Shown piece by piece: positions 1 to 60,939 of a stretch of DNA of 60,939 nucleotides. This stretch comes from Jannaschia seosinensis (GTDB taxonomy: Bacteria; Pseudomonadota; Alphaproteobacteria; Rhodobacterales; Rhodobacteraceae), in assembly GCF_001408515.1 (NCBI RefSeq), contig NZ_CYPR01000173.1, positions 1 to 60,939 of the forward strand. The letters run 5' to 3'. The notes under the pieces are model-generated. The model was not told the origin of the DNA. It saw only the letters and a program-made list of their open reading frames with translations, and ran no database searches. The translations under genes and the position numbers were made by a program. Within the stretch, counting starts at the first letter, position 1, and the number at the start of each line of letters is the position of its first letter.

Positions 1-373
1 GCGAGGGCCTTCAGCCCTTTGGTCTTCGCGTCGATCCTTTCCGTCTTCTCAGCAATCTGCGCCAGCAAGTCCTGGCATTCCGCAATGATCAGCGACGGCA
101 GATCGGACGCGGGATCATCCATCAGCGCCTCGATCCGCTTCAGATGAACAAGGCCGGTCGGGAATACATGGCCGTATTCGTAGAGAACGGCCCGCAGCGC
201 GTTCACGAGCTCGGTGCGCTGATGGACCAGGCGCTCTCGGCTCCGGAACATTACCGCCTTTGCCTGCTGCTCCGCCGTCTTCGGCGCGACGAAGCGCATC
301 TCCGGCTGGCGCGCGGCGATCACGATCGCCTCGGCATCAGCCGCGTCGTTTTTCTGACGCTTGACGAAGGGCC
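1..373. repeat. Terminal direct repeat, left copy
   Basis: These 373 bases are repeated without a mismatch at 60567-60939, by base-by-base reading of both ends. They lie inside an IS110-family transposase gene. The repeat marks where the two window ends overlap, so the non-redundant length is 60566 bp. Confidence 0.97.
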
Positions 374-611
374 TGACGTATTGCGGCGCGATAAGTTTCG
401 CTTCATGGCCGAGCGATTCCATCTCCCGCGCCCAGTAACTGGCGCTACCGCAAGCCTCGAACACGACAATGCACGCGGGCTGCTCGAACATGAACCGCCG
501 GAACTGCTCCCGCGTCAGCTTCTTCCGGAACTTCACCTGCCCCGTCATCGAAGCTCCGTGCACTTGGAAAACTCGCTTTGCCAAGTCCACCCCGATCATC
601 GTATCCTTCAT
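1..611 (-). CDS. IS110-family transposase, N-terminal part (cut by window edge)
   Basis: The ATG at 609-611 (minus strand) opens a frame that runs off the window start. It has the RuvC-like DEDD catalytic set of IS110 recombinases: D9 (GVDLAK), E52 (VFEACG), D89 and D92 (KNDAADAEA). It continues in frame into the copy at the right end; joined across the 373-bp overlap the ORF is 343 codons including the stop, normal for the family. IS110 enzymes recombine DNA guided by an element-encoded structured RNA (bridge or seekRNA). The gene lies on the same strand as the IS630 and glycosyltransferase genes it interrupts. Confidence 0.95.
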   Translation of the reverse strand, partial: MKDTMIGVDLAKRVFQVHGASMTGQVKFRKKLTREQFRRFMFEQPACIVVFEACGSASYWAREMESLGHEAKLIAPQYVRPFVKRQKNDAADAEAIVIAARQPEMRFVAPKTAEQQAKAVMFRSRERLVHQRTELVNALRAVLYEYGHVFPTGLVHLKRIEALMDDPASDLPSLIIAECQDLLAQIAEKTERIDAKTKGLKAL

Positions 612-698
612 CTCGCCGTCCTCCTCGCTGCGTGGCGTTGAACACCACGACCATGGCACATTGCGATGCCGTCTGGGGAGGGCGGCAACCATCCCATC

Positions 699-1368
699 TC
701 CAAAGATGTAGGCCCAGGCGTAGCGGCAGTCCTTCGGTGCCCGCCGGCGCGTCCCCTTGCGGGCCCAGAGACGCGCGAGCGTCCCCTGTTGGCCAACGCG
801 CGCCTCATCTTGGAACCAGACCTCCAGAGGCTTTTCCTTTGCCTCCTCAGGCAGGGCCGTGCGCACCAGTTCTGGAAAGTTTTTTATATAGCTCCTGGGC
901 GTCTGGATCGCTCTGCGGATGACGCGGCCGCGCCGACAGCTTCACGAAGCCGAGCCGGCGGAGGATCGAGCTCATCGTCCGCTCCGCCACGCGAATGCCA
1001 AAGCGGCGCTCCACCACTGCGCACAGATCAACCCGCCGCCAGCGCACAACTCCGTCCATCTCCGGGTCCGGCCCCGCTTCGACGATCGCCGCCAGCTCGC
1101 TCATCTGCTCCGTGCTGAGCATGGGCGTCCGGCCCGGAAGAGGACGATCGATGAGACCCGAAAGCCCCTCCGCATTATAGCGATGAACCCAGTCGCGCAG
1201 GGTCTGCCGATCCATCCCGCAACTCTCTGCCGCCTCCGTCCGTGTCCGCCCGTCGAGCACGAAGGCCAGCGCAAGCATCCGCCGCGACGCCCTTGCGTCC
1301 TTCGCCCGCGCCGCCTCGCGCCGTAGGTCCGCCGCCGACAGCTCCCTACGCGTGATCTCCACCCCCAT
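699..1368 (-). pseudogene. IS630-family transposase, N-terminal part, frameshifted
   Basis: The ATG at 1366-1368 starts a protein with an N-terminal helix-turn-helix/winged-helix region (RTRTEAAESCGMDRQTLRDWVHRYN, read in two pieces: RTRTEAAESCGMDRQT and LRDWVHRYN) followed by the start of the DDE domain. The first frame stops at 847. The expected continuation (PELVRTALPEE, then VWFQDEARVGQ with the first catalytic Asp) is in another frame. The switch is at a run of six A after TAT near 883-890; five A would restore the family sequence. With one base removed and IS110 excised, the gene is 353 codons including stop and ends at 59485. It may be a frameshift mutation or a programmed frameshift; either way this copy is disrupted by IS110. 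Confidence 0.85.
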
Positions 1369-1457
1369 GCTGATCCTCCCTCACATCCCAGAGAGAGTGA
1401 ATCAGCAACTGATACACCTGGGAAGCCCTCACAGAGTCAAAGCCTCGGGCCGTTGGT
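699..1457 (-). mobile_element. IS630-family insertion sequence, 5' part
   Basis: This is the 5' portion of an IS630-family element split by IS110; the 3' portion is at 59475-59874. The outer end carries the 9-bp inverted repeat GCCGTTGGT (1449-1457), matched by ACCAACGGC at 59475-59483. ATCAT follows at 1458-1462 and is repeated at 59470-59474, which reads as a 5-bp target duplication. The rebuilt element is 1159 bp. It sits inside a glycosyltransferase gene. Confidence 0.88.
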
Positions 1458-2050
1458 ATCATTAAATAGTTGCCGGCGTCAAAATGGGTGAGGATCCGGG
1501 TGGGATCGTCCTGCGCGGTCGAAGCTCCCAAAGGCCCTTCGGGGTAAAGGTCCAGCATCAGGGCGCCCATCGAAGCTCGATCCGTGGCGTCAAGCCAGTC
1601 GGTCAGGGCGTGCAGGTTACGGACATCGTGATGGGCGTAGACAAACAGCTCGTCCGCATCGAGGGTCAGGCACCAATGCTCGTGCCCGTACCGCGCCAGA
1701 AGTACCGTCAGCCAATCCATTCCGAACCGGGCTTTTCTGTAGCTGTCGGGCGTGGTCCAGAGCGAGACGTCCGGCTGCGTGGCGAGATAATCGCGCGTGC
1801 CGTCGTCGCTGTCATTGTCGACGATCAGGAAGTGATTGACGCCCATAGCGCGGTGATGGCGCAGGAAGTGGGGCAGGCGGCCCATTTCGTTGCGCATTGT
1901 GGAGAAAACGAGGATGTCAGTGGGGGCGATATCCGCAGTGCGGTCGGCGACGGCGGCGATCTGCCGCCGCTTGGCGAAGGACTGCGCAAGAAGGCGGCGA
2001 CGGCGCCATCGCAGCGTATAGGCCGCGCGAAGCTCCGCCGCGCGGCCCAT
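1458..2050 (-). pseudogene. Family-92-like glycosyltransferase, N-terminal fragment interrupted by IS630
   Basis: The minus-strand start is at 2050, 6 bp after the galU stop. The fragment has the family pattern of a DNDSDDGT motif and a DADE acidic motif (LTLDADELF) and is clearly paralogous to the intact gene at 57929-58939. After residue 196 and the ATGAT target site the frame runs into IS630 sequence. The missing C-terminus is at 59046-59474. Rejoined through one copy of ATGAT, the protein is 338 aa and aligns without a gap over the junction to the 336-aa paralogue (AGNYLMIRQEKLQNLWIQGG against GGNYMFERNPLFWNLWIQGG). Predicted role: cytoplasmic transferase in surface polysaccharide assembly; inactive as it stands. 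Confidence 0.9.
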
Positions 2051-2056
2051 GTCCGA

Positions 2057-2944
2057 TCAGATTTGCCCCGCCGCGCTCAACTCCCGAAGATAGCCCCGCA
2101 GGTCGTCCTTCAGATCGTCGCGGGCCAGGCCGAAGGCCACGGTCGCCTGCAGGAACCCGTCCTTGGAGCCGCAATCGAAGCGCTGCCCCTCGAAGCGGAA
2201 GCCGTACACGCCGTCGTCGCCGTCGATCTCGCGCGCGATGGCGTCGGTAAGCTGGATCTCGCCCCCCGCACCTGCGTCGAGGCCGCCGAGATGGCGCATG
2301 ACGTTCGGGCTCAGGATGTAGCGGCCGATCACCGCGAGGTTCGAGGGCGCGTCCTCCGTCGCCGGCTTCTCGACCATGCCGCGCACGCGCATCGCCTGTT
2401 TCGAGGAATCGTCGACGTCGAGGATGCCGTAGGAGGAGATGCGGTCTTCAGCGACTTCCATCGCGGCGACCATGCTGCCGCCGGTTTCGGCATGGGCATC
2501 GACCATCTGCGCAAGGCAGGATTTCTCCGACGCAATCACGTCGTCCGGCAGGATGACCGCGAAGGGTTCGTCATGGATCAGGCGCCGGGCGCAGGCGACC
2601 GCGTGGCCGAGGCCCAAGGCGTGGGCCTGACGGACATAGGCGATCTGTCCGTTCTCCATGTTGGTCTTGTGCAGGACGTCGAGAAGCTTGTCCTTCTTCT
2701 TGCGCTTGAGCTCCGCCTCGAGGATCGGGTTGTCGTCGAAGTAATCGCTCAGCGCCGACTTGCCGCGTGACGTGACGAAGATGAATTCCTCGATCCCGGC
2801 ATCGCGCGCCTCGTCGATCGCGTACTGGATCAGCGGACGATCCACGAGAGTCATGATCTCTTTGGGAATGGATTTCGTTGCGGGCAGAAAACGGGTGCCG
2901 AGTCCCGCGACGGGGAAGATCGCCTTCGTGACGGTGCGTTGCAT
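2057..2944 (-). CDS. galU: UTP-glucose-1-phosphate uridylyltransferase
   Basis: The 295-aa protein makes UDP-glucose from UTP and glucose 1-phosphate. The nucleotidyltransferase signature is near the N-terminus (FPVAGLGTRFLPATKSIPKE, about residues 10-29). Further family landmarks are LILPDD-like VILPDD and the VEKP segment near residue 190. Length is typical of bacterial GalU. It sits between cysQ (67 bp upstream) and a glycosyltransferase gene (6 bp downstream) on the same strand, so it probably supplies nucleotide sugar to this polysaccharide locus. Start chosen at MQRTVTKAIFPVAG, the usual family N-terminus. Confidence 0.95.
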   Translation of the reverse strand: MQRTVTKAIFPVAGLGTRFLPATKSIPKEIMTLVDRPLIQYAIDEARDAGIEEFIFVTSRGKSALSDYFDDNPILEAELKRKKKDKLLDVLHKTNMENGQIAYVRQAHALGLGHAVACARRLIHDEPFAVILPDDVIASEKSCLAQMVDAHAETGGSMVAAMEVAEDRISSYGILDVDDSSKQAMRVRGMVEKPATEDAPSNLAVIGRYILSPNVMRHLGGLDAGAGGEIQLTDAIAREIDGDDGVYGFRFEGQRFDCGSKDGFLQATVAFGLARDDLKDDLRGYLRELSAAGQI

Positions 2945-3011
2945 TGGTCCTCTGAATGTTGTGCGGAGTAGAACGCCCGCGGATCAGGTCAGGTTGCTTC
3001 GGGGTGCGAAA

Positions 3012-3809
3012 TTATTGGCCAATCAGGTTAATTCCGGGGGCATGCGCGATGAAAAACGGGTTCTCGAAGCCGCTTTTACCGTAGCGCAGCGGGGTGTGGT
3101 CGTCGAATCGCACGACATGACCGCCCGCGCCGCGCAGCACGGCGTCGCCAGCGGCCGTATCCCATTCCATCGTCCGGCCGAGACGAGGATAGAGATCCGC
3201 CTCTCCGGTCGCGACGAGGCAGAATTTCAGGGACGATCCGGCGGACCGCATGTCGGCCACGGGATACTTGCCGATATATTCGTCCGTCGCGGCGTCGCGG
3301 TGCGACTTCGACGCGACGACGAGAAGGGCCTCCGGGTTCGGGGTCGAGACGCTGATCGATCGCGTTGCGCCGGGCGTCTCCTTGTCGAACGGCCCGTCTT
3401 CCTCGACCGATGTGCCGTCGCCCAGCGTCCAGAACAGCCGGTTGCGGGCCGGTGCATAGACGACGCCGCGCACGGGCACGCCGTCCGCGACCCAGGCGAT
3501 GTTGACGGTGAAATCCCCGCGCCGCTGCACGAATTCCTTCGTTCCGTCGAGCGGATCGACGATGAAGAAGTCCGACACGTTCTGGCCGTGGGTCGCCGAT
3601 TGCTCCTCGGTCACCAGAGCGGCATCGGGAAAGGCCGCGCGCAATCCGGCGGAGATGTGGGCGTCGGCGGCCTCGTCCGCGGCGGTCACGGGGCTGTCGT
3701 CGAGTTTGGCGCGGACGGCGAAGTCGTCGGTATCGTAGATCTCCATGATCCGGTCCCCCGCCTCGAGGGCCAGCTTCCGGAGCACCGTCATCATTCGCTC
3801 GAACTCCAT
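3012..3809 (-). CDS. cysQ: 3'(2'),5'-bisphosphate nucleotidase CysQ
   Basis: A 265-aa inositol-monophosphatase-superfamily enzyme that removes the 3'-phosphate from PAP. Visible metal-binding motifs are VTEEQ (Glu), DPLDGTKEF (the DPxDGT signature) and MEWDTAAGDAV (WDxAAGD). The frame stays open upstream to 4010, but the start at 3809 (MEFERMM) gives the normal family N-terminus and avoids overlap with the divergent permease gene at 3919. PAP is the by-product of PAPS-dependent sulfotransferases, and a sulfotransferase gene lies on the same strand at 54887-56254 once the circle is closed. That makes a local role in sulfation plausible beside general sulfur assimilation. Confidence 0.93.
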   Translation of the reverse strand: MEFERMMTVLRKLALEAGDRIMEIYDTDDFAVRAKLDDSPVTAADEAADAHISAGLRAAFPDAALVTEEQSATHGQNVSDFFIVDPLDGTKEFVQRRGDFTVNIAWVADGVPVRGVVYAPARNRLFWTLGDGTSVEEDGPFDKETPGATRSISVSTPNPEALLVVASKSHRDAATDEYIGKYPVADMRSAGSSLKFCLVATGEADLYPRLGRTMEWDTAAGDAVLRGAGGHVVRFDDHTPLRYGKSGFENPFFIAHAPGINLIGQ

Positions 3810-3918
3810 GCCGCCATCCCTCGTATCGAACCTTCTTGTGGGATGAGACTTATGGTATCGAAGCGACGTAGGGCAAGCATTTGCTGCACCGCAGCGCCAG
3901 GAGGCGGAAAGGGCCGGA

Positions 3919-4740
3919 ATGTTCAGGATCGAACAGCGCAATAATGCGGCATCCCGCGCCTTCGCACTGGCCGAACGGGTTTTCCACGCGACGGTGCGCC
4001 AGACCCGCAAGGGTCACGGCAACGGGCTGATCGCGCTGGTGATGAACATCGTGCAATCGGCGATCTTCATCGCGGCCTTCGTCCTGATGTTCGGCGTCCT
4101 CGGCCTTCGCGGCGCGGCGATCCGGGGGGATTTCATCCTCTACATCATGTCCGGCGTCTTCTTGTTCATGACGCATGTGAAGGCTCTGGGCGCGGTCGCG
4201 ATGGCGGAGGGGCCGTCATCGCCGATGATGAAGCACGCGCCCATGAACACCGCCATCTCGGTCCTCGCGGCCGGGCTTTCGTCGCTCTACGTCCAGGTGC
4301 TGTCGGCGGTGCTGATTCTTGTCGTCGTCCATGTCGCGTGGCGGCCGATCGAGATCTACGATGCCGGCGGCTTCGCGCTGATGTTCCTGCTGGCTTGGTT
4401 CACGGGGGCGGCGATCGGGATGGTCCTGTTCGCGGTGAAGCCATGGGCGTCGAATTTCGTCGGCATCGTCACCTCGATCTACAGCCGCCTGAACATGATC
4501 GCCTCGGGCAAGATGTTCGTGGCGAACGCGCTGCCCTCGTCGATGCTGGCCTTCTTCGACTGGAACCCGCTGTTCCACACGATCGACCAGGCGCGGGGCT
4601 ACGCGTTCATCAACTACAACCCGCATTACACGAACTGGGCCTATCCGCTGACGATCGGGATGATCTTTCTGGTGATCGGCATGATGGGCGAGTTCTACAC
4701 CCGCCGGAACGTCTCGGTCTCATGGTTCGCCGGGCGCTGA
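3919..4740 (+). CDS. ABC-2-type polysaccharide export permease
   Basis: A 273-aa integral membrane protein with about six hydrophobic segments (for example LVMNIVQSAIFIAAFVLMFG, about residues 40-60, and LTIGMIFLVIGMMGEFY near the C-terminus). This is the pattern of KpsM/Wzm-type permeases of the ABC2_membrane family. These pair with a nucleotide-binding subunit to export capsule or O-polysaccharide across the inner membrane. No ATPase partner is adjacent. It is divergent from cysQ-galU and the glycosyltransferase genes, which supports polysaccharide export. Its last 19 bases overlap the next gene. The substrate is inferred only from context. Confidence 0.85.
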   Translation: MFRIEQRNNAASRAFALAERVFHATVRQTRKGHGNGLIALVMNIVQSAIFIAAFVLMFGVLGLRGAAIRGDFILYIMSGVFLFMTHVKALGAVAMAEGPSSPMMKHAPMNTAISVLAAGLSSLYVQVLSAVLILVVVHVAWRPIEIYDAGGFALMFLLAWFTGAAIGMVLFAVKPWASNFVGIVTSIYSRLNMIASGKMFVANALPSSMLAFFDWNPLFHTIDQARGYAFINYNPHYTNWAYPLTIGMIFLVIGMMGEFYTRRNVSVSWFAGR

Positions 4741-5303
4741 TCGTGTTGCTGCTCCTTGCCGGGGCGGCGGGGGCGGAGACGGGCGAGTTGCCCGCGCTGT
4801 TCGACGTGCGCGGAGTGGCGGCCGACGATGTGCTCAACATACGGGCCCAGCCTCGGGCGAGCGCCGAAATCCTCGGCACGCTCGCGCCAGAGGCCGAGGG
4901 CGTGGAAGTCGTCGACGCGGCTGATGGCTGGGGGCAGGTGAATGCGGGCGAGCGGGCCGGTTGGGTGGCGATGCGGTTTCTCGTGCGGCAGACCGGTCAG
5001 GAGGGATTGCCGGAGGCCTTGGCCTGCCAAGGGACAGAGCCGTTCTGGATCCTGCGGACCGGGGCTGCGCCGGCGTTTGTCACGCCCGAACGCGAAATCG
5101 CCGTGGATGCGCCCGAGATCCTGCGATCGCGCAACCGCACCGACCGCTACGGGGTCCTCGCCGAGACGGCGGCCGGGCCGCTTCGCGCCATCGTCGCGCG
5201 CGAGACATGCGGCGACGGCATGTCGGATCGGGCGTTCGGTTTCGGCATCGACATGATCTTTGGGGGCAAGGTCTATTCCGGCTGCTGCTCCATCGGCGAC
5301 TGA
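4722..5303 (+). CDS. Secreted SH3-domain protein
   Basis: A 193-aa protein with an N-terminal signal peptide (MVRRALIVLLLLAGAAGA). It has a bacterial SH3 domain at about residues 28-85 (VLNIRAQPRASAEILGTL, then GWVAMRFL). The C-terminal half has a CQGTEPFW motif and a late Cys-Cys pair (YSGCCSIGD), resembling small periplasmic or envelope proteins of unknown function. The start at 4722 overlaps the end of the permease gene by 19 bases, suggesting translational coupling. The 3' end overlaps the convergent alkB gene by 31 bp. Function is unknown; cell-wall or envelope binding is the usual role of such SH3 domains. Confidence 0.82.
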   Translation: MVRRALIVLLLLAGAAGAETGELPALFDVRGVAADDVLNIRAQPRASAEILGTLAPEAEGVEVVDAADGWGQVNAGERAGWVAMRFLVRQTGQEGLPEALACQGTEPFWILRTGAAPAFVTPEREIAVDAPEILRSRNRTDRYGVLAETAAGPLRAIVARETCGDGMSDRAFGFGIDMIFGGKVYSGCCSIGD

Positions 5304-5917
5304 CCCGTCACCACGCGCAGCGTCAGGTTGATCCGGCCCGGCGCCTCCAGCAGGGTCGAGGTGCCCGGCGCGATCCGGTCTACCCCGTGGTGCAAAAGGC
5401 GGGCCTCGCCGCCCAAGACCATTACGTCACCCGAACGCAGCCAGACGCTCTCGGTCCGTCCGCCGCGCGCCTCGTTGCCGATGCGGAACAACGCGTCGTC
5501 GCCCAGTGAAATCGACACGACAGGCTGATCGAAATCCCCCTCGTCGCGATCCTGGTGCATCCCCATCCGCGCACCCGGCGCGTACCAGTTCACAAGGCAG
5601 CTTTCGGGGCTGCGGGCATCCGGCGCGACCGCGCGCCAGACGGCAAGGACGGAGGGCGGGATCGGCGGCCATTCCACACCCGACGGATGCCGCCGCTCAT
5701 AGCGGTAGCCGCGCCGGTCGGGGATCCAGCCGAAGGTGCCGGCGGAGGTCATGCGCACAGACATCTCCTGCCCGCGGCGGGTCACCGGCACAAGGAACGG
5801 CGCGGTGCGCGCCAGGGCGCGAATGTCGGCCACCATCGCCGCCTGCGCCGCCGGATCGAGCATCCCGTCGAACAGGCGCACACCGCGGACTTCGCGGAAG
5901 TCGGGTTCAGTGTTCAT
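5273..5917 (-). CDS. alkB: Alpha-ketoglutarate-dependent dioxygenase AlkB family
   Basis: A 214-aa Fe(II)/2-oxoglutarate dioxygenase that oxidatively demethylates alkylated DNA or RNA bases. The iron ligands are visible: H121-x-D123 (GMHQDRDEGDF) and a distal His at 176/177 (LLHHGVDR). The 2-oxoglutarate-binding Arg pair is R195/R201 (GRINLTLRVV). The start at 5917 (MNTEPDF) was chosen over an in-frame start at 6085 because the latter would run into dnaK and the extra residues are unlike the family. It is divergent from dnaK, and the presumed dnaK heat-shock promoter lies just upstream of its start. Its stop overlaps the convergent SH3-protein gene. Confidence 0.93.
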   Translation of the reverse strand: MNTEPDFREVRGVRLFDGMLDPAAQAAMVADIRALARTAPFLVPVTRRGQEMSVRMTSAGTFGWIPDRRGYRYERRHPSGVEWPPIPPSVLAVWRAVAPDARSPESCLVNWYAPGARMGMHQDRDEGDFDQPVVSISLGDDALFRIGNEARGGRTESVWLRSGDVMVLGGEARLLHHGVDRIAPGTSTLLEAPGRINLTLRVVTGQSPMEQQPE

Positions 5918-5935
5918 TTCGTGTCCGTTCACGTC

Positions 5936-5964
5936 CTTGCGAGGCCAAAACCCCCTCCCTATAT
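5936..5964 (+). promoter_or_regulatory. Candidate sigma-32 (RpoH) promoter of dnaK
   Basis: CTTGCG at 5936-5941, 15 bp, then CCCTATAT at 5957-5964, followed by a 114-bp leader to the dnaK ATG. The spacing and the CTTG / C-rich-TAT pattern resemble RpoH promoters of alphaproteobacteria. This is a motif match by eye, supported only by its position before dnaK. Confidence 0.5.
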
Positions 5965-6078
5965 AGCGCCCGAACCGCGGAACGGGACGATCCCGATCCG
6001 TTTTCCAATGGGATGAGGCCCGGAGTGCCTGAGAGTGGGCTTCGGGACGAGCAAATCGCCAAGAGAGGATAATTCGAA

Positions 6079-7995
6079 ATGGCAAAAGTCATCGGTATCG
6101 ACCTCGGAACCACAAATTCCTGCGTCGCAATCATGGACGGATCGCAGCCCCGCGTGATCGAGAACGCGGAAGGCGCGCGCACCACGCCGTCGATCGTCGG
6201 ATACACCGAGTCCGAGCGTCTGGTTGGCCAGCCCGCCAAGCGTCAGGCCGTCACCAACCCTGAAAACACCGTCTTCGGTGTCAAGCGCCTGATCGGCCGT
6301 CGCTTCGAGGACGAGCATCTCGCGAAGGACAAGAAGAACCTCCCCTTCAACGTCGTGTCCGGCAACGGCGACGCTTGGGTCGAGGTCCGCGGCGAGAAGT
6401 ATTCGCCCGCGCAGGTTTCCGCGCTGATCCTTCAGAAGATGAAGGAGACCGCCGAGTCCTATCTCGGCGAAGAGGTGACGCAGGCCGTCATCACCGTGCC
6501 CGCCTACTTCAACGACGCCCAGCGTCAGGCGACCAAGGATGCCGGCAAGATCGCCGGTCTCGAGGTCCTGCGCATCATCAACGAGCCGACGGCCGCCGCG
6601 CTGGCCTACGGTCTCGACAAGAAGGAAGCGAAGACGATTGCGGTCTACGACCTCGGCGGCGGCACGTTCGACGTGACCATCCTCGAGATCGATGACGGCC
6701 TGTTCGAAGTGAAATCGACCAACGGGGACACGTTCCTCGGCGGCGAGGATTTCGACATGCGGATCGTCAACTACCTCGCGGACGAGTTCAAGAAAGAGCA
6801 CGGCACCGATCTGACGCAGGACAAGATGGCCCTGCAGCGCCTCAAGGAGGCCGCCGAGAAGGCGAAGATCGAGCTCAGCTCCAGCCAGCAGACCGAGATC
6901 AACCAGCCGTTCATCTCGATGGGCTCCAACGGCCAGCCGCTGCACATGGTCATGAAGCTGACGCGTGCGAAGCTCGAAAGCCTTGTGGGCGATCTGATCA
7001 AGGCGTCGCTGAAGCCGTGTCAGGCCGCGCTCAAGGATGCCGGCATCTCAAAGGACGAGATCGACGAGGTCGTCCTCGTCGGCGGCATGACCCGCATGCC
7101 CAAGGTCGTCGAGGAAGTGACCAAGTTCTTCGGCAAGGAGCCGCACAAGGGCGTGAACCCCGACGAGGTCGTGGCGCTGGGTGCCGCGATTCAGGCGGGC
7201 GTGCTGCAGGGTGACGTCAAGGACGTGGTCTTGCTCGACGTGACGCCGCTGAGCCTCGGCATCGAGACGCTGGGCGGTGTGTTCACCCGGCTGATCGACC
7301 GCAACACGACGATCCCGACCAAGAAGTCCCAGGTCTTCTCGACTGCCGAGGACAACCAGAACGCCGTGACGATCCGGGTCTTCCAGGGTGAGCGCGAGAT
7401 GGCGGCCGACAACAAGATGCTCGGTCAGTTCAACCTCGAGGACATCCCGCCCGCGCCCCGCGGCCTGCCGCAGATCGAAGTGACGTTCGACATCGACGCG
7501 AACGGCATCGTCTCAGTCTCGGCCAAGGACAAGGGCACCGGCAAGGAGCAGAACATCACGATCCAGGCGTCGGGTGGTCTGTCGGAGTCGGATATCGAGC
7601 AGATGGTCAAGGACGCCGAGGCGAATGCCGAGGCCGACAAGTCCCGTCGCGAACTGGTGGAAGCGAAGAACCAGGCGGAGAGCCTGATCCACACCACCAA
7701 GAAGCAGCTCGAGGAGCATGGCGACAAGGTCGATCCGTCCACCGTCGAAGCGATCGAACTTGCGGTATCGGCGCTTGAGGAGTCGATGGACAGCGAGGAT
7801 GCCGGTAAGATCAAGTCGGGCATTCAGAACGTCTCCGAAGCCGCGATGCGGCTGGGCGAGGCGATCTACAAGGCGCAGTCCCAGGCGGAGGGCGGTGACG
7901 CCTCCGATGCCGGGGATACGTCCGAGGGCGAAGCGAACGACGAGGAAATCCTCGACGCCGACTTCGAGGACATCGACGACGAGAAGCGGGCCTGA
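6079..7995 (+). CDS. dnaK: Chaperone protein DnaK (Hsp70)
   Basis: A 638-aa Hsp70 that binds exposed hydrophobic segments of client proteins in an ATP cycle driven by DnaJ and GrpE. The N-terminus has the actin-like phosphate-binding motif [15 protein letters not shown]. The second phosphate loop is [15 protein letters not shown] near residue 195. The interdomain linker [13 protein letters not shown] lies near residue 380, and the C-terminal tail is acidic and ends EDIDDEKRA. Length and tail are typical. A purine-rich ribosome-binding site (AAGAGAGG) precedes the ATG. dnaJ follows after an intrinsic terminator; grpE is not in the window. Confidence 0.99.
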
Positions 7996-8017
7996 TCCCC
8001 GAGGCGAAACCGGAACG

Positions 8018-8043
8018 GACCGGCCCTGCGGGGCCGGTCTTTT
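8018..8043 (+). terminator. Intrinsic terminator or attenuator between dnaK and dnaJ
   Basis: A GC-rich stem with arms GACCGGCCC and GGGCCGGTC around a TGCG loop is followed by TTTT. It sits 23 bp after the dnaK stop and 18 bp before the dnaJ start. It would lower dnaJ expression relative to dnaK. Confidence 0.8.
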
Positions 8044-8060
8044 CGTTGGAGAATTAAGCG

Positions 8061-9227
8061 ATGGCAAAACGTGACTACTACGAGACTCTCGGGGTCTCGA
8101 AGGGCGCCGGCGCCGACGAGATCAAGAAGGCCTACCGCCGCAAGGCGAAGGAGTTGCATCCCGACCGCAACGCCGACAATCCCAATGCCGAGGCGCAGTT
8201 CAAGGAGGCCAACGAGGCCTACGACGTTCTGAAAGACGCCGAGAAGAAGGCCGCCTACGACCGCTTCGGTCATGCCGCCTTCGAAGGTGGCATGGGCGGC
8301 GGTGGCGGCGGCGGAGCACGTCGGCCGCATCCGGGTCAGCAGGGCGACTTCGCCTCGGCCTTCTCGGACGTGTTCGAGGATCTCTTCGGCGATTTCATGG
8401 GTGGCCAGGGCGGTCGTCCCGGTGGCGGGCGCGCGCGCGCGACGCGGGGCAGCGACCTGCGCTACAACATGAACATCACGCTCGAGGAAGCCTTCTCGGG
8501 CGAGCAGAAGACGATCACCGTGCCGACGGCGGTGCAATGCGGAACCTGCGACGGCAAGGGCACCGAGGGAGCGAGCGAGCCCGCGACCTGCCCGACCTGT
8601 TCCGGCATGGGCAAGGTGCGGGCACAGCAGGGCTTCTTCACGGTCGAGCGTGCGTGCCCAACCTGTGCGGGCGCGGGCCAGATCATCAAGAATCCATGCA
8701 AGGTCTGCGGCGGTTCGGGGCGCGTCGAGAAGGAGCGTCAGCTTTCCGTCAACATCCCGGCCGGCGTCGAGACCGGAACGCGCATCCGCCTGTCCGGCGA
8801 GGGTGAGGCCGGGCTTCGCGGCGGACCGACAGGCGACCTCTACATCTTCATCGAGGTTCAGCCGCATCCGCTCTTCGAGCGCGACGGCCCGAACCTGTTC
8901 TGCTCTGTGCCGGTGACGATGTCGACCGCTGCGCTCGGTGGGGAAGTTGAAGTGCCGACGATCGACGGCGGGCGGTCCCGTGTGAAGGTGCCGGCCGGCT
9001 CGCAGACCGGACGCCAGATGCGCCTGCGCGGCAAGGGGATGCCTGCGCTTCGCGGCGGAGGAACTGGCGACATGATGATCGAACTCGCCGTCGAGACGCC
9101 GGTGAATCTCACCTCGCGCCAGAAAGACCTGCTGCGCGAATTCGAGAAGATCGAGGCCGATAACAATCCCCAGGGCGACAGCTTCTTCCGCAAGGTGAAG
9201 GGCTTCTGGGACGGCATGACGCAATGA
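8061..9227 (+). CDS. dnaJ: Chaperone protein DnaJ (Hsp40)
   Basis: A 388-aa co-chaperone that stimulates DnaK ATPase and delivers clients. Order of parts: J domain with the HPD motif ([11 protein letters not shown], about residues 32-42), a Gly/Phe-rich linker with a run of glycines near residue 78, and four CxxCxGxG zinc motifs ([32 protein letters not shown], about residues 157-220). The C-terminal substrate-binding and dimerisation domains follow. This is type I DnaJ of normal length. Its TGA overlaps the ATG of the next gene (ATGA). Confidence 0.99.
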
Positions 9228-10192
9228 AACGTCGCGCGGCGCTGACCCTGATCGGCGCCGCGCTGACCGCGCCGGCCATCGCGCGGGGGCAGGGCCTCGA
9301 AGACGTGCGCGACACGGCTTCCCAACTCGATCAGCTTCACGCCATCATCGTCGTCCGGGACGGTGAAGAGATCGTGGCCGAGGCGTTCCGCGGCCCCGGC
9401 CTCGACAACGTGACCAACGTCAAATCCGTGTCCAAGACGCTTTTGTCTCTCTTGGTCGGCATCGGCACGGAACGCGGCGTGATTTCCCTCGATGACCGGC
9501 TCCTGCCGCTTCTTGGGCGCGATCCTGCGGGCAATGCCCGCGACGACATTACCGTGGCGGACCTCCTGACCCTCCGCGCCGGGCTGGGCAGCACGTCCGG
9601 CGGCAATTACGGGGCTTGGGTCTCCAGCGGCAACTGGGTCGACTTCGCGCTGAGCCGCCCGTTGGAATTGGAGCCGGGCGAAGACTTCATCTACTCCACC
9701 GGGACGACGCATCTTCTGGGCGTGGCGCTGGCGCGTGCGGCGGGGGCCGATCTTCTGACGCTCGCGCGGGACTGGCTGGGCGATCCGCTCGACATCGTCT
9801 TCGCGCCATGGGTCGCGGACCCGCAGGGCAATTATCTCGGTGGCAACGACATGGGGCTCAGCCCGCGCGCGCTGTCGCGAATCGGGCGGATGTGCCTGAA
9901 TGACGGCGTGTGGAACGCGACACGGGTCGTGCCGGCCGGCTGGCTCGACCGTGCATGGACCCCGCGCGCCAAGTCGCCATGGTCGGGCGACGGATATGGC
10001 TATGGCTGGTTCCTGACGCGTCTGGCAGGGACGCGGGCGGCCTATGCGCGCGGTTATGGCGGGCAGGTTCTGGCGGTGCTGCCCGAGACGCGGACGGTCG
10101 TCACGATCACCTCGGATCCGACCCGGCCGGCCCGGTCCGGGGGATATTTCGGCGATCTGAAGCGCCTGATGGCGCAGATTGCCGCGACATGA
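9224..10192 (+). CDS. Serine hydrolase, class C beta-lactamase-related
   Basis: A 322-aa exported protein. It has a hydrophobic N-terminal signal ([20 protein letters not shown]), the nucleophile motif S68-V-S-K71 of penicillin-binding-protein-like serine hydrolases, and a Tyr motif YSTG near residue 163. The family includes class C beta-lactamases, D-aminopeptidases and esterases; the sequence does not say which substrate. It is translationally coupled to dnaJ by an ATGA overlap, which is probably incidental operon packing. The twin Arg in MKRRA is followed by a hydrophobic stretch but does not form a clear Tat motif. Confidence 0.85.
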
Positions 10193-10313
10193 GCGCATCC
10201 TCGGCGGGGCAGTAAGCGACTGAATTTCCTGCGCCGCGCGAATCCGGTCGATCCCGGTGGCGCCCTTGCCCACGCAACGATAGAAGGACCCCGCCGAGCA
10301 GCGGGAGCCGTCC

Positions 10314-12917
10314 ATGTCCGTCACGCCGATGATGGCCCAGTACCTCGAGATCAAGGCCGAGGCGCGCGATGCGCTGCTGTTCTACCGGATGGGCGATTTC
10401 TACGAGTTGTTCTTCGATGACGCGGCCGAGGCGGCGGCGGCGCTCGACATCGCGCTGACCAAGCGGGGGCAACATGAGGGACGCGATATCGCCATGTGCG
10501 GCGTCCCCGTCCACTCCGCCGAAAGCTACCTCATGACGCTGATCCGAAAGGGCTTTCGGGTCGCCGTGGCGGAACAACTCGAACCCCCCGAAGAGGCCAA
10601 GAAGCGCGGGTCCAAGGCGGTCGTCGCGCGCGGGATCGTCCGGCTCGTCACGCCCGGAACGCTGACCGAGGATACGCTGCTCGAGGCCCGCGCCCACAAT
10701 TACCTCGCCGCCTGGGCGGAGGTGCGCGGCGAGGGCGCCTTGGCTTGGGTCGACATTTCCACCGGCGCCTTTCACGTCGCCGCCTGCCCGCAGGTGCGGC
10801 TGGGGCCCGACCTCGCGCGGCTGGGCGTGCGGGAGATCGTGCTGGCCGAAGGCGAGACCGAGGCCCCCGCCGCCATCGCCGCCGAGCAGGGTGCCGCCGT
10901 CACGCCCTTGGGCCGCAGCGCGTTCGACTCCGCCTCCGCCGCGACGCGATTGAAGGCACTGTTCGGTGTCGGGTCGCTCGACGCGTTCGGCGCCTTCGGC
11001 CGGGCGGAACTGGGCGCCATGGGGGCGCTGGTCGAATATGTGGAGCTGACGCAGCGCGGCAAGCTTCCCCTGCTGCGTCCGCCGCGGATGGAGGCGGCGG
11101 GCACGCTCATGGCCATCGACGGCGCGACACGTCGCAATCTGGAACTGACGGTGGGCGCCGTCGGGGGGCGGAAAGGGTCGCTCCTCTGGGCGATCGATCG
11201 GACGGTGACGGCCGGCGGCGGACGGCTCCTGGAGCGGCGCATTTCGGCCCCCTCGACCGATGTGGACGTGATCCGTGGCCGGCTCGATGCCGTGGATTGG
11301 GCCGTGACTGACGAGGCGTCGGCGGGTGAGCTTCGCGATGTCCTGCGACGCGTGCCGGACATGGACCGCGCCCTGTCGCGCCTTTCGCTCGACCGTGGGG
11401 GGCCGCGCGACCTCGCGGCGATCCGGGGCGGCCTGAAGGCGGCGGAGACCCTGTTCGCACGCCTTGCGCAAACCGACCTGCCGCTCGACCTCGGCGATTT
11501 GACCGGGCAGGAAGCGCTGCGCGAGACGCTCGAAGCCGCGCTTGCCGCCGAACCGCCCATGCATCTGCGCGATGGCGGCGCGATCGCGCCCGGCTTCGAC
11601 GCGGAACTCGACGAGGTCCGCACCCTGCGCGACGAGGGACGCGGCGTGATTGCGGCGCTGCAGGGTCGGTACGCCGAGGCGACCGGCATCGCCTCCCTCA
11701 AGGTCAAGCACAACAACGTGCTGGGCTATTTCATTGAGACGACTGCCATCCATGCCGACCGGATGCGCGCGAACGACACGTTCATCCACCGGCAGACCAC
11801 CGCGAACCAGGTCCGCTTCACCACCGTGGAATTGTCGGATCTGGAGACCCGCATCCTCAATGCCGGCGCGCGTGCGCAGGATATCGAGGCCCGGCTTTTC
11901 GCCGCCCTGCGCAAGCAGGTGATCGACGCGGCCCCCGCGATCTTTGCCGCCGCGCGGGTACTTGCGGAACTCGACGTGACGGCGTCGCTGGCGGATCTCG
12001 CCCGCGGGGAAGATTGGTGCCGCCCAAATGTCGACCGCTCCCGCGCCTTTGCCGTCGCCGCCGGCCGCCATCCGGTCGTGGAGCGTGCGCTGAAATCCGA
12101 TGGCGTGCCCTTCGTGGCCAACGACACGGAGTTGACCGCCGAGGACGGCGCGGCGATCCGGCTTCTGACCGGCCCGAACATGGCGGGCAAATCGACATGG
12201 CTGCGCCAGAATGCGCTGATCGCGGTGCTGGCGCAGATGGGCAGCTACGTTCCCGCCGATTCCGCCCATATCGGCGTCGTCAGCCAGCTCTTCAGCCGGG
12301 TCGGCGCATCCGACGATCTGGCGCGCGGTCGGTCGACCTTCATGGTGGAAATGGTCGAGACCGCCGCGATCCTGAATCAGGCCGACGACCGCGCGCTCGT
12401 CATCCTCGACGAGATCGGTCGCGGCACGGCGACCTATGACGGCCTTTCAATCGCTTGGGCGACCTTGGAGCATCTGCACGACGTCAACCGCTGCCGCGCG
12501 CTATTCGCGACGCATTACCACGAGATGACCGCGCTCGCCGCCAAGCTCGACGGGGCCGAGAACGCGACCGTCGCGGTGCGCGAATGGGAGGGCGACGTGA
12601 TCTTCCTGCACGAGGTCCGCGCCGGCGCCGCCGATCGCTCCTACGGTGTGCAGGTGGCAAAGCTGGCCGGGCTGCCGGACGCGGTCGTGGCCCGGGCCCG
12701 CGCCGTGCTGGAGGCGCTTGAGGAGGGCGAGCGGTCCGGCGGCGCGAAACCCAAGGCGATCATCGACGACCTGCCGCTTTTCGCCACGACACCGGCCCCC
12801 GCGCCGAAACCCGTCAAGGACAACGCCGTCGAGGCGCGGCTGCGCGATGTCCTTCCCGACACGCTCAGCCCGCGCGAGGCGCTCGATCTGGTTTACGAAT
12901 TGAAGCGGCTCGTGTGA
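10314..12917 (+). CDS. mutS: DNA mismatch repair protein MutS
   Basis: An 867-aa mismatch recognition ATPase. The N-terminal mismatch-binding domain has the Phe-x-Glu motif (GDFYELFF, about residues 27-34) and starts with the typical TPMMAQYLEIK. Connector, lever and clamp regions follow. The ABC-type ATPase domain has Walker A GPNMAGKST at about residues 620-628, Walker B VILDEIGRGT and the ATHYHEM segment. The extreme C-terminus (LSPREALDLVYELKRLV) is the tetramerisation-type tail. Length is normal. It is preceded by a 121-bp gap after the serine hydrolase gene. mutL is not in the window. Confidence 0.98.
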   Translation: MSVTPMMAQYLEIKAEARDALLFYRMGDFYELFFDDAAEAAAALDIALTKRGQHEGRDIAMCGVPVHSAESYLMTLIRKGFRVAVAEQLEPPEEAKKRGSKAVVARGIVRLVTPGTLTEDTLLEARAHNYLAAWAEVRGEGALAWVDISTGAFHVAACPQVRLGPDLARLGVREIVLAEGETEAPAAIAAEQGAAVTPLGRSAFDSASAATRLKALFGVGSLDAFGAFGRAELGAMGALVEYVELTQRGKLPLLRPPRMEAAGTLMAIDGATRRNLELTVGAVGGRKGSLLWAIDRTVTAGGGRLLERRISAPSTDVDVIRGRLDAVDWAVTDEASAGELRDVLRRVPDMDRALSRLSLDRGGPRDLAAIRGGLKAAETLFARLAQTDLPLDLGDLTGQEALRETLEAALAAEPPMHLRDGGAIAPGFDAELDEVRTLRDEGRGVIAALQGRYAEATGIASLKVKHNNVLGYFIETTAIHADRMRANDTFIHRQTTANQVRFTTVELSDLETRILNAGARAQDIEARLFAALRKQVIDAAPAIFAAARVLAELDVTASLADLARGEDWCRPNVDRSRAFAVAAGRHPVVERALKSDGVPFVANDTELTAEDGAAIRLLTGPNMAGKSTWLRQNALIAVLAQMGSYVPADSAHIGVVSQLFSRVGASDDLARGRSTFMVEMVETAAILNQADDRALVILDEIGRGTATYDGLSIAWATLEHLHDVNRCRALFATHYHEMTALAAKLDGAENATVAVREWEGDVIFLHEVRAGAADRSYGVQVAKLAGLPDAVVARARAVLEALEEGERSGGAKPKAIIDDLPLFATTPAPAPKPVKDNAVEARLRDVLPDTLSPREALDLVYELKRLV

Positions 12918-13209
12918 GTGCTCCTGCCTTCTCGAACCGTGCCGAAGGCGGGAGCCGTTCCACGCGCCGGGGTCCCAAAGTCATCCCGCCACATCGCATG
13001 CTGCCGGCTCTGCGTCGGCGGCATGTCTTCCCTCGGCTCTAAGCCGGCGGTGTCGGTCGATATCCAGAAGGGCCGGAAAGCGCCCCGCCTGCCATGAGGC
13101 CCACGTCCTGCTGCGCCTGGCTCGACAGGACCGGCCCAAGCAACATCCGGCTGTTCCCCGACCGGCGCGCCTGACAAAGATTTTCCGACACTCGACGAAG
13201 GAGCATGCG
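12918..13209. other. Intergenic gap between mutS and the FAH-family gene
   Basis: No convincing gene, RNA or terminator was seen in this 292-bp stretch. It is GC-rich and ends with a purine-rich ribosome-binding site (GAAGGAG) before the ATG at 13210. Confidence 0.5.
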
Positions 13210-13905
13210 ATGAACTACGTCCTGCCGCCGCCCGAACAGGCCGCGATTGCCGTCAGGGGCACCGATGACCTGTTTCCCGTCCGGCGCATCTTCTGCGTGG
13301 GGCGCAACTATGCCGCCCATGCCCGCGAAATGGGCCGCGACCCGGACCGGGAGCCCCCGTTCTTCTTCACCAAGCCCGCCGATGCCGCCGTTCCCGCCGT
13401 CGGCGCGATCCCCTATCCGCCCGAGACGGAGAACCTTCATTACGAGGCGGAACTGGTCGTTGCCATCGGCACCGGCGGCCGGGACATTCCGCCCGAGCGC
13501 GTTGCCGATCACATCTGGGGTGCGACCATCGGGTTGGACATGACGCGCCGCGATCTGCAACTCGCCGCGCGCGACCTGGGGCGGCCGTGGGATTGGGGCA
13601 AGGCCTTCGACAATTCCGCCCCGCTCGCCCCTCTCGTCCCGCTGGCAGAGGTGCCGAGCCTGACCGAAGGCCGAATCTGGCTCAAGGTGAACGGCGAATT
13701 GCGACAGGATGCCGACCTTGCCGACCTGATCTGGCCGGTGGCCGAACATATCTCGATCCTGTCACGGTCGATGGCCATCGCGCCAGGCGACCTGGTGATG
13801 ACCGGGACGCCTGCGGGCGTGGGCGCGGTAGTGCCGGGCGACGTCATCGCGGCGGGCATCGACGGGTTGGCCGAGATGGAGGTCACGATCGGTCCGCAGG
13901 CCTGA
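13210..13905 (+). CDS. Fumarylacetoacetate hydrolase-family protein
   Basis: A 231-aa single-domain FAH-fold protein. It has the metal-binding segment LHYEAELVVAIG (ExE pattern, about residues 80-91), a later Asp in GLDMTRRDLQ and the family C-terminal motif MTGTPAGVG. Members cleave C-C bonds in acyl-pyruvates or decarboxylate oxaloacetate. The short form resembles fumarylpyruvate hydrolase or acylpyruvase. The exact substrate cannot be read from the sequence, and no aromatic-degradation genes are adjacent. It is convergent with the metallopeptidase gene, 10 bp apart. Confidence 0.88.
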   Translation: MNYVLPPPEQAAIAVRGTDDLFPVRRIFCVGRNYAAHAREMGRDPDREPPFFFTKPADAAVPAVGAIPYPPETENLHYEAELVVAIGTGGRDIPPERVADHIWGATIGLDMTRRDLQLAARDLGRPWDWGKAFDNSAPLAPLVPLAEVPSLTEGRIWLKVNGELRQDADLADLIWPVAEHISILSRSMAIAPGDLVMTGTPAGVGAVVPGDVIAAGIDGLAEMEVTIGPQA

Positions 13906-13915
13906 ACGCCGGGGA

Positions 13916-14656
13916 TCAGCCCTCGGCCACAACCGGCTGCGTCCTTGCCATGCGGCACAGGTCGCAGACCCGGACCGCTTCGGTAATCCCCATCAGCGCG
14001 AGGTCCCGGAACGACGGCAGCGCGTAATCATCGGCTTGCCCGTAATCCACCTCGTAGCCGAGATCCGCGAAGGACGCGATCGACAGGGCCGAGAGGGGAC
14101 GGTGATCGCCCGACAGGAACCCTGTCAGAAGCTCGTCCCCGAAGACAAGCTCCCGCCAATGTCCCTCCCGGGTGCCCGCCCCGCCGGTATTGGCGATCGG
14201 CACATGCGCGCCGCCCTCGGGGTCGAGCCGCGCATATTCCCGCGCCGCGTTCATGCCGGTGAAGCGTGGATCGATGCTGCCGGACCCGGCCACCAGACCC
14301 TGCCGCGACCAGAGTGTGCCGAATCCCAGAACATGCGCCATCTCGTGCAGGATCACGTCGCGCAGCCGCCCGCCCGCATCCAGCGCATCCGCATCGGCCG
14401 TGTCGAAGGCCATGATGCCCGCGGCCGGAAGCTCCGTCCCGGGGCGCAGCACTGTCGGCCCCGCCTGGCCCAGAACGCCCTGTGGCCCGTCAATTGGTGC
14501 GATGGAGACGTCGATCACCAACCCCGGCAGTGTCCGGCCCTGATGGTCCACGGGCGGCAGGTCGGTATCGAGAACATCGTCCCACAGCCGCGCGGCGTCC
14601 TCGAACAGCGCGCGGCGCGCGGGGGGCAGATCGGCGAGATAGTGCAGCGTGATCAT
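13916..14656 (-). CDS. Leishmanolysin-like zinc metallopeptidase
   Basis: A 246-aa protein with the zincin motif H104-E-M-A-H108 followed by VLGFG, the HExxHxxGF pattern of leishmanolysin (M8)-like and related metzincin peptidases. There is no obvious signal peptide in the start used, so it may be cytoplasmic or exported by a C-terminal signal as in some secreted repeat proteins. A CxxC pair (VCDLCRMA) lies close to the C-terminus. It is a stand-alone gene, convergent with the FAH-family gene. The substrate is unknown. Confidence 0.75.
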   Translation of the reverse strand: MITLHYLADLPPARRALFEDAARLWDDVLDTDLPPVDHQGRTLPGLVIDVSIAPIDGPQGVLGQAGPTVLRPGTELPAAGIMAFDTADADALDAGGRLRDVILHEMAHVLGFGTLWSRQGLVAGSGSIDPRFTGMNAAREYARLDPEGGAHVPIANTGGAGTREGHWRELVFGDELLTGFLSGDHRPLSALSIASFADLGYEVDYGQADDYALPSFRDLALMGITEAVRVCDLCRMARTQPVVAEG

Positions 14657-14796
14657 CGGCGCGTTCCTCCTGTGCCTACGATCAGACAGGCCTGAGGCGC
14701 CGTTGGAAAGAGGTGTCGTGCCGGAGGGACGACAATCGGCGCGGTGCGCGCCGACGAAATTGCGACGCGCACCGACCGAAGGAATCGCTTGCAGGT

Positions 14797-14821
14797 GAGG
14801 GGGCGGGCACGCCGCCCCCTC
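14797..14821 (-). terminator. Hairpin downstream of typA, probable terminator
   Basis: A perfect 10-bp stem with arms GAGGGGGCGG and CCGCCCCCTC and a five-base loop, 14 bp beyond the typA stop. There is no clear U-run on the typA strand, so termination is likely but not certain. Confidence 0.5.
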
Positions 14822-14835
14822 AGGGACGGGCGATC

Positions 14836-16656
14836 TCAGCCCGCCGCGCGCGCCTGTCTTTTCCGCTCGTGCGGGTCGAGGAACCGCTTGCGCAGGCGGA
14901 TGGAGTTCGGCGTCACCTCGACCAGTTCGTCGCTGTCGATATAGGCGATGGCCTGCTCCAGCGACATCTTCACCGGCGTCGTCAGGCGCACCGCCTCATC
15001 CGTTCCCGAAGCGCGGACGTTGGTCAGCTGCTTGCCCTTGAGCGGGTTGATCTCCAGGTCGTTCTCCCGGGAATGCTCGCCCAGAATCATCCCCTGATAG
15101 ACCTGCTCCTGCGCGCCGATGAAGAACTTGCCGCGATCCTCCAGCTTCCACAGGGCGTAGGCCACCGACACGCCGTCCTCCATGGAGATCAGGACACCGG
15201 CCCGGCGCCCGGGGATCGGTCCCTTGTAGGGCGCCCATTCGTGGAACACGCGGTTCATCACGCCGGTGCCGCGCGTGTCGGTCAGGAATTCGCCGTGGTA
15301 ACCGATCAGGCCGCGCGACGGGACATGCGCGATGATCCGGGTCTTGCCGGCGCCGGCGGGCTTCATCTCCACGAGATCGCCCTTGCGCGCACCGGTGATC
15401 TTCTCGATCACCGCGCCGGAATATTCGTCATCCACGTCGATGGTGACTTCCTCGACGGGTTCCAGCCGCTGGCCGCCCTCCTCAAGGAACAGGACCTGCG
15501 GCCGCGAGATCGAGAGCTCGAACCCTTCGCGGCGCATGTTCTCGATCAGAACGCCCATCTGCAATTCGCCCCGGCCCGCGACCTCGAAGGCCTCGCCGCC
15601 CGGCGTGTCGGTGACCTTGATGGCCACGTTCGTCTCGGCTTCCTTCATCAGCCGCTCGCGGATCACACGGGACTGCACCTTCTTGCCGTCGCGGCCGGCG
15701 AGCGGGCTGTCGTTGATGCCGAAGGTCACGGTGATGGTCGGCGGGTCGATCGGCTGCGCGGGCAGGGGCACGTCGATCGACGTGTCGGCCAGCGTGTCGG
15801 CGACGGTTGCCTTGGACATGCCCGCGATGGTGACGATGTCGCCCGCCTCGGCCACGTCGATCGGCTGCTGGCCCAGACCCCGGAAGGCGAGGATCTTGGT
15901 GGCGCGGAACTGCTCGATGCGGTCGCCTTCGCGCGACAGCGCATGGATCGTCTGCCCGGCGCGAAGCGTGCCGGATTCGACGCGACCCGTCAGGATGCGG
16001 CCGATGAACGGATCGGCGCCGAGCGTCGTTGCCAGCATCCGGAACGGCTTGTCGCGGTCGGCGATCTGCCGCGGGGCGGGAACATGCTCCACGATCAGGT
16101 CGAACAGCGCGTCGAGATTCTCGCGCGGCCCGTCCAGTTCCGCATCGGCCCAGCCGCTGCGCCCGCTCGCATACATGGTCGGGAAGTCGAGCTGGTCGTC
16201 ATCGGCGCCCAGATTGGCGAACAGGTCGAACACCTCGTCGAGCGCGCGGTCGGGTTCCGCGTCCGGCTTGTCCACCTTGTTGAGCACGACGATCGGCCGC
16301 AGGCCCAGCGCCAGCGCCTTCGAGGTGACGAACTTGGTCTGCGGCATCGGCCCCTCGGCCGCATCCACGAGCAGCACGACGCCGTCCACCATCGACAGGA
16401 TCCGCTCCACCTCGCCGCCGAAATCGGCGTGGCCGGGCGTGTCGACGATGTTGACGCGCGTGCCTTTCCATTCGACCGCGGTGCATTTGGCGAGGATGGT
16501 AATCCCGCGCTCGCGCTCCAGGTCGTTGGAGTCCATGGCGCGCTCGTTGACGGCCTGGTTTTCCCGGAACGCGCCGGATTGCTTGAGAAGCTCATCGACC
16601 AGCGTCGTCTTGCCGTGGTCGACATGCGCGATAATCGCGATGTTGCGAAGGTCCAT
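14836..16656 (-). CDS. typA: Ribosome-associated GTPase TypA/BipA
   Basis: A 606-aa translational GTPase of the EF-G-like family that acts in ribosome assembly and stress adaptation. GTPase motifs are visible: G1 HVDHGKTT (residues 11-18), G2 in the RERGITI segment, G3 DTPGH and G4 [10 protein letters not shown]. The EF-G-like domains V and the TypA-specific C-terminus ([19 protein letters not shown], then [14 protein letters not shown]) follow. Length matches the family. It is transcribed divergently from the di-heme peroxidase gene at 16817, with 160 bp between them. Confidence 0.98.
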
Positions 16657-16816
16657 TGGAATGCCTCAGATGTCGGGTTGCGCGCGCGATACTATGCTGC
16701 GGCGCGGAAAGCCAGAGCGACGGTCGATCCGCGGCGGCACAATGTTGCCTGCCCGCCGCCGCCCGCGGCCCGCGGGGGCCTTTCCCTCGCCCGGCGCACG
16801 TGCATCATGCCGTCCC

Positions 16817-18106
16817 ATGATCCGCACGCTCGCCCTCTGCCTGTTCGCCCTGCCCGCCGCCGCGATGGATTTCCCGGCCCCCGTCACCGACGACCTCTAC
16901 CGCACGACGAACCCGGCGCAGGTCGCGATGGGGCGGCTCCTGTTCTGGGATCCGATCCTGTCGGGCAACCGCAACATCTCCTGCGGGACGTGCCATCACC
17001 CGCGGTTCGGCACCGGCGACGGGCTGTCGCTGGGGATGGGCGAGGGGGGCACCGGCCTCGGACCCGACCGCGTCGCCGATCCGCGCAATTCGCCCGAGCG
17101 CCGGGTCCCGCGCAACGCGCCGGGTCTGTGGAATCTCGGCGCGCACGAATTCGCCGTCCTGTTCCACGATGGCCGGATCGAGACGACGCCCGAGGGCCTG
17201 CGCACCCCGATGGGCCCCGAGATGACCGCGGGCTTCGACACGCTGCTTTCGGCCCAGACCATGTTTCCCGTCCTGTCTGCCGACGAGATGGCAGGCCATT
17301 ATTCCGAGAACGAGGTTTCGCAAGCCGTCCGTCAGGGCCGCATCACCGGCGAGGGCGGCGCCTGGGACCTGCTCGCCGCGCGCATCCGGGCGATCCCCGA
17401 ATATACCGAAATGTGGCGCGCCGCCTTCCCTCGGGACGACAGGCTCGACTTCACCGACATCTCCGACGCAATTGCCGCCTTCGTGGAGCATGAATGGCGC
17501 TCCGACACCTCGCCCTTCGATGCGTGGCTCCGCGGGACGGGCGATCTGCCGTCGAAGGCGCTGGCGGGGATCGAGCTGTTCTATGGCTCCGCCGGCTGCG
17601 CCACCTGTCATTCCGGGCCGTTCCAGACCGATCACGGCTTCCACGCGACGGGTGCGCCGCAACTCGGCCCCGGCAAGGCGGAAAGGTTCGAGACGCACGC
17701 CCGCGACGACGGCCGGATGCGCGTGACCGGCGATCCCGCCGACCGCTTCGCCTTTCGCACGCCATCCCTGCGCAACGTGACCGAAACAGGTCCTTGGGGC
17801 CATGCGGGCGGCCATTCCGACCTGCGCGCCTTCTTGCGCGACCATGCCGCACCGCGCGCCGCCGCCATCCGTCCCTCGCGCGATGCCATTCTACCGGCAA
17901 TGGAGGCCGAGGATTGGCGCATCTTGGACGATCCCGCCGAGACGGCCGCCATTGCGGCCGCCATCAAGGGCCCGGACCGTGTCCTGACTGAAGACGAGGT
18001 GACGTCGCTCATGGCCTTCCTCGAAGCCCTCCGCGATCCCGCCGCTTTGGCCGGCCGCCTCGGCTCCCCCGAGACCGTGCCGTCGGGATTGCCGGTCGAT
18101 CGCTAG
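16817..18106 (+). CDS. Di-heme cytochrome c peroxidase / MauG family protein
   Basis: A 429-aa exported protein. It has a signal peptide ([17 protein letters not shown]) and two c-type heme sites: C56-x-x-C59-H60 (CGTCHH) and C261-x-x-C264-H265 (CATCH). This is the arrangement of bacterial cytochrome c peroxidases and MauG-like enzymes. These sit in the periplasm and reduce hydrogen peroxide or oxidise protein or cofactor substrates. It is convergent with the FG-GAP protein gene, a pairing worth noting because both products are exported. The start at 16817 was chosen because it gives a clean signal peptide. Confidence 0.9.
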
Positions 18107-18149
18107 GCGGCCCGGCCCGGAACATGCGGGGCCGGCGCCCGCCAAGTGC

Positions 18150-19622
18150 TCAGCGCCGCAAAAGAACGCGCCCCGGTGCGACCGTGCGCCATTCCCCGGC
18201 CGTCCCGTCGGGCCAGATCACCCGGACCTCCGCCTCGTCCGCCTCGCCGATCCCGAAATGCAGCGGCCCCACCGCGCCGCCCGCATGCCCGCCGCCAAGC
18301 GTCAGCTCCTGCCGCTGCACCCCTCCGCCCGCGCGCAGTTCCACCCACGCGCCCACCGCATCGCGGTTCCCGCCTGGCTGTTCCACAATCACCGACACGG
18401 CATGCCCCGTCTCCGAGCCGTTTTGCCACACCTCCAGCGGCGCCCGCCGGTTCACCACCGCAAGGTCCAGCCGTCCGTCGCCATCCAGATCGACCAGCGC
18501 CGCGCCCCGTCCGCGATGCATCGACGCGACGCCCGCCCCCTCCGACACCTCACGAAAACGCGGCGCATCCGGTTCGCCCTCGTTCAGCAGCAGGTTGTTG
18601 GGATCGGCCATCGCCATACCCGGCATCTGGTCGACATTGCCCTTGGCGATGAACAGGTCGGCATCGCCGTCATTGTCCACGTCGCCCCATTGCGCATGCC
18701 ACCCGGTCGAGGGCCGCCCGTCGTCGCCCACATGCGGACGGTGTGCGAAGCTGCCGATCTCGAACGGCGCCATCTCGTGCCCGGTCGCCGTCGATAGCAT
18801 GGTCAGTTGATCGCCCATTGAGGTCAGGACCAGATCCGGCCGCCCGTCGCCCGTCACATCGCGCGACGCGATGCCCATCCCCCAGATCGACGGCGCATCG
18901 AACCCGTCCTCGGCCCCGAGAAATCGCGCCTCCTGCGGCGACCACATCTGCTCCTTGCCGTCACTCACGTAATAATGCCGGTCGTTCGACAGCCGAAGCG
19001 TCGGGCGCCCGTCACGATCCTCGTCCGAAAACAGAACCGACAACGCGCAGAATCCGGGCGTCAGCGCGATTTCCTCCCACCCGTCGCCCTCCGGCTCCGG
19101 CCTGAGGATCAGGTTATCGTCGCAGGCCCGGAACGGCCCCTCCGGATCGCTGCGATCCACGTAATGTCCGAAGGCCAGGGTCGGGCGCGCATCTCCCTCC
19201 GCCCACATCGCCGAGAAGGCCGTGGTCCAGCGGTCCTCGTCGGGCAGGCCGATATCCCAAGGAACGAACCCGCAGGCCCCGTCGCCGCGCAGCACGACAT
19301 CCGGACCCACCCGCAACACGACCAGATCGCGCGCCCCGTCCGCATCGAGATCCAGCGCATAGAGCCCCGACGCCCCGGTCACCTCCGGAAGCGTGCCGGC
19401 TTCGAAGACCATGTTCCCGCGATTGTGCAACAGCGTGACCGGATTCGTTCCCCCCGCCGCGGCAAGTTCCGGCAGCCCGTCGCCGTCGCAATCGAAGGCG
19501 GCGATCCCGCCGCCGACGAAATGCTCCCACCCGCCGTCATAGACATGCACGGGCACGGGAACCGGCGCAAATCGCGGATCGGCCGCGGCCGGCGCAGCCA
19601 ACAGCAGCAGCATCCACCTCAT
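18150..19622 (-). CDS. Exported FG-GAP/VCBS repeat protein with ASPIC-type C-terminus
   Basis: A 490-aa protein starting at MRWMLLLLAAPAAADP, a likely signal peptide. It contains repeated calcium-loop-like motifs of the FG-GAP/VCBS beta-propeller type: FDCDGDGLPEL, LDLDADGARDL, RDVTGDGRPDL, GDVDNDGDADL and VDLDGDGRLDL. The C-terminal part (VSVIVEQPGGNRDAVGAWV, then VRVIWPDGT) resembles the ASPIC/UnbV module. Its ATG overlaps the stop of the ROK regulator gene (ATGA), so the two are co-translated. Function is unknown; such propellers bind proteins or glycans outside the cytoplasm. The upstream in-frame extension to 19694 is less likely because it has no signal. Confidence 0.85.
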   Translation of the reverse strand: MRWMLLLLAAPAAADPRFAPVPVPVHVYDGGWEHFVGGGIAAFDCDGDGLPELAAAGGTNPVTLLHNRGNMVFEAGTLPEVTGASGLYALDLDADGARDLVVLRVGPDVVLRGDGACGFVPWDIGLPDEDRWTTAFSAMWAEGDARPTLAFGHYVDRSDPEGPFRACDDNLILRPEPEGDGWEEIALTPGFCALSVLFSDEDRDGRPTLRLSNDRHYYVSDGKEQMWSPQEARFLGAEDGFDAPSIWGMGIASRDVTGDGRPDLVLTSMGDQLTMLSTATGHEMAPFEIGSFAHRPHVGDDGRPSTGWHAQWGDVDNDGDADLFIAKGNVDQMPGMAMADPNNLLLNEGEPDAPRFREVSEGAGVASMHRGRGAALVDLDGDGRLDLAVVNRRAPLEVWQNGSETGHAVSVIVEQPGGNRDAVGAWVELRAGGGVQRQELTLGGGHAGGAVGPLHFGIGEADEAEVRVIWPDGTAGEWRTVAPGRVLLRR

Positions 19623-20857
19623 GCCAGAAGCCGCGGCGTCAGGTCCGACAGCGCCAGCGCTGCCGCCCCCCGTGCCCAGACGAAATCGTCCCAAGCATTC
19701 ACCTCGATCGGCGGTGGATCGTTCAGCGTCAGACCCGGCACCTCGGCCAGCATCTCTTCGGCATAGAGGAAGTCATAGCGCATCCGGCTGCCCGACAGGA
19801 TGATGCGGTTGGGGTCGAACAGATTGGCCACGTTGGCCAGCCCCAGCGCAAGGTAGCGCCCCGCCCGGTCGAAGATCGCGCGCGCCGCCGCATTGCCGTC
19901 CTTGGCCTGCGCGAACAGGGCCTCCAGAACCTCGCCGCGCGGCGGGATCTCGCCGTTGAGCGCCACCGCCGCCTCCCGCACCAGTGCGAAATCGGCGACA
20001 TAGGCCTCCAGACAGCCCCGCTGGCCGCAGCGGCACAGCGCCCCGTCAAGCTGAACCTTCGTGTGGCCAAGCTCCATCCCGTGACCATGCGCCCCGCGAT
20101 AAGGGGCGTGATCGACCACGAGGCCAAGACCGACGCCGTATTCGATCGTCACCACCGCGAAATCCGACAGGGCGCGGCCCTTGCCGAACCAGAGCTCGGC
20201 CATCGTCAGCAGGTTCGCGTCGTTGTCGACCGAGGTCTCGATGCCCAGCCGCTCCGACACGCACACGGCCAGATCCACGTCCCGCTCGGCCATGATGGGG
20301 GACCAGCGCATCCGCCCGCTGGCATGGTCGAGCATGCCCGGCATGCCCAGCCCCGCCCCGAGGACGGGCGGCCCGTCGCCCGCCGTCGCCAGCAGGCGGG
20401 CATAAAGCTCCGCCACATCGTCGAGCAGTCGCGGCACGGACCGGCTCTCGGCGGCGCGGGGCAGGGTGGCGCGGGCGACCGGCTGGCCCGCCAGATCGAC
20501 CAGCAGCGCCGAATATTCGTGATCGCTCACCTTCAGCCCCGCCACCAGGGCACGGTCCGCCCGCACGGCCAGCGTCACCGGCGGCCGGCCCCGCGCCCCG
20601 GTCTGCCCCACATCCTCCAGCTCGCACAGAAGCTCCGTCGCCAGCAGGTCGGACACGACCGGCGTGACCGATCCGGGCGAGACCTCCAGATCCTTCGCCA
20701 GGGCGGCCCGGCTGATGCGCCCGGCAGAGCGGACCTTCTCGTAGATGCGCTGGCGCAGGGGCAGGGACGAACTCGGACGGGCGCTGCGCAAAGGACCGCA
20801 ACCGGGCGGGTCGCCGTCGGTCCGGATCGCATTGATGCGCGGGTCGTCAAGAGACAT
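19619..20857 (-). CDS. xylR: ROK-family xylose-responsive regulator, XylR type
   Basis: A 412-aa protein with an N-terminal winged helix (LRQRIYEKVRSAGRISRAAL, about residues 32-51) and a ROK sugar-kinase-like domain. The latter has the zinc-binding signature GHTKVQLDGALCRCGQRGCLE. The regulator form is recognised from the DNA-binding domain fused to the ROK fold; it senses a sugar rather than phosphorylating it. It is divergent from xylF with a 201-bp shared control region, so it most likely represses the xyl operon in the absence of xylose. The start at 20857 (MSLDDPRINAIRTDG) was chosen over an in-frame start at 20935. Confidence 0.9.
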   Translation of the reverse strand: MSLDDPRINAIRTDGDPPGCGPLRSARPSSSLPLRQRIYEKVRSAGRISRAALAKDLEVSPGSVTPVVSDLLATELLCELEDVGQTGARGRPPVTLAVRADRALVAGLKVSDHEYSALLVDLAGQPVARATLPRAAESRSVPRLLDDVAELYARLLATAGDGPPVLGAGLGMPGMLDHASGRMRWSPIMAERDVDLAVCVSERLGIETSVDNDANLLTMAELWFGKGRALSDFAVVTIEYGVGLGLVVDHAPYRGAHGHGMELGHTKVQLDGALCRCGQRGCLEAYVADFALVREAAVALNGEIPPRGEVLEALFAQAKDGNAAARAIFDRAGRYLALGLANVANLFDPNRIILSGSRMRYDFLYAEEMLAEVPGLTLNDPPPIEVNAWDDFVWARGAAALALSDLTPRLLA

Positions 20858-20977
20858 TAATTCGTGTCCGAAACAAATATTCCTGCCTGAACCCGCCGCA
20901 CCCCCACGAAAGGCGGGGGTTCCGGGCTTCGGCACGGGGGGATTGAACGATTCTTCGATCTTCGCGTCAAATTATTT

Positions 20978-21004
20978 TTGACAATCGAACATAAACTTGG
21001 TTCG
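20978..21004 (+). promoter_or_regulatory. Candidate xylF promoter with overlapping operator
   Basis: TTGACA at 20978-20983 is a good -35 box. An inverted repeat CGAAC-N9-GTTCG (20986-21004) covers the spacer and the -10 position, where an operator for the divergent ROK regulator would block RNA polymerase. The -10 itself is weak. No function is proven; the call rests on symmetry and position. Confidence 0.45.
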
Positions 21005-21058
21005 GTATCCGCGTCCGGCCTCCGCGCAAGCGCAGCCGTACCGCAACGGGAGGATAAC

Positions 21059-22087
21059 ATGAAGAAACTGTTCACGGTGGCTGCGGCCGCCACGCTGACA
21101 TTCACGACTGCCGCGATTGCGCAGGACGCCCCGACCGTCGGCGTCAGCTGGTCGAACTTCCAGGAGGAGCGCTGGAAGACCGACGAGACCGCGATCCGCG
21201 AGGCGCTCGATGCCGCTGGCGCCAGCTATATTTCCTCCGATGCGCAATCCTCCGCCTCCAAGCAGCTTTCCGACATCGAGAGCCTGATCGCGCAGGGTGC
21301 CGACGCCCTCATCATCCTCGCGCAGGATGCCGACGCGATCGGCCCCGCCGTCCAGCGTGCCGCGGACGAGGGCATCCCCGTCGTCGGCTATGACCGCCTG
21401 ATCGAGGACCCGCGCGCCTTCTACCTGACCTTCGACAACATCGAGGTCGGCCGCATGCAGGCCCGCGCGGTGCTCGAAGAGGCGCCCACCGGCAACTACG
21501 TGATGATCAAGGGCTCGCCGACCGATCCGAACGCGGACTTCCTGCGCGCGGGCCAGGGCGAGGTGCTGGAGGAGGCGATCGCCGCCGGCGACATCACCAT
21601 CGTCGCCGAAGCCTATACCGACGGCTGGCTACCCGCGAACGCGCAGCGCAACATGGAGCAGATTCTGACGGCGCAGAACAACGAGGTCGACGCGGTCGTG
21701 GCGTCCAATGACGGCACCGCCGGCGGCGCCGTCGCGGCGCTGACGGCGCAGGGCATGGAGGGCATTCCGGTCTCGGGTCAGGACGCCGATCACGCCGCGC
21801 TCAACCGCGTCGCCGGTGGCACGCAGACAGTCAGCGTCTGGAAGGATTCGCGCGACCTCGGCCGCGCCGCGGGCGAAATCGCCCTCCAGCTGGCCCAAGG
21901 CGCCGACCTGTCGGAGATCGAGGATTCCGTCGAGTGGGAATCACCCGGCGGCACCACGCTGCAGGCGCGCTTCCTCGAGCCGATCCCGGTCACGCGGGAC
22001 AACCTGGAAGTTGTCGTCGATGCCGGCTGGATCAGCCAGGAAGCGCTCTGCCAGGGCGTCGAGGACGGCCCGGCCCCCTGCAACTGA
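21059..22087 (+). CDS. xylF: D-xylose ABC transporter, substrate-binding protein
   Basis: A 342-aa periplasmic binding protein with a signal peptide (MKKLFTVAAAATLTFTTAAIA, cleaved before QDAPTVG). The sugar-binding fold of the RbsB/XylF family is seen in GVSWSNFQEERWKTDE at the mature N-terminus, VVGYDRLIED and VSGQDADHAALNRV. The XylF-like N-terminus and the adjacent xylH, xylG, xylB and xylA genes support xylose as substrate. A GGGAGG ribosome-binding site lies about 6 bp before the ATG. It is the first gene of the operon and is followed by a stable hairpin. Confidence 0.94.
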   Translation: MKKLFTVAAAATLTFTTAAIAQDAPTVGVSWSNFQEERWKTDETAIREALDAAGASYISSDAQSSASKQLSDIESLIAQGADALIILAQDADAIGPAVQRAADEGIPVVGYDRLIEDPRAFYLTFDNIEVGRMQARAVLEEAPTGNYVMIKGSPTDPNADFLRAGQGEVLEEAIAAGDITIVAEAYTDGWLPANAQRNMEQILTAQNNEVDAVVASNDGTAGGAVAALTAQGMEGIPVSGQDADHAALNRVAGGTQTVSVWKDSRDLGRAAGEIALQLAQGADLSEIEDSVEWESPGGTTLQARFLEPIPVTRDNLEVVVDAGWISQEALCQGVEDGPAPCN

Positions 22088-22100
22088 GCCTGAACTGACG

Positions 22101-22133
22101 GAGGGCCCGCCCCGGCACGGGGGCGGACCCTTC
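22101..22133 (+). promoter_or_regulatory. Intercistronic GC-rich hairpin between xylF and xylH
   Basis: Arms GAGGGCCCGCCCC and GGGGCGGACCCTTC pair with few mismatches, 14 bp after the xylF stop. Hairpins here commonly protect the upstream message, so the binding protein is made in excess of the membrane subunits. There is no U-run, so full termination is not expected. Confidence 0.55.
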
Positions 22134-22198
22134 CTTCAGCCCCATTCCATTTCAATGACTTGCGCGAATTACCCATGGGTAATCGCAGCGGAGGCCCC

Positions 22199-23497
22199 AT
22201 GACCGACGCCACGTCCGCCCCCAAGGCCGCGCCACAGCGCAAGGGCCTCGCCGCGCTGGAAGTCGATACCCGTCTTCTTGGCATGATCGGCGCCTTCGTG
22301 TTGATCTGTCTCGCGTTCCATTTCGCCTCGGATGGGCGATTCATCACGCCGCGCAACCTGTTCAACCTGACGATCCAGACGGCATCCGTGGCGATCATGG
22401 CGACCGGAATGGTCTTCGTCATCGTCATGCGCCACATCGACCTGTCGGTGGGCTCGGTCCTCGCCACCTGTTCGGCCGTCATGGCGATGATGCAGACGGC
22501 CGTCGTGCCCGAATGGTTCGGCCTCGGGCTGGACCATCCGGCGATCGCGCCGCTGGCCATCCTCGCGGGCCTCGTGACGGGCGCGCTGATCGGGGCGTTC
22601 CACGGCTGGCTGATCGGCTATCTCGCCATTCCCGCCTTCATCGTGACGCTGGGCGGTCTGCTGATCTGGCGCAACGTCGCCTGGTATCTCACCAGCGGTC
22701 AGACGATCGGCCCCCTCAACGAGACGTTCCAGCTTTTCGGGGGCATCAACGGCACGCTGGGCGAGACCTGGTCGTGGATCGTGGGCGCGCTCGCCGCCGC
22801 CGCCGCCGTCTGGAGCCTGATCTCGGCGCGGCGCAACAAGATCTCGCATGAAATGCCGGTCAAGCCGCTCTGGGCGGAGGCCGCGCTCGCGCTCGTCGTG
22901 GTCGCCGGCATCCTGGGCTTCGTGGCGCTGCTCAATGCCTATACCGTCCCGTGGCGGGTGCTGGAGCGGGAATTCGCGGCGCGGGGCGCAGTCATGCCCG
23001 AGGGCTACAGCGAGGGCTACGGCCTGCCGATCTCCGTGGTGCTCGTGATCGCGGTGGCGATCGTGATGACGGTCATCGCGCGGCGCACCCGCTTCGGCCG
23101 CTATATCTTCGCCACCGGGGGCAACCCCGATGCGGCGGAGCTGTCGGGCATCGACACGCGGATGCTGACGGTCAAGGTCTTCGCGCTTCTGGGTGTGCTC
23201 TGCGCGCTGGCCGCGGTGGTCGCCTCGGCGCGCCTGACGAACCACTCCAACGATATCGGCATCCTCGACGAATTGCGCGTGATCGCCGCCGCCGTGATCG
23301 GGGGCACCGCGCTCAAGGGCGGGATCGGCACGATCTACGGCGCGATCATCGGCGCACTCATCATGCAGTCCCTGCAATCGGGCATGGCGATGGTGGGCGT
23401 GGATGCGCCGCTTCAGAACATCGTGGTCGGCTCGGTCCTCGTCTTCGCCGTCTTCGTGGACATCCTCTACCGCAAGCGCACGGGCGCGCGCGACTGA
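22199..23497 (+). CDS. xylH: D-xylose ABC transporter, permease
   Basis: A 432-aa inner-membrane permease of the BPD_transp_2 family with about ten to twelve hydrophobic segments. Family landmarks include [13 protein letters not shown] (about residue 80), the glycine-rich [13 protein letters not shown] and [15 protein letters not shown] before the last membrane segments. The length is typical of XylH, which is longer than RbsC because of an inserted loop after the TGGLL-like motif. The start at 22199 follows a GGAGG site; in-frame codons upstream lack one. Operon position is between xylF and xylG. Confidence 0.93.
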
Positions 23498-23504
23498 TCC
23501 GTTC

Positions 23505-23537
23505 GCCGGGGCGCGGGGCTGCGGCCCCGGCCCCGGC
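23505..23537 (+). promoter_or_regulatory. GC-rich hairpin between xylH and xylG
   Basis: Long complementary arms, GCCGGGGCGCGGGGC and GCCCCGGCCCCGGC, surround a very short loop in the 80-bp gap. There is no U-run. It may affect mRNA processing or partial attenuation; nothing more can be read. Confidence 0.45.
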
Positions 23538-23577
23538 GGGCACAACGAATGCCCGCGACCGCATGGGAGCAAATCGA

Positions 23578-24339
23578 ATGGTAGATTATTCCGGAACCCC
23601 CCTCGTCGAGCTGCGCGACATCTCGATCGCCTTCGGGGGCGTGCAGGCCGTCGACCGCGTGTCGCTCGACCTCTATCCCGGCGAGGTGGTCGGACTGCTG
23701 GGCCATAACGGCGCGGGCAAGTCCACGCTTATCAAGTGCCTGTCGGGCGCCTATACGCGCGATTCCGGCGAGATCCTGATCGACGGTCAGCCCGCCGACA
23801 TCCGCTCTCCCGCCGATGCGCGGCACCACAATATCGAGACGATCTACCAGACCCTCGCGCTGGCCGACAATCTCGACGCGCCGGCGAACCTGTTCCTCGG
23901 GCGCGAGCTGACGACGAAGCTGGGCCTCGTCGACGACGCGCGGATGGAATCGGAGACGCGCAAGATCATGGCGCGCCTCAACCCCAACTTCCGCAAGATC
24001 AACGAGCCGGTCAGCGCCCTGTCGGGCGGTCAGCGGCAATCCGTGGCCATCGCCCGCGCGGTCTATTTCAACGCGCGCATCCTGATCATGGACGAGCCGA
24101 CCGCCGCGCTCGGCGTGCACGAGACCAAGATGGTCGCCGACCTGATCGAGGAGCTGAAAAGCCAGGGCCTCGGCATCTTCCTCATCAGCCACGACACCCG
24201 CGAGATGATGGATCTCTGCGACCGCGTGTCGGTGATGAAGAACGGCCAGCTCATCGGCACCGAGCGGGTCGAGGACGTGACCGAGGACGACATCCTCAGC
24301 ATGATCATCCTCGGCAAGAACCCCAGGGCGGCGGCCTGA
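23578..24339 (+). CDS. xylG: Sugar ABC transporter ATP-binding protein, single-domain XylG
   Basis: A 253-aa ATPase with Walker [10 protein letters not shown] (about residues 43-51), signature LSGGQRQ, Walker [13 protein letters not shown] and switch His in LISHD. It energises xylose import with XylF and XylH. The well-known enterobacterial XylG is a tandem two-domain ATPase about twice as long; this one has a single nucleotide-binding domain, so two copies must assemble per transporter, as in FrcA-type systems. It starts at an ATG with a GGGAGC site upstream and ends 100 bp before xylB. Confidence 0.9.
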
Positions 24340-24439
24340 CGCCATTTCGAACGCGGCGGCGGTCCGCCCGGCGATGCCGGGCTGCCGCGCCGTGCCTCCG
24401 GGTCGCGCGCGGCCCGCAAACGCTCCACGGAGTTTCCTG

Positions 24440-25858
24440 ATGTATCTCGGTCTCGACCTCGGCACCTCCTCGCTCAAGGCGCTTCTGATCGACGCGGCGC
24501 AATCCGTCGTCGCAGAAGCCACCGCGCCCCTCGATGTGCAGCGCCCCCGCTCCGGCTGGTCCGAGCAGGACGCGACCGCGTGGGAAGGCGCCTGCGAAAA
24601 GGCCGTGCGCGGCCTCGATGCCGATCTGTCGAAGGTCCGCGCGATCGGGCTGGCGGGGCACATGCACGGCGCGACGCTCGTGGACGGCGATGACCGGCCG
24701 CTGCGGCCGTGTCTTTTGTGGAACGATACCCGCGCCGCCGACGAGGCCACCGCAATGGACGATGCGCAGGCCCGGCGGATCACCGGCAACATCGTCTTTC
24801 CCGGCTTCACCGCGCCCAAGGCCGAATGGGTCCGGCGCACGGAACCGGAGATCTGGGACCGCGTCGCACGGATCCTTCTGCCCAAGGATTACCTGCGCCT
24901 GTGGCTGACCGGCGAGGCCGTGTCCGAGATGTCGGATGCCGCGGGGACCGCATGGCTCGACGTGGGCGCGCGGGATTGGTCGGAGGCGATGCTGGCGCGG
25001 CAGGGTCTGACGCGCGATCACATGCCGCGGCTGGTCGAGGGGTCGGAGATCTCGGCCCGGCTGCGCGACGAACTCGCCGACCGCCTCGGCCTGCCGCGCG
25101 GCACGCCGGTCGCGGGCGGGGCGGGCGACAATGCCGCCGCCGCAATGGGGACCGGTGCGGTCGCGCCGGGTCAGGGCTTCGTCTCGCTGGGCACGTCGGG
25201 CGTGCTGTTCGTCTCGTCGGCGGCGTTCCAGCCCGCCCCCGAGACGGCCGTGCACACCTTCTGCCATGCGGTGCCGGACACCTGGCACCAGATGGGCGTG
25301 ATCCTGAACTGCACCGACAGCCTGGAATGGGCCGCGCGCCTGACCGGGCGCGATGCGGGGGCGCTCGCCTCCGGTGATCTCATGCCACCGGGCCGGCCGC
25401 TGTTCCTGCCCTATCTCGGCGGCGAGCGGACGCCGCACAATGATGCCGGCGTGCGCGGCAGCCTGCTTGGGATCGAGCATGCCACCGACGCCGCCGCCCT
25501 CGGCCGCGCGGTGATGGAGGGAGTGGCCTTCGCGCTCCGCGACAATCTCGATGCCCTGCGCGGCACCGGCACCCCGATCGAGCGGCTCCTGGCCGTCGGC
25601 GGCGGCGCCCGGTCCGAGACGTGGCTCAGGATGATCGCCACCGTTCTCGACATGCCGCTCCACCTGCCCCGCGACGGCCAGTTCGGCGCGGCGCTCGGGG
25701 CCTGCCGCCTCGCCATGATGGCCGACGGCGCGGGATCCGACGTCGCCGAGGCCCCGCCCATCGACCGCGTGATCGAACCCGATCCCGACCTGCGCGACGC
25801 CTTCACCGAAGGCCACGCGCGCTTCAAAGCTGCCTATGCCCCCACGAGGACCCTATGA
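24440..25858 (+). CDS. xylB: Xylulokinase
   Basis: A 472-aa FGGY-family kinase that converts D-xylulose to D-xylulose 5-phosphate. Landmarks are the N-terminal phosphate-binding loop ([18 protein letters not shown]), the substrate segment [13 protein letters not shown] (xylulokinase pattern MHG), the catalytic Asp in [14 protein letters not shown] and the second ATP loop [13 protein letters not shown]. Length is slightly below the common 480-500 aa. Its TGA overlaps the xylA ATG (ATGA). Confidence 0.95.
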
Positions 25859-27159
25859 CCGACTTCTTCCAAGGTATCGAACCCGTCCGTTTCGACCCCC
25901 AGGGTGACGGCGACCTGACATTCCGGCACTACGACCCCGACGCGACCGTCATGGGCAAGCGGCTGGAGGATCACCTGCGCTTCTCCGTCGCGTGGTGGCA
26001 TTCCTTCGCGTGGGAGGGCGGCGATCCGTTCGGCGGCCAGACGTTCCAGCGGCCGTGGTTCGCCGACGCCGCCGGGGGCGACACGATCGCGGCCGCGAAG
26101 ATGAAGGCCGACGCCGCCTTCGAGATGTTCGACATCCTCGGCCAGCCGTTCTTCTGCTTCCACGATGCCGACATCCGGCCCGAGGGCGCGGATTTCGCCG
26201 AGAACACCGCCAACCTCGACGAGATCACCGATTACATCGGCACCAAGATGGAGCGCTCGCGAACCCGGCTTCTGTGGGGCACCGCCAACCTGTTCGGCCA
26301 CCGCCGCTACATGTCCGGCGCGGCGACCAATCCCGATCCGGATGTCTTCGCCTTCGCCGCGGCCACGGTGAAGACCTGCATCGACGCGACGAAGAAGCTC
26401 GGAGGGCAGAATTACGTGCTCTGGGGCGGTCGCGAGGGGTACGAGACGCTGCTCAACACCGACCTCACGCGCGAGCGGGAGCAGGCCGGCCGGTTCCTGT
26501 GCATGGCCGTCGATTACGCCCGCAAGATCGGCTTCGACGGCGCCATTATGATCGAGCCCAAGCCGCAGGAGCCGACCAAGCATCAATACGATTACGACGT
26601 CGCCACGGTCTATTCCTTCCTCAAGGATTTCGGGCTTGAGGACGAGGTGAAGGTCAATATCGAGCAGGGCCACGCGATCCTCGCCGGCCATTCCTTCGAG
26701 CACGAACTGGCGCTCGCCGCCTCGCTGGGGATCTTCGGCTCCATCGACATGAACCGCAACGACTACCAGTCGGGCTGGGATACCGACCAGTTCCCCGACA
26801 ACGTCCCGGAAGTGGCGCGGGCCTATTACGAGGTGCTGCGCGCAGGCGGCTTCACCACCGGCGGCACCAATTTCGACGCCAAGCTGCGGCGGCAATCGCT
26901 GGAGCCGGTCGACCTGATCGCCGCCCATGTCGGCGCGATGGATGTCTGCGCGCGCGGCCTCAAGGCGGCGGCGGCCCTGCTGGAGGACGGCGCACTCGAG
27001 ACGGCGCGCGAGGCCCGCTATGCCGGTTGGGAGGAGGGCGACCTTCTGGATTCCGATCTCGAATCCATCGCCGAGAAGGTGCGCCGCGAAGGCATCAATC
27101 CCGAGCCCCGCTCCGGTCGGCAGGAACGGCTGGAGAATATCTGGAACCGCTTCGTCTGA
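25855..27159 (+). CDS. xylA: Xylose isomerase
   Basis: A 434-aa class II-length xylose isomerase (D-xylose to D-xylulose). Conserved parts include [12 protein letters not shown], the catalytic His segment [12 protein letters not shown], the metal-binding Glu in [35 protein letters not shown] and the DMNRND metal loop. It is the last gene of the xyl operon, coupled to xylB by an ATGA overlap and followed by a hairpin terminator. Confidence 0.97.
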
Positions 27160-27168
27160 GGTGCAGCG

Positions 27169-27188
27169 GCGGGTCCGCAAGGGCCCGC
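27169..27188 (+). terminator. Hairpin after xylA, probable operon terminator
   Basis: Arms GCGGGTCC and GGGCCCGC (one G-U pair) with a GCAA tetraloop, 10 bp after the xylA stop, followed by the T-containing CTCCTTGCTCC. It lies in the convergent gap before the FAD oxidoreductase gene. Confidence 0.6.
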
Positions 27189-27240
27189 TCCTTGCTCCTG
27201 AGGCGCACCGGGGACCGATCTCCGGCTCGTCTCAGGCGCC

Positions 27241-28416
27241 TCAGATCACGGCCAGTTCCGGAAACGGCACCCCGGTCAGAAGCCGCTCCGGCCCGAACGG
27301 CGTCAGGTCGAGGCTTTCGTAGCGGCCATGCACGATCCGTTCTGCAAGTCCCCGGCCGAGCGCGGGGGACTGTTGCAAGCCATGGCCCGAAAGCCCGTTC
27401 AGGATCATGAAACCCGGCAGGTCGGGATGTTCGCCGACGATGGCATTCGCATCGAACACGTTCAGGTCGTAATGCCCGACCCAGGATTGCTCGACCCGCA
27501 ACTCCTCGAAGGCGGGGATCCGGGTGGCCATGGCGGGCCACACGACCTCCTCCCAGATCTCCCACCGGCCTGCGAAGTCGTCCGGGTCCACCGCCGGATC
27601 CTCGGCCGGGGTGGCGCCGGCCATGTAGAGCGCGCCGTCGGTGCGCACGTGAAAGCCGTTCGGATCGATGGTCAAAGGCAGATCCCGCGGCAGCGGCGTC
27701 TTGGCCGAAAACACCCAGGTGTAGCGCTTGCGCGGCTCCACCGGCAGGTCGAGGCCCGCCATCCGCGCGATCTGCGCACCGCGCGTGCCGGCGGCGTTGA
27801 CGACGATATCCGCCTCGAGCCGCGTGCCCGAGGCGAGCCGCACGCCGCGGACTCGACCGCCCGCCGTGTTTATGCCGGTGACCTCGTCATGCAGGTAGGT
27901 CACCCCCCGCTCGGCCGCGATGCGGCGCCACCAGTCGAACATCGTGGTCCCGTCGAAATAGCCCTCGTCCCGCGTGCCGTGCGAGCCGAGCACGATGCCG
28001 TCCGTGTCGAAAAAGGGCCATTCGGCGGCGATTTCCTCCGGCGTCATCAGCCGCGTCCCCGCCCCCTCGGCCACCTGCACCGCGTGGGCCCTCCGCAGCC
28101 GGTCCGCCATCGCCTCATTGTCGGCGAGATAGAGATAGCCGAACGGATGCAGATGCACCTCCGGCACCCTTTCGTCGCCCATATGTCTTCGGAAGTCCTT
28201 CAGGAACGAGATGCCGAACTGGCTGATCCGGACGTTGAGCGGGTTGCCGAATTGCTGCCTGATGCAGGAATTGGTGAAGGCCGTGCCGCAGGCGGCGTAG
28301 GTCGGGTCGCGTTCCACCACCGTGATCGCACCCGCCGGGTGGCCCAGTTCGGTCAGCCACCAAGCCAGTGAGGAGCCCATGATGGCCCCGCCCACGATCA
28401 CGACCCGCTCCGCCAT
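27241..28416 (-). CDS. FAD-dependent oxidoreductase, DAO family
   Basis: A 391-aa D-amino-acid-oxidase-fold flavoprotein. The FAD-binding Rossmann motif is at the N-terminus (VVIVGGAIMGSSLAWWL, about residues 5-21). A second FAD contact is VVNAAGTRGAQIARMAGL near residue 210, and the C-terminal flavin segment is NGLSGHGLQQSPALG. Family members oxidise amino acids or N-methylated substrates such as sarcosine. The substrate is not identifiable, and no subunit or aminotransferase genes are adjacent. It is convergent with the xyl operon; the upstream neighbour at 28660 is divergent. Confidence 0.9.
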   Translation of the reverse strand: MAERVVIVGGAIMGSSLAWWLTELGHPAGAITVVERDPTYAACGTAFTNSCIRQQFGNPLNVRISQFGISFLKDFRRHMGDERVPEVHLHPFGYLYLADNEAMADRLRRAHAVQVAEGAGTRLMTPEEIAAEWPFFDTDGIVLGSHGTRDEGYFDGTTMFDWWRRIAAERGVTYLHDEVTGINTAGGRVRGVRLASGTRLEADIVVNAAGTRGAQIARMAGLDLPVEPRKRYTWVFSAKTPLPRDLPLTIDPNGFHVRTDGALYMAGATPAEDPAVDPDDFAGRWEIWEEVVWPAMATRIPAFEELRVEQSWVGHYDLNVFDANAIVGEHPDLPGFMILNGLSGHGLQQSPALGRGLAERIVHGRYESLDLTPFGPERLLTGVPFPELAVI

Positions 28417-28659
28417 GACGCCCCTCCGTGCACCTTCCGCCCGATCACGCTGGCAGGTTGGTTTGTTCCGCGCAAGCGGCTGCGAAAGGACGGCCCCGAG
28501 GCCGGCCGCCTGCGCGCCATCCGGCACGCCCAAGGGCGCCCGGGGGCTTGCATTCTTCCCGGAGGGCTCGACATGGAGCGAGGCGACATGCCGGTGCGGA
28601 TGTCGTGACCTATCCGCACCGCATCTGTCGGCGCGGAACCTGATCGCGGAGGCGCAGGA

Positions 28660-29376
28660 GTGACGAAACCGGTTCTCGTCCTGATCCATGGGGGCGGCAC
28701 GGATGCGCGGTGCTGGGGCGCGGTGCGCCCGCTGCTCGAGGACAGGTTCCGCATTCTCGCGCCGGACCTGCCGGGTCATGGGGACGCGCCTGCGCCACCG
28801 GAGGCATCGGTCGAAGCCCTCGCCGCCCCGATCACCGACCGGATCGCGCGGGAGGTGCCGGGGCCTTACGCCCTTCTGGGCCATTCGCTGGGCGGGATGG
28901 TGGCGATGCGGATCGCGGCCGACGGGCCCCGGCCCGACCGTTTGATCCTTGCGGACACGTTCGACAAGCCGGCCAGCGGGTTGCAGGCCTGGGGCCGGAT
29001 CATGGGCATGGGTCTGGCCGCGCGCCTCCTCGGGCGCAGACGGGCGACCGAATATCTGATCGAGGCACAGGGCCTCGGCGCGGGCGGATTCGATGCCGAC
29101 CTGCGGGCCTCGATGCTGCACGAAGGCGCGATGCCGCTGCACGCGATGATGCGGGCGGTTCGCCGGTTCGACGGGCGGCCGCTGCTCGACCGGCTCGACA
29201 TGCCCACGCTGCTCCTCATGGCGGGCGGCAATCCGGCGACCGAGCCGGCGGGCCGACGGATGGAGGCGCGGCTGCCCGATGCGCGGCGAGTGATGATGCC
29301 GGAGGTCGGGCATATGCAGATGCGCGACGACCCGGAGGGGTTTGCGCGCGAGGTGATCGGGTTTCTCGGCGGGTAG
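28660..29376 (+). CDS. Alpha/beta-fold hydrolase
   Basis: A 238-aa protein that starts at a GTG. The oxyanion-hole motif LIHGGGTDARCW is at residues 8-19. The nucleophile elbow is GHSLGG (Ser at about 75). A late His is in PEVGHMQMRD. The acidic residue of the triad is probably in the segment after strand 6 (LLMAGGNPATEPAG). General carboxylester or related hydrolase; substrate unknown. An upstream AGGAGTG-like purine stretch supports the GTG. It is divergent from the FAD oxidoreductase with 243 bp between them. Confidence 0.85.
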   Translation: MTKPVLVLIHGGGTDARCWGAVRPLLEDRFRILAPDLPGHGDAPAPPEASVEALAAPITDRIAREVPGPYALLGHSLGGMVAMRIAADGPRPDRLILADTFDKPASGLQAWGRIMGMGLAARLLGRRRATEYLIEAQGLGAGGFDADLRASMLHEGAMPLHAMMRAVRRFDGRPLLDRLDMPTLLLMAGGNPATEPAGRRMEARLPDARRVMMPEVGHMQMRDDPEGFAREVIGFLGG

Positions 29377-29515
29377 GCGATACCTGAGGGTTCGGATGAC
29401 GGCTTCTGCCGCATTCCACCGAGATTGGCATGGACGGTCGACGATATTTCATCGGGCTGCCGATATTCCGGCACAATTCGCGGCACAGAAAGCTGTTTTC
29501 CATGAAGGCTTTTCG

Positions 29516-30000
29516 ATGCTTCGATTTCTGGCACGTCTCCTCGCATCTCCCAAGAAATCCAGACCGGTTCCTCCCGTCAGGGACAAGCCGCTCGCCAGAC
29601 ATGCCCCGAATCCGCCGGAACGACGCCCGGTGGCAATGCCGGTCCGCGCACCTGCGCCCTCGGCAGGAACTGGAATACCTCCTTCCGCCGCCCCGTCGGA
29701 TGAAAAGAAGGTCCTCACGAGAAAATGCTACGTGATCGACGGCGACACGATCGTCATTTCCGGAACGCATATCCGCCTGGCGGGCATCGACGCGCCGGAA
29801 ATGGATCAGCCTTGGGGGCGGAAGGCGAAATCGGCGATGATCGGGTTGTGCAAGGGACAGGTCGTGAATGCCGAGCATGTCGGCGGAGATGATTGCGACC
29901 GTTTCGTCGCCAAATGCACGCTTGCGGACGGAACCGATCTTTCCGCCGCCCTCGTGAAGGAAGGTCTGGCGCTGGATTGGGCGAAGTTCTCCGGCGGGGC
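29516..30000 (+). pseudogene. Thermonuclease (SNase)-domain protein, truncated by IS5-family element
   Basis: Starts at MLRFLARLLASPKK, then a Pro-rich linker and a staphylococcal-nuclease-like domain from about residue 70: CYVIDGDTIVISG, RLAGIDAPEMDQPWG and VAKCTLADGTDLS. The metal-binding Asp and a catalytic Arg of the family can be seen. The reading frame enters the IS5-family left end at 30001 after DWAKFSGG, where homologues continue for some tens of residues. The C-terminal piece is not found elsewhere in the window. It was probably an exported or membrane-anchored nuclease; now likely inactive. Confidence 0.85.
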
Positions 30001-30148
30001 GGCTCTGTTGCACGGAACGCCTGAAGGCCGAGCTTCCCCTTTCCCCCGTGGGGATCAGCCGACAGGTCGCGTGATGGGGATGCCGAGGGCGGTGTAGCGA
30101 TTGAGGATGGCGATGCGGACCTGGAGTTCGGCGGTTTGTCTGTCGAAG

Positions 30149-30190
30149 GTGAGGCATCGAGCCGCCATCGGTCCGAGGCCGATGCCGAAC
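30149..30190. repeat. Palindromic insertion C in IS5 copy 1
   Basis: 42 bp replace the 5 bp present at this place in copy 2 (44041-44045). The ends GGCATCG and CGATGCC are complementary. Direct comparison with copy 2 makes this the best supported of the three. Confidence 0.8.
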
Positions 30191-30664
30191 GGCCATGAGT
30201 TTTTGCCCGAGCAGCTTCATGCAGTTCATCTTGGTCTCGGCGCGGCTTCGGCGGTGGTAGCCGCTCCATCGGCGCCAGATGGTCCGGCCAAGACGCTTGA
30301 TCGCGCGTAAGGCCTCGTTCCTTCCTGCCGCCCCTGGGCTGTGCTTCTTCCACGGCTTGGCGTTGCGCCTGGGAGGGATGACCGCATCCGCGCCCCGGTT
30401 CGCGATGGCATCGCGGCAACCGCGGGTGTCGTAGGCGCCGTCGGCGGTGACGGATGCGATCTCCTCGTCTGCTGGGACCTGGCCGAGCAGGTCCGGCAAT
30501 ACGGGTGCATCGCCCACGCCGCTGCCGGTGATCTCGACAGCACGAACCTCCAAGGTCGCCTCGTCCATGGCCAGATGGACCTTGCGCCAAACCCGCCTTC
30601 GCGCCCCGCCATGCTTGCGCGCATGCCATTCGCCCTCGCCCCGGACCTTGATGCCCGTGCTGTC

Positions 30665-30706
30665 TCTCACCCGGCAGGGCATCACATGGTGATGTCCCGA
30701 GAGGGC
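30665..30706. repeat. Palindromic insertion B in IS5 copy 1
   Basis: 42 bp separate LHLLV from DSTGIKV, which are adjacent in the family. The core pairs GGGCATCAC with GTGATGTCCC, and CTCTC/GAGAG pairs outside it. It shifts the frame. The sequence differs from insertions A and C. Confidence 0.65.
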
Positions 30707-30786
30707 ACAAGAAGGTGCAGCGAGCCGCCGCTGCCCCGGTAGGGCAGCTGCACGGCCAGCGTCCTCTGCCGTCGGCAAAGTGTCGA

Positions 30787-30834
30787 GACTGAGGAGGATC
30801 AGCGAGCCTTCCAGTGGAAGGCTCGCCCGACGAA
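30787..30834. repeat. Palindromic insertion A in IS5 copy 1
   Basis: 48 bp stand where the family has about 6 (between VP and STLCRRQ). The core is a perfect hairpin at 30802-30826 with 11-bp arms GCGAGCCTTCC / GGAAGGCTCGC and a 3-base loop. It brings in a stop codon. Confidence 0.7.
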
Positions 30835-31220
30835 GGGCACCGGCCATTCGAGCCCCGCCAGCTTTAGAAGGCTCGCGACAAATCCCGTCGTCTGGCAAAG
30901 CGGTAAGCCGAAAAGAACCTTGATCGTCAGGCAGGCCTGGATGGCGGCGTCGCTATAGACCGGCTGCCCCCCGCGCTTGCCCGACGGTGCCGCGTGCCAA
31001 GGCGTAGACGGATCGAACCAGACGGTCAGCGATCCACGCTCACGCAGCGCGGCGTTGTAGGTAGACCAGTTCAGGGTGCGGTAGCGGGTCGGGACAGGCT
31101 TGGACATGTCGCCCAGCTACGCCGCTGGACTCGCGATGTGAATCCCAGGCAGGCTCCGTGCAACAAGGCCTCCCAGCGATGGAAGACCCGATATCCGATC
31201 GGTCAGGCAATAGGCAGGCG

Positions 31221-31320
31221 ATGGTATTTCAGGTTCAGGGCAGGACCTGCGGCCATTGCGAGCGGGCGGTCGCGCAGGCAGTCCGGACAGCGATCGAAGA
31301 CGAGGGCTATCGCGTTTCGC
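31221..31320 (+). pseudogene. Copper chaperone (HMA domain) remnant
   Basis: MVFQVQGRTCGHCERAVAQAV is the heavy-metal-associated motif with its CxxC pair. It is followed at once by TAIEDEGYRVSQ, which is the C-terminal strand of such domains. The middle of the roughly 66-aa fold is missing, so this is an internally deleted CopZ-like gene. It lies 50 bp from the IS5 end. Confidence 0.65.
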
Positions 31321-31376
31321 AGTGGGCTACGGCGACAACGAGTTTGTGCCCTGGAAGATTGGCGCGACGCTGTGAC

Positions 31377-31890
31377 ATGACCCACCGTTTTGCCTGCGTG
31401 GCAGAATGCATGGTCGAATTAGCCGAGTCCGGCCCGGCCATCTACCGTTGCAGCTTTGCGGGCGACACGTCCAACGTCGCCTGGTACGCCCGCCGCGCGC
31501 TGCCCGGCAGCTGGGAGGTGGCGTAGCCACGTGCACGGCCCCGACGCCGTCTCGGGCGTGATGGTAGCCTTCATCGAGAGCGAGGGACCGCCACAGACGC
31601 GCTGCGGCGGGTGCCGGGTCGCACCGTCGGGCTCTACATGATTGCGTGTTTCGCTCGACACGAACATCCGGCCCCGCCTCTGGGAGGACTGCCGAGACCA
31701 CCCGTGCGGAGCTGACCGACTGCGCCCAAGCCTGCGATGTGCTACTGCCCAGCTTCGACGAGGAGGCGGCACTCTTCGGGGACAGAACTCCCGAAGCAAC
31801 GCTGGCGCGCTACCGCGAGGCGGGCGCGCGGGTCGTGGTGGTCAAGAATGGTGCCGCGCCGATCCGCGCCGGCGCAGCTCTCGGAGGTGC
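31377..31890 (+). pseudogene. 2-keto-3-deoxygluconate kinase, decayed copy
   Basis: The start MTHRFACVAECMVELAESGP and GDTSNVAWYARRALPGSWEV match KdgK N-termini. The sequence then changes frame at least twice: IATDALRRVPGRTVGLYMI-like sequence near 31590-31640, then SLDTNIRPRLWED, then TTRAELTDCAQACDVLLPSF and DEEAALFGDRTPEATLARYR. It lacks a central block and its C-terminus. It is a relic of a kdgK gene distinct from the intact KdgK domain at 35967, and suggests an older version of the uronate locus here. Confidence 0.75.
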
Positions 31891-32480
31891 TCGCGCGGCT
31901 GGTGACCGAACTGCCGGAGTTCGCCGGCAATATCGTCTATGCCGGCGCCACCCTGCCGTCGCCCGAGGACCTGCCGGCCACCGCCGACCTGATCGCGGCC
32001 CATCAGTCGGAGCTCGCTCGGGCAAGTGCGAGCAGGTGGATTACGCCGGGGCACCGAAGATGGCGCGCCACACGCCGACGCGGATGCCCGGGCGTGTGAT
32101 CTGCTGGCGAAGCTGGAGGGCTGCCTCGCACTTATCGCGGGACTGTCACCGGGCACGCGTGCGCTGACAACCTCCGCGCTGCGCAGCGATGACCCCTTAA
32201 CGAGGAGCGCGCTCGATACCTGCATGACCTTTCTCACCTGGCAGGATCACCTCGAGACAATTAGCGAGGTCCGGTTCCCGCTGGGAGGCTGCAGCGCGGC
32301 CGATTCCCACCAGGCTGCGCAGCGCGGGGCGGCAGGACAGAAACCCGTCGGCTTCTCGCTCTTTGGAGGCGCGCTGAAAGCAGCCGTGGCCGAGCCACCG
32401 TGAAGGGCAGGGCACCGAACGGTCCGGAAGGCTGGCGAGCCGTCAATTTTGCCAACGCGAGTGCATTCGGAGCTGGCGCG
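31891..32480. other. Unassigned scar region before the GntR gene
   Basis: About 590 bp with no intact gene recognised. Two plus-strand frames look protein-like: LARLVTELPEFAGNIVYAGA with ADLIAAHQSELARAS near 31890-32030, and LLAKLEGCLALIAGLSPGT with SALDTCMTFLTWQDHLETIS near 32100-32270. Neither could be assigned to a family. It is probably degraded gene sequence, like the copZ and kdgK relics next to it. Confidence 0.5.
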
Positions 32481-33182
32481 TCAGCTGCTTTCTGCCTCGA
32501 AATAAGTCGGCAGCGTAGCGGCAATCGCCTTCAGATCGCTAAGCACACCGCGCAAATGCGCGCGGATGGAAGCCTCTGCCGCTGCCTCATCTCCTGCGGC
32601 GACGGCTTCCACCACTGCCCGATGCTGCTCGATCAGGTGATCGAGCGGGAATTCTTCGGCGGTCAGGTGCCGCACGCGGTCCATGTGCATCTTGATCGGC
32701 TGGATATGCGACCAGACCCCGGCCAAGCCAGCGGCCGCAGCGAGTGTCTGGTGGAACCGGTCATCGAGCTTGACGAAGACCTCGCCCCCTTCGCTCAGGC
32801 GTCGTGTCTGTTCCGTGATTTGATCGCGCAGGTCCATGACCCATTTCGCGCCCGCCGTGTTCGCGCGCGCCGTGCGCGCGGCGGCGCGGGCGATGTCTGC
32901 TTCCACCGCCTCTCGTACAAACTGCGAGTGAGTGACGTCGCTGAGATTGATCTTGGAAACATAAGTGCCACGCTGGGGGCGGATCTCCACCAGCCGCTCT
33001 GCTCCGAGCTTGATGAAGGCTTCCCGTACCGGCTGCCGAGACATCCCATAGGCGGCGGCAATCTCCTGCTCGGACAAGCGCGTACCCGGCGGCAAGGCAC
33101 CGGTGATGATCCTCGCGCGCAGATCAGCGGTCAGCTGAACACCGATCGGTGCGGTCACTTCGATGGTCGCGAGCCTGTCCAT
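32481..33182 (-). CDS. GntR-family regulator, FadR/FCD subfamily
   Basis: A 233-aa regulator. The N-terminal winged helix (LRARIITGALPPGTRLSEQE, then AYGMSRQPVREAFIKL) covers about residues 18-75. The helical FCD ligand-binding domain follows with likely metal-binding residues (DDRFHQTL near residue 145 and later His residues, HLIEQHRAVV). FCD regulators next to uxuA/uxuB genes commonly respond to fructuronate, mannonate or related uronates. It is divergent from uxuA with 107 bp between them, in which a palindrome lies. Probable repressor of the hexuronate operon. Confidence 0.9.
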   Translation of the reverse strand: MDRLATIEVTAPIGVQLTADLRARIITGALPPGTRLSEQEIAAAYGMSRQPVREAFIKLGAERLVEIRPQRGTYVSKINLSDVTHSQFVREAVEADIARAAARTARANTAGAKWVMDLRDQITEQTRRLSEGGEVFVKLDDRFHQTLAAAAGLAGVWSHIQPIKMHMDRVRHLTAEEFPLDHLIEQHRAVVEAVAAGDEAAAEASIRAHLRGVLSDLKAIAATLPTYFEAESS

Positions 33183-33223
33183 GATCGAGGTTTAGCCGTC
33201 GCTTCCGCCCACCGCAAGCATCA

Positions 33224-33245
33224 AGATACTACCATACTTGTATCT
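33224..33245. promoter_or_regulatory. Candidate GntR operator before uxuA
   Basis: AGATAC-N10-GTATCT, a 22-bp dyad in the 107-bp gap between the divergent GntR gene and uxuA. It is the only AT-rich symmetrical site there. Assignment is by position and symmetry. Confidence 0.5.
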
Positions 33246-33289
33246 GGCCTGCGACTCGGCTACTGATGCCGCAGCGGAGGAGGATCGGA

Positions 33290-34504
33290 ATGCAGCAGAC
33301 TTGGCGATGGTTTGGGCCCATGGACGGTGTTGCCGTCGACGACATGTTGCAGGCAGGCGTCGAAGGCGTCGTTTCCGCCCTTCATCACGTGCCGACCGGA
33401 GCGGTCTGGACTTCAGGGGAAATTCGAAAGCGTCAGGCGGAAATAGCAACCCGGCGCGACGGCACGCCCTCTGGCCTCGCCTGGGAGGTCGTCGAAAGCC
33501 TCCCGGTGTCTGAAGACATCAAGAAGCAGGTTGGCGCCTGGCGCGACCACATCGCCGCATATCAACAAAGTCTGCGGAACCTGGCCGAAGCGGGAATAGA
33601 AGTCGTCTGCTACAACTTCATGCCGGTTCTCGACTGGACGCGCACGGACCTTGCCTGGAGGGTCCGCCACGGCGGGACCGCGATGCGGTTCGACCTTGTG
33701 GATTTCGCCGCCTTTGACATCCACATCCTGAAGAGGCCCGGCGCGGCTGAGAACTTTCCCGGCGCGGTGATTGAGGCTGCTCGCGCACGCTTCGCAGAGA
33801 TGACGGAGGCGCGCAAAACTGAGCTGGCCGGGAACGTGGTGTTCGGCTTGCCGGGCGCGGCAGAGCGCTTCACCCTCAGTGACGTCCGCGCCCATCTCGC
33901 CGAATACGCGGGCCTGTCGCCGGATACCCTGCGCACCCACCTCGTCGACTTCCTTTCCGAGGTTGCGCCCGAGGCTGATCGCCTGGGAATTCGGCTCTGC
34001 TGCCATCCGGACGATCCGCCGTTTCCGCTTCTCGGTCTGCCCCGCGTCATGTCGACCGAGAAGGATTACCGAGCTATGCTCGACGCGGTGGACATCCGCG
34101 CGAACGGGATCACGCTCTGTTCCGGTTCGCTCGGCGCGCGGCCCGATAACGACCTTCCAGGCATGATGAAGCGGCTCGGCGACAGGGTGCATTTCCTGCA
34201 CCTGCGCAACGTCACGCGCGAGACCGAAGGCACGCCCTGCTCGTTCCATGAGGCCGAGCACCTCGGTGGCGGCACCGATATGGTCGCGCTGATCAAGGCC
34301 GCGCTCGACGAAGAATCTCGACGGCGCGCCGCCAATCGCAGCGACGCCTCCATTCCATTCCGGCCCGATCACGGCCAGGACATCCTCGATGATCTGACGC
34401 GTAGGGCGCAGCCGGGGTATCCAGCTATCGGGCGACTGAAGGGGCTTGCCGAGCTACGCGGCATCCTTACCGCTCTTAGCCACCCCCTTGCGAGCTCCGC
34501 ATGA
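33290..34504 (+). CDS. uxuA: Mannonate dehydratase
   Basis: A 404-aa enzyme that dehydrates D-mannonate to 2-keto-3-deoxygluconate. Family features: MQQTWRWFGPMDGVAVDDML at the start, CYNFMPVLDWTRTDL near residue 108, and the Mn-binding CCHPDDPPFPLLGLPRV and HFLHLRNV segments. The start at 33290 follows a strong GGAGGAGG site. It is the first gene of a tight operon; the stop overlaps uxuB (ATGA). The upstream gap holds the GntR operator candidate. Confidence 0.96.
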   Translation: MQQTWRWFGPMDGVAVDDMLQAGVEGVVSALHHVPTGAVWTSGEIRKRQAEIATRRDGTPSGLAWEVVESLPVSEDIKKQVGAWRDHIAAYQQSLRNLAEAGIEVVCYNFMPVLDWTRTDLAWRVRHGGTAMRFDLVDFAAFDIHILKRPGAAENFPGAVIEAARARFAEMTEARKTELAGNVVFGLPGAAERFTLSDVRAHLAEYAGLSPDTLRTHLVDFLSEVAPEADRLGIRLCCHPDDPPFPLLGLPRVMSTEKDYRAMLDAVDIRANGITLCSGSLGARPDNDLPGMMKRLGDRVHFLHLRNVTRETEGTPCSFHEAEHLGGGTDMVALIKAALDEESRRRAANRSDASIPFRPDHGQDILDDLTRRAQPGYPAIGRLKGLAELRGILTALSHPLASSA

Positions 34505-35970
34505 CGCGGCTGACGGCAAAACTTCTTCCTCAACTGCCCGAGGGGGTCCGCCCGGCTTATGATCCTGCGGCCCAAGCGGCAGGAATTTTGCATCTCGGCC
34601 TCGGCGCATTTCACCGTGCCCACCAAGCGTTTTACACCGACGCCGCGCTCGCCCGGGATGGCGGCGACTGGCGCATCCTCGCCGTGAGCCTTCGTTCCAC
34701 CGAGACCGTTGACGCGCTCCGGGCCCAGGATGGCCTTTTCACCCTGGTCGAGCGCGGCCCGCACGGAGATCGCGCGCAGGTCATCGGAGCCGTGGCAGAT
34801 GCGCTGGCCGCGGCGCGCGATTCCCAGGAAGTCCTCGCCGTCTTTGAGCGGCCGGAAATTCGGATCGTGACGCTGACCGTCACCGAGAAAGCCTATGGAT
34901 TCGACCGTGCATCGATGGACATCGAGCCGGGTCACGAAGCGATCGCCGCCGATCTTGCTGCGCCCCAACAGCCTCGGGGGGTCATCGGACTGCTTGTCGA
35001 GGGGCTTCGACGCCGGCGAGCGGCGGACCTTCGGCCGCCGGCAATTCTGTGCTGCGACAATCTGCCTGAAAACGGACCGCTGCTGCGCGCTGGCGTTCTT
35101 GGTTTCGCTCGACGGGTGGACGTCGATCTGGCGGAATGGATCGCGCAGGAGGTGGCTTTTCCAGCTTCAATGGTCGATCGCATCACCCCGGCCACCACTG
35201 ATGAGACCGCCAAACGTGCCCAAGCACTCATCGGCGCGGATGACGCAGCGGCCGTAGAGACCGAGCCCTTTACGCAGTGGGTGATCGAGGAGAACTTCCC
35301 GCAGGGCCGGCCGTCTTGGGAGGCCGGCGGCGCAGTCTTCGTGGCGGATGTCGCCCCGTTCGAGCGAATGAAACTGCGGATGCTCAACGGCGCGCATTCC
35401 CTAATTGCCTATGCCGGATTTCTTGCCGGGCATGCCTATGTCCGTGATGCGATGAGCGACGCCTCTCTGGCAGTTCTGGTCGACCGGCACATTCGGGCGG
35501 CAGCAGGAACAGTGGGACGGCTCGAGGGCATCGATCTCGACGCCTACCGCGCTGATCTTCTCGCCCGGTTCGCCAACCCCGCGATCGCCCATCAGACCTA
35601 TCAGATCGCCATGGACGGAACCGAGAAGCTGCCGCAGCGGATTTTTGCGCCTGCGACCGATGCGTTGACCTCGGGTGCTGATCTCGCGCCCTACGCTTTC
35701 GCCGTGGCGGCCTGGATGTGCTATGCGACTGGCCGCGACGCAAAGGGTAAAAACTACGACCTGCGCGACCCTCGGGAAGATGAGCTGCGTCGTGCCGTGC
35801 TGCACGCAGGGAATGATGCATCGGCCCTCGTCGCCGCGCTGACGGCGCTACCCAGCTTCTTTCCCGTCAGCCTCCGTGACAGCCCGGCCTTCAGGCATGC
35901 GCTCGAAACCCGGCTGGCGGTCATGCTGGATAGGGGAATGCCAGAAGCGATCAGGCGGGAGGCAGCATGA
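34501..35970 (+). CDS. uxuB: Fructuronate reductase / mannitol dehydrogenase family
   Basis: A 489-aa long-chain polyol dehydrogenase. It has the N-terminal nucleotide-binding segment HLGLGAFHRAHQAFYTD (about residues 31-47) and the C-terminal catalytic motif KLRMLNGAHSLIAYAG with the active-site Lys. Placed between uxuA and a KdgK gene, it most likely reduces D-fructuronate to D-mannonate. Mannitol or tagaturonate activity is the main alternative in this family. It overlaps both neighbours by 4 bp (ATGA), so the operon is translationally coupled. Confidence 0.92.
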   Translation: MTRLTAKLLPQLPEGVRPAYDPAAQAAGILHLGLGAFHRAHQAFYTDAALARDGGDWRILAVSLRSTETVDALRAQDGLFTLVERGPHGDRAQVIGAVADALAAARDSQEVLAVFERPEIRIVTLTVTEKAYGFDRASMDIEPGHEAIAADLAAPQQPRGVIGLLVEGLRRRRAADLRPPAILCCDNLPENGPLLRAGVLGFARRVDVDLAEWIAQEVAFPASMVDRITPATTDETAKRAQALIGADDAAAVETEPFTQWVIEENFPQGRPSWEAGGAVFVADVAPFERMKLRMLNGAHSLIAYAGFLAGHAYVRDAMSDASLAVLVDRHIRAAAGTVGRLEGIDLDAYRADLLARFANPAIAHQTYQIAMDGTEKLPQRIFAPATDALTSGADLAPYAFAVAAWMCYATGRDAKGKNYDLRDPREDELRRAVLHAGNDASALVAALTALPSFFPVSLRDSPAFRHALETRLAVMLDRGMPEAIRREAA

Positions 35971-38132
35971 GGCGCCTTGTTGCCATCGGCGAAGTGATGG
36001 TGGAGCTTTGCGGCGGGCAAGAGAACGTTTGGCGCTCGGGGTTCGCCGGAGACACGCTCAACACGCTCTGGTATGCTCGCGCCGGACTCGATCCGGAACG
36101 AGACACGGTCTTCTATGTGACCGCGCTCGGCACCGATAGCATGTCGGACCGCATCCTCGAATTCCTCGCCACCGCCGGGATCGAAACCAGCGGGATCAGG
36201 CGTATCGAGGGGCGGAATCCCGGCCTCTACATGATAGAGCAGAAAGCGGGCGATCGCGCTTTCCTGTACTGGCGCGGGCAGTCCGCGGCACGCTGCTTGG
36301 CCGACGACGAGCATTCTCTTCGAGACGCGCTCCGCGGCGCCGACATGATCTATCTCAGTGGCATCACCCTCGCGATCCTCCCCCCAGCTGCTCGGGAGAG
36401 GCTTCTGACGGTGCTGCAAGAGGCGCGAGCGAACGGCGCCACTCTGGCCTTCGATCCGAATATCCGGCCGGCTCTGTGGGAAGATGCAGAGACGATGCGG
36501 GACGTCCTTTCGCGCATGGCGGGGGCCTCGCAGATCGTCCTGCCGAGCTTCGACGACGAGGCGCGCACGTTCGGCGATGTCGATCCCGCCGCAACCATCG
36601 CGCGCTACCTTTCGGCAGGCGCACAAGAGGTTGCCGTCAAGGACGGCGGACGTCCGGTGAAGCTCTCCGATGGCGCCTCGATAGAAGTGGCCGCGGTTGC
36701 GGAAGTGGTCGATGCGACTGCGGCGGGCGACAGCTTCAACGGCGCCTATCTTGCCGCCCGGCTCGCAGGCCACACACCGTCAGAATCCGCGCGTGTCGGC
36801 ATCTCTACGGCGCAGCAGGTTGTTGCGGCGCCGGGCGCGTGCATCAATCTGAAGTCTCTCGCCGCTTGGCGCCAGAGGGCCGGATCAGAAGGCGACGGTG
36901 TCGCCCGGGGCGCCCGGGCCGCCAGGCACTTCGCCCTGTGCCTGATGCCCGACTGGCTAAAGGTGGCGCTGCCGCCGGATGGCGACCCCGCCCCTGTCGT
37001 GGAGGCCCTCGGGGATGACGATACACCGCAGCGCACGACGCTTGCCCAGTGCCGGACCGTCTTTACCCTTGCTCACCTTTACCTCGTGACGGGTGGGCCA
37101 GAGTTTCTTAAGGCTGCAGGCCGAATTCAGGCCTTCGTCATGCGCCATCTTCGAGACGAAGATGGCGGCTTTCGGTGCGCCGTCGCGACAGACGGCGCTC
37201 TTCTTGACGATCCGGAGACCCGGCTCCGGCGCAGTTACGACCAATCATTCGCGCTTCTCGCGCTCGTGACACTTCGTCGCGCCGACCCAACAGCAGCAAG
37301 CGCAGCCGATGTGGACGCCTGCTGGCGCTTCATCGAAACCTGCCTGATCGAGCACGCAACCGGCGCGCTCTGGGAGGACGACCGCGGCGCAGCCGGCTCC
37401 CTCGTCCGGGGACAGAACCCGCAGATGCACATGCTGGAGGCGCTTCTCCAGGCGCATGAAATGACCGGCGAACCGGTTTGGCTGTCACGGGCCCGATCCT
37501 TCGTGGAAGTCGCTGAGAAGCACTTCATCGACCCCGTCACCGGAGCCGTCCGCGAGTTTGTGGGAGCGGACCTCGCCCCGCTTGATACCGAAGCCGGTCG
37601 CCGACACGAGCCGGGGCACCAATTCGAATGGGCTTGGCTCCTGCGCCGCTACGCGGCCTTTTCAGGGGACCCCGCTCCGATGGCGCATGCAGAGCGGATG
37701 CAAGCTTTTGCAGAAACGCATGGCGTGCGGCCGGCCGGCCCGATGGCCGGCGCTCCGTACGACGCTGTGGATGCAGATGGGCGTGTGACGGAGGAAGGTC
37801 ACTTGCTCTGGCCGCTGACGGAGGCGGGCAAGCTATATGCCGCCCGGGCGCTCGCCGAGCACGACCGTGTCGCCGCAGACCGGGCGCGAGAGATCGCCGA
37901 AACCGTTTTCGGCCGGTATTTCGCGGATGGCGCCGTGGCGTGGGTCAACCGACTCGACAGCCAAGGACAGATACTCTGGGGGGCGGCGCTGAGCCGCCTT
38001 CTCTACCATGTGGCGATTTTCGTCACTGAGGGAGGCCGCGCTGGTCTCTGGAGGCTCAATGGGCAGGACGGGCGGCCCATCGAAGACACGAGCCCGTATC
38101 AATCCGAGGAGGAGAGAAAATGCACTACCTGA
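35967..38132 (+). CDS. kdgK: 2-keto-3-deoxygluconate kinase fused to an AGE-family epimerase/isomerase domain
   Basis: A single 721-aa frame. Residues 1-295 form a PfkB-family KDG kinase: MRRLVAIGEVMVELCGG, GFAGDTLNTLWYAR, FDPNIRPALW and the catalytic base motif ATAAGDSFNGAYLA near residue 250. Residues from about 315 form an (alpha/alpha)6-barrel domain of the N-acylglucosamine 2-epimerase family: SYDQSFALLAL, NPQMHMLEALLQAHEMTGE (about 483), EPGHQFEWAWLLRRY (His about 550) and WVNRLDSQGQ. KdgK would make KDPG; the second domain could interconvert a sugar feeding the pathway, but its substrate is unknown. The stop overlaps dctP by 13 bp. No stop or frame change lies at the junction. The usual situation is two separate genes, so the fusion is unusual. 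Confidence 0.9.
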   Translation: MRRLVAIGEVMVELCGGQENVWRSGFAGDTLNTLWYARAGLDPERDTVFYVTALGTDSMSDRILEFLATAGIETSGIRRIEGRNPGLYMIEQKAGDRAFLYWRGQSAARCLADDEHSLRDALRGADMIYLSGITLAILPPAARERLLTVLQEARANGATLAFDPNIRPALWEDAETMRDVLSRMAGASQIVLPSFDDEARTFGDVDPAATIARYLSAGAQEVAVKDGGRPVKLSDGASIEVAAVAEVVDATAAGDSFNGAYLAARLAGHTPSESARVGISTAQQVVAAPGACINLKSLAAWRQRAGSEGDGVARGARAARHFALCLMPDWLKVALPPDGDPAPVVEALGDDDTPQRTTLAQCRTVFTLAHLYLVTGGPEFLKAAGRIQAFVMRHLRDEDGGFRCAVATDGALLDDPETRLRRSYDQSFALLALVTLRRADPTAASAADVDACWRFIETCLIEHATGALWEDDRGAAGSLVRGQNPQMHMLEALLQAHEMTGEPVWLSRARSFVEVAEKHFIDPVTGAVREFVGADLAPLDTEAGRRHEPGHQFEWAWLLRRYAAFSGDPAPMAHAERMQAFAETHGVRPAGPMAGAPYDAVDADGRVTEEGHLLWPLTEAGKLYAARALAEHDRVAADRAREIAETVFGRYFADGAVAWVNRLDSQGQILWGAALSRLLYHVAIFVTEGGRAGLWRLNGQDGRPIEDTSPYQSEEERKCTT

Positions 38133-39097
38133 CCAAAGGCGCGGTGGCCGCAGTCGCCGCCATCGTCGCCACGCAAGCCGCAGCGCAGGACTACGAGCTC
38201 GCGCTTTCCACATCGCAGCCGCTGACCGACCCGCTCGTCATCGCGATGAAGAGCGCCGAGGAGCAGATCGAGAAACGCTCGGACGGACGCCTTGCGATCA
38301 CCATCTTCCCGAGCTCGCAGCTCGGAGAAGACAACGACGTCCTGGAACAGATCCGCAGTGGCGCGCCGATTGCGGTGCTTGTGGACGCCGGCCGGCTGGC
38401 GCCGTTCCAAGAGGAACTGGGCATTCTTTCCGCGCCCTATCTGGTCGACGACTACACCGACTATGCGAAGATCACCGCGTCGCCGGTGTACCAGGAATGG
38501 GCCGACGAACTTGCAGAGAACTCCGGTCTGCGGCTCCTGAACTACAACTGGTTCCAGGGAACCCGGCAGATGTTCACCAACAAGCTGGTGGAAACTCCGG
38601 AGGATCTGTCCGGGGTTCGGGTCCGCACCATCGACGCGCCCGGCTGGGTGGCGACGATTGACGCAATGGGTGCCACGCCCGCTCCAATGGCATGGTCGGA
38701 AGTCTATTCGGCGTTGCAGCTCGGCGCCATAGACGGTGCAGAGGCCCAGCTGACCGGGGCCTTTGGCATCAAGCTCCATGAGGTGACGACCAACGTGGCA
38801 TTCACCAACCACATCCAGCTGTTCACGGGGCTGGTAACGTCCGACGACTGGTATCAGGCTCTTCCCGAGGACCTGCGCCTTATCCTGGACGAGGAGCTGA
38901 GCGCCGCAGGCGAGGCTGCCACCGCGGCGACTGTGGCGAAGCTTGAGGAAGTGCAAAGGGAAATGGAGGCGGCCGGCGTCGCCTTCAACGAGGTCGACGA
39001 GGAGCCCTTCCGGCAAGCGGTTGACGGCGTCTATGAGGAACTCGGCCTCAGCGAAGCTCGCTCGGCGCTCGAGCCTTACATCGACGGCGACCAGTAA
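38120..39097 (+). CDS. dctP: TRAP transporter substrate-binding protein, DctP family
   Basis: A 325-aa periplasmic binding protein with a signal peptide (MHYLTKGAVAAVAAIVATQA, mature start near AQDYELAL). The conserved TRAP solute-binding features are an Arg in GVRVRTIDAPGW that contacts the substrate carboxylate and the MAWSEVYSALQLGAIDGAEA segment. TRAP receptors bind organic acids including uronates; the surrounding uxa/uxu genes point to a hexuronate. A GAGGAGGAG site precedes the ATG inside the end of the preceding gene. Confidence 0.92.
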   Translation: MHYLTKGAVAAVAAIVATQAAAQDYELALSTSQPLTDPLVIAMKSAEEQIEKRSDGRLAITIFPSSQLGEDNDVLEQIRSGAPIAVLVDAGRLAPFQEELGILSAPYLVDDYTDYAKITASPVYQEWADELAENSGLRLLNYNWFQGTRQMFTNKLVETPEDLSGVRVRTIDAPGWVATIDAMGATPAPMAWSEVYSALQLGAIDGAEAQLTGAFGIKLHEVTTNVAFTNHIQLFTGLVTSDDWYQALPEDLRLILDEELSAAGEAATAATVAKLEEVQREMEAAGVAFNEVDEEPFRQAVDGVYEELGLSEARSALEPYIDGDQ

Positions 39098-39157
39098 AAG
39101 GCTTCGTCCCGGCCTCGATCCGAGGCCGGGACCCATTGCAGGACGGGGGAGGACGTC

Positions 39158-39685
39158 ATGGCGCTTTGGAAGATATTCGACCGGGTGGAGCAGGTGGTGG
39201 CGCTGATCGCGCTGCTCGGCGTCGTTCTTTCGGTCCTGCTCGCGGGCATCGGTCGCAGCATCGGCCTGCCGATGGCCGCGGCGCCGCAATACGCTCAACT
39301 CTCGCTGATCTGGGCGTGCATGCTCGGTGCGGATCTCGCCGCGCGGCAGGGCCGGCACATCCGCGTCACCGCCCTGGCCGACGCAGTTCCGACGCACGTG
39401 CGCGCCGCTCTCTCGCTGGTGATCCTCGTCCTGATCCTGCCTTTCCTCGGCTTCGTCGCCTGGCACGGCTGGTTCCTGGCCATCAACAATTGGGAGCGCG
39501 AGCTTGGCGCCTCGGGCCTCTCCTACGGGGTCGTAACGCTGGCACTTCCGGTGGGTGCGGTACTGCTCGCGACATCCTTCATACGACGCTTGCTCTCCGT
39601 CGGGCTTGCAGGGTTGCTCGACCACTCGGCAGATCCCGATGCACCTGGCGGCAATGCTGCGCGCGACGCGGAGGACCTGCTATGA
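39158..39685 (+). CDS. dctQ: TRAP transporter small membrane subunit, DctQ family
   Basis: A 175-aa protein with four predicted membrane segments (for example VVALIALLGVVLSVLLAGIG at the N-terminus and LSLVILVLILPFLGFVAW). This is the size and topology of DctQ subunits, which pair with DctM for sodium-driven uptake. The ATG follows GGACGGGGGAGGACGTC. The stop overlaps the dctM start (ATGA). Confidence 0.9.
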   Translation: MALWKIFDRVEQVVALIALLGVVLSVLLAGIGRSIGLPMAAAPQYAQLSLIWACMLGADLAARQGRHIRVTALADAVPTHVRAALSLVILVLILPFLGFVAWHGWFLAINNWERELGASGLSYGVVTLALPVGAVLLATSFIRRLLSVGLAGLLDHSADPDAPGGNAARDAEDLL

Positions 39686-40968
39686 TATCCGCCCTGATCC
39701 TGGGCATGGCGCTCCTGCTGATCGCCATTGGCATGCCCGTCGCCTTCGCCATCGGCATCGCTGGCACCTCCTTCTTCCTGCTGCCGTCGACCTTCCTGCC
39801 CGACGCGACCGCAGTGCAACGGATCGTCGCCGTCAGCCAGTCCTTCCCGCTCCTCGCGGTGCCGCTTTTCATCCTGCTCGGCAACCTCATGAACGGCTCG
39901 GGCATCACCAGTCGCCTGATCCAGCTTGCGACAACGCTTGCAGGGTGGATGCGTGGCGGCCTTGCTCAATCCTCGATCCTGCTCAGCGCGCTGATGGGCG
40001 GCGTCTCGGGTTCGGCGGTTGCAGATTCCGCGATGCAGGCGCGAATCCTGGGGCTGCCCATGGTCCAGAAGGGATATAGCCCGGGTTTTGTCGGCGCGGT
40101 TCTGGCTATCGGCGGCCTGATCACTGCAACAATTCCGCCAAGCCTCGGGCTTATCCTCTACGGCTACCTCGGAGAGGTCTCGATCGGTCGCCTGTTCATC
40201 GCAGGCCTCGTGCCGGGCTTTCTACTGACTGTCGCGCTCATGCTGACCACGACCATCGTCGCGCGCCGCCGGAACTACGTGCCTGAGCTTGAATCCCTGC
40301 CAACGGCCCGCGAGGTCTGGCGCGACTTCAAGAACGGCTTCTGGGCTGTTCTCTTCCCGGTCTGGCTGCTGCTGGGCATTCGCTTCGGCTACTTCACGCC
40401 ATCGGAAGCCGGCGGCTTCGCAGTACTCTACGCGCTGGTGGTCGGCATGGTCATCTACCGGGAGTTGACGCCACGCCGTGTGCTCGATGCGTTTGTGCAA
40501 ACGCTGAACGACATCGGCATGATCATGCTGATCATCCTGTTCTCCGGCACCTTTGGCTACGTCATCACCTTTGAGCGGGTGCCGCAGGACATCGCGGAGT
40601 TCACCCTCACGGCCTTCACCAATCCGACGGTTCTGCTCTTCGTGGTCTCGGGCTTCTTGCTTGTGCTCGGCATGCTGGTCGAGGCCACCGTGCTGGTGAT
40701 GCTTCTGACACCGATTCTCGTGCCTGTCGTGACCGCGGCGGGCATCGACCCCGTGCACTTCGGTCTAGTGATGATGACCCTTGTGACCTTTGGCGGCATG
40801 ACGCCTCCGGTAGGGGTTTCGATGTTCACGGTCTGCGGGATCATGGGTTGCTCATACCGCGATTACACGACCGAGGCCCTGCCCTTCATCGCCGCTGTCC
40901 TGATTACCGTGACCATCATGATCCTCTTTCCGCAAATCGTTCTCTTCCTTCCAAACTGGCTGATGTGA
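39682..40968 (+). CDS. dctM: TRAP transporter large permease subunit, DctM family
   Basis: A 428-aa permease with about 11-12 hydrophobic segments. Family motifs include MALLLIAIGMPVAFAIGIAG at the N-terminus, PLFILLGNLMNGSGITSRL, GGVSGSAVADSAM and the C-terminal GGMTPPVGVSMFTVCGI. It imports the substrate captured by DctP. The ATG at 39682 overlaps dctQ. uxaC follows 5 bp after the stop. Confidence 0.95.
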   Translation: MISALILGMALLLIAIGMPVAFAIGIAGTSFFLLPSTFLPDATAVQRIVAVSQSFPLLAVPLFILLGNLMNGSGITSRLIQLATTLAGWMRGGLAQSSILLSALMGGVSGSAVADSAMQARILGLPMVQKGYSPGFVGAVLAIGGLITATIPPSLGLILYGYLGEVSIGRLFIAGLVPGFLLTVALMLTTTIVARRRNYVPELESLPTAREVWRDFKNGFWAVLFPVWLLLGIRFGYFTPSEAGGFAVLYALVVGMVIYRELTPRRVLDAFVQTLNDIGMIMLIILFSGTFGYVITFERVPQDIAEFTLTAFTNPTVLLFVVSGFLLVLGMLVEATVLVMLLTPILVPVVTAAGIDPVHFGLVMMTLVTFGGMTPPVGVSMFTVCGIMGCSYRDYTTEALPFIAAVLITVTIMILFPQIVLFLPNWLM

Positions 40969-40973
40969 ACCCC

Positions 40974-42365
40974 ATGCCTCTGCACCCCGACCGCCTTTTT
41001 CCAGTCGATCAGGCCACCCGCGAGCTGGCCCGGAACATCTTCGCCACTATTGAAGGCGCGCCGATCATCTCGCCGCACGGGCACACCGACCCGCGCTGGT
41101 GGGGAGAGAACGCGCCGTTCTCAGATCCCGCCTCGCTGTTTGTGACGCCCGACCACTACTTGACGCGAATGCTCACAAGCCAAGGAGTGGCATTTGAGGA
41201 TATGGGCATCGGCAGAGGCGCCGAGACCGACCCCCGTGCGATTTGGCGCACCTTTGCTGAGCACTACTATCTCTTCGCGGGAACTCCCTCGCGGCTCTGG
41301 GTGGATCATGCTCTCTCGGAGGTCTTTGGCATCGCTGAGCGACTTTCTCCCCGCACCGCAGACGCCGCCTACGACGCCGTTGCTGAAAAGCTGGCGCAGC
41401 CCGAATACCGGCCTCGGGCGCTTTATGAGAGCTTCGGGATCTCCGCGATAGCTACCACAGACGGTGCTCTCGACGACCTGCGTTGGCACCGCAAGGTGCG
41501 CGACGATGGCTGGAGCGGTCGCGTTCTCCCGACCTACCGGCCCGACGCGGTGATAGACCCGGATCAATCCGATTTCGCCTTGAACCTCGACAAGCTGGGC
41601 GAGATGACAGGATGCGATACCGGCACTTGGCAAGGCTATCTTGACGCCCACCGGAGCCGCCGCGCTTTCTTCAAGGAGATGGGTGCAACCGCGAGTGATC
41701 ACGGCCACCCAACGCCGCGCACAGCCGATCTGCCCGCGGCCGAGGCGCAGGCGCTGTTCGATCGGATTCGCGCGGCCAAGGCAGGTCCCGATGACGCCGA
41801 ACTCTTCCGCGCACAGATGCTCACCGAAATGGCTCGCATGTCGGTCTCGGACGGGCTCGTGCTGCAAATCCATCCCGGCTCGTTCCGCAGTCAATCCGTT
41901 GCGGTGCGCAATGCCTATGGTGCGGATCGCGGCTTCGATATCCCGGTCCCGGTCAGCTTTACCGAGGCGCTTCGCCCGCTCCTCAACGCGGTAGGACTCG
42001 AGCCGGAACTGAAGGTAATTATCTATACACTTGACGAGACGACATATGCGCGCGAACTCGCGCCGCTCGCTGGTGTGTGGCCCTGCCTGCTCCTCGGCCC
42101 GCCTTGGTGGTTTCACGACAGTTATGAAGGGATGCGCCGCTATCGCGCGTCGGTGACCGAGACCGCCGGATTCTGGAACTGCGCGGGCTTCAACGACGAT
42201 ACCCGCGCGCTCTGTTCTATCCCCGCACGCCACGACGTGGCTCGGCGGGTCGACAGCTCTTTTCTCGCTGAGTTGGTCACCAGCCATCGCGTCGATGAAG
42301 AGGAAGCGTTCGCTATCGCCCCGCTTCTGGCGGGCGGGCTCGCGTCAAGGGCTTTCCGGCTCTAA
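40974..42365 (+). CDS. uxaC: Glucuronate (uronate) isomerase
   Basis: A 463-aa amidohydrolase-fold isomerase that converts D-glucuronate to D-fructuronate (and galacturonate to tagaturonate in some family members). Typical parts are MPLHPDRLFPVDQATRELAR, the metal/active-site segment IISPHGHTDPRWW (about residues 29-41), LQIHPGSFRSQS and CLLLGPPWWFHDSYEGMRRY. It is the last intact gene of the island operon. A GTG at 40965 would also fit; ATG 40974 gives the usual family start. Remnants of an IS3 element begin about 50 bp after the stop. Confidence 0.95.
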   Translation: MPLHPDRLFPVDQATRELARNIFATIEGAPIISPHGHTDPRWWGENAPFSDPASLFVTPDHYLTRMLTSQGVAFEDMGIGRGAETDPRAIWRTFAEHYYLFAGTPSRLWVDHALSEVFGIAERLSPRTADAAYDAVAEKLAQPEYRPRALYESFGISAIATTDGALDDLRWHRKVRDDGWSGRVLPTYRPDAVIDPDQSDFALNLDKLGEMTGCDTGTWQGYLDAHRSRRAFFKEMGATASDHGHPTPRTADLPAAEAQALFDRIRAAKAGPDDAELFRAQMLTEMARMSVSDGLVLQIHPGSFRSQSVAVRNAYGADRGFDIPVPVSFTEALRPLLNAVGLEPELKVIIYTLDETTYARELAPLAGVWPCLLLGPPWWFHDSYEGMRRYRASVTETAGFWNCAGFNDDTRALCSIPARHDVARRVDSSFLAELVTSHRVDEEEAFAIAPLLAGGLASRAFRL

Positions 42366-42412
42366 TCATCGTCGATGAACGCCCCGCCGAAGCAGGACTC
42401 GGACTATTCAGT

Positions 42413-42595
42413 GGCAGTGTCGGCGACAGCTACAACAACGCGCTGGCCGAGACGATTAACGGGCTCTTCAACAAGGCCGAGCTCATCCACCGCCTCAGGC
42501 CATGGCGAAGCATTGAAGCCGTGGAATACGCGACGCTGGAATAGGCGGACAGCTCCAACAACCGCCGCCTGCTCGAGCCTATCCTGTCGAGCGAA
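42413..42595 (+). pseudogene. IS3-family transposase (OrfB) C-terminal fragment
   Basis: GSVGDSYNNALAETINGLFN and KAELIHRLRPWRSIEAVEYA are the well-known IS3 integrase-core end, including the catalytic Glu region. A TAG interrupts after TLE, and the expected Trp-Val-Asp-Trp continues as ADSSNNRRLLEPI. Only about 60 codons remain, without element ends. It lies between uxaC and a truncated ROK gene. Confidence 0.8.
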
Positions 42596-43518
42596 CGCAG
42601 CCTCGGCGCGACATCAAGGGTTTGAACGAACCTGCTGAACACCTCGGGGTTCTGCACGAAGGGCCCCGTCAGGATCACCCGCTCGGGAAACAGCAGCCGG
42701 CACAGGTTCGCAGTCAGACGCAGCATCTCGGAAAGCGCGATTTGGACGACCGGCGACTCGCGCAGGTCCATCCGCGCGAGATGAGCGGTGACCCCGCTTT
42801 CGCTCGAGGGCAAACCCGGAAATTCGGCCGAAAGGGCAGGCTGAATCGACCAAAGGCCGGCCACGGTTTCCAAGCAGTCGGTGTTGCCGCAGTTGCAGCG
42901 CAGGCCGCGCCCGTTGCCAAGGCCCCAGTGGCCGATCTCGCAGAAGCGGCCACGGCTGCGGTTCACGACGTCGCCACCCGCGGCATAGGCGGCGCCGATG
43001 CCATGGCCCCAGTGCAGCAAGAGAGCGGTCTCCTCGGCGCCGTGGCCCTCGTGCAGGCGCAGGCCGGCCAGTTCAGCATCAAGGTTGCGGATCAGCCAGA
43101 CCGGGCAGTTGAATCCGGCCAGCGCCGCACCAAGATGGAAGTTCCGCAACTCGGGCCAGCGAGCCGAGACACACCAGGTCTCGCGGCCCACGTCCAGCAG
43201 GCCGGACATTGAACAGACGATGGCGCAAAGCTCGGCCCGGGGCGCGAAAATCGCTGCGGTGTCCCGAATCAAGCTGCGCAGGCATGCCGCCATAGCGGCA
43301 TTGTCGGACTCGTGCGGCGGGGCAGCGGTGACCTGTCCCAGAACGCGCAGGTCCAAGTCAACGGCACTGGCCACCAGTGTCTGATCTGTGACAGTGATGA
43401 AGACCGCGCCAAGGCGCAGTGGGTTGAATGACAGCACCGCCGCCGGACGCCCCTTGCCGCGCCCGCGCGCGGTGTTCTCGTGCAGCAGGTCATGAGCGGT
43501 TAGCTGGCCCACCAGATC
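42596..43518 (-). pseudogene. ROK-family regulator, truncated at both ends
   Basis: Minus-strand frame with the ROK zinc motif GHWGLGNGRGLRCNCGNTDCLE (in two pieces: GHWGLGNGRGL and RCNCGNTDCLE). The end of an N-terminal winged helix (LVGQLTAHDLLHENTARGRG) directly abuts the IS5-family left end at 43519, so the first helices are missing. At the other end the frame leaves ROK sequence near 42600, where IS3-derived sequence begins. It was probably a sugar-responsive regulator. Both flanks were lost to mobile elements, and it is not expected to be functional. Confidence 0.78.
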
Positions 43519-44196
43519 GGCCTTGTTGCACGGAGCCTGCCGGGGATTCACATCGCGAGTCCAGCGGCGTAGCTGGGCGGGTCGTGTCGCGAAGGTGGTG
43601 GAAATTTGAAGGCGGCGTAATCTCCGGGTGAACCAACCACCCCTTGGCGCAAGGTCCATCTGGCCATGGACGAGGCGACCTTGGAGGTTCGTGCTGTCGA
43701 GATCACCGGCAGCGGCGTGGGCGATGCACCCGTATTGCCGGACCTGCTCGGCCAGGTCCCAGCAGACGAGGAGATCGCATCCGTCACCGCCGACGGCGCC
43801 TACGACACCCGCGGTTGCCGCGATGCCATCGCGAACCGGAGCGCGGATGCGGTCATCCCTCCCGGGCGCAACGCCAAGCCGTGGAAGAAGCACAGCCCAG
43901 GGGCGGCAGGAAGGAACGAGGCCTTACGCGCGATCAAGCGTCTTGGCCGGACCATCTGGCGCCGATGGAGCGGATACCACCGCCGAAGCCGCGCCGAGAC
44001 CAAGATGAACTGCATGAAGCTGCTCGGGCAAAAACTCATGGCCCGAGACTTCGACAGACAAACCGCCGAACTCCAGGTCCGCATCGCCATCCTCAATCGC
44101 TTCACCGCCCTCGGCATCCCCATCACGCGACCTGTCGGCTGATCCCCACGGGGGAAAGGGGAAGCTCGGCCTTCAGGCGTTCCGTGCAACAGAGCC
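43519..44196 (+). mobile_element. IS5-family insertion sequence, copy 2 (internally deleted)
   Basis: Starts GGCCTTGTTGCACGGAGCC at 43519 and ends CCGTGCAACAGAGCC at 44196, the same terminal inverted repeats as copy 1 but in the opposite orientation. After 61 bp identical or nearly identical to the copy 1 right end, a 64-bp unrelated filler (43580-43643) replaces the first half of the transposase gene. The rest is almost identical to copy 1. No target duplication is visible. Confidence 0.87.
43644..44142 (+). pseudogene. IS5-family transposase, C-terminal part
   Basis: The frame enters at WRKVHLAMDEATLEV-like sequence and runs to the natural end LNRFTALGIPITRPVG and a TGA at 44140. The second and third catalytic regions are present (VTADGAYDTRGC; YHRRSRAETK). 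The N-terminal half with the first Asp is missing. Unlike copy 1, the segment LMARDFDRQTAELQV is undisturbed, which is what reveals insertion C there. Confidence 0.88.
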
Positions 44197-44549
44197 ACCG
44201 GAAGGGCTTCGATTTTCCAGCAGACACCGCAATCACGCTGAACCCTGGGATCACTATGTTGTCGCCTGAATTCTACACCGACCCAGAACGGTTCGATCCT
44301 TCTCGGTTTTCGCCTAACCGTGCAGAAGACCAGGTGCACAAATTCGCACGGACGCTGTTTGGTGGAGGTGCGCACAAGTGCATAGGCATGCATTTCTCGA
44401 CCTTGCAGGTCAAGCTTTTCATCGCGACCTTGCTGCGCGAGCGTCGAGTGGAGCTGGCGAGCCCAACCGGAACCGAATGGCAACGCATGCCTATCCCAAG
44501 GCCCAAGAATGGTCTTCCGATTGTATTGCATCCCGTCGCCACGCATTGA
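44197..44549 (+). pseudogene. Cytochrome P450, C-terminal fragment
   Basis: About 117 residues of a P450 beginning exactly at the IS5 end. YTDPERFDPSRFSPNR is the region before the heme loop, FGGGAHKCIGMHF is the heme-binding loop with the axial Cys, and the terminal strands follow. The first three quarters of the protein are missing and are not found in the window, so this side of the island is not the other half of the nuclease gene on the left side. Confidence 0.88.
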
Positions 44550-44744
44550 CTGTGCATGCCGACCCGACATGTCCGGCATCAGCGCCGATGGGACACCTGT
44601 TTCTCGAACTGGTGCCCTTTCCCGCGGGCCAGATGATATAAATAGAAGCTCTCTACTTCCCCAGCTCTATAGCTTGGTAGATCCTGCTTGATCGTCCATG
44701 TTGCTCGAAGTTTACCAACGGCCGGGGAGGTGATCTGCAAAGGG

Positions 44745-46262
44745 ATGCGGGACGCCAATGCCCTGAGTATCGGGAAGGAGGTTCCCATCCGGTTCTCGAC
44801 TACCATCGCATTGATCTTGATGTTGTCCGCTGCCGGACTGACCTACGAGATTGCCGCGGGCCGCGTTCTCGCTCCCTTCTTCGGAACGTCGCTGCTGACC
44901 TGGACAAGCGTCATCGCAATCGTCTTGGGAGGGTTTTCGCTGGGCAGCGCCCTCGGTGGCCTCATTGCAGAACGCCCCACCGCGGTCGCAGTTGGCACTG
45001 TCCGCAATGCGCTGGTCGCGGCGGCGGTCCTCATGGCGGTGTCACCGACCTTGCTCGGCCTGCTGCATTCTTGGGGCGCGCGGGGCACCGGGGGGATGCT
45101 GCTCAGCGTCTTTCTGGTCTTTTTCCCGGCATCGGTTTGCGTCACGCTGCCATCGCCCTTTCTGGCCAAGGTTGCGATCCAGGCGAGGCCCGGGCGGGAA
45201 GGTTCGTCGCTGGGTTTCGTGCTCGCGGCGGGATCGGTCGGCGCGATTTTCGGCGCGATCGTTGCCGGCTTCGTGGCTCTGCCGTTCATCGGTGCGACGG
45301 CAACCTTCGCCGCGTGTGGCGCGGCCACCCTTCTTTGCCTGCCATTTGTGCGAAATGCTCCGCCTGGCGGAGAAAGAAGGCAAGACGGGGGGGCAGATAC
45401 CGCTGTGGCCGTCGCGGCGGCGGGGTTCGTGGCCTTCGCAGGTCTGGCCGGTGCGCCAGCATGCCAATACGAGTCCGGCCTGTCTTGCCTGCATGTCGTG
45501 CAGCGCGGCGCCGTGGTGCGACTTTTCTCGGACGGAACCGCGCAGGCGGCCGAGCGGGTCTCTCGGGGCGCTGAGCGAGACGGCCCCGTCGATCTCTCGC
45601 TTCCTTATACACAATGGCTCTGGATGCGCCTGGATCGCGACTTGGGCCCTGCGCCCTCCGTGCTGTTCATCGGTGGCGGCGGCTACAGCCTGCCGACAGA
45701 GCTTCTCGCGTCGCGCCCCGATGCCCAAGCCATCGCGGTGGAAATCGACCCCCTTGTGACGCGGGTGGTTCAGCAGCACTTGCCGCGGGCGGCGGAAATG
45801 ATCGCGCGGACCGGTTACGACGCGGCCAACGACGCGCAGGAGGCGACGGGTCGGCTTGGCCTCGTTCATGCGGACGGACGAGTCTACCTGAACGAGACAG
45901 AACGCCGCTTCGATGCCGCCGTGATGGATGCATTCTCCTCGGGCTCGGTGCCGGCCCATCTGGCAACGCGCGAGACCTATGAGCGGCTGCGCACCATTGT
46001 GGACGGTCCAGTCTATGTGAACCTGATCGATGAACACGATGGGCCGCTTGTGCGCGGCGTTCACGCGATCCTGCGCGAGCTCTACCCGCATGTGGAAGCG
46101 GTTCGTGGCCCTCTGAATGATCAAGGCCGCGCCAACTTTCTCCTTGCCGCTTCTCCAACGGCACTCGCCTCTCTGGACACCTTGCCGGACGATTACGAAC
46201 GCACCCGCATCTCCGAGGCTCGCGCCTTCACCGACGACCGAGAATGGGTCGGCCACCGATAG
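44745..46262 (+). CDS. Membrane protein fused to a spermidine-synthase-like domain
   Basis: A 505-aa protein. The N-terminal half has about seven hydrophobic segments (STTIALILMLSAAGLTYEIA, LGGFSLGSALGGLIAERPTA, MLLSVFLVFFPASVCVTLPS). The C-terminal half is a polyamine-synthase-type Rossmann fold: VLFIGGGGYSLPTELLA (SAM-type glycine loop), AIAVEIDPLVTRVV, LVHADGRVYLNET and FDAAVMDAFS. Such fusions are known, but their substrate is not established and they may not make spermidine. The start at 44745 is chosen after a GGGGAGG stretch; TTG at 44688 is a weaker alternative. It is flanked by mobile-element debris. Confidence 0.8.
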   Translation: MRDANALSIGKEVPIRFSTTIALILMLSAAGLTYEIAAGRVLAPFFGTSLLTWTSVIAIVLGGFSLGSALGGLIAERPTAVAVGTVRNALVAAAVLMAVSPTLLGLLHSWGARGTGGMLLSVFLVFFPASVCVTLPSPFLAKVAIQARPGREGSSLGFVLAAGSVGAIFGAIVAGFVALPFIGATATFAACGAATLLCLPFVRNAPPGGERRQDGGADTAVAVAAAGFVAFAGLAGAPACQYESGLSCLHVVQRGAVVRLFSDGTAQAAERVSRGAERDGPVDLSLPYTQWLWMRLDRDLGPAPSVLFIGGGGYSLPTELLASRPDAQAIAVEIDPLVTRVVQQHLPRAAEMIARTGYDAANDAQEATGRLGLVHADGRVYLNETERRFDAAVMDAFSSGSVPAHLATRETYERLRTIVDGPVYVNLIDEHDGPLVRGVHAILRELYPHVEAVRGPLNDQGRANFLLAASPTALASLDTLPDDYERTRISEARAFTDDREWVGHR

Positions 46263-46292
46263 GGGCCAAATTTAGGTGGTAGACTTCAGCTG

Positions 46293-46796
46293 TTGGCTTC
46301 CCGCCGACGCAGTGCGTCGACCCTGCTCCTTGATCATCCCGATGGTCTGCGGCCCGCTGTAATGGCTCTTTCGCATCCGTCTGCTCCTTCGAGGTTGAGC
46401 AGACTCTGCATCACGGTGAGGGATTTCACGAGGGCAGGTCAGTGGCATTGCCGGTATCAATCGCCCACGCTGATCCACATAAAACAACCTGACAATCCCT
46501 TCCCGTCGTCTCTCGCGGGCAAGATCGTCCGCCGCGACATCTTCGACGACAGCTTCGCGCGCGATCTCAAGACCCTCATCGAGCGGTTCGGCGGGCAAAT
46601 CAGGGATCGCACCCACGTCTACTGGCATGGCGATGAGCATCATGTCCGCGGCGGCTATGAGTGCACGTTTCGCGAGCCGGGGGCCGAGCCGATCGCAGCC
46701 GCGCTCGCTGAGCTCGATCTGCTCTACGACCTCGTGTCCGCAGCTCTCATCGCCGCCGGCGCTACGAGTATAGCGGCCAACATGATGGACGGATGA
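46293..46796 (+). CDS. Hypothetical protein (uncertain)
   Basis: A 167-codon frame with no family recognised. The C-terminal two thirds look protein-like (KIVRRDIFDDSFARDLKTLI, HVYWHGDEHHVRGGYECTFR, AAALAELDLLYDLVSAALIA), whereas the first 60 codons look like non-coding translation, so the true start may be further downstream. It lies between the spermidine-synthase-like gene and a frameshifted integrase and is followed by a hairpin. It could be a gene of the integrated element or a remnant. Confidence 0.35.
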   Translation: MASRRRSASTLLLDHPDGLRPAVMALSHPSAPSRLSRLCITVRDFTRAGQWHCRYQSPTLIHIKQPDNPFPSSLAGKIVRRDIFDDSFARDLKTLIERFGGQIRDRTHVYWHGDEHHVRGGYECTFREPGAEPIAAALAELDLLYDLVSAALIAAGATSIAANMMDG

Positions 46797-46803
46797 GTAT
46801 CCT

Positions 46804-46825
46804 GGCGCCCCACTCCGGGGGCGCC
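46804..46825. terminator. Hairpin between hypothetical gene and integrase
   Basis: Perfect arms GGCGCCCC and GGGGCGCC, followed by GTTCCTT on the plus strand, 8 bp after the hypothetical frame ends. The stem is terminator-like but the U-run is weak. Confidence 0.45.
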
Positions 46826-46970
46826 GTTCCTTGAGGGTCAAATGACCCGGACTCGCGGAAGGATCACCGCGTGTCGGCGTGCCGGCGTCTCCTCCACCTG
46901 CTGCTCCGGCCGGCGCGCCATTGACCAGAACCATGGAGCATCGCGCAGTATTCCTGGCGCGACACGGCGA

Positions 46971-48409
46971 CTACCGTAGCCGATATCCCGCCGCCTCGCG
47001 CAATCTGTCGATCTCCTTCCGAACCTCAGCCCGCGGACGCGGCTTCCAGCCATCGCCCTCAATACCGACCAGCTCATGAAGCAATGCTCGCATGGGCAAT
47101 TCCAGGTCACTCCCATAAACTGGGCGCCCTCGAAGTTTGCCAATCGAATGCCCCATGAGATGTGCTCGCTCCTCGTTGGTCATCTCCGCATCGTCCATTC
47201 GATCTTCGAAGGAATGCCGAAGACCACTTATGACGTAGCGGCCAGTCTTTCCTCTGGGGGGCTCCGGGAAGAGATTGTTGCCGCGCAGAAACCCGTTCAC
47301 ATCACCCGAGTAGGAAGCCTTCCGCGATATCTTGTGAATTCCTTGGGGTGCCTCCGCATCGCTTCCAGAGCCGGCCCAAGCAATACGACAGCACGGGATG
47401 TGGACTTCCTCTTCAGTTCTCGCCTGTTCTCGCCCTCCAGCACCACTTGCAGCATGATGTGCGGGATCGGGGCGTCCAGGTGAATGTCTTCTTCTGGAAG
47501 ATCGTAGATCTCGGATGCGCGACACCCGCAAATAGCCTCGATGATCGCGATGTCCGACGCCTCCTGATTGAGGCCTTCGAGCACTCGGTCTCTGACCAGA
47601 CGCTGGCACACCCATTCTTCAGGGAGTGCAAGCTTCTTCCGTTCGTTATCCGAAGGGTCGTAGGAAAGCTTCTCCACGCCCATGCAGTCGAAAACGTTGG
47701 TCCGCTTGCTCTTTGGCAGCCTGATGTCGTCGAAGTGCGCGTCGATCATCTGGCGCACATATCGGATCTGCTTGTTCGCGTAGTTCGTCGTGACCGCGCC
47801 TGTCCTTGCACGCTTCTTCCAGAAATCCTCGTAGTCCACTGCGTTTTGCTCTGAGATCGTGAGGATCGTTCGCTCACCGACCTGTGCCCTGAAGTCCTTG
47901 GCGGCGCGCTTGAAGTTCCCGCACCACTCGCGGCGCTGGCGGGCGTTCTTCGCGCGAATGTCAGCCTCCTTGAGAACAGGCATGCGCTCTGCCATCTCGT
48001 CGAGGCAGGCATCCGGGAGGTCGATAGCACCGAGGGCTGCGGGAACTGCTGCCGAGTTCGGATCGATACTGGCTATGGTCTCGATGCGCGAAAGAAGTTC
48101 GTCCATCGGACCTGTGAGCAGGTCGTCCATCGGGGTGAACGTCATTCCCCAGCTCTTGAGGAGTTCGACCGAAGTATCGAAGATCGCGCGAGCGTCGGCT
48201 GCCTTCCCGGCGCGTCGCGCCCGCCAGTCATTGATCAGCGCGGCCCGCATGATTGCGCATTGCGCCTCAGCCTCGCCTCGATCGCGTGTTTTCAGAGACC
48301 TGTTGATCTCGGGGAGGGGTTCGACGTCAGCAAATTCGGCGGGAACGCGCATGCGTAGGTAGTAGGTTCTGCCTCGGAGATCGAGGTAATCGGCGGTAGA
48401 GATTGGCAT
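46971..48409 (-). pseudogene. Tyrosine recombinase (phage-type integrase), frameshifted
   Basis: The N-terminal part (MPISTADYLDLRGRTYYLRM) carries a SAM-like core-binding domain, then a catalytic domain with the first Arg in AICGCRASEIYDLP. The frame breaks near 47345-47348 in a run of four C (five would keep the frame). The C-terminal half continues in another frame with GLRHSFEDRM (His-x-x-Arg-like box), LMGHSIG and PVYGSDLEL (Tyr region). Rejoined, it is about 479 codons, typical of genomic-island integrases. It is either a true mutation or a sequencing slip in a C-run. No tRNA or direct att repeat was found beside it. Confidence 0.82.
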
Positions 48410-48970
48410 AAGATCTGCCCCACATTCTGCCCCACAGCGGGGTCGGTTTTCAGGAACCTCATCCGGAGGTGGATGAGGCGATTTCTCCCGAAAAACTTGG
48501 GTTCATCTCGTCGAGCAGGGAAAAATCAACCTGCTGCCGGGCTTGCATCTCCTGGGCACCACGGTTCAACTCCAAACGTCGGGGTTTCTTGATGTCGCGA
48601 GTTTTTTCCTCGATCCCTAAATGTCGTGGCGCAGTTTGCGACGTGGTTTCTGCCGGATTGTTTTTTGCTCCGATCGCTTAGGTGCGCCTTACCCTTTCCG
48701 CGTTGAGGTGGTCAGGCGAATGCTTGCCCCTTGACCAGAACGCCGTGAGGTGGAGACAGCCGCGACGCAGCCGTTCCGGCCCCCTGATCCAGCGGCACCG
48801 CGCTTATTGTCCTGATGTCCGGCATCGGCGGCGATACGGCTCTGAACGCCCGCCCAATTATGGAAAAACATGGGAGACCCGGCTGCTCTCTGCTGATGCG
48901 AGCGACCGGCTCCACTGAAACGTACGCCCCTTGAAGTCAGTGATTCGCCTGCCGCGCGTCCCCAGACGCC
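48410..48970. other. 561-bp gap upstream of the integrase
   Basis: No gene was recognised. It contains an exact dyad at 48457-48478 (CCTCATCC-N6-GGATGAGG), 48 bp upstream of the integrase start, which may be an operator or part of an attachment site. It is less GC-rich than the flanking housekeeping genes in its central part (48480-48680). Several short open frames in it look non-coding. Confidence 0.5.
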
Positions 48971-49651
48971 TCAGGCGATCTCGATCCAGATCGGCAGGTG
49001 ATCGGAGGCCCGCGCCGCCAGATGCCTTGGCCAGACGCCGGTGGCGCGCACCTCGAGGCCCGGTCCGTGCAGGAAGCGGTCGAAGGCCATCGTGGGCCGC
49101 TCGGCATGGAAGCTGGCTCCGGGTGAAATCGTGCGCCACCCCTCGGGGAGGCGAAGCGCATCCGGACGCTTGCGCCATTCGTTGAGGTCGCCGCCCATCA
49201 GGACCGGCCCCCCGAGGACCGCTGCCGCCGAGACCGCTTTCGCAACCTGCCGCAGGCGGTCGCGGCGGCGCAGGCCGAGATGGAGCGCACCGAGCGTCAG
49301 CGCCTCCTCGCCGTTTCCGATGCGCGCGAGAATACCGCCGCGCGGCTCCAGCCCCGGCAGTTCCAGTGGAACCATCCGCTCCACCTCCAGCCCGGGCCGC
49401 ATCAGGATGGCGTTGCCGTGATGGCCGATCGACGGCGTGGCCGGATCGGCATCGATCCAGTCCCAGCCCGCGGCCCGCACCTGCGCGAGCGGGAGCGCCG
49501 GATGTCGCGGCGCCAGCCTGCGGTCGGCCTCCTGCAGGAGGATGATGTCGGGCGCCATCTCCTTGAGCACCCGCAACACCCGTGTCGGATCGCGGCGCCA
49601 GTCGAGGCCGACGGCCTTGCGAATGTTCCAGCTTGCGATTTTCAGACGCAT
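48971..49651 (-). CDS. Endonuclease/exonuclease/phosphatase-family protein
   Basis: A 226-aa single-domain protein of the DNase I-like fold. Catalytic segments in order: IASWNIRKA (Asn), IILLQEADRR (metal-binding Glu), TLGALHLGL, GGDLNEWRKR (Asp and Asn) and ARASDHLPI (Asp-His). The family includes DNases, sphingomyelinases and phosphodiesterases; the substrate is unknown. The start at 49651 (MRLKIASWN) gives the normal beginning. It is 10 bp downstream of the cardiolipin synthase gene on the same strand, so they are probably co-transcribed. Confidence 0.88.
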   Translation of the reverse strand: MRLKIASWNIRKAVGLDWRRDPTRVLRVLKEMAPDIILLQEADRRLAPRHPALPLAQVRAAGWDWIDADPATPSIGHHGNAILMRPGLEVERMVPLELPGLEPRGGILARIGNGEEALTLGALHLGLRRRDRLRQVAKAVSAAAVLGGPVLMGGDLNEWRKRPDALRLPEGWRTISPGASFHAERPTMAFDRFLHGPGLEVRATGVWPRHLAARASDHLPIWIEIA

Positions 49652-49661
49652 CGCGACGACC

Positions 49662-51023
49662 TCACAACAACGGACCGAAAAGCCGCGCCACCGGCGCCAG
49701 CAGCCGGACATGGCGCGGCGGCGGGTCCGGCACGGGGCGCGACCGGTCGAAATCGGCATTCAGCATCGTCTCCACCTCCGAGGCAAAACCCTTGTCTTCG
49801 ACCAGCGCCGTCGCCTCGAAGTTCAAAAGCAAGGACCGGATGTCGAGGTTCACCGTGCCGACGGACGCGATGTCGTCGTCGATCAGCATCACCTTCTGAT
49901 GCATCAGGCCCGGCACATATTCGTGAACCTCGATCCCCATGCGGACCAGTTCCCGCGCGATGCCGCGGCTGGCATACCAGGCCAGCCATCTGTCGGCGGG
50001 GTAGGGGATCATGATGCGGACCTCGACGCCGCGCATATGTGCAAGCTGGATCGCCGTAAGGACATCGGCATGCGGCACCAGATAGGGCGTCGTGATCCAC
50101 AGGCGCCGCCGCGCCAGCCCGATCAACCCGCAGAACAGAAGGCTGCCCCGCTCCAGCGGATCGGTCGGGCCGAACCCGGTCACGAGGCCGAGCCGGTCGC
50201 CCGCGGGGCCCGGCACGGGCATCTCCGGAAGGCTCTGACCCGACACAACTTCCCAATCGCCGGCGAAGAGCTTGCGCAGGTGCCCCACCATGGGGCCTTC
50301 GACCCGCAGATGCGTGTCGCGCCAAGTATCGAAATGCTTGCCGCCATCGACGTATTCGTCGCCGATATTGATGCCGCCGGTGAAGCCGACCTTGTTGTCG
50401 ATCACGACGTTCTTGCGGTGGTTGCGGAAGTTGACGCCCACGCGGCCCATCGTGTGGTGCGGGGCCAGCATCCCGCGGACCTCCACTCCGGCCTCGCGCA
50501 ATTCACGCGGATAGCGCCATCCCAGCGTGACCGACCCGATCAGGTCGCAGAGCACGCGAACCCGGACGCCCCGCCGGGACGCGGCGATCAGCCGGTCGCG
50601 CAGCGCCTCTCCGGTGCCGTCGGCGCGAATGATGTAGAACTGCACGAGGATTTCCGTCTCGGCCGCATCGATCGCCGCGAACATCGCGTCGAAGGTCGCC
50701 TGCCCGTCCACCAGCAGACGCAGATCGTTCCCCTCGCGCAGCGGCACATGGGTGATGGCGCGCAACGCGTGCAGGCGGCCGGGGGCGTCTTCCCTGTCAT
50801 CGGTCGCGCCGTGGCGTTTGTCAGGCCTCTGGTTGATCCGCGAAAGACCGCCGAACAGCGCGAAGATCGGCACGGCGAACAGCGGATAGGCGAGCAGGAA
50901 CACCACCCAGGCGGCCGCCCCCTGTGGCGTCCGCGCGGTGCTGAGCGCGGCGCGTGCCGCCGCCAGCGCGAGGAGTATCAGGCCGGTCGTGGCCCAGAGC
51001 GGAAGATCCCAGATGTCGATCAT
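49662..51023 (-). CDS. cls: Cardiolipin synthase, phospholipase D type
   Basis: A 453-aa membrane protein with two N-terminal hydrophobic segments (about residues 10-28 and 37-58). It has two PLD HKD motifs: NHRKNVVIDNKVGFTGG near residue 200 and HQKVMLIDDDIASVGTVNLD near residue 380. It condenses phosphatidylglycerol to cardiolipin at the inner membrane. Length and layout match Cls. It is divergent from the RNase D gene with 165 bp between them. The downstream endonuclease-family gene is probably in the same operon. Confidence 0.93.
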   Translation of the reverse strand: MIDIWDLPLWATTGLILLALAAARAALSTARTPQGAAAWVVFLLAYPLFAVPIFALFGGLSRINQRPDKRHGATDDREDAPGRLHALRAITHVPLREGNDLRLLVDGQATFDAMFAAIDAAETEILVQFYIIRADGTGEALRDRLIAASRRGVRVRVLCDLIGSVTLGWRYPRELREAGVEVRGMLAPHHTMGRVGVNFRNHRKNVVIDNKVGFTGGINIGDEYVDGGKHFDTWRDTHLRVEGPMVGHLRKLFAGDWEVVSGQSLPEMPVPGPAGDRLGLVTGFGPTDPLERGSLLFCGLIGLARRRLWITTPYLVPHADVLTAIQLAHMRGVEVRIMIPYPADRWLAWYASRGIARELVRMGIEVHEYVPGLMHQKVMLIDDDIASVGTVNLDIRSLLLNFEATALVEDKGFASEVETMLNADFDRSRPVPDPPPRHVRLLAPVARLFGPLL

Positions 51024-51188
51024 GAATGGCCGTTCCGATCCCTTCGTTGCCGTCTATCCTAAGGCGCCATCCCGCCGGGACGAGGCCGGGCGGTCGGGAC
51101 GGGCCCCGCTTGCCCGCCGCCGCCGCGCGGTCTACCTCCGCGACAGGCCGGTGTCAGCCCGGCCCCTCGTGTTACCGGAAGGACGGCC

Positions 51189-51818
51189 ATGACCATCGCC
51201 CTCGACAAGATCACCCTGCACCGCGGCGATCTGCCGGACGACCTCGACCTCGGCAACGCGGTCGCCATCGACTGCGAGACGATGGGTCTCGACCCGCATC
51301 GCGATCGGCTCTGCCTGGTGCAATTGTCCTCCGGCGACGGAACCGCGCATCTCGTCCAGATCGCGCGCGGTCAGGATGCGGCGCCCAATCTCGCCCGGCT
51401 GCTGACGGATCGCGCCGTCCTCAAGCTGTTCCACTTCGGACGCTTCGACATCGCCGCGATGTACCATACGTTCGGCGCTCTGGCCGAGCCGGTCTGGTGC
51501 TCCAAGATCGCGTCGCGTCTGGTGCGGACCTATACCGACCGGCACGGGCTCAAGGCGCTTCTGTCGGAATTGCTGGGCGAGGACATCTCCAAGCTGCAGC
51601 AGACCTCCGATTGGGGCGCGGAGGAGCTGACGAAGGACCAGATGGCCTATGCGGCCTCCGACGTGCTCTATCTGCACCGCCTGAAGGAAGCGCTCGATGC
51701 CCGCCTCGCGCGCGAGGAGCGGACCGAGCTGGCGCAGGCCTGCTTCGATTTCCTGCCGACCCGTGCGAAGCTCGACCTGATTGGCTATCCCGACACGGAC
51801 ATCTTCGCCCATTCCTGA
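51189..51818 (+). CDS. rnd: Ribonuclease D (short form)
   Basis: A 209-aa 3'-5' exoribonuclease consisting only of the DEDDy catalytic domain. D28 and E30 (AIDCETMG), Asp in FGRFDIAAM, and Tyr-x3-Asp in YAASDVLYLHRL complete the site. Full-length enterobacterial RNase D has one or two HRDC domains that are absent here; the short form is common in alphaproteobacteria. Role: tRNA and small RNA 3' trimming. It is followed closely by lptC, the start of the LPS transport genes. Confidence 0.93.
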   Translation: MTIALDKITLHRGDLPDDLDLGNAVAIDCETMGLDPHRDRLCLVQLSSGDGTAHLVQIARGQDAAPNLARLLTDRAVLKLFHFGRFDIAAMYHTFGALAEPVWCSKIASRLVRTYTDRHGLKALLSELLGEDISKLQQTSDWGAEELTKDQMAYAASDVLYLHRLKEALDARLAREERTELAQACFDFLPTRAKLDLIGYPDTDIFAHS

Positions 51819-51832
51819 CCCGCAGGCACGAC

Positions 51833-52441
51833 ATGGCCGCTTCGATCCACCCCCCCGAAGGATGGCATACGCGCCTGGTGCGGCTGGGGCGGCTGGTTCT
51901 GCCGGTACTGGCGCTGATGCTTCTGAGCACGGTTTTCCTCCTCGCGCGCAGCGTCGATCCGCAGGACGCGATCTCCTTCGCCGATGTCGACGTGTCCGAA
52001 CGCGCGCGCGACCAGCAGCTGACCGCCCCGAATGTCACGGGCGTCTCGGCCGACGGGACGGCGTTCGATCTGTCGGCGCGGATGGCGCGCCCGGACCCGG
52101 GCGATCCGGGGCTGATGAACGCGCAGACGGTGCGGCTGGTGCTGACGGGGGACGGCCGCGCGACCGTCACCTCCGATTTCGCGCGCATCGATACTCAGCA
52201 GCGCGACCTGATGTTGGACGGCGACGTCCGCATCGACACCTCGACCGGCTACCGGGTGCGGACCGAACGGCTGGAGGGCACGCTGGGCCGGCTGCGGATC
52301 GTCTCGCCGGGCGAGGTGACGGGGGAGGGGCCGCTGGGCCGGATGCGCGCCGGGTCGCTCACGATCGACGAGGATGCGGACGGCGCGGCACGGCTGCTGT
52401 TCACCGGCGGCGTTGACCTGTTATACACGCCGCCAAGCTGA
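51833..52441 (+). CDS. lptC: LPS export protein LptC
   Basis: A 202-aa protein with one N-terminal membrane anchor (LVLPVLALMLLSTVFLLARS, about residues 21-40) and a periplasmic beta-jellyroll region of the LptC/OstA-like type. It passes LPS from the LptB2FG extractor to LptA. It is identified by position directly before lptA and lptB and by topology; primary sequence is weakly conserved in this family. 15 bp after the RNase D stop. Confidence 0.88.
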   Translation: MAASIHPPEGWHTRLVRLGRLVLPVLALMLLSTVFLLARSVDPQDAISFADVDVSERARDQQLTAPNVTGVSADGTAFDLSARMARPDPGDPGLMNAQTVRLVLTGDGRATVTSDFARIDTQQRDLMLDGDVRIDTSTGYRVRTERLEGTLGRLRIVSPGEVTGEGPLGRMRAGSLTIDEDADGAARLLFTGGVDLLYTPPS

Positions 52442-52453
52442 TCGGATGCCGCC

Positions 52454-52930
52454 ATGATCCTCCGCCTTCTTCTGTTGCTCACGCTTTTGTCCGCCCCGGC
52501 GGCCGCGCAGAATGCCGCCATCGGGTTCGGCGCAGGCGATTTCGATGCCGCCGCCCCGGTCGAGGTCGCCGCCGATAGCCTCGAGGTCGATCAGGCCACG
52601 GGCCGTGCGACGCTGACGGGCAATGTCGTGATCGTGCAGGGCGATCTGCGGCTGTCGGCCGAACGGGTCACGGTGGATTACGCGACCGCCGGCGGCGACC
52701 GCTCCATCGAGCGTCTGAATGCCATGGGCGACGTGCTGATCGTCGCGGGCGAGGACGCCGCCGAGGGGCAGGAAGCGACCTACACGCTTGGCTCCTCCGA
52801 CATCGTGCTGACCGGCGACGTGCTGGTGACGCAGGGTGGCAACACGCTGGCCGGCGACCGCCTCCTGGTGAACCTCGAAAGCGGGGCCGGCACGGTCACG
52901 GGACGCGTGCGGACCACGCTGCAACCTTGA
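52454..52930 (+). CDS. lptA: LPS transport periplasmic protein LptA
   Basis: A 158-aa periplasmic protein with a signal peptide ([19 protein letters not shown]) and an OstA-type jellyroll. Repeating strands are seen in [40 protein letters not shown] and [20 protein letters not shown]. It forms the LPS bridge between LptC and the outer-membrane LptD. The stop overlaps the TTG start of lptB (TTGA). Confidence 0.93.
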
Positions 52931-53676
52931 GGGCGCCCTCCGTCATCGAAGGCTCGGGCGGTCTGGCGATCCGCAACCTGCGAAAGTCCTACCGCAAGCG
53001 GCCGGTCATCCGCGACGTGTCGATGGATCTGGCGCGCGGCGAGGTGGTGGCGCTGCTCGGGCCGAACGGGTCGGGCAAGACAACCACGTTCTACTGCATC
53101 GCGGGGCTGGTGACGCCGGATGGCGGCTCCGTCACGCTGGATGGGCAGGAGGTGACGTGGCTGCCGATGTATCGCCGGGCGCGGGCCGGGATCGGCTATC
53201 TGCCGCAGGAAATGTCGATCTTTCGCGGCCTCACCGTCGAGCAGAACATCATGGCCATCCTCGAAGTGGCCGAATCCAAACGCCATCGCCGCCGCGAGCG
53301 GCTGGAGGAGCTTCTGAGCGAGTTCCACATCGAACACCTGCGCCGGGCATCCGCGCTTGCGCTCTCCGGGGGCGAGCGGCGGCGGGTGGAGATCGCGCGC
53401 TGCTTGGCCGCCGCCCCGCGTTACCTTTTGCTCGACGAACCCTTCGCCGGCGTCGATCCGATCGCGGTGGGCGATATCCGCAGCTTGGTGGTGGAACTGA
53501 AGTCCCGCGGGATCGGCGTGCTCATCACCGACCACAACGTCCGTGAGACGCTGGAAATCGTCGACCGTGCCTATATCCTGCACGATGGCGGCGTCCTGAT
53601 GTCAGGCAGCCCGGACGAGGTCGTCGCCGACGCCAATGTCCGCCGCGTCTATCTCGGCGATAGCTTCGCACGCTGA
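52927..53676 (+). CDS. lptB: LPS export ABC transporter ATP-binding protein LptB
   Basis: A 249-aa ATPase that powers LPS extraction with LptF and LptG. Walker [10 protein letters not shown] (about residues 45-53), signature [13 protein letters not shown], Walker [16 protein letters not shown] and switch His in [10 protein letters not shown]. The start is a TTG overlapping the lptA stop; no ATG or GTG gives a full domain. lptF and lptG are not in the window, which is usual because they lie elsewhere. Confidence 0.95.
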
Positions 53677-53802
53677 ACCCGTCCGGATTGGGCGTTGACT
53701 TGCCCGCGCGTCCGGCGTGGGATCGTCGATGGAACGAGCGGCGTCTCCGGGGGTTTGACCTCGTGCCGGGCGGGCCAAAATCCAGACGTACAAGGAGGCA
53801 TC

Positions 53803-54375
53803 ATGCGCTATCAGATCACCGGCAAGCAGATCGACATCGGCGAGGCGCTGCAGACGCATGTGAAGGACGTGCTCGGCGTCGTCATGGAAAAATATGCCGG
53901 CCGCCCGACCGACGCCTCCGTCATCTTTTCGCGCGACGGGCATGAATACGTGTGCGAGGCGACCGTGCACCTGTCCACCGGCCTGACCACGCAGGCGCGC
54001 CACAAGGCAAGCGAGATCTATGCCGCGTTCGATGCCTGCGCCACCAAGATGGAAAAGCAGCTTCGGCGCTACAAACGGCGGCTCAAGAACCACCATCAGG
54101 CCCGCCAGCAACCAGTTGAACTCTCCGGGGCGTCTTCGTATATCCTCGCCGCCGAGGTCGGGGAAACCGAGGAGCCCGAAGACCTTGCGCCCGTGATCGT
54201 GGCCGAGATGGCGATGGAGATCCCGTCGCTCTCGGTCGGGGAAGCGGTTATGCAGATGGAGTTGGCCGGTGCCTCGGTGCTGGTCTTCAAGAACGAAAAA
54301 AGTGGCGGAACCAACGTGGTTTACCGGCGCGACGACGGCAATGTCGGGTGGATCGATCCGGCCACCAGCAGTTAA
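53803..54375 (+). CDS. hpf: Ribosome hibernation promoting factor, long form
   Basis: A 190-aa protein with the N-terminal ribosome-binding domain (MRYQITGKQIDIGEALQTHV, then KMEKQLRRYKRRLKNHH) and a C-terminal dimerisation domain (AVMQMELAGASVLVFKNEKS, then NVVYRRDDGNVGWIDP). The long form makes 100S ribosome dimers alone in stationary phase. It follows a strong AAGGAGG site. In many proteobacteria rpoN lies between lptB and hpf; here it is absent. Confidence 0.95.
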   Translation: MRYQITGKQIDIGEALQTHVKDVLGVVMEKYAGRPTDASVIFSRDGHEYVCEATVHLSTGLTTQARHKASEIYAAFDACATKMEKQLRRYKRRLKNHHQARQQPVELSGASSYILAAEVGETEEPEDLAPVIVAEMAMEIPSLSVGEAVMQMELAGASVLVFKNEKSGGTNVVYRRDDGNVGWIDPATSS

Positions 54376-54415
54376 CGCCAGGGTCGCGGCCCGGCGGAAC
54401 CACGAGGGCGAGCCA

Positions 54416-54880
54416 ATGCGGGTAAACGAGATCCTGGTTTCCAGGGCTGTGAAGGTTTTTCCCAAGGCCTCCAGCAAGAAACGTCTGTTCTGCGATCTCG
54501 CTCAGATCGCGCAGGATGTGCACGGCGTGGATTATACCACCGCCTTTGCGGCCCTTCAGGACCGCGAAGGCCTCGGCACGACCGGTGTCGGAGACGGCAT
54601 CGCGCTGCCGCATGCGCGGCTTCCGGGGCTCGACCAGGTTCATGGCGTGTTCGTGCGGCTCGAGACGCCGCTCGATTTTGATGCGATGGACCGCAAGCCG
54701 GTCGATCTGATCTTTGCCCTCTTCGCGCCCGAAGGCGCGGGCGTGACGCATCTCAAGGCGTTGGCGCTCGTGTCGCGGACGCTTCGCGACCCGGCTTTAT
54801 GCACGAAGCTGCGGGCGAATTCTGACCCCGGCCTGCTCTATACTCTGCTGACCGAGTCGCAGGCATCCCAAGCCGCCTGA
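54416..54880 (+). CDS. ptsN: Nitrogen regulatory IIA protein PtsN (EIIA-Ntr)
   Basis: A 154-aa PTS EIIA type-2 domain with the phosphorylated His at residue 66 (GIALPHARLPG) and the typical LIFALFAPEGAGVTHLKALA segment. It is part of the regulatory nitrogen PTS and senses nitrogen and carbon status. 40 bp after hpf on the same strand. Convergent with the sulfotransferase gene, 6 bp apart. Confidence 0.95.
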   Translation: MRVNEILVSRAVKVFPKASSKKRLFCDLAQIAQDVHGVDYTTAFAALQDREGLGTTGVGDGIALPHARLPGLDQVHGVFVRLETPLDFDAMDRKPVDLIFALFAPEGAGVTHLKALALVSRTLRDPALCTKLRANSDPGLLYTLLTESQASQAA

Positions 54881-54886
54881 CGGCGC

Positions 54887-56254
54887 TCAGGTTTCCGTCC
54901 AGCGGCGGAAACCGAGTGCCTCGTAATCGCGCCGGTAAGCGTCGGCGCAGGCTGCTTCGATCTCATCGTCCGCGATCGCGTTGAGTGCGGCACGACCAAG
55001 CAGGTTGAGGCGCGGCGACGCCCGCCCCGCCAGCCGGTCCAGTTCCGCCTGTGCCTCCCCTTCCCGGATCAGGCGCAGCGGCAGCATCGTCTGCGCCATC
55101 CCCGCAAGCAGAGCCGCCTGCGTCGCCCGTTCCGGCGCCACCGGCAGGGCGGATTGCCCGTTCAGGTTGGCTTTCAGAAATTTCAGAAATCCCAGAAACG
55201 CCGCTTTTTCGGGCCCTCCCAGATCAACGCCGTGCTGGTTCGTCACGATCCGCCGCAGGATGTTCGCCTCCCGACCCTTGTCCGACAGCATGCCGGTGAA
55301 CATGGTGTAGGCACGTGCGAGGGGGTGCCGCAAAAGCGTGAAGCTCAGGAACCCGCCATGTCGCCGCATCCAAGGGCGCAATTCCTTGAGCGTCCGGCTT
55401 TCCGTGGGCGGTGCCCCGTCGAGCGCGGTCAGCCATGTGCGCAGGGCCTCGCTCGTGTCGCTTGCCAAAGGTGCCGCCAGAACCGGGCTCTCGGCCGCCG
55501 CCATCAGCATCCCGGCCGCCGGACCGCGGGCAGGTTCGAGATGCACGGAACGCGACAGCAGGAACGGATCGAGCAGGGCGAGGTGGGCGCGCATCTCCGC
55601 GACATTCTCGACCTTTTCCTCGATCTCGCCCGGGTTCTGCTTCTTGATCTTGCCGGGCACCGTATCCAGCCGTGCCGCAATCCCGAGGAAGGCGGCCAAT
55701 CCGTTCAGCACGTCGAGGTCGCCGATATTGTCGTAGGTGAGCCAGAATGCGCCCTGACCCGTCTCCTGCAACCGACGGTGGGTGCGGTCGCGAAAGGCCG
55801 CCTGTCGCGCGACCAACGCGTCGAACTCCTCCGGTTGAAACCGCGCCGTGGCCGTCTTCGCCATTTTCGCATTGGTCAGACGCCATTGACCCGTCTCCAC
55901 CGCGATTTGCAGCGAAACATAGCTGTCGAGCGGGTTGCGCGTGAGAAAGACCTTGGCGATCCGCCGATTGTTCAGCACCGGGTCCAGCACGCGTGGATCA
56001 TGGTCGTGAAAGAAGCGAAAGCCCGTCAGGCCGGGCGCGCCGACCACGGCACGCAGCAGCGGCATCGGGTCCGCCTCCCGCGCATGCATGTCGATCCCGA
56101 ACAGGTCGGCGCGGTTCGGGGCACCGATGAAGACCGGATTGAAGACCTCGCCGAAGCTCTCCACACCGTCGAGCGCGGCCAGCGACGCTTCGAGATGGTT
56201 CGACCCCGTCCGCATTTCGGCGAACAGGACGAACGCGTCGTAATTACCCGACAT
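54887..56254 (-). CDS. Sulfotransferase-family protein
   Basis: A 455-aa protein with a 5'-phosphosulfate-binding loop at the N-terminus (FAEMRTGSNHLEASL) and a 3'-phosphate-binding segment (KVFLTRNPLDSYVSLQIAVE, the Arg..Ser pattern, about residues 107-126). These are marks of PAPS-dependent sulfotransferases. The C-terminal 200 residues (FLSFTLLRHPLARAYTMFTG) contain a second sulfotransferase-like RHP motif, so two half-domains may be present. It is the last gene of the minus-strand polysaccharide operon, overlapping the upstream glycosyltransferase gene by 11 bp. Predicted to sulfate a glycan made by its neighbours. Confidence 0.8.
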   Translation of the reverse strand: MSGNYDAFVLFAEMRTGSNHLEASLAALDGVESFGEVFNPVFIGAPNRADLFGIDMHAREADPMPLLRAVVGAPGLTGFRFFHDHDPRVLDPVLNNRRIAKVFLTRNPLDSYVSLQIAVETGQWRLTNAKMAKTATARFQPEEFDALVARQAAFRDRTHRRLQETGQGAFWLTYDNIGDLDVLNGLAAFLGIAARLDTVPGKIKKQNPGEIEEKVENVAEMRAHLALLDPFLLSRSVHLEPARGPAAGMLMAAAESPVLAAPLASDTSEALRTWLTALDGAPPTESRTLKELRPWMRRHGGFLSFTLLRHPLARAYTMFTGMLSDKGREANILRRIVTNQHGVDLGGPEKAAFLGFLKFLKANLNGQSALPVAPERATQAALLAGMAQTMLPLRLIREGEAQAELDRLAGRASPRLNLLGRAALNAIADDEIEAACADAYRRDYEALGFRRWTET

Positions 56255-57932
56255 GGCGGACCTCCCTTGCGCGCGGTACCGCACCGGGCGAGGCGTCGAA
56301 ATCCCCGGTCACCTGCAGCTTGATACCAGCATCGCGCAGCCGCGGCAGGAATTCGAGCAGCGCCGACATGTCGCGCATCGGGGGCAAAGCCTGCATGCGG
56401 CGCGGCTCGGGCGGCGCGACTTCGTCGAGGACGCCGTCCAGATTCGCCTCCGGTTGAACCACGAAATCGGCCAGCGTCCAGAGATGCGTGCGCGCGATCG
56501 TTCCCGGCGCACGCAAAAGCCGTAGGAAATCCAGCTCGGCCCGCTGCAGGCGCGCGGCCTCGGCCATCATCGCCTCGAAGCTCAGGTCCGATCGGTGCAG
56601 CGGAACCGCCCACGCCCCGGAGATCACGGCGATCGTGGCGTTCGGGTCGCGGGCGAGGAACGCGGTCAGGTCCTGCCGGTCGCGGGGCCCGAACAGGAAC
56701 GACTGCCGTTCGCCGCGCGTGGACCACAGCAGGTTCGTCAGGAACTGCGCCGGGCGGTGGTCGCGGAGGCTGGCGGAATCCGACAGGCAGCCGTTCATCA
56801 CCGTCGCATCATCCGCAAATTCCGCCCGGTCGGGCGCATAGAGATGGCCGTGGACACGGCCGCCGATCCGCCGGGCCAGCCAGGGCCGGAACCCGTCGAA
56901 CAGATCGTCGAAGCCGCAAAACACGTTATAGCGGGCGCAGGTGGGAATGCCGGAATAATGCGGCCCCGGAAAGCGGGCTTGGGAATAGAGCCCTGCGCGC
57001 CCCTCGCCGCGTCGGGCGTTCGCCTTGGAGAAGACGCGGTCGATCTTGCCCGGATTGGGGTCCGCTCGCCGGGATGCGGGCCGGGTATCGTCGAGGAAGG
57101 TCGCGTAAAGGCGGTTCGCCCGCGGCCAGATCTTGCGCGCCACAAAGCAATCCGACCGCGCCAGAAGGGGCGCGTGATCGTCGTAGAAGATGTGCGGTTT
57201 GCCGTGCACGTCAAACTTGGCGAGCGTGAGGGACCGGCTTTCGATCTTCGTGGAATGGTGCCGGGCGAGGGTTTGAAAGTAGCTTTCGTCGGGGATCCAG
57301 ACCTTGGAGAAATAGGCATCCATCCGCGCACGGTCCGGCCCCGACAGGATGCTCTCCAGCGTCCGGCGCGTCAGGCACCACCATTGACTGCCCAGATGCG
57401 GTGTCACGCCTTCGGGAGTCCGCCGACGCAGGCCGAGACGCCGCTGCAGGCGGACATAACCGTCGAACAAGGCCCGCTGTCGCCGCCACGAGAACGGAAA
57501 GCGCAGCGTGAAGCGCTCCGCCTCCAATCCCTCGACCGTCCAAGGGACATGATCGGTGGTCACGCTTTCGATGAAGTCGGTCTCCGGGTGCGCGTCGAGA
57601 TGGGCCCGCAACTCCGCCACCGGCCGCAGCGGCAGACAGGAGCCGGAGGCGAGAAAGACGTGGCGGACCTCCGGGAACGTCTCGAGGAGGAGGCTCGCGG
57701 CATTCTGCGTCGCCCGGACAAGCGACCAAGTCCCCCATTCCACCCGGACCCGGCGGCAGAATCGCACCCGCGTCTGGTCCGAGAGGTCGTCGCGAAACGC
57801 GCGAAAGACCTTCTGCGGGACCTTTGCGTCCACATGGATCGCCACCGGGCAATCGTTGCCCGCGAAGTAGCGCGCGACCTCGGCGGCCCGGTCGAAATCG
57901 GTGTGGACCAGCATCGCGAAGCCGAGCGTCAT
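56244..57932 (-). CDS. Core-2/I-branching-type glycosyltransferase with long C-terminal extension
   Basis: A 562-aa protein. Residues 1-270 resemble the family 14 (Branch) beta-glycosyltransferases: LGFAMLVHTDFDRAAEVARY, RRVRVEWGTWSLVRATQNAA, FLASGSCLPLRPVAEL, SQWWCLTRRTLESIL and WIPDESYFQTLARHH. The remaining 290 residues form an extra region found, to my recollection, with this domain in Rhodobacterales, of unknown role. The ATG overlaps the stop of the preceding glycosyltransferase gene (ATGA). It is expected to transfer a sugar onto a growing surface glycan in the cytoplasm. Confidence 0.82.
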   Translation of the reverse strand: MTLGFAMLVHTDFDRAAEVARYFAGNDCPVAIHVDAKVPQKVFRAFRDDLSDQTRVRFCRRVRVEWGTWSLVRATQNAASLLLETFPEVRHVFLASGSCLPLRPVAELRAHLDAHPETDFIESVTTDHVPWTVEGLEAERFTLRFPFSWRRQRALFDGYVRLQRRLGLRRRTPEGVTPHLGSQWWCLTRRTLESILSGPDRARMDAYFSKVWIPDESYFQTLARHHSTKIESRSLTLAKFDVHGKPHIFYDDHAPLLARSDCFVARKIWPRANRLYATFLDDTRPASRRADPNPGKIDRVFSKANARRGEGRAGLYSQARFPGPHYSGIPTCARYNVFCGFDDLFDGFRPWLARRIGGRVHGHLYAPDRAEFADDATVMNGCLSDSASLRDHRPAQFLTNLLWSTRGERQSFLFGPRDRQDLTAFLARDPNATIAVISGAWAVPLHRSDLSFEAMMAEAARLQRAELDFLRLLRAPGTIARTHLWTLADFVVQPEANLDGVLDEVAPPEPRRMQALPPMRDMSALLEFLPRLRDAGIKLQVTGDFDASPGAVPRAREVRHVG

Positions 57933-58939
57933 GCCCAGTTCCCCTTCGACATCAGGCCGAGGATTTCGAGCTGGCGCCAGTTGATGTAGCGCTCCGACCA
58001 CTGGCACCAGAGATCCTGCGACCCGTCGAGCGCGGCAGCATAGGCCCGGTATTCCTCCGCCCCGCGGTAATGTTCCGCTCGTTCGGCCTCCTCGGCGGCG
58101 CGGTCGGCGAAGAGGTCGAGGAACTTGGCGTGGAGCAGGAGGCCCGTCGTCTTTTCGCCACCGCCGGACGCGTAGGTCAGGTTCAGACCGCGCGGCAGGA
58201 GGGCGTGGGTCGAACTGACATAGACGTAGTTGCGCCGCCATTTCACCAGCGGCGTCTTGTTGAGCGCGGGCGCGCGCCACGGATCGTCCGCGAAGAAGAC
58301 ACGCGCCCGGATGCCGCCCTGAATCCACAGGTTCCAGAACAGGGGGTTCCGCTCGAACATGTAATTGCCGCCGTCGAACCATGACGCGATCTCGAACGGG
58401 TCCTGACCTTCGCGGTAGGGCTGCGCGACGAGCGGGCCCTTGGGATACATGTCCAGAAGCATCGCCCCGAAGCTGCGCAGGCAGGAGGCGTCGAGCCAGT
58501 CGGTCAGGGCGCGCAGGGGCCGCGTGTCGCAGAACGGGTAGACGAGGAATTCATCGGCATCGACCGTCAGGCACCAATGGCCATGCGCGTGCCGTCGCAT
58601 CAGCCAGTTGAGCCAATCCACCCCGAAGGCCGCGCCCGCATAGCTGTGCCGGGTTGTCCAGAGTGACACGTCGGGTTGATCGGCGAGGAATTCGCGGGTG
58701 CCATCGTCGCTGTCGTTGTCGACGAAGAAGAAATGCCCGACGCCGCGCGCGCGGTAGTAGTCGAGAAAGTAGGGCAGGCGGGTACGTTCGTTGCGAACCG
58801 TAGTGAAGCACAGGATGTCGTCGCGCGCGATCGTCCCTGTCCTGTTGACAACCGCTTGGAGTTGCCTGCGCCGCCGCAGCGCGCGAATGCGCCAGTATTG
58901 CCGCCGCAGGCGCATCCTGTTGGACGAGATCAGACCCAT
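57929..58939 (-). CDS. Family-92-like glycosyltransferase (intact paralogue)
   Basis: A 336-aa protein with DNDSDDGT near residue 75 and VDADEFL near residue 125, the nucleotide-sugar/metal region of this GT-A-type group. The C-terminus is rich in aromatic residues (LWCQWSERYINWRQLEILGL). It is paralogous over its whole length to the gene broken by the IS nest (fragments 1458-2050 and 59046-59474). The start at 58939 matches the paralogue's N-terminus (MG followed by Arg-rich helix). Coupled by ATGA to the next gene. Confidence 0.85.
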   Translation of the reverse strand: MGLISSNRMRLRRQYWRIRALRRRRQLQAVVNRTGTIARDDILCFTTVRNERTRLPYFLDYYRARGVGHFFFVDNDSDDGTREFLADQPDVSLWTTRHSYAGAAFGVDWLNWLMRRHAHGHWCLTVDADEFLVYPFCDTRPLRALTDWLDASCLRSFGAMLLDMYPKGPLVAQPYREGQDPFEIASWFDGGNYMFERNPLFWNLWIQGGIRARVFFADDPWRAPALNKTPLVKWRRNYVYVSSTHALLPRGLNLTYASGGGEKTTGLLLHAKFLDLFADRAAEEAERAEHYRGAEEYRAYAAALDGSQDLWCQWSERYINWRQLEILGLMSKGNWA

Positions 58940-59045
58940 ATGCCGGTTACGCTCTCCTGCCGCATGGGGCCTCGTGCCGCGCTTTGAATCGATAAAGCAC
59001 TTTGAGGGGAACGGGTGCAATGCGCGGCGTCGTGTTCGGGGTGCG

Positions 59046-59474
59046 TCAATCCCACCCGCCGCGCGACATGAGGCCCAGATCCTCAAGCTGCCGCCAGTCT
59101 TCGAGCCGGGTCGAGGCCGGGCACCAGAGCACCGGGTCGTCCACGAGCGCGTCGTAGTATCCGTCATAGAGTGACGAATTCTCGAAATGCTGCCTGCGCG
59201 TCTTCTCCTCGGCGGATTTCACGAGAATCTGGGGCAGGAACTTGGTGTGCAGCAGTATCCCAATCGGCGCCTCGCCCCCGTCTTCGTCGTAGACGCGGTT
59301 GAGGTGCCGGGGCAGCAGGGAATGCGTCGACGTCACATAGGCATAGCGCCAGTGCCACCGCACCAGCGGCACCTTCGACAAGGTCGGCGCGCGGCGCGGG
59401 TCTTGAGCAAAGAAGCATCGCGCCCGTGGGCCTCCCTGGATCCAGAGGTTCTGCAGCTTTTCCTGCCGGATCAT
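59046..59474 (-). pseudogene. Family-92-like glycosyltransferase, C-terminal fragment beyond the IS630 insertion
   Basis: The frame MIRQEKLQNLWIQGGPRARC to the stop at 59046 covers the last 142 residues of the protein whose N-terminus is at 1458-2050. The first bases, ATGAT on the minus strand (59470-59474), are the second copy of the IS630 target duplication. The ATG here is internal, not a true start. 106 bp separate it from the next gene of the operon, so a promoter within or beyond the IS may be needed for downstream expression. Confidence 0.9.
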
Positions 59475-59874
59475 ACCAACGGCATCATCCGCTGACCTTC
59501 GCCCAATCTCGGGAGGTTACCGAGGCGACCCGCTCCGGGATTGCGATGAGCGCGTTCCACGCCTCGCAGCAGGCGCCGACGATGGCGTCGTAGCTCTCGA
59601 AGACGCGGTTCGCGAGGTGGTTCTGGCGGAGAAATTGCCAGATGTTTTCGACCGGGTTCAGCTCGGGGCTGTAGGGCGGAAGCGTCAGTAGGGTGATGTT
59701 CGCCGGCACGACGAGCTCCCTGGAGCTGTGCCAGCCGGCGCCGTCAACGACGAGGATGGCGTGCGCGCCGGGCGAAACGTGCCGGGCGATCTCGGCGAGG
59801 TGGTCGCTCATCGCACCTGTGTTGGCGTAGGGCATGACGAGCGCGGCGCCGGTCGCGCGGGCCGGGCAGACGGC
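59475..59874 (-). mobile_element. IS630-family insertion sequence, 3' part
   Basis: Begins with the inverted repeat ACCAACGGC (59475-59483) and ends at the IS110 junction. It completes the element whose 5' part is at 699-1457. Confidence 0.88.
59485..59874 (-). pseudogene. IS630-family transposase, C-terminal DDE part
   Basis: Reads AVCPARATGAALVMPYANTG, then HAILVVDGAGWHSSRELVVP (second catalytic Asp) and TLPPYSPELNPVENIWQFLR (catalytic Glu), ending KVSG and TGA at 59485. It joins in frame to the N-terminal part at 699 after removal of IS110; the sum of both parts less one base is divisible by three. The element is not functional while interrupted. Confidence 0.9.
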
Positions 59875-59880
59875 TTCTTT

Positions 59881-60148
59881 GGTTGCCGCCCGTGATGCAA
59901 GTAGCTTTTGACCCTTTTGACGTGTGATCGAGTGCGAACTTCTTTAAGGCCTCGATGTGCGGCACTTCCAGAAGCCGCGGGCCGATATGGTGATCTGCGG
60001 AGCGGGGCCAAATCTCCAAAACGAGCTCTTGGCTCTGAGCCAACTACTGGTTTCCCCATTCCAGATCTGTTCGATCGTTGCGCCCATTCAGGTCGTCGGC
60101 TTCTCACACTCCCCTTGGCACCGACGCTGGGTGACTAAGACATGAAGC
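59881..60148 (-). ncRNA. Candidate guide (bridge/seek) RNA region of the IS110-family element
   Basis: 268 bp between the transposase stop and the right end carry no gene. IS1111-type elements keep their guide RNA downstream of the transposase, unlike the IS110 subgroup where it is upstream. Two possible stems are visible: CGTCGG at 60094-60099 with CCGACG at 60121-60126, and a tight hairpin at 60029-60043 (TTGGCT / AGCCAA). The RNA boundaries and the guide loops cannot be fixed by eye; the call rests on element architecture. Confidence 0.55.
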
Positions 60149-60939
60149 TCATGCCGCCGTCGCCAGCGCCGGATCTCTGTAATTCTCGTTCTTCGTCAGC
60201 ATGGCCCAGAGCTGCCGCGCCATCTTGTTCGCCAGTGCGATCGCGACCAACATCTTCGGCTTCCGCGCCAGCATCCTTGCGAGCCATGAGCCCTCCAGGA
60301 CTGATCGGCGCCCGAGCCAGTTCAGCCGCGACATTGCGCCGATGATCAGGAGCCGCCGGATGTCGGTCTGACCCGCTTTCGATATTCGGCCGAGACGCTC
60401 CTTGCCGCCCGAAGAATGCTGGCGTGGCACGAGCCCCAGCCAAGCTGCAAAGTCTCGGCCACACTTGAACTGCGCCATGTCGGGCGCGAAGGCCTCGACC
60501 GCCAGCGCCGTCAGGGGCCCGACCCCCGGCATCGTCTGCAGTCGACGCGCCGTGTCCGTCTCGGCCGCGAGGGCCTTCAGCCCTTTGGTCTTCGCGTCGA
60601 TCCTTTCCGTCTTCTCAGCAATCTGCGCCAGCAAGTCCTGGCATTCCGCAATGATCAGCGACGGCAGATCGGACGCGGGATCATCCATCAGCGCCTCGAT
60701 CCGCTTCAGATGAACAAGGCCGGTCGGGAATACATGGCCGTATTCGTAGAGAACGGCCCGCAGCGCGTTCACGAGCTCGGTGCGCTGATGGACCAGGCGC
60801 TCTCGGCTCCGGAACATTACCGCCTTTGCCTGCTGCTCCGCCGTCTTCGGCGCGACGAAGCGCATCTCCGGCTGGCGCGCGGCGATCACGATCGCCTCGG
60901 CATCAGCCGCGTCGTTTTTCTGACGCTTGACGAAGGGCC
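60149..60939 (-). CDS. IS110-family transposase, C-terminal part (cut by window edge)
   Basis: The frame is open at the window edge and ends with TGA at 60149-60151. The C-terminal transposase domain is seen in LQTMPGVGPLTALAVEAFAP, FAAWLGLVPRQHSSGGKERL (Ser region typical of this group) and SKAGQTDIRRLLIIGAMSRL. A coiled-coil-like middle segment (about EQQAKAVMFRSRERLVHQRT) links it to the DEDD domain. Residues overlapping the left copy are identical. Confidence 0.95.
   Translation of the reverse strand, partial: PFVKRQKNDAADAEAIVIAARQPEMRFVAPKTAEQQAKAVMFRSRERLVHQRTELVNALRAVLYEYGHVFPTGLVHLKRIEALMDDPASDLPSLIIAECQDLLAQIAEKTERIDAKTKGLKALAAETDTARRLQTMPGVGPLTALAVEAFAPDMAQFKCGRDFAAWLGLVPRQHSSGGKERLGRISKAGQTDIRRLLIIGAMSRLNWLGRRSVLEGSWLARMLARKPKMLVAIALANKMARQLWAMLTKNENYRDPALATAA
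60567..60939. repeat. Terminal direct repeat, right copy
   Basis: Identical to bases 1-373. Joining the ends here restores an uninterrupted IS110-family transposase frame, the IS630-family element around it, and the glycosyltransferase gene around that. Confidence 0.97.

What the first reader, a model, noticed from the sequence alone, without database searches (positions are those of the whole stretch)
1..2050. The window ends close into a 60566-bp circle through a triple nest: glycosyltransferase, IS630, IS110
Bases 1-373 equal 60567-60939. Joining them on the minus strand gives (a) a complete 343-codon IS110 transposase frame, (b) an IS630 transposase of 353 codons with matching 9-bp terminal repeats, allowing one extra A, and (c) a 338-aa glycosyltransferase with an ATGAT duplication, aligning without a gap to its 336-aa paralogue. 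Three independent frames agreeing make adjacency of the two ends close to certain. Because the circle carries dnaK, mutS and lptABC and no replication gene, it may be a collapsed tandem duplication, an excised circle, or an assembly closed through repeats (for example the IS5 copies).
Basis: seen in the sequence. Interest (0 to 1): 0.8.

Follow-up and report, generated by a model that had tools for sequence, protein, structure and literature searches.

The report
Linear chromosome piece misjoined at IS5
The two ends of this stretch really do belong side by side, but the apparent 60-kilobase circle is most likely an assembly error: the contig was broken at one mobile element and wrongly joined at another, and the DNA is ordinary chromosome of a marine bacterium.

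Summary
Bases 1-373 equal 60567-60939; the contig (61,013 bp) overlaps itself over 446 of 447 bases. Joining the ends gives an intact IS110 frame and a 338-aa glycosyltransferase (GT) with one ATCAT. The repeat alone proves nothing, because the IS630::IS110 nest is multicopy here. But 10 of 11 same-genus (Jannaschia) genomes carry the two GT flanks side by side, so the end join is genuine.

The circle is not. It needs the internal join A(30000)-IS5-B(31171), and four lines of evidence speak against that. (1) The left IS5 flank shares no duplication with B but a 9-bp one (CGGCGGGGC) with own-genome contig C225. (2) A joined to C225 gives a nuclease-like frame that is gapless across the site against four homologues. 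(3) In 7 of 7 relatives fetched, the core block before A runs into C225. (4) B lies inside an island at tRNA-Leu whose other border is own contig C98.

Best reading: a linear stretch C98-tRNALeu-[island...B]-core-GT::IS630::IS110-...A-IS5-C225, broken at the nest and misjoined through IS5. A real IS5-bounded tandem duplication or circle is not excluded; that needs reads.

The parts
1..697 (-). IS110, first piece (5' part of transposase frame, start near 611); continues at 60566 when ends are joined; boundary good to about 2 bp
   Evidence: joined frame 342 aa; Pfam Transposase_20, DEDD_Tnp_IS110; boundary by comparison with the IS630-only copy in C244
59876..60939 (-). IS110, second piece (60567-60939 repeats 1-373)
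698..1457 (-). IS630, 5' part of transposase (ORF 847-1368), split by the IS110; multicopy
   Evidence: Pfam HTH_33 etc.; copies at ends of C55, C231, C137, C101 and in C244
59475..59875 (-). IS630, 3' (DDE) part; multicopy
   Evidence: copies at ends of C14, C23, C43, C46 and in C244
1458..2050 (-). glycosyltransferase (GT), N-terminal piece, with ATCAT at 1458-1462
   Evidence: Pfam Glyco_tranf_2_4
59046..59474 (-). GT, C-terminal piece, with ATCAT at 59470-59474
   Evidence: adjacency of both flanks in 10 of 11 same-genus genomes
57929..58939 (-). paralogous GT of 336 aa next door (start taken at the MGLISS methionine)
29516..30000 (+). 5' part of a nuclease-like (SNase) gene cut by IS5; its 3' part lies in own contig C225 (22083 downward), not at 31171; last 9 bases CGGCGGGGC are the target duplication
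30001..31170 (-). IS5-type element (ends GGCTCTGTTGCAC / GTGCAACAAGGCC), the place of the false or recombined join
   Evidence: Pfam DDE_Tnp_1_5
31171..48547 (.). inner part of a genomic island (lower G+C; sugar-use genes, cut genes); its left edge is not the expected neighbour of 30000
43519..44199 (+). internally deleted inverted copy of the same IS5
47297..48409 (-). integrase-like gene (only DUF6538 matched) at the island border
48548..48565 (.). 18-bp copy of the tRNA-Leu(CAG) 3' end and following bases, probable attachment site; full-length tRNA match in own contig C98:11045-11131
51187..59470 (.). core block that follows tRNA-Leu in relatives and precedes the GT junction

Best explanation
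The window is a linear piece of chromosome (a Jannaschia species), not a circle. Its true order is: own contig C98 - tRNA-Leu - genomic island (rest of island, IS5, then window 31171 to 48547) - window 48.6 to 59.47 kb - GT gene split by IS630 split by IS110 - window 1.46 to 30.0 kb - IS5 - own contig C225. The genome is rich in repeats. The assembler broke the contig inside the nest, where the join is real, and ran through a 1170-bp IS5 from left flank A (30000) into right flank B (31171), leaving C156 and C225 as contig ends inside IS5. Those two choices together make the ends look circular. Shown: GT adjacency in relatives; the A-C225 target duplication, frame and synteny; C98 next to 51.19 kb in relatives. 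Inferred: that C156 is the partner of B (by elimination, weakly), and that the join arose in assembly rather than in the cell.
For: GT flanks adjacent on one strand in 10 of the 11 same-genus genomes (G001-G011 except G005), seen in detail in L113-L117 and L118-L120 (L119 is the same species as L114). IS5: of 9 left/right flank pairings only A x C225 gives a 9-bp identity and A x B gives 0 (about 2e-5 per pair by random sampling of the window). A joined to C225 with one CGGCGGGGC gives a 195-aa frame; 4 of 6 homologous stretches fetched align across the site with no gap at it (L225-L228; L229 partial and ending before the site, L230 no match). In 7 of 7 relatives fetched at A, the window block ending at 28.4 kb (27.2 kb in G006) is followed by C225 22.0 kb read downward. 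C98 directly precedes window 51.19 kb in 5 of 6 genomes where this could be seen: J. faecimaris, J. donghaensis, J. pagri, G002, G006; not G007. C156 and C225 are the only other contigs in the list that end inside a near-identical (99-100%) IS5.
Against: No reads or coverage were available, so a real recombinant A-IS5-B junction is not excluded. C156 x B shows only a 2-bp identity and C156 x the right flank of the 44-kb IS5 copy shows 4 bp, so the C156-B pairing is not settled. The nuclease-like gene and the rest of 28.4-30.0 kb are not in the A-C225 interval of the relatives; the homologues used lie elsewhere in those genomes. G007 does not have C98 beside 51.19 kb. The order difference at 12.9-13.9 kb shows that this genome is rearranged relative to relatives, so synteny alone is not absolute.
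Confidence: 0.85

Rival explanations
1. A real IS5-mediated event: the segment between two direct IS5 copies (C156-IS5-B...A-IS5-C225) is tandemly duplicated, or a circle is excised in part of the culture, so A-IS5-B exists beside A-IS5-C225.
For: The inferred true order places two direct IS5 copies at the borders of the 60-kb segment, the geometry for duplication or excision by recombination; the assembler preferred A-B. A large duplication with an IS481 at its centre is described in the abstract of PMC11708052 (abstract and passages seen).
Against: No positive evidence; ordinary misassembly through a 1.17-kb repeat predicts the same contigs. One border (C156-IS5-B) is only inferred.
Confidence: 0.1
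2. A fixed chromosomal rearrangement between IS5 copies truly links A to B, and the circle is opened at some other wrong join in the contig (for example at the 43.5-44.2 kb IS5 copy or at 12.9-13.9 kb).
For: All 11 same-genus genomes differ from the window at 12.9-13.9 kb; the 44-kb IS5 copy has no target duplication either.
Against: It needs a second error besides the rearrangement. Window 12000-15800 has no second copy in the own genome, and no repeat at the join in the self-comparison, so that join is not repeat-mediated.
Confidence: 0.04
3. A true 60-kb circular replicon (plasmid or chromid).
For: Self-overlapping ends.
Against: The blocks 51.2-59.5/1.46-9.2 kb and 14.8-28.4 kb/C225 are found in the same order in relatives' long contigs, the second one also in the single-contig genome G014. 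The overlap lies in a multicopy nest.
Confidence: 0.01

Closest known systems
Repeat-induced misassembly of a draft bacterial genome
   Same: Contig ends and the suspect join both lie in multicopy IS elements; alternative partners end inside the same repeat
   Different: The break fell on a genuine adjacency and the misjoin inside the contig, so the result imitates a circle carrying housekeeping genes
IS-mediated tandem duplication or excision
   Same: The segment would be bounded by two direct IS5 copies in the inferred order
   Different: No coverage or read evidence; not needed to explain the data
tRNA-Leu integrated genomic island
   Same: 18-bp copy of the tRNA 3' end about 140 bp from an integrase-like gene, full-length tRNA on C98, accessory gene content
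   Different: The integrase-like gene matched only DUF6538; the island is cut into several contigs by IS elements; 48.6-51.2 kb between the repeat and the core block is extra relative to relatives

Membership tests
Circular replicon / excised circle | both ends of the linear contig adjacent | tested here: met
   GT flanks adjacent in 10 of 11 same-genus genomes
Circular replicon / excised circle | every internal join correct, so that no path leads out | tested here: not met
   A (30000) leads to C225 by duplication, frame and synteny; C98 borders the core block in relatives. Indirect evidence, no reads
Circular replicon / excised circle | depth or reads show a separate molecule | not testable with these tools
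   no reads held
IS5-type element at 30001-31170 | DDE transposase, terminal inverted repeats and target duplication | tested here: met
   Pfam DDE_Tnp_1_5; ends GGCTCTGTTGCAC/GTGCAACAAGGCC; 9-bp duplication A/C225. That 9 bp is usual for the IS903 group is recalled
IS630 family | DDE_3 transposase with HTH domain and terminal inverted repeats | tested here: met
   HTH domains in the window piece, DDE_3 in the C244 copy; ATACCAACGG/CCGTTGGTAT ends
IS630 family | TA target duplication (recalled) | tested here: inconclusive
   window copy shows ATCAT twice, C244 copy TCAT; other flanks differ
IS110 family | DEDD transposase with C-terminal Transposase_20 domain | tested here: met
tRNA-borne genomic island | duplicate of tRNA 3' end at the far border, integrase nearby, absent from relatives at that site | tested here: met
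   18 bp identical by eye (BLAST E 0.041 for the tRNA part; 0.003 with neighbours); C98 meets 51.19 kb directly in 5 of 6 genomes
tRNA-borne genomic island | complete tyrosine integrase | tested here: inconclusive
   window gene matches DUF6538 only; a fragment on C156 matches Phage_integrase below the curated cut-off

The most novel reading that the evidence does not exclude
A 60-kb chromosomal segment with dnaK, bounded by two direct IS5 copies, is tandemly amplified or looped out in the sequenced culture, so that the A-IS5-B junction is a real minority or extra junction and not an assembly error.
Probability: 0.1. Interest if true: 0.4.

Novelty: not a real feature. Interest (0 to 1): 0.12.

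Why it matters
It removes a false 60-kb 'circle with housekeeping genes' and shows how to tell: pair target duplications, interrupted reading frames and relatives' gene order across every repeat, not only at the contig ends. It also gives a corrected local map (C98, C173, C225) of this draft genome. If instead the junction were real, it would be an IS-bounded amplification of housekeeping genes.

Tried and rejected
Plasmid reading: rejected by chromosomal synteny. Plasmid collection search with the right-end nest (window 59400-60939): 17 records, none covering 80% of the query; the longest matches are IS110 relatives at 72-78%; of no help. Pairing C156 with B by target duplication: not found, 2 bp. 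Looking for an integrase half in B that would fit the integrase fragment of C156: none recognised by eye in the six-frame printout. Linking C98 to C156 through their shared IS481-like element: rejected as proof, since 98% and not identical and the element is multicopy. Own genome record by name: not among the 80 loci kept by the GTDB scan, which the tool warns may leave it out; of those 80 loci I compared three (L118-L120) with the window, and the others served only in the broad comparison, where they gave weak chance hits at the site (such as L193). Papers: search listings; abstract, outline and passages of PMC11708052; passages of PMC9430514, of no use. The search Jannaschia + insertion sequence + transposase + genome listed 5 papers, none by title on this genome.

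Full report
What was checked. The window is contig C173 of a 253-contig draft genome of 3.83 Mb. The contig is 61,013 bp; the window stops just before an N at 60940. The end identity of 373 bp is exact and goes on to 446 of 447. The joined minus strand gives an IS110 transposase of 342 aa plus stop and a glycosyltransferase of 338 aa. Pfam confirms the kinds of protein, except that the C-terminal GT piece alone matches nothing. The genus is taken from the best named hits (J. faecimaris, J. donghaensis, J. pagri, 84-86% protein identity) and from G010, labelled same genus, whose contig C11 has the length of the J. donghaensis record.

Why the overlap alone is weak. The IS630 carrying an IS110 at the same internal point is multicopy. 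The left IS630-to-IS110 junction is present at the ends of C14, C23, C43 and C46 besides C173. On the right, C55 and the end of C1 reach the junction, and C231, C137 and C101 end inside the IS630 before reaching it. C244 has an IS630 without IS110. Two shorter matches (C71, C204) and one internal fragment (C150) were not followed. By coordinates, both ends of the contig run about 1.5 kb into this repeat.

Why the ends are nevertheless neighbours. Two DNA searches over 20 genomes, one with each GT flank (window 1464-6000 and 53600-59470), place the flanks side by side on the same strand in 10 of the 11 same-genus genomes in each set (all but G005, where the GT itself is not matched). The other 8 genomes, of other families, give weak or no matches and do not test it. 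Five fetched stretches and three named genomes show it in detail; one of the five, G010, is the same species as L119. With one ATCAT kept, the GT aligns gaplessly over the insertion point in the two alignments seen (L113, L116).

Where the circle fails. IS5 occupies 30001-31170. Two other contigs end inside a near-identical IS5: C156 (left part, 427 bp) and C225 (right part, 635 bp) (one search scored 40 of 91 candidates). Among the nine pairings of the three left and three right flanks, only window-left with C225 shows a long identity, 9 bp, CGGCGGGGC; window-left with window-right shows none; the next best is 4 bp, C156 with the right flank of the 44-kb copy. Random sampling gives about 2e-5 per pair for a 9-bp identity. 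Joining window-left to C225 with one copy of the nine bases yields a 195-aa frame whose first 161 residues lie in the window. I fetched 6 of the 8 stretches that one search matched to this gene. Four (L225-L228) align across the site with no gap there, though with gaps elsewhere (for example ALDWAKFSGGAYRHLEPAGIRKKLW against ALDWPKFSGGEYRHLEPPGIRKKLW); L229 aligns partly and stops before the site; L230 gives no match. The Pfam SNase match itself ends before the site, so Pfam does not test it. In 7 of 7 relatives fetched at this place (of 19 same-genus genomes), the window block ending at 28.4 kb (27.2 kb in G006) is followed within about 1-2.5 kb by C225 read downward from 22.0 kb. The stretch 28.4-30.0 kb, with the nuclease-like gene, is not in that interval in the relatives. 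Among same-genus genomes, where A and B matches lie on one contig they are at least about 15 kb apart (nearest G008).

Where B belongs. The block 31.2-48.5 kb is lower in G+C (0.61-0.65 against 0.66-0.68), holds sugar-use genes (UxuA, mannitol dehydrogenase, PfkB kinase) and matches the relatives only in scattered pieces. An 18-bp copy of the 3' end of tRNA-Leu(CAG) and following bases stands at 48548-48565, about 140 bp from the start of an integrase-like gene (the BLAST E-values are modest, 0.041 and 0.003). A full-length 97% match to the tRNA is on own contig C98. In five genomes (J. faecimaris, J. donghaensis, J. pagri, G002, G006) C98 runs directly into window 51.19 kb; G007 does not show this, and the G004 stretch does not reach far enough to tell. 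So B is best read as the inside of an island between C98 and 48.5 kb, and A, on the far side of the core block, should lead to C225.

Conclusion. The simplest reading is a linear chromosomal stretch that was broken at the nest and misjoined through IS5. A real duplication or excised circle bounded by two direct IS5 copies would give the same contigs and needs reads to exclude. PMC11708052 (abstract and passages seen) names recombination between identical IS copies and adjacent deletions as causes of missing target duplications, which would fit the unmatched flanks of the other two IS5 copies.

Limits. The pairing of C156 with B is by elimination and not settled. lptA, lptC and the absence of replication genes were not tested; dnaK was (HSP70), and an ABC ATPase at 52927-53676.

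Noticed in passing
window 59475-60566 joined to 1-1457; contigs C14, C23, C43, C46, C55, C244: An IS630 with an IS110 at one fixed internal point is present at five or more loci, against one IS630 copy read without IS110 (C244); partial matches in C71 and C204 were not followed. The nest appears to move as a unit with a split transposase, perhaps mobilised in trans.
   Followed up: partly
window about 870-900 (minus strand): The IS630 transposase reads in two frames around A(6)C; the same sequence stands in 6 of 6 contigs where the site was found, so it looks like a shared frameshift or slippage site rather than an error.
   Followed up: partly
window 1458-1462 and 59470-59474; C244: Direct repeats of 4-5 bp (ATCAT, TCAT) flank IS630 copies where a TA duplication would be expected from recall; flanks of several other copies look palindromic instead.
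   Followed up: no
G000:C1:41857-43458 (L011): IS110 copy that is about 91% like the nest copy in its first part and identical over the last 910 bases, running into IS630: a recombinant or a mis-extended contig end.
   Followed up: no
window 12.9-13.9 kb: Gene order differs from all 11 same-genus genomes; the blocks on either side lie 63 kb or more apart on one contig in 8 of them and on different contigs in 3, with no repeat seen at the join.
   Followed up: partly
own contig C156 (L057) and many others: The genome is very rich in IS elements: a DDE_Tnp_1_4 element and an IS481-like (rve) element account for nearly all of the 45 matches listed for this contig's sequence.
   Followed up: no
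window 43519-44199: Inverted IS5 copy with internal deletions, flanked by a cut cytochrome P450-like and a cut ROK-like frame (named by eye, not tested); no target duplication.
   Followed up: no
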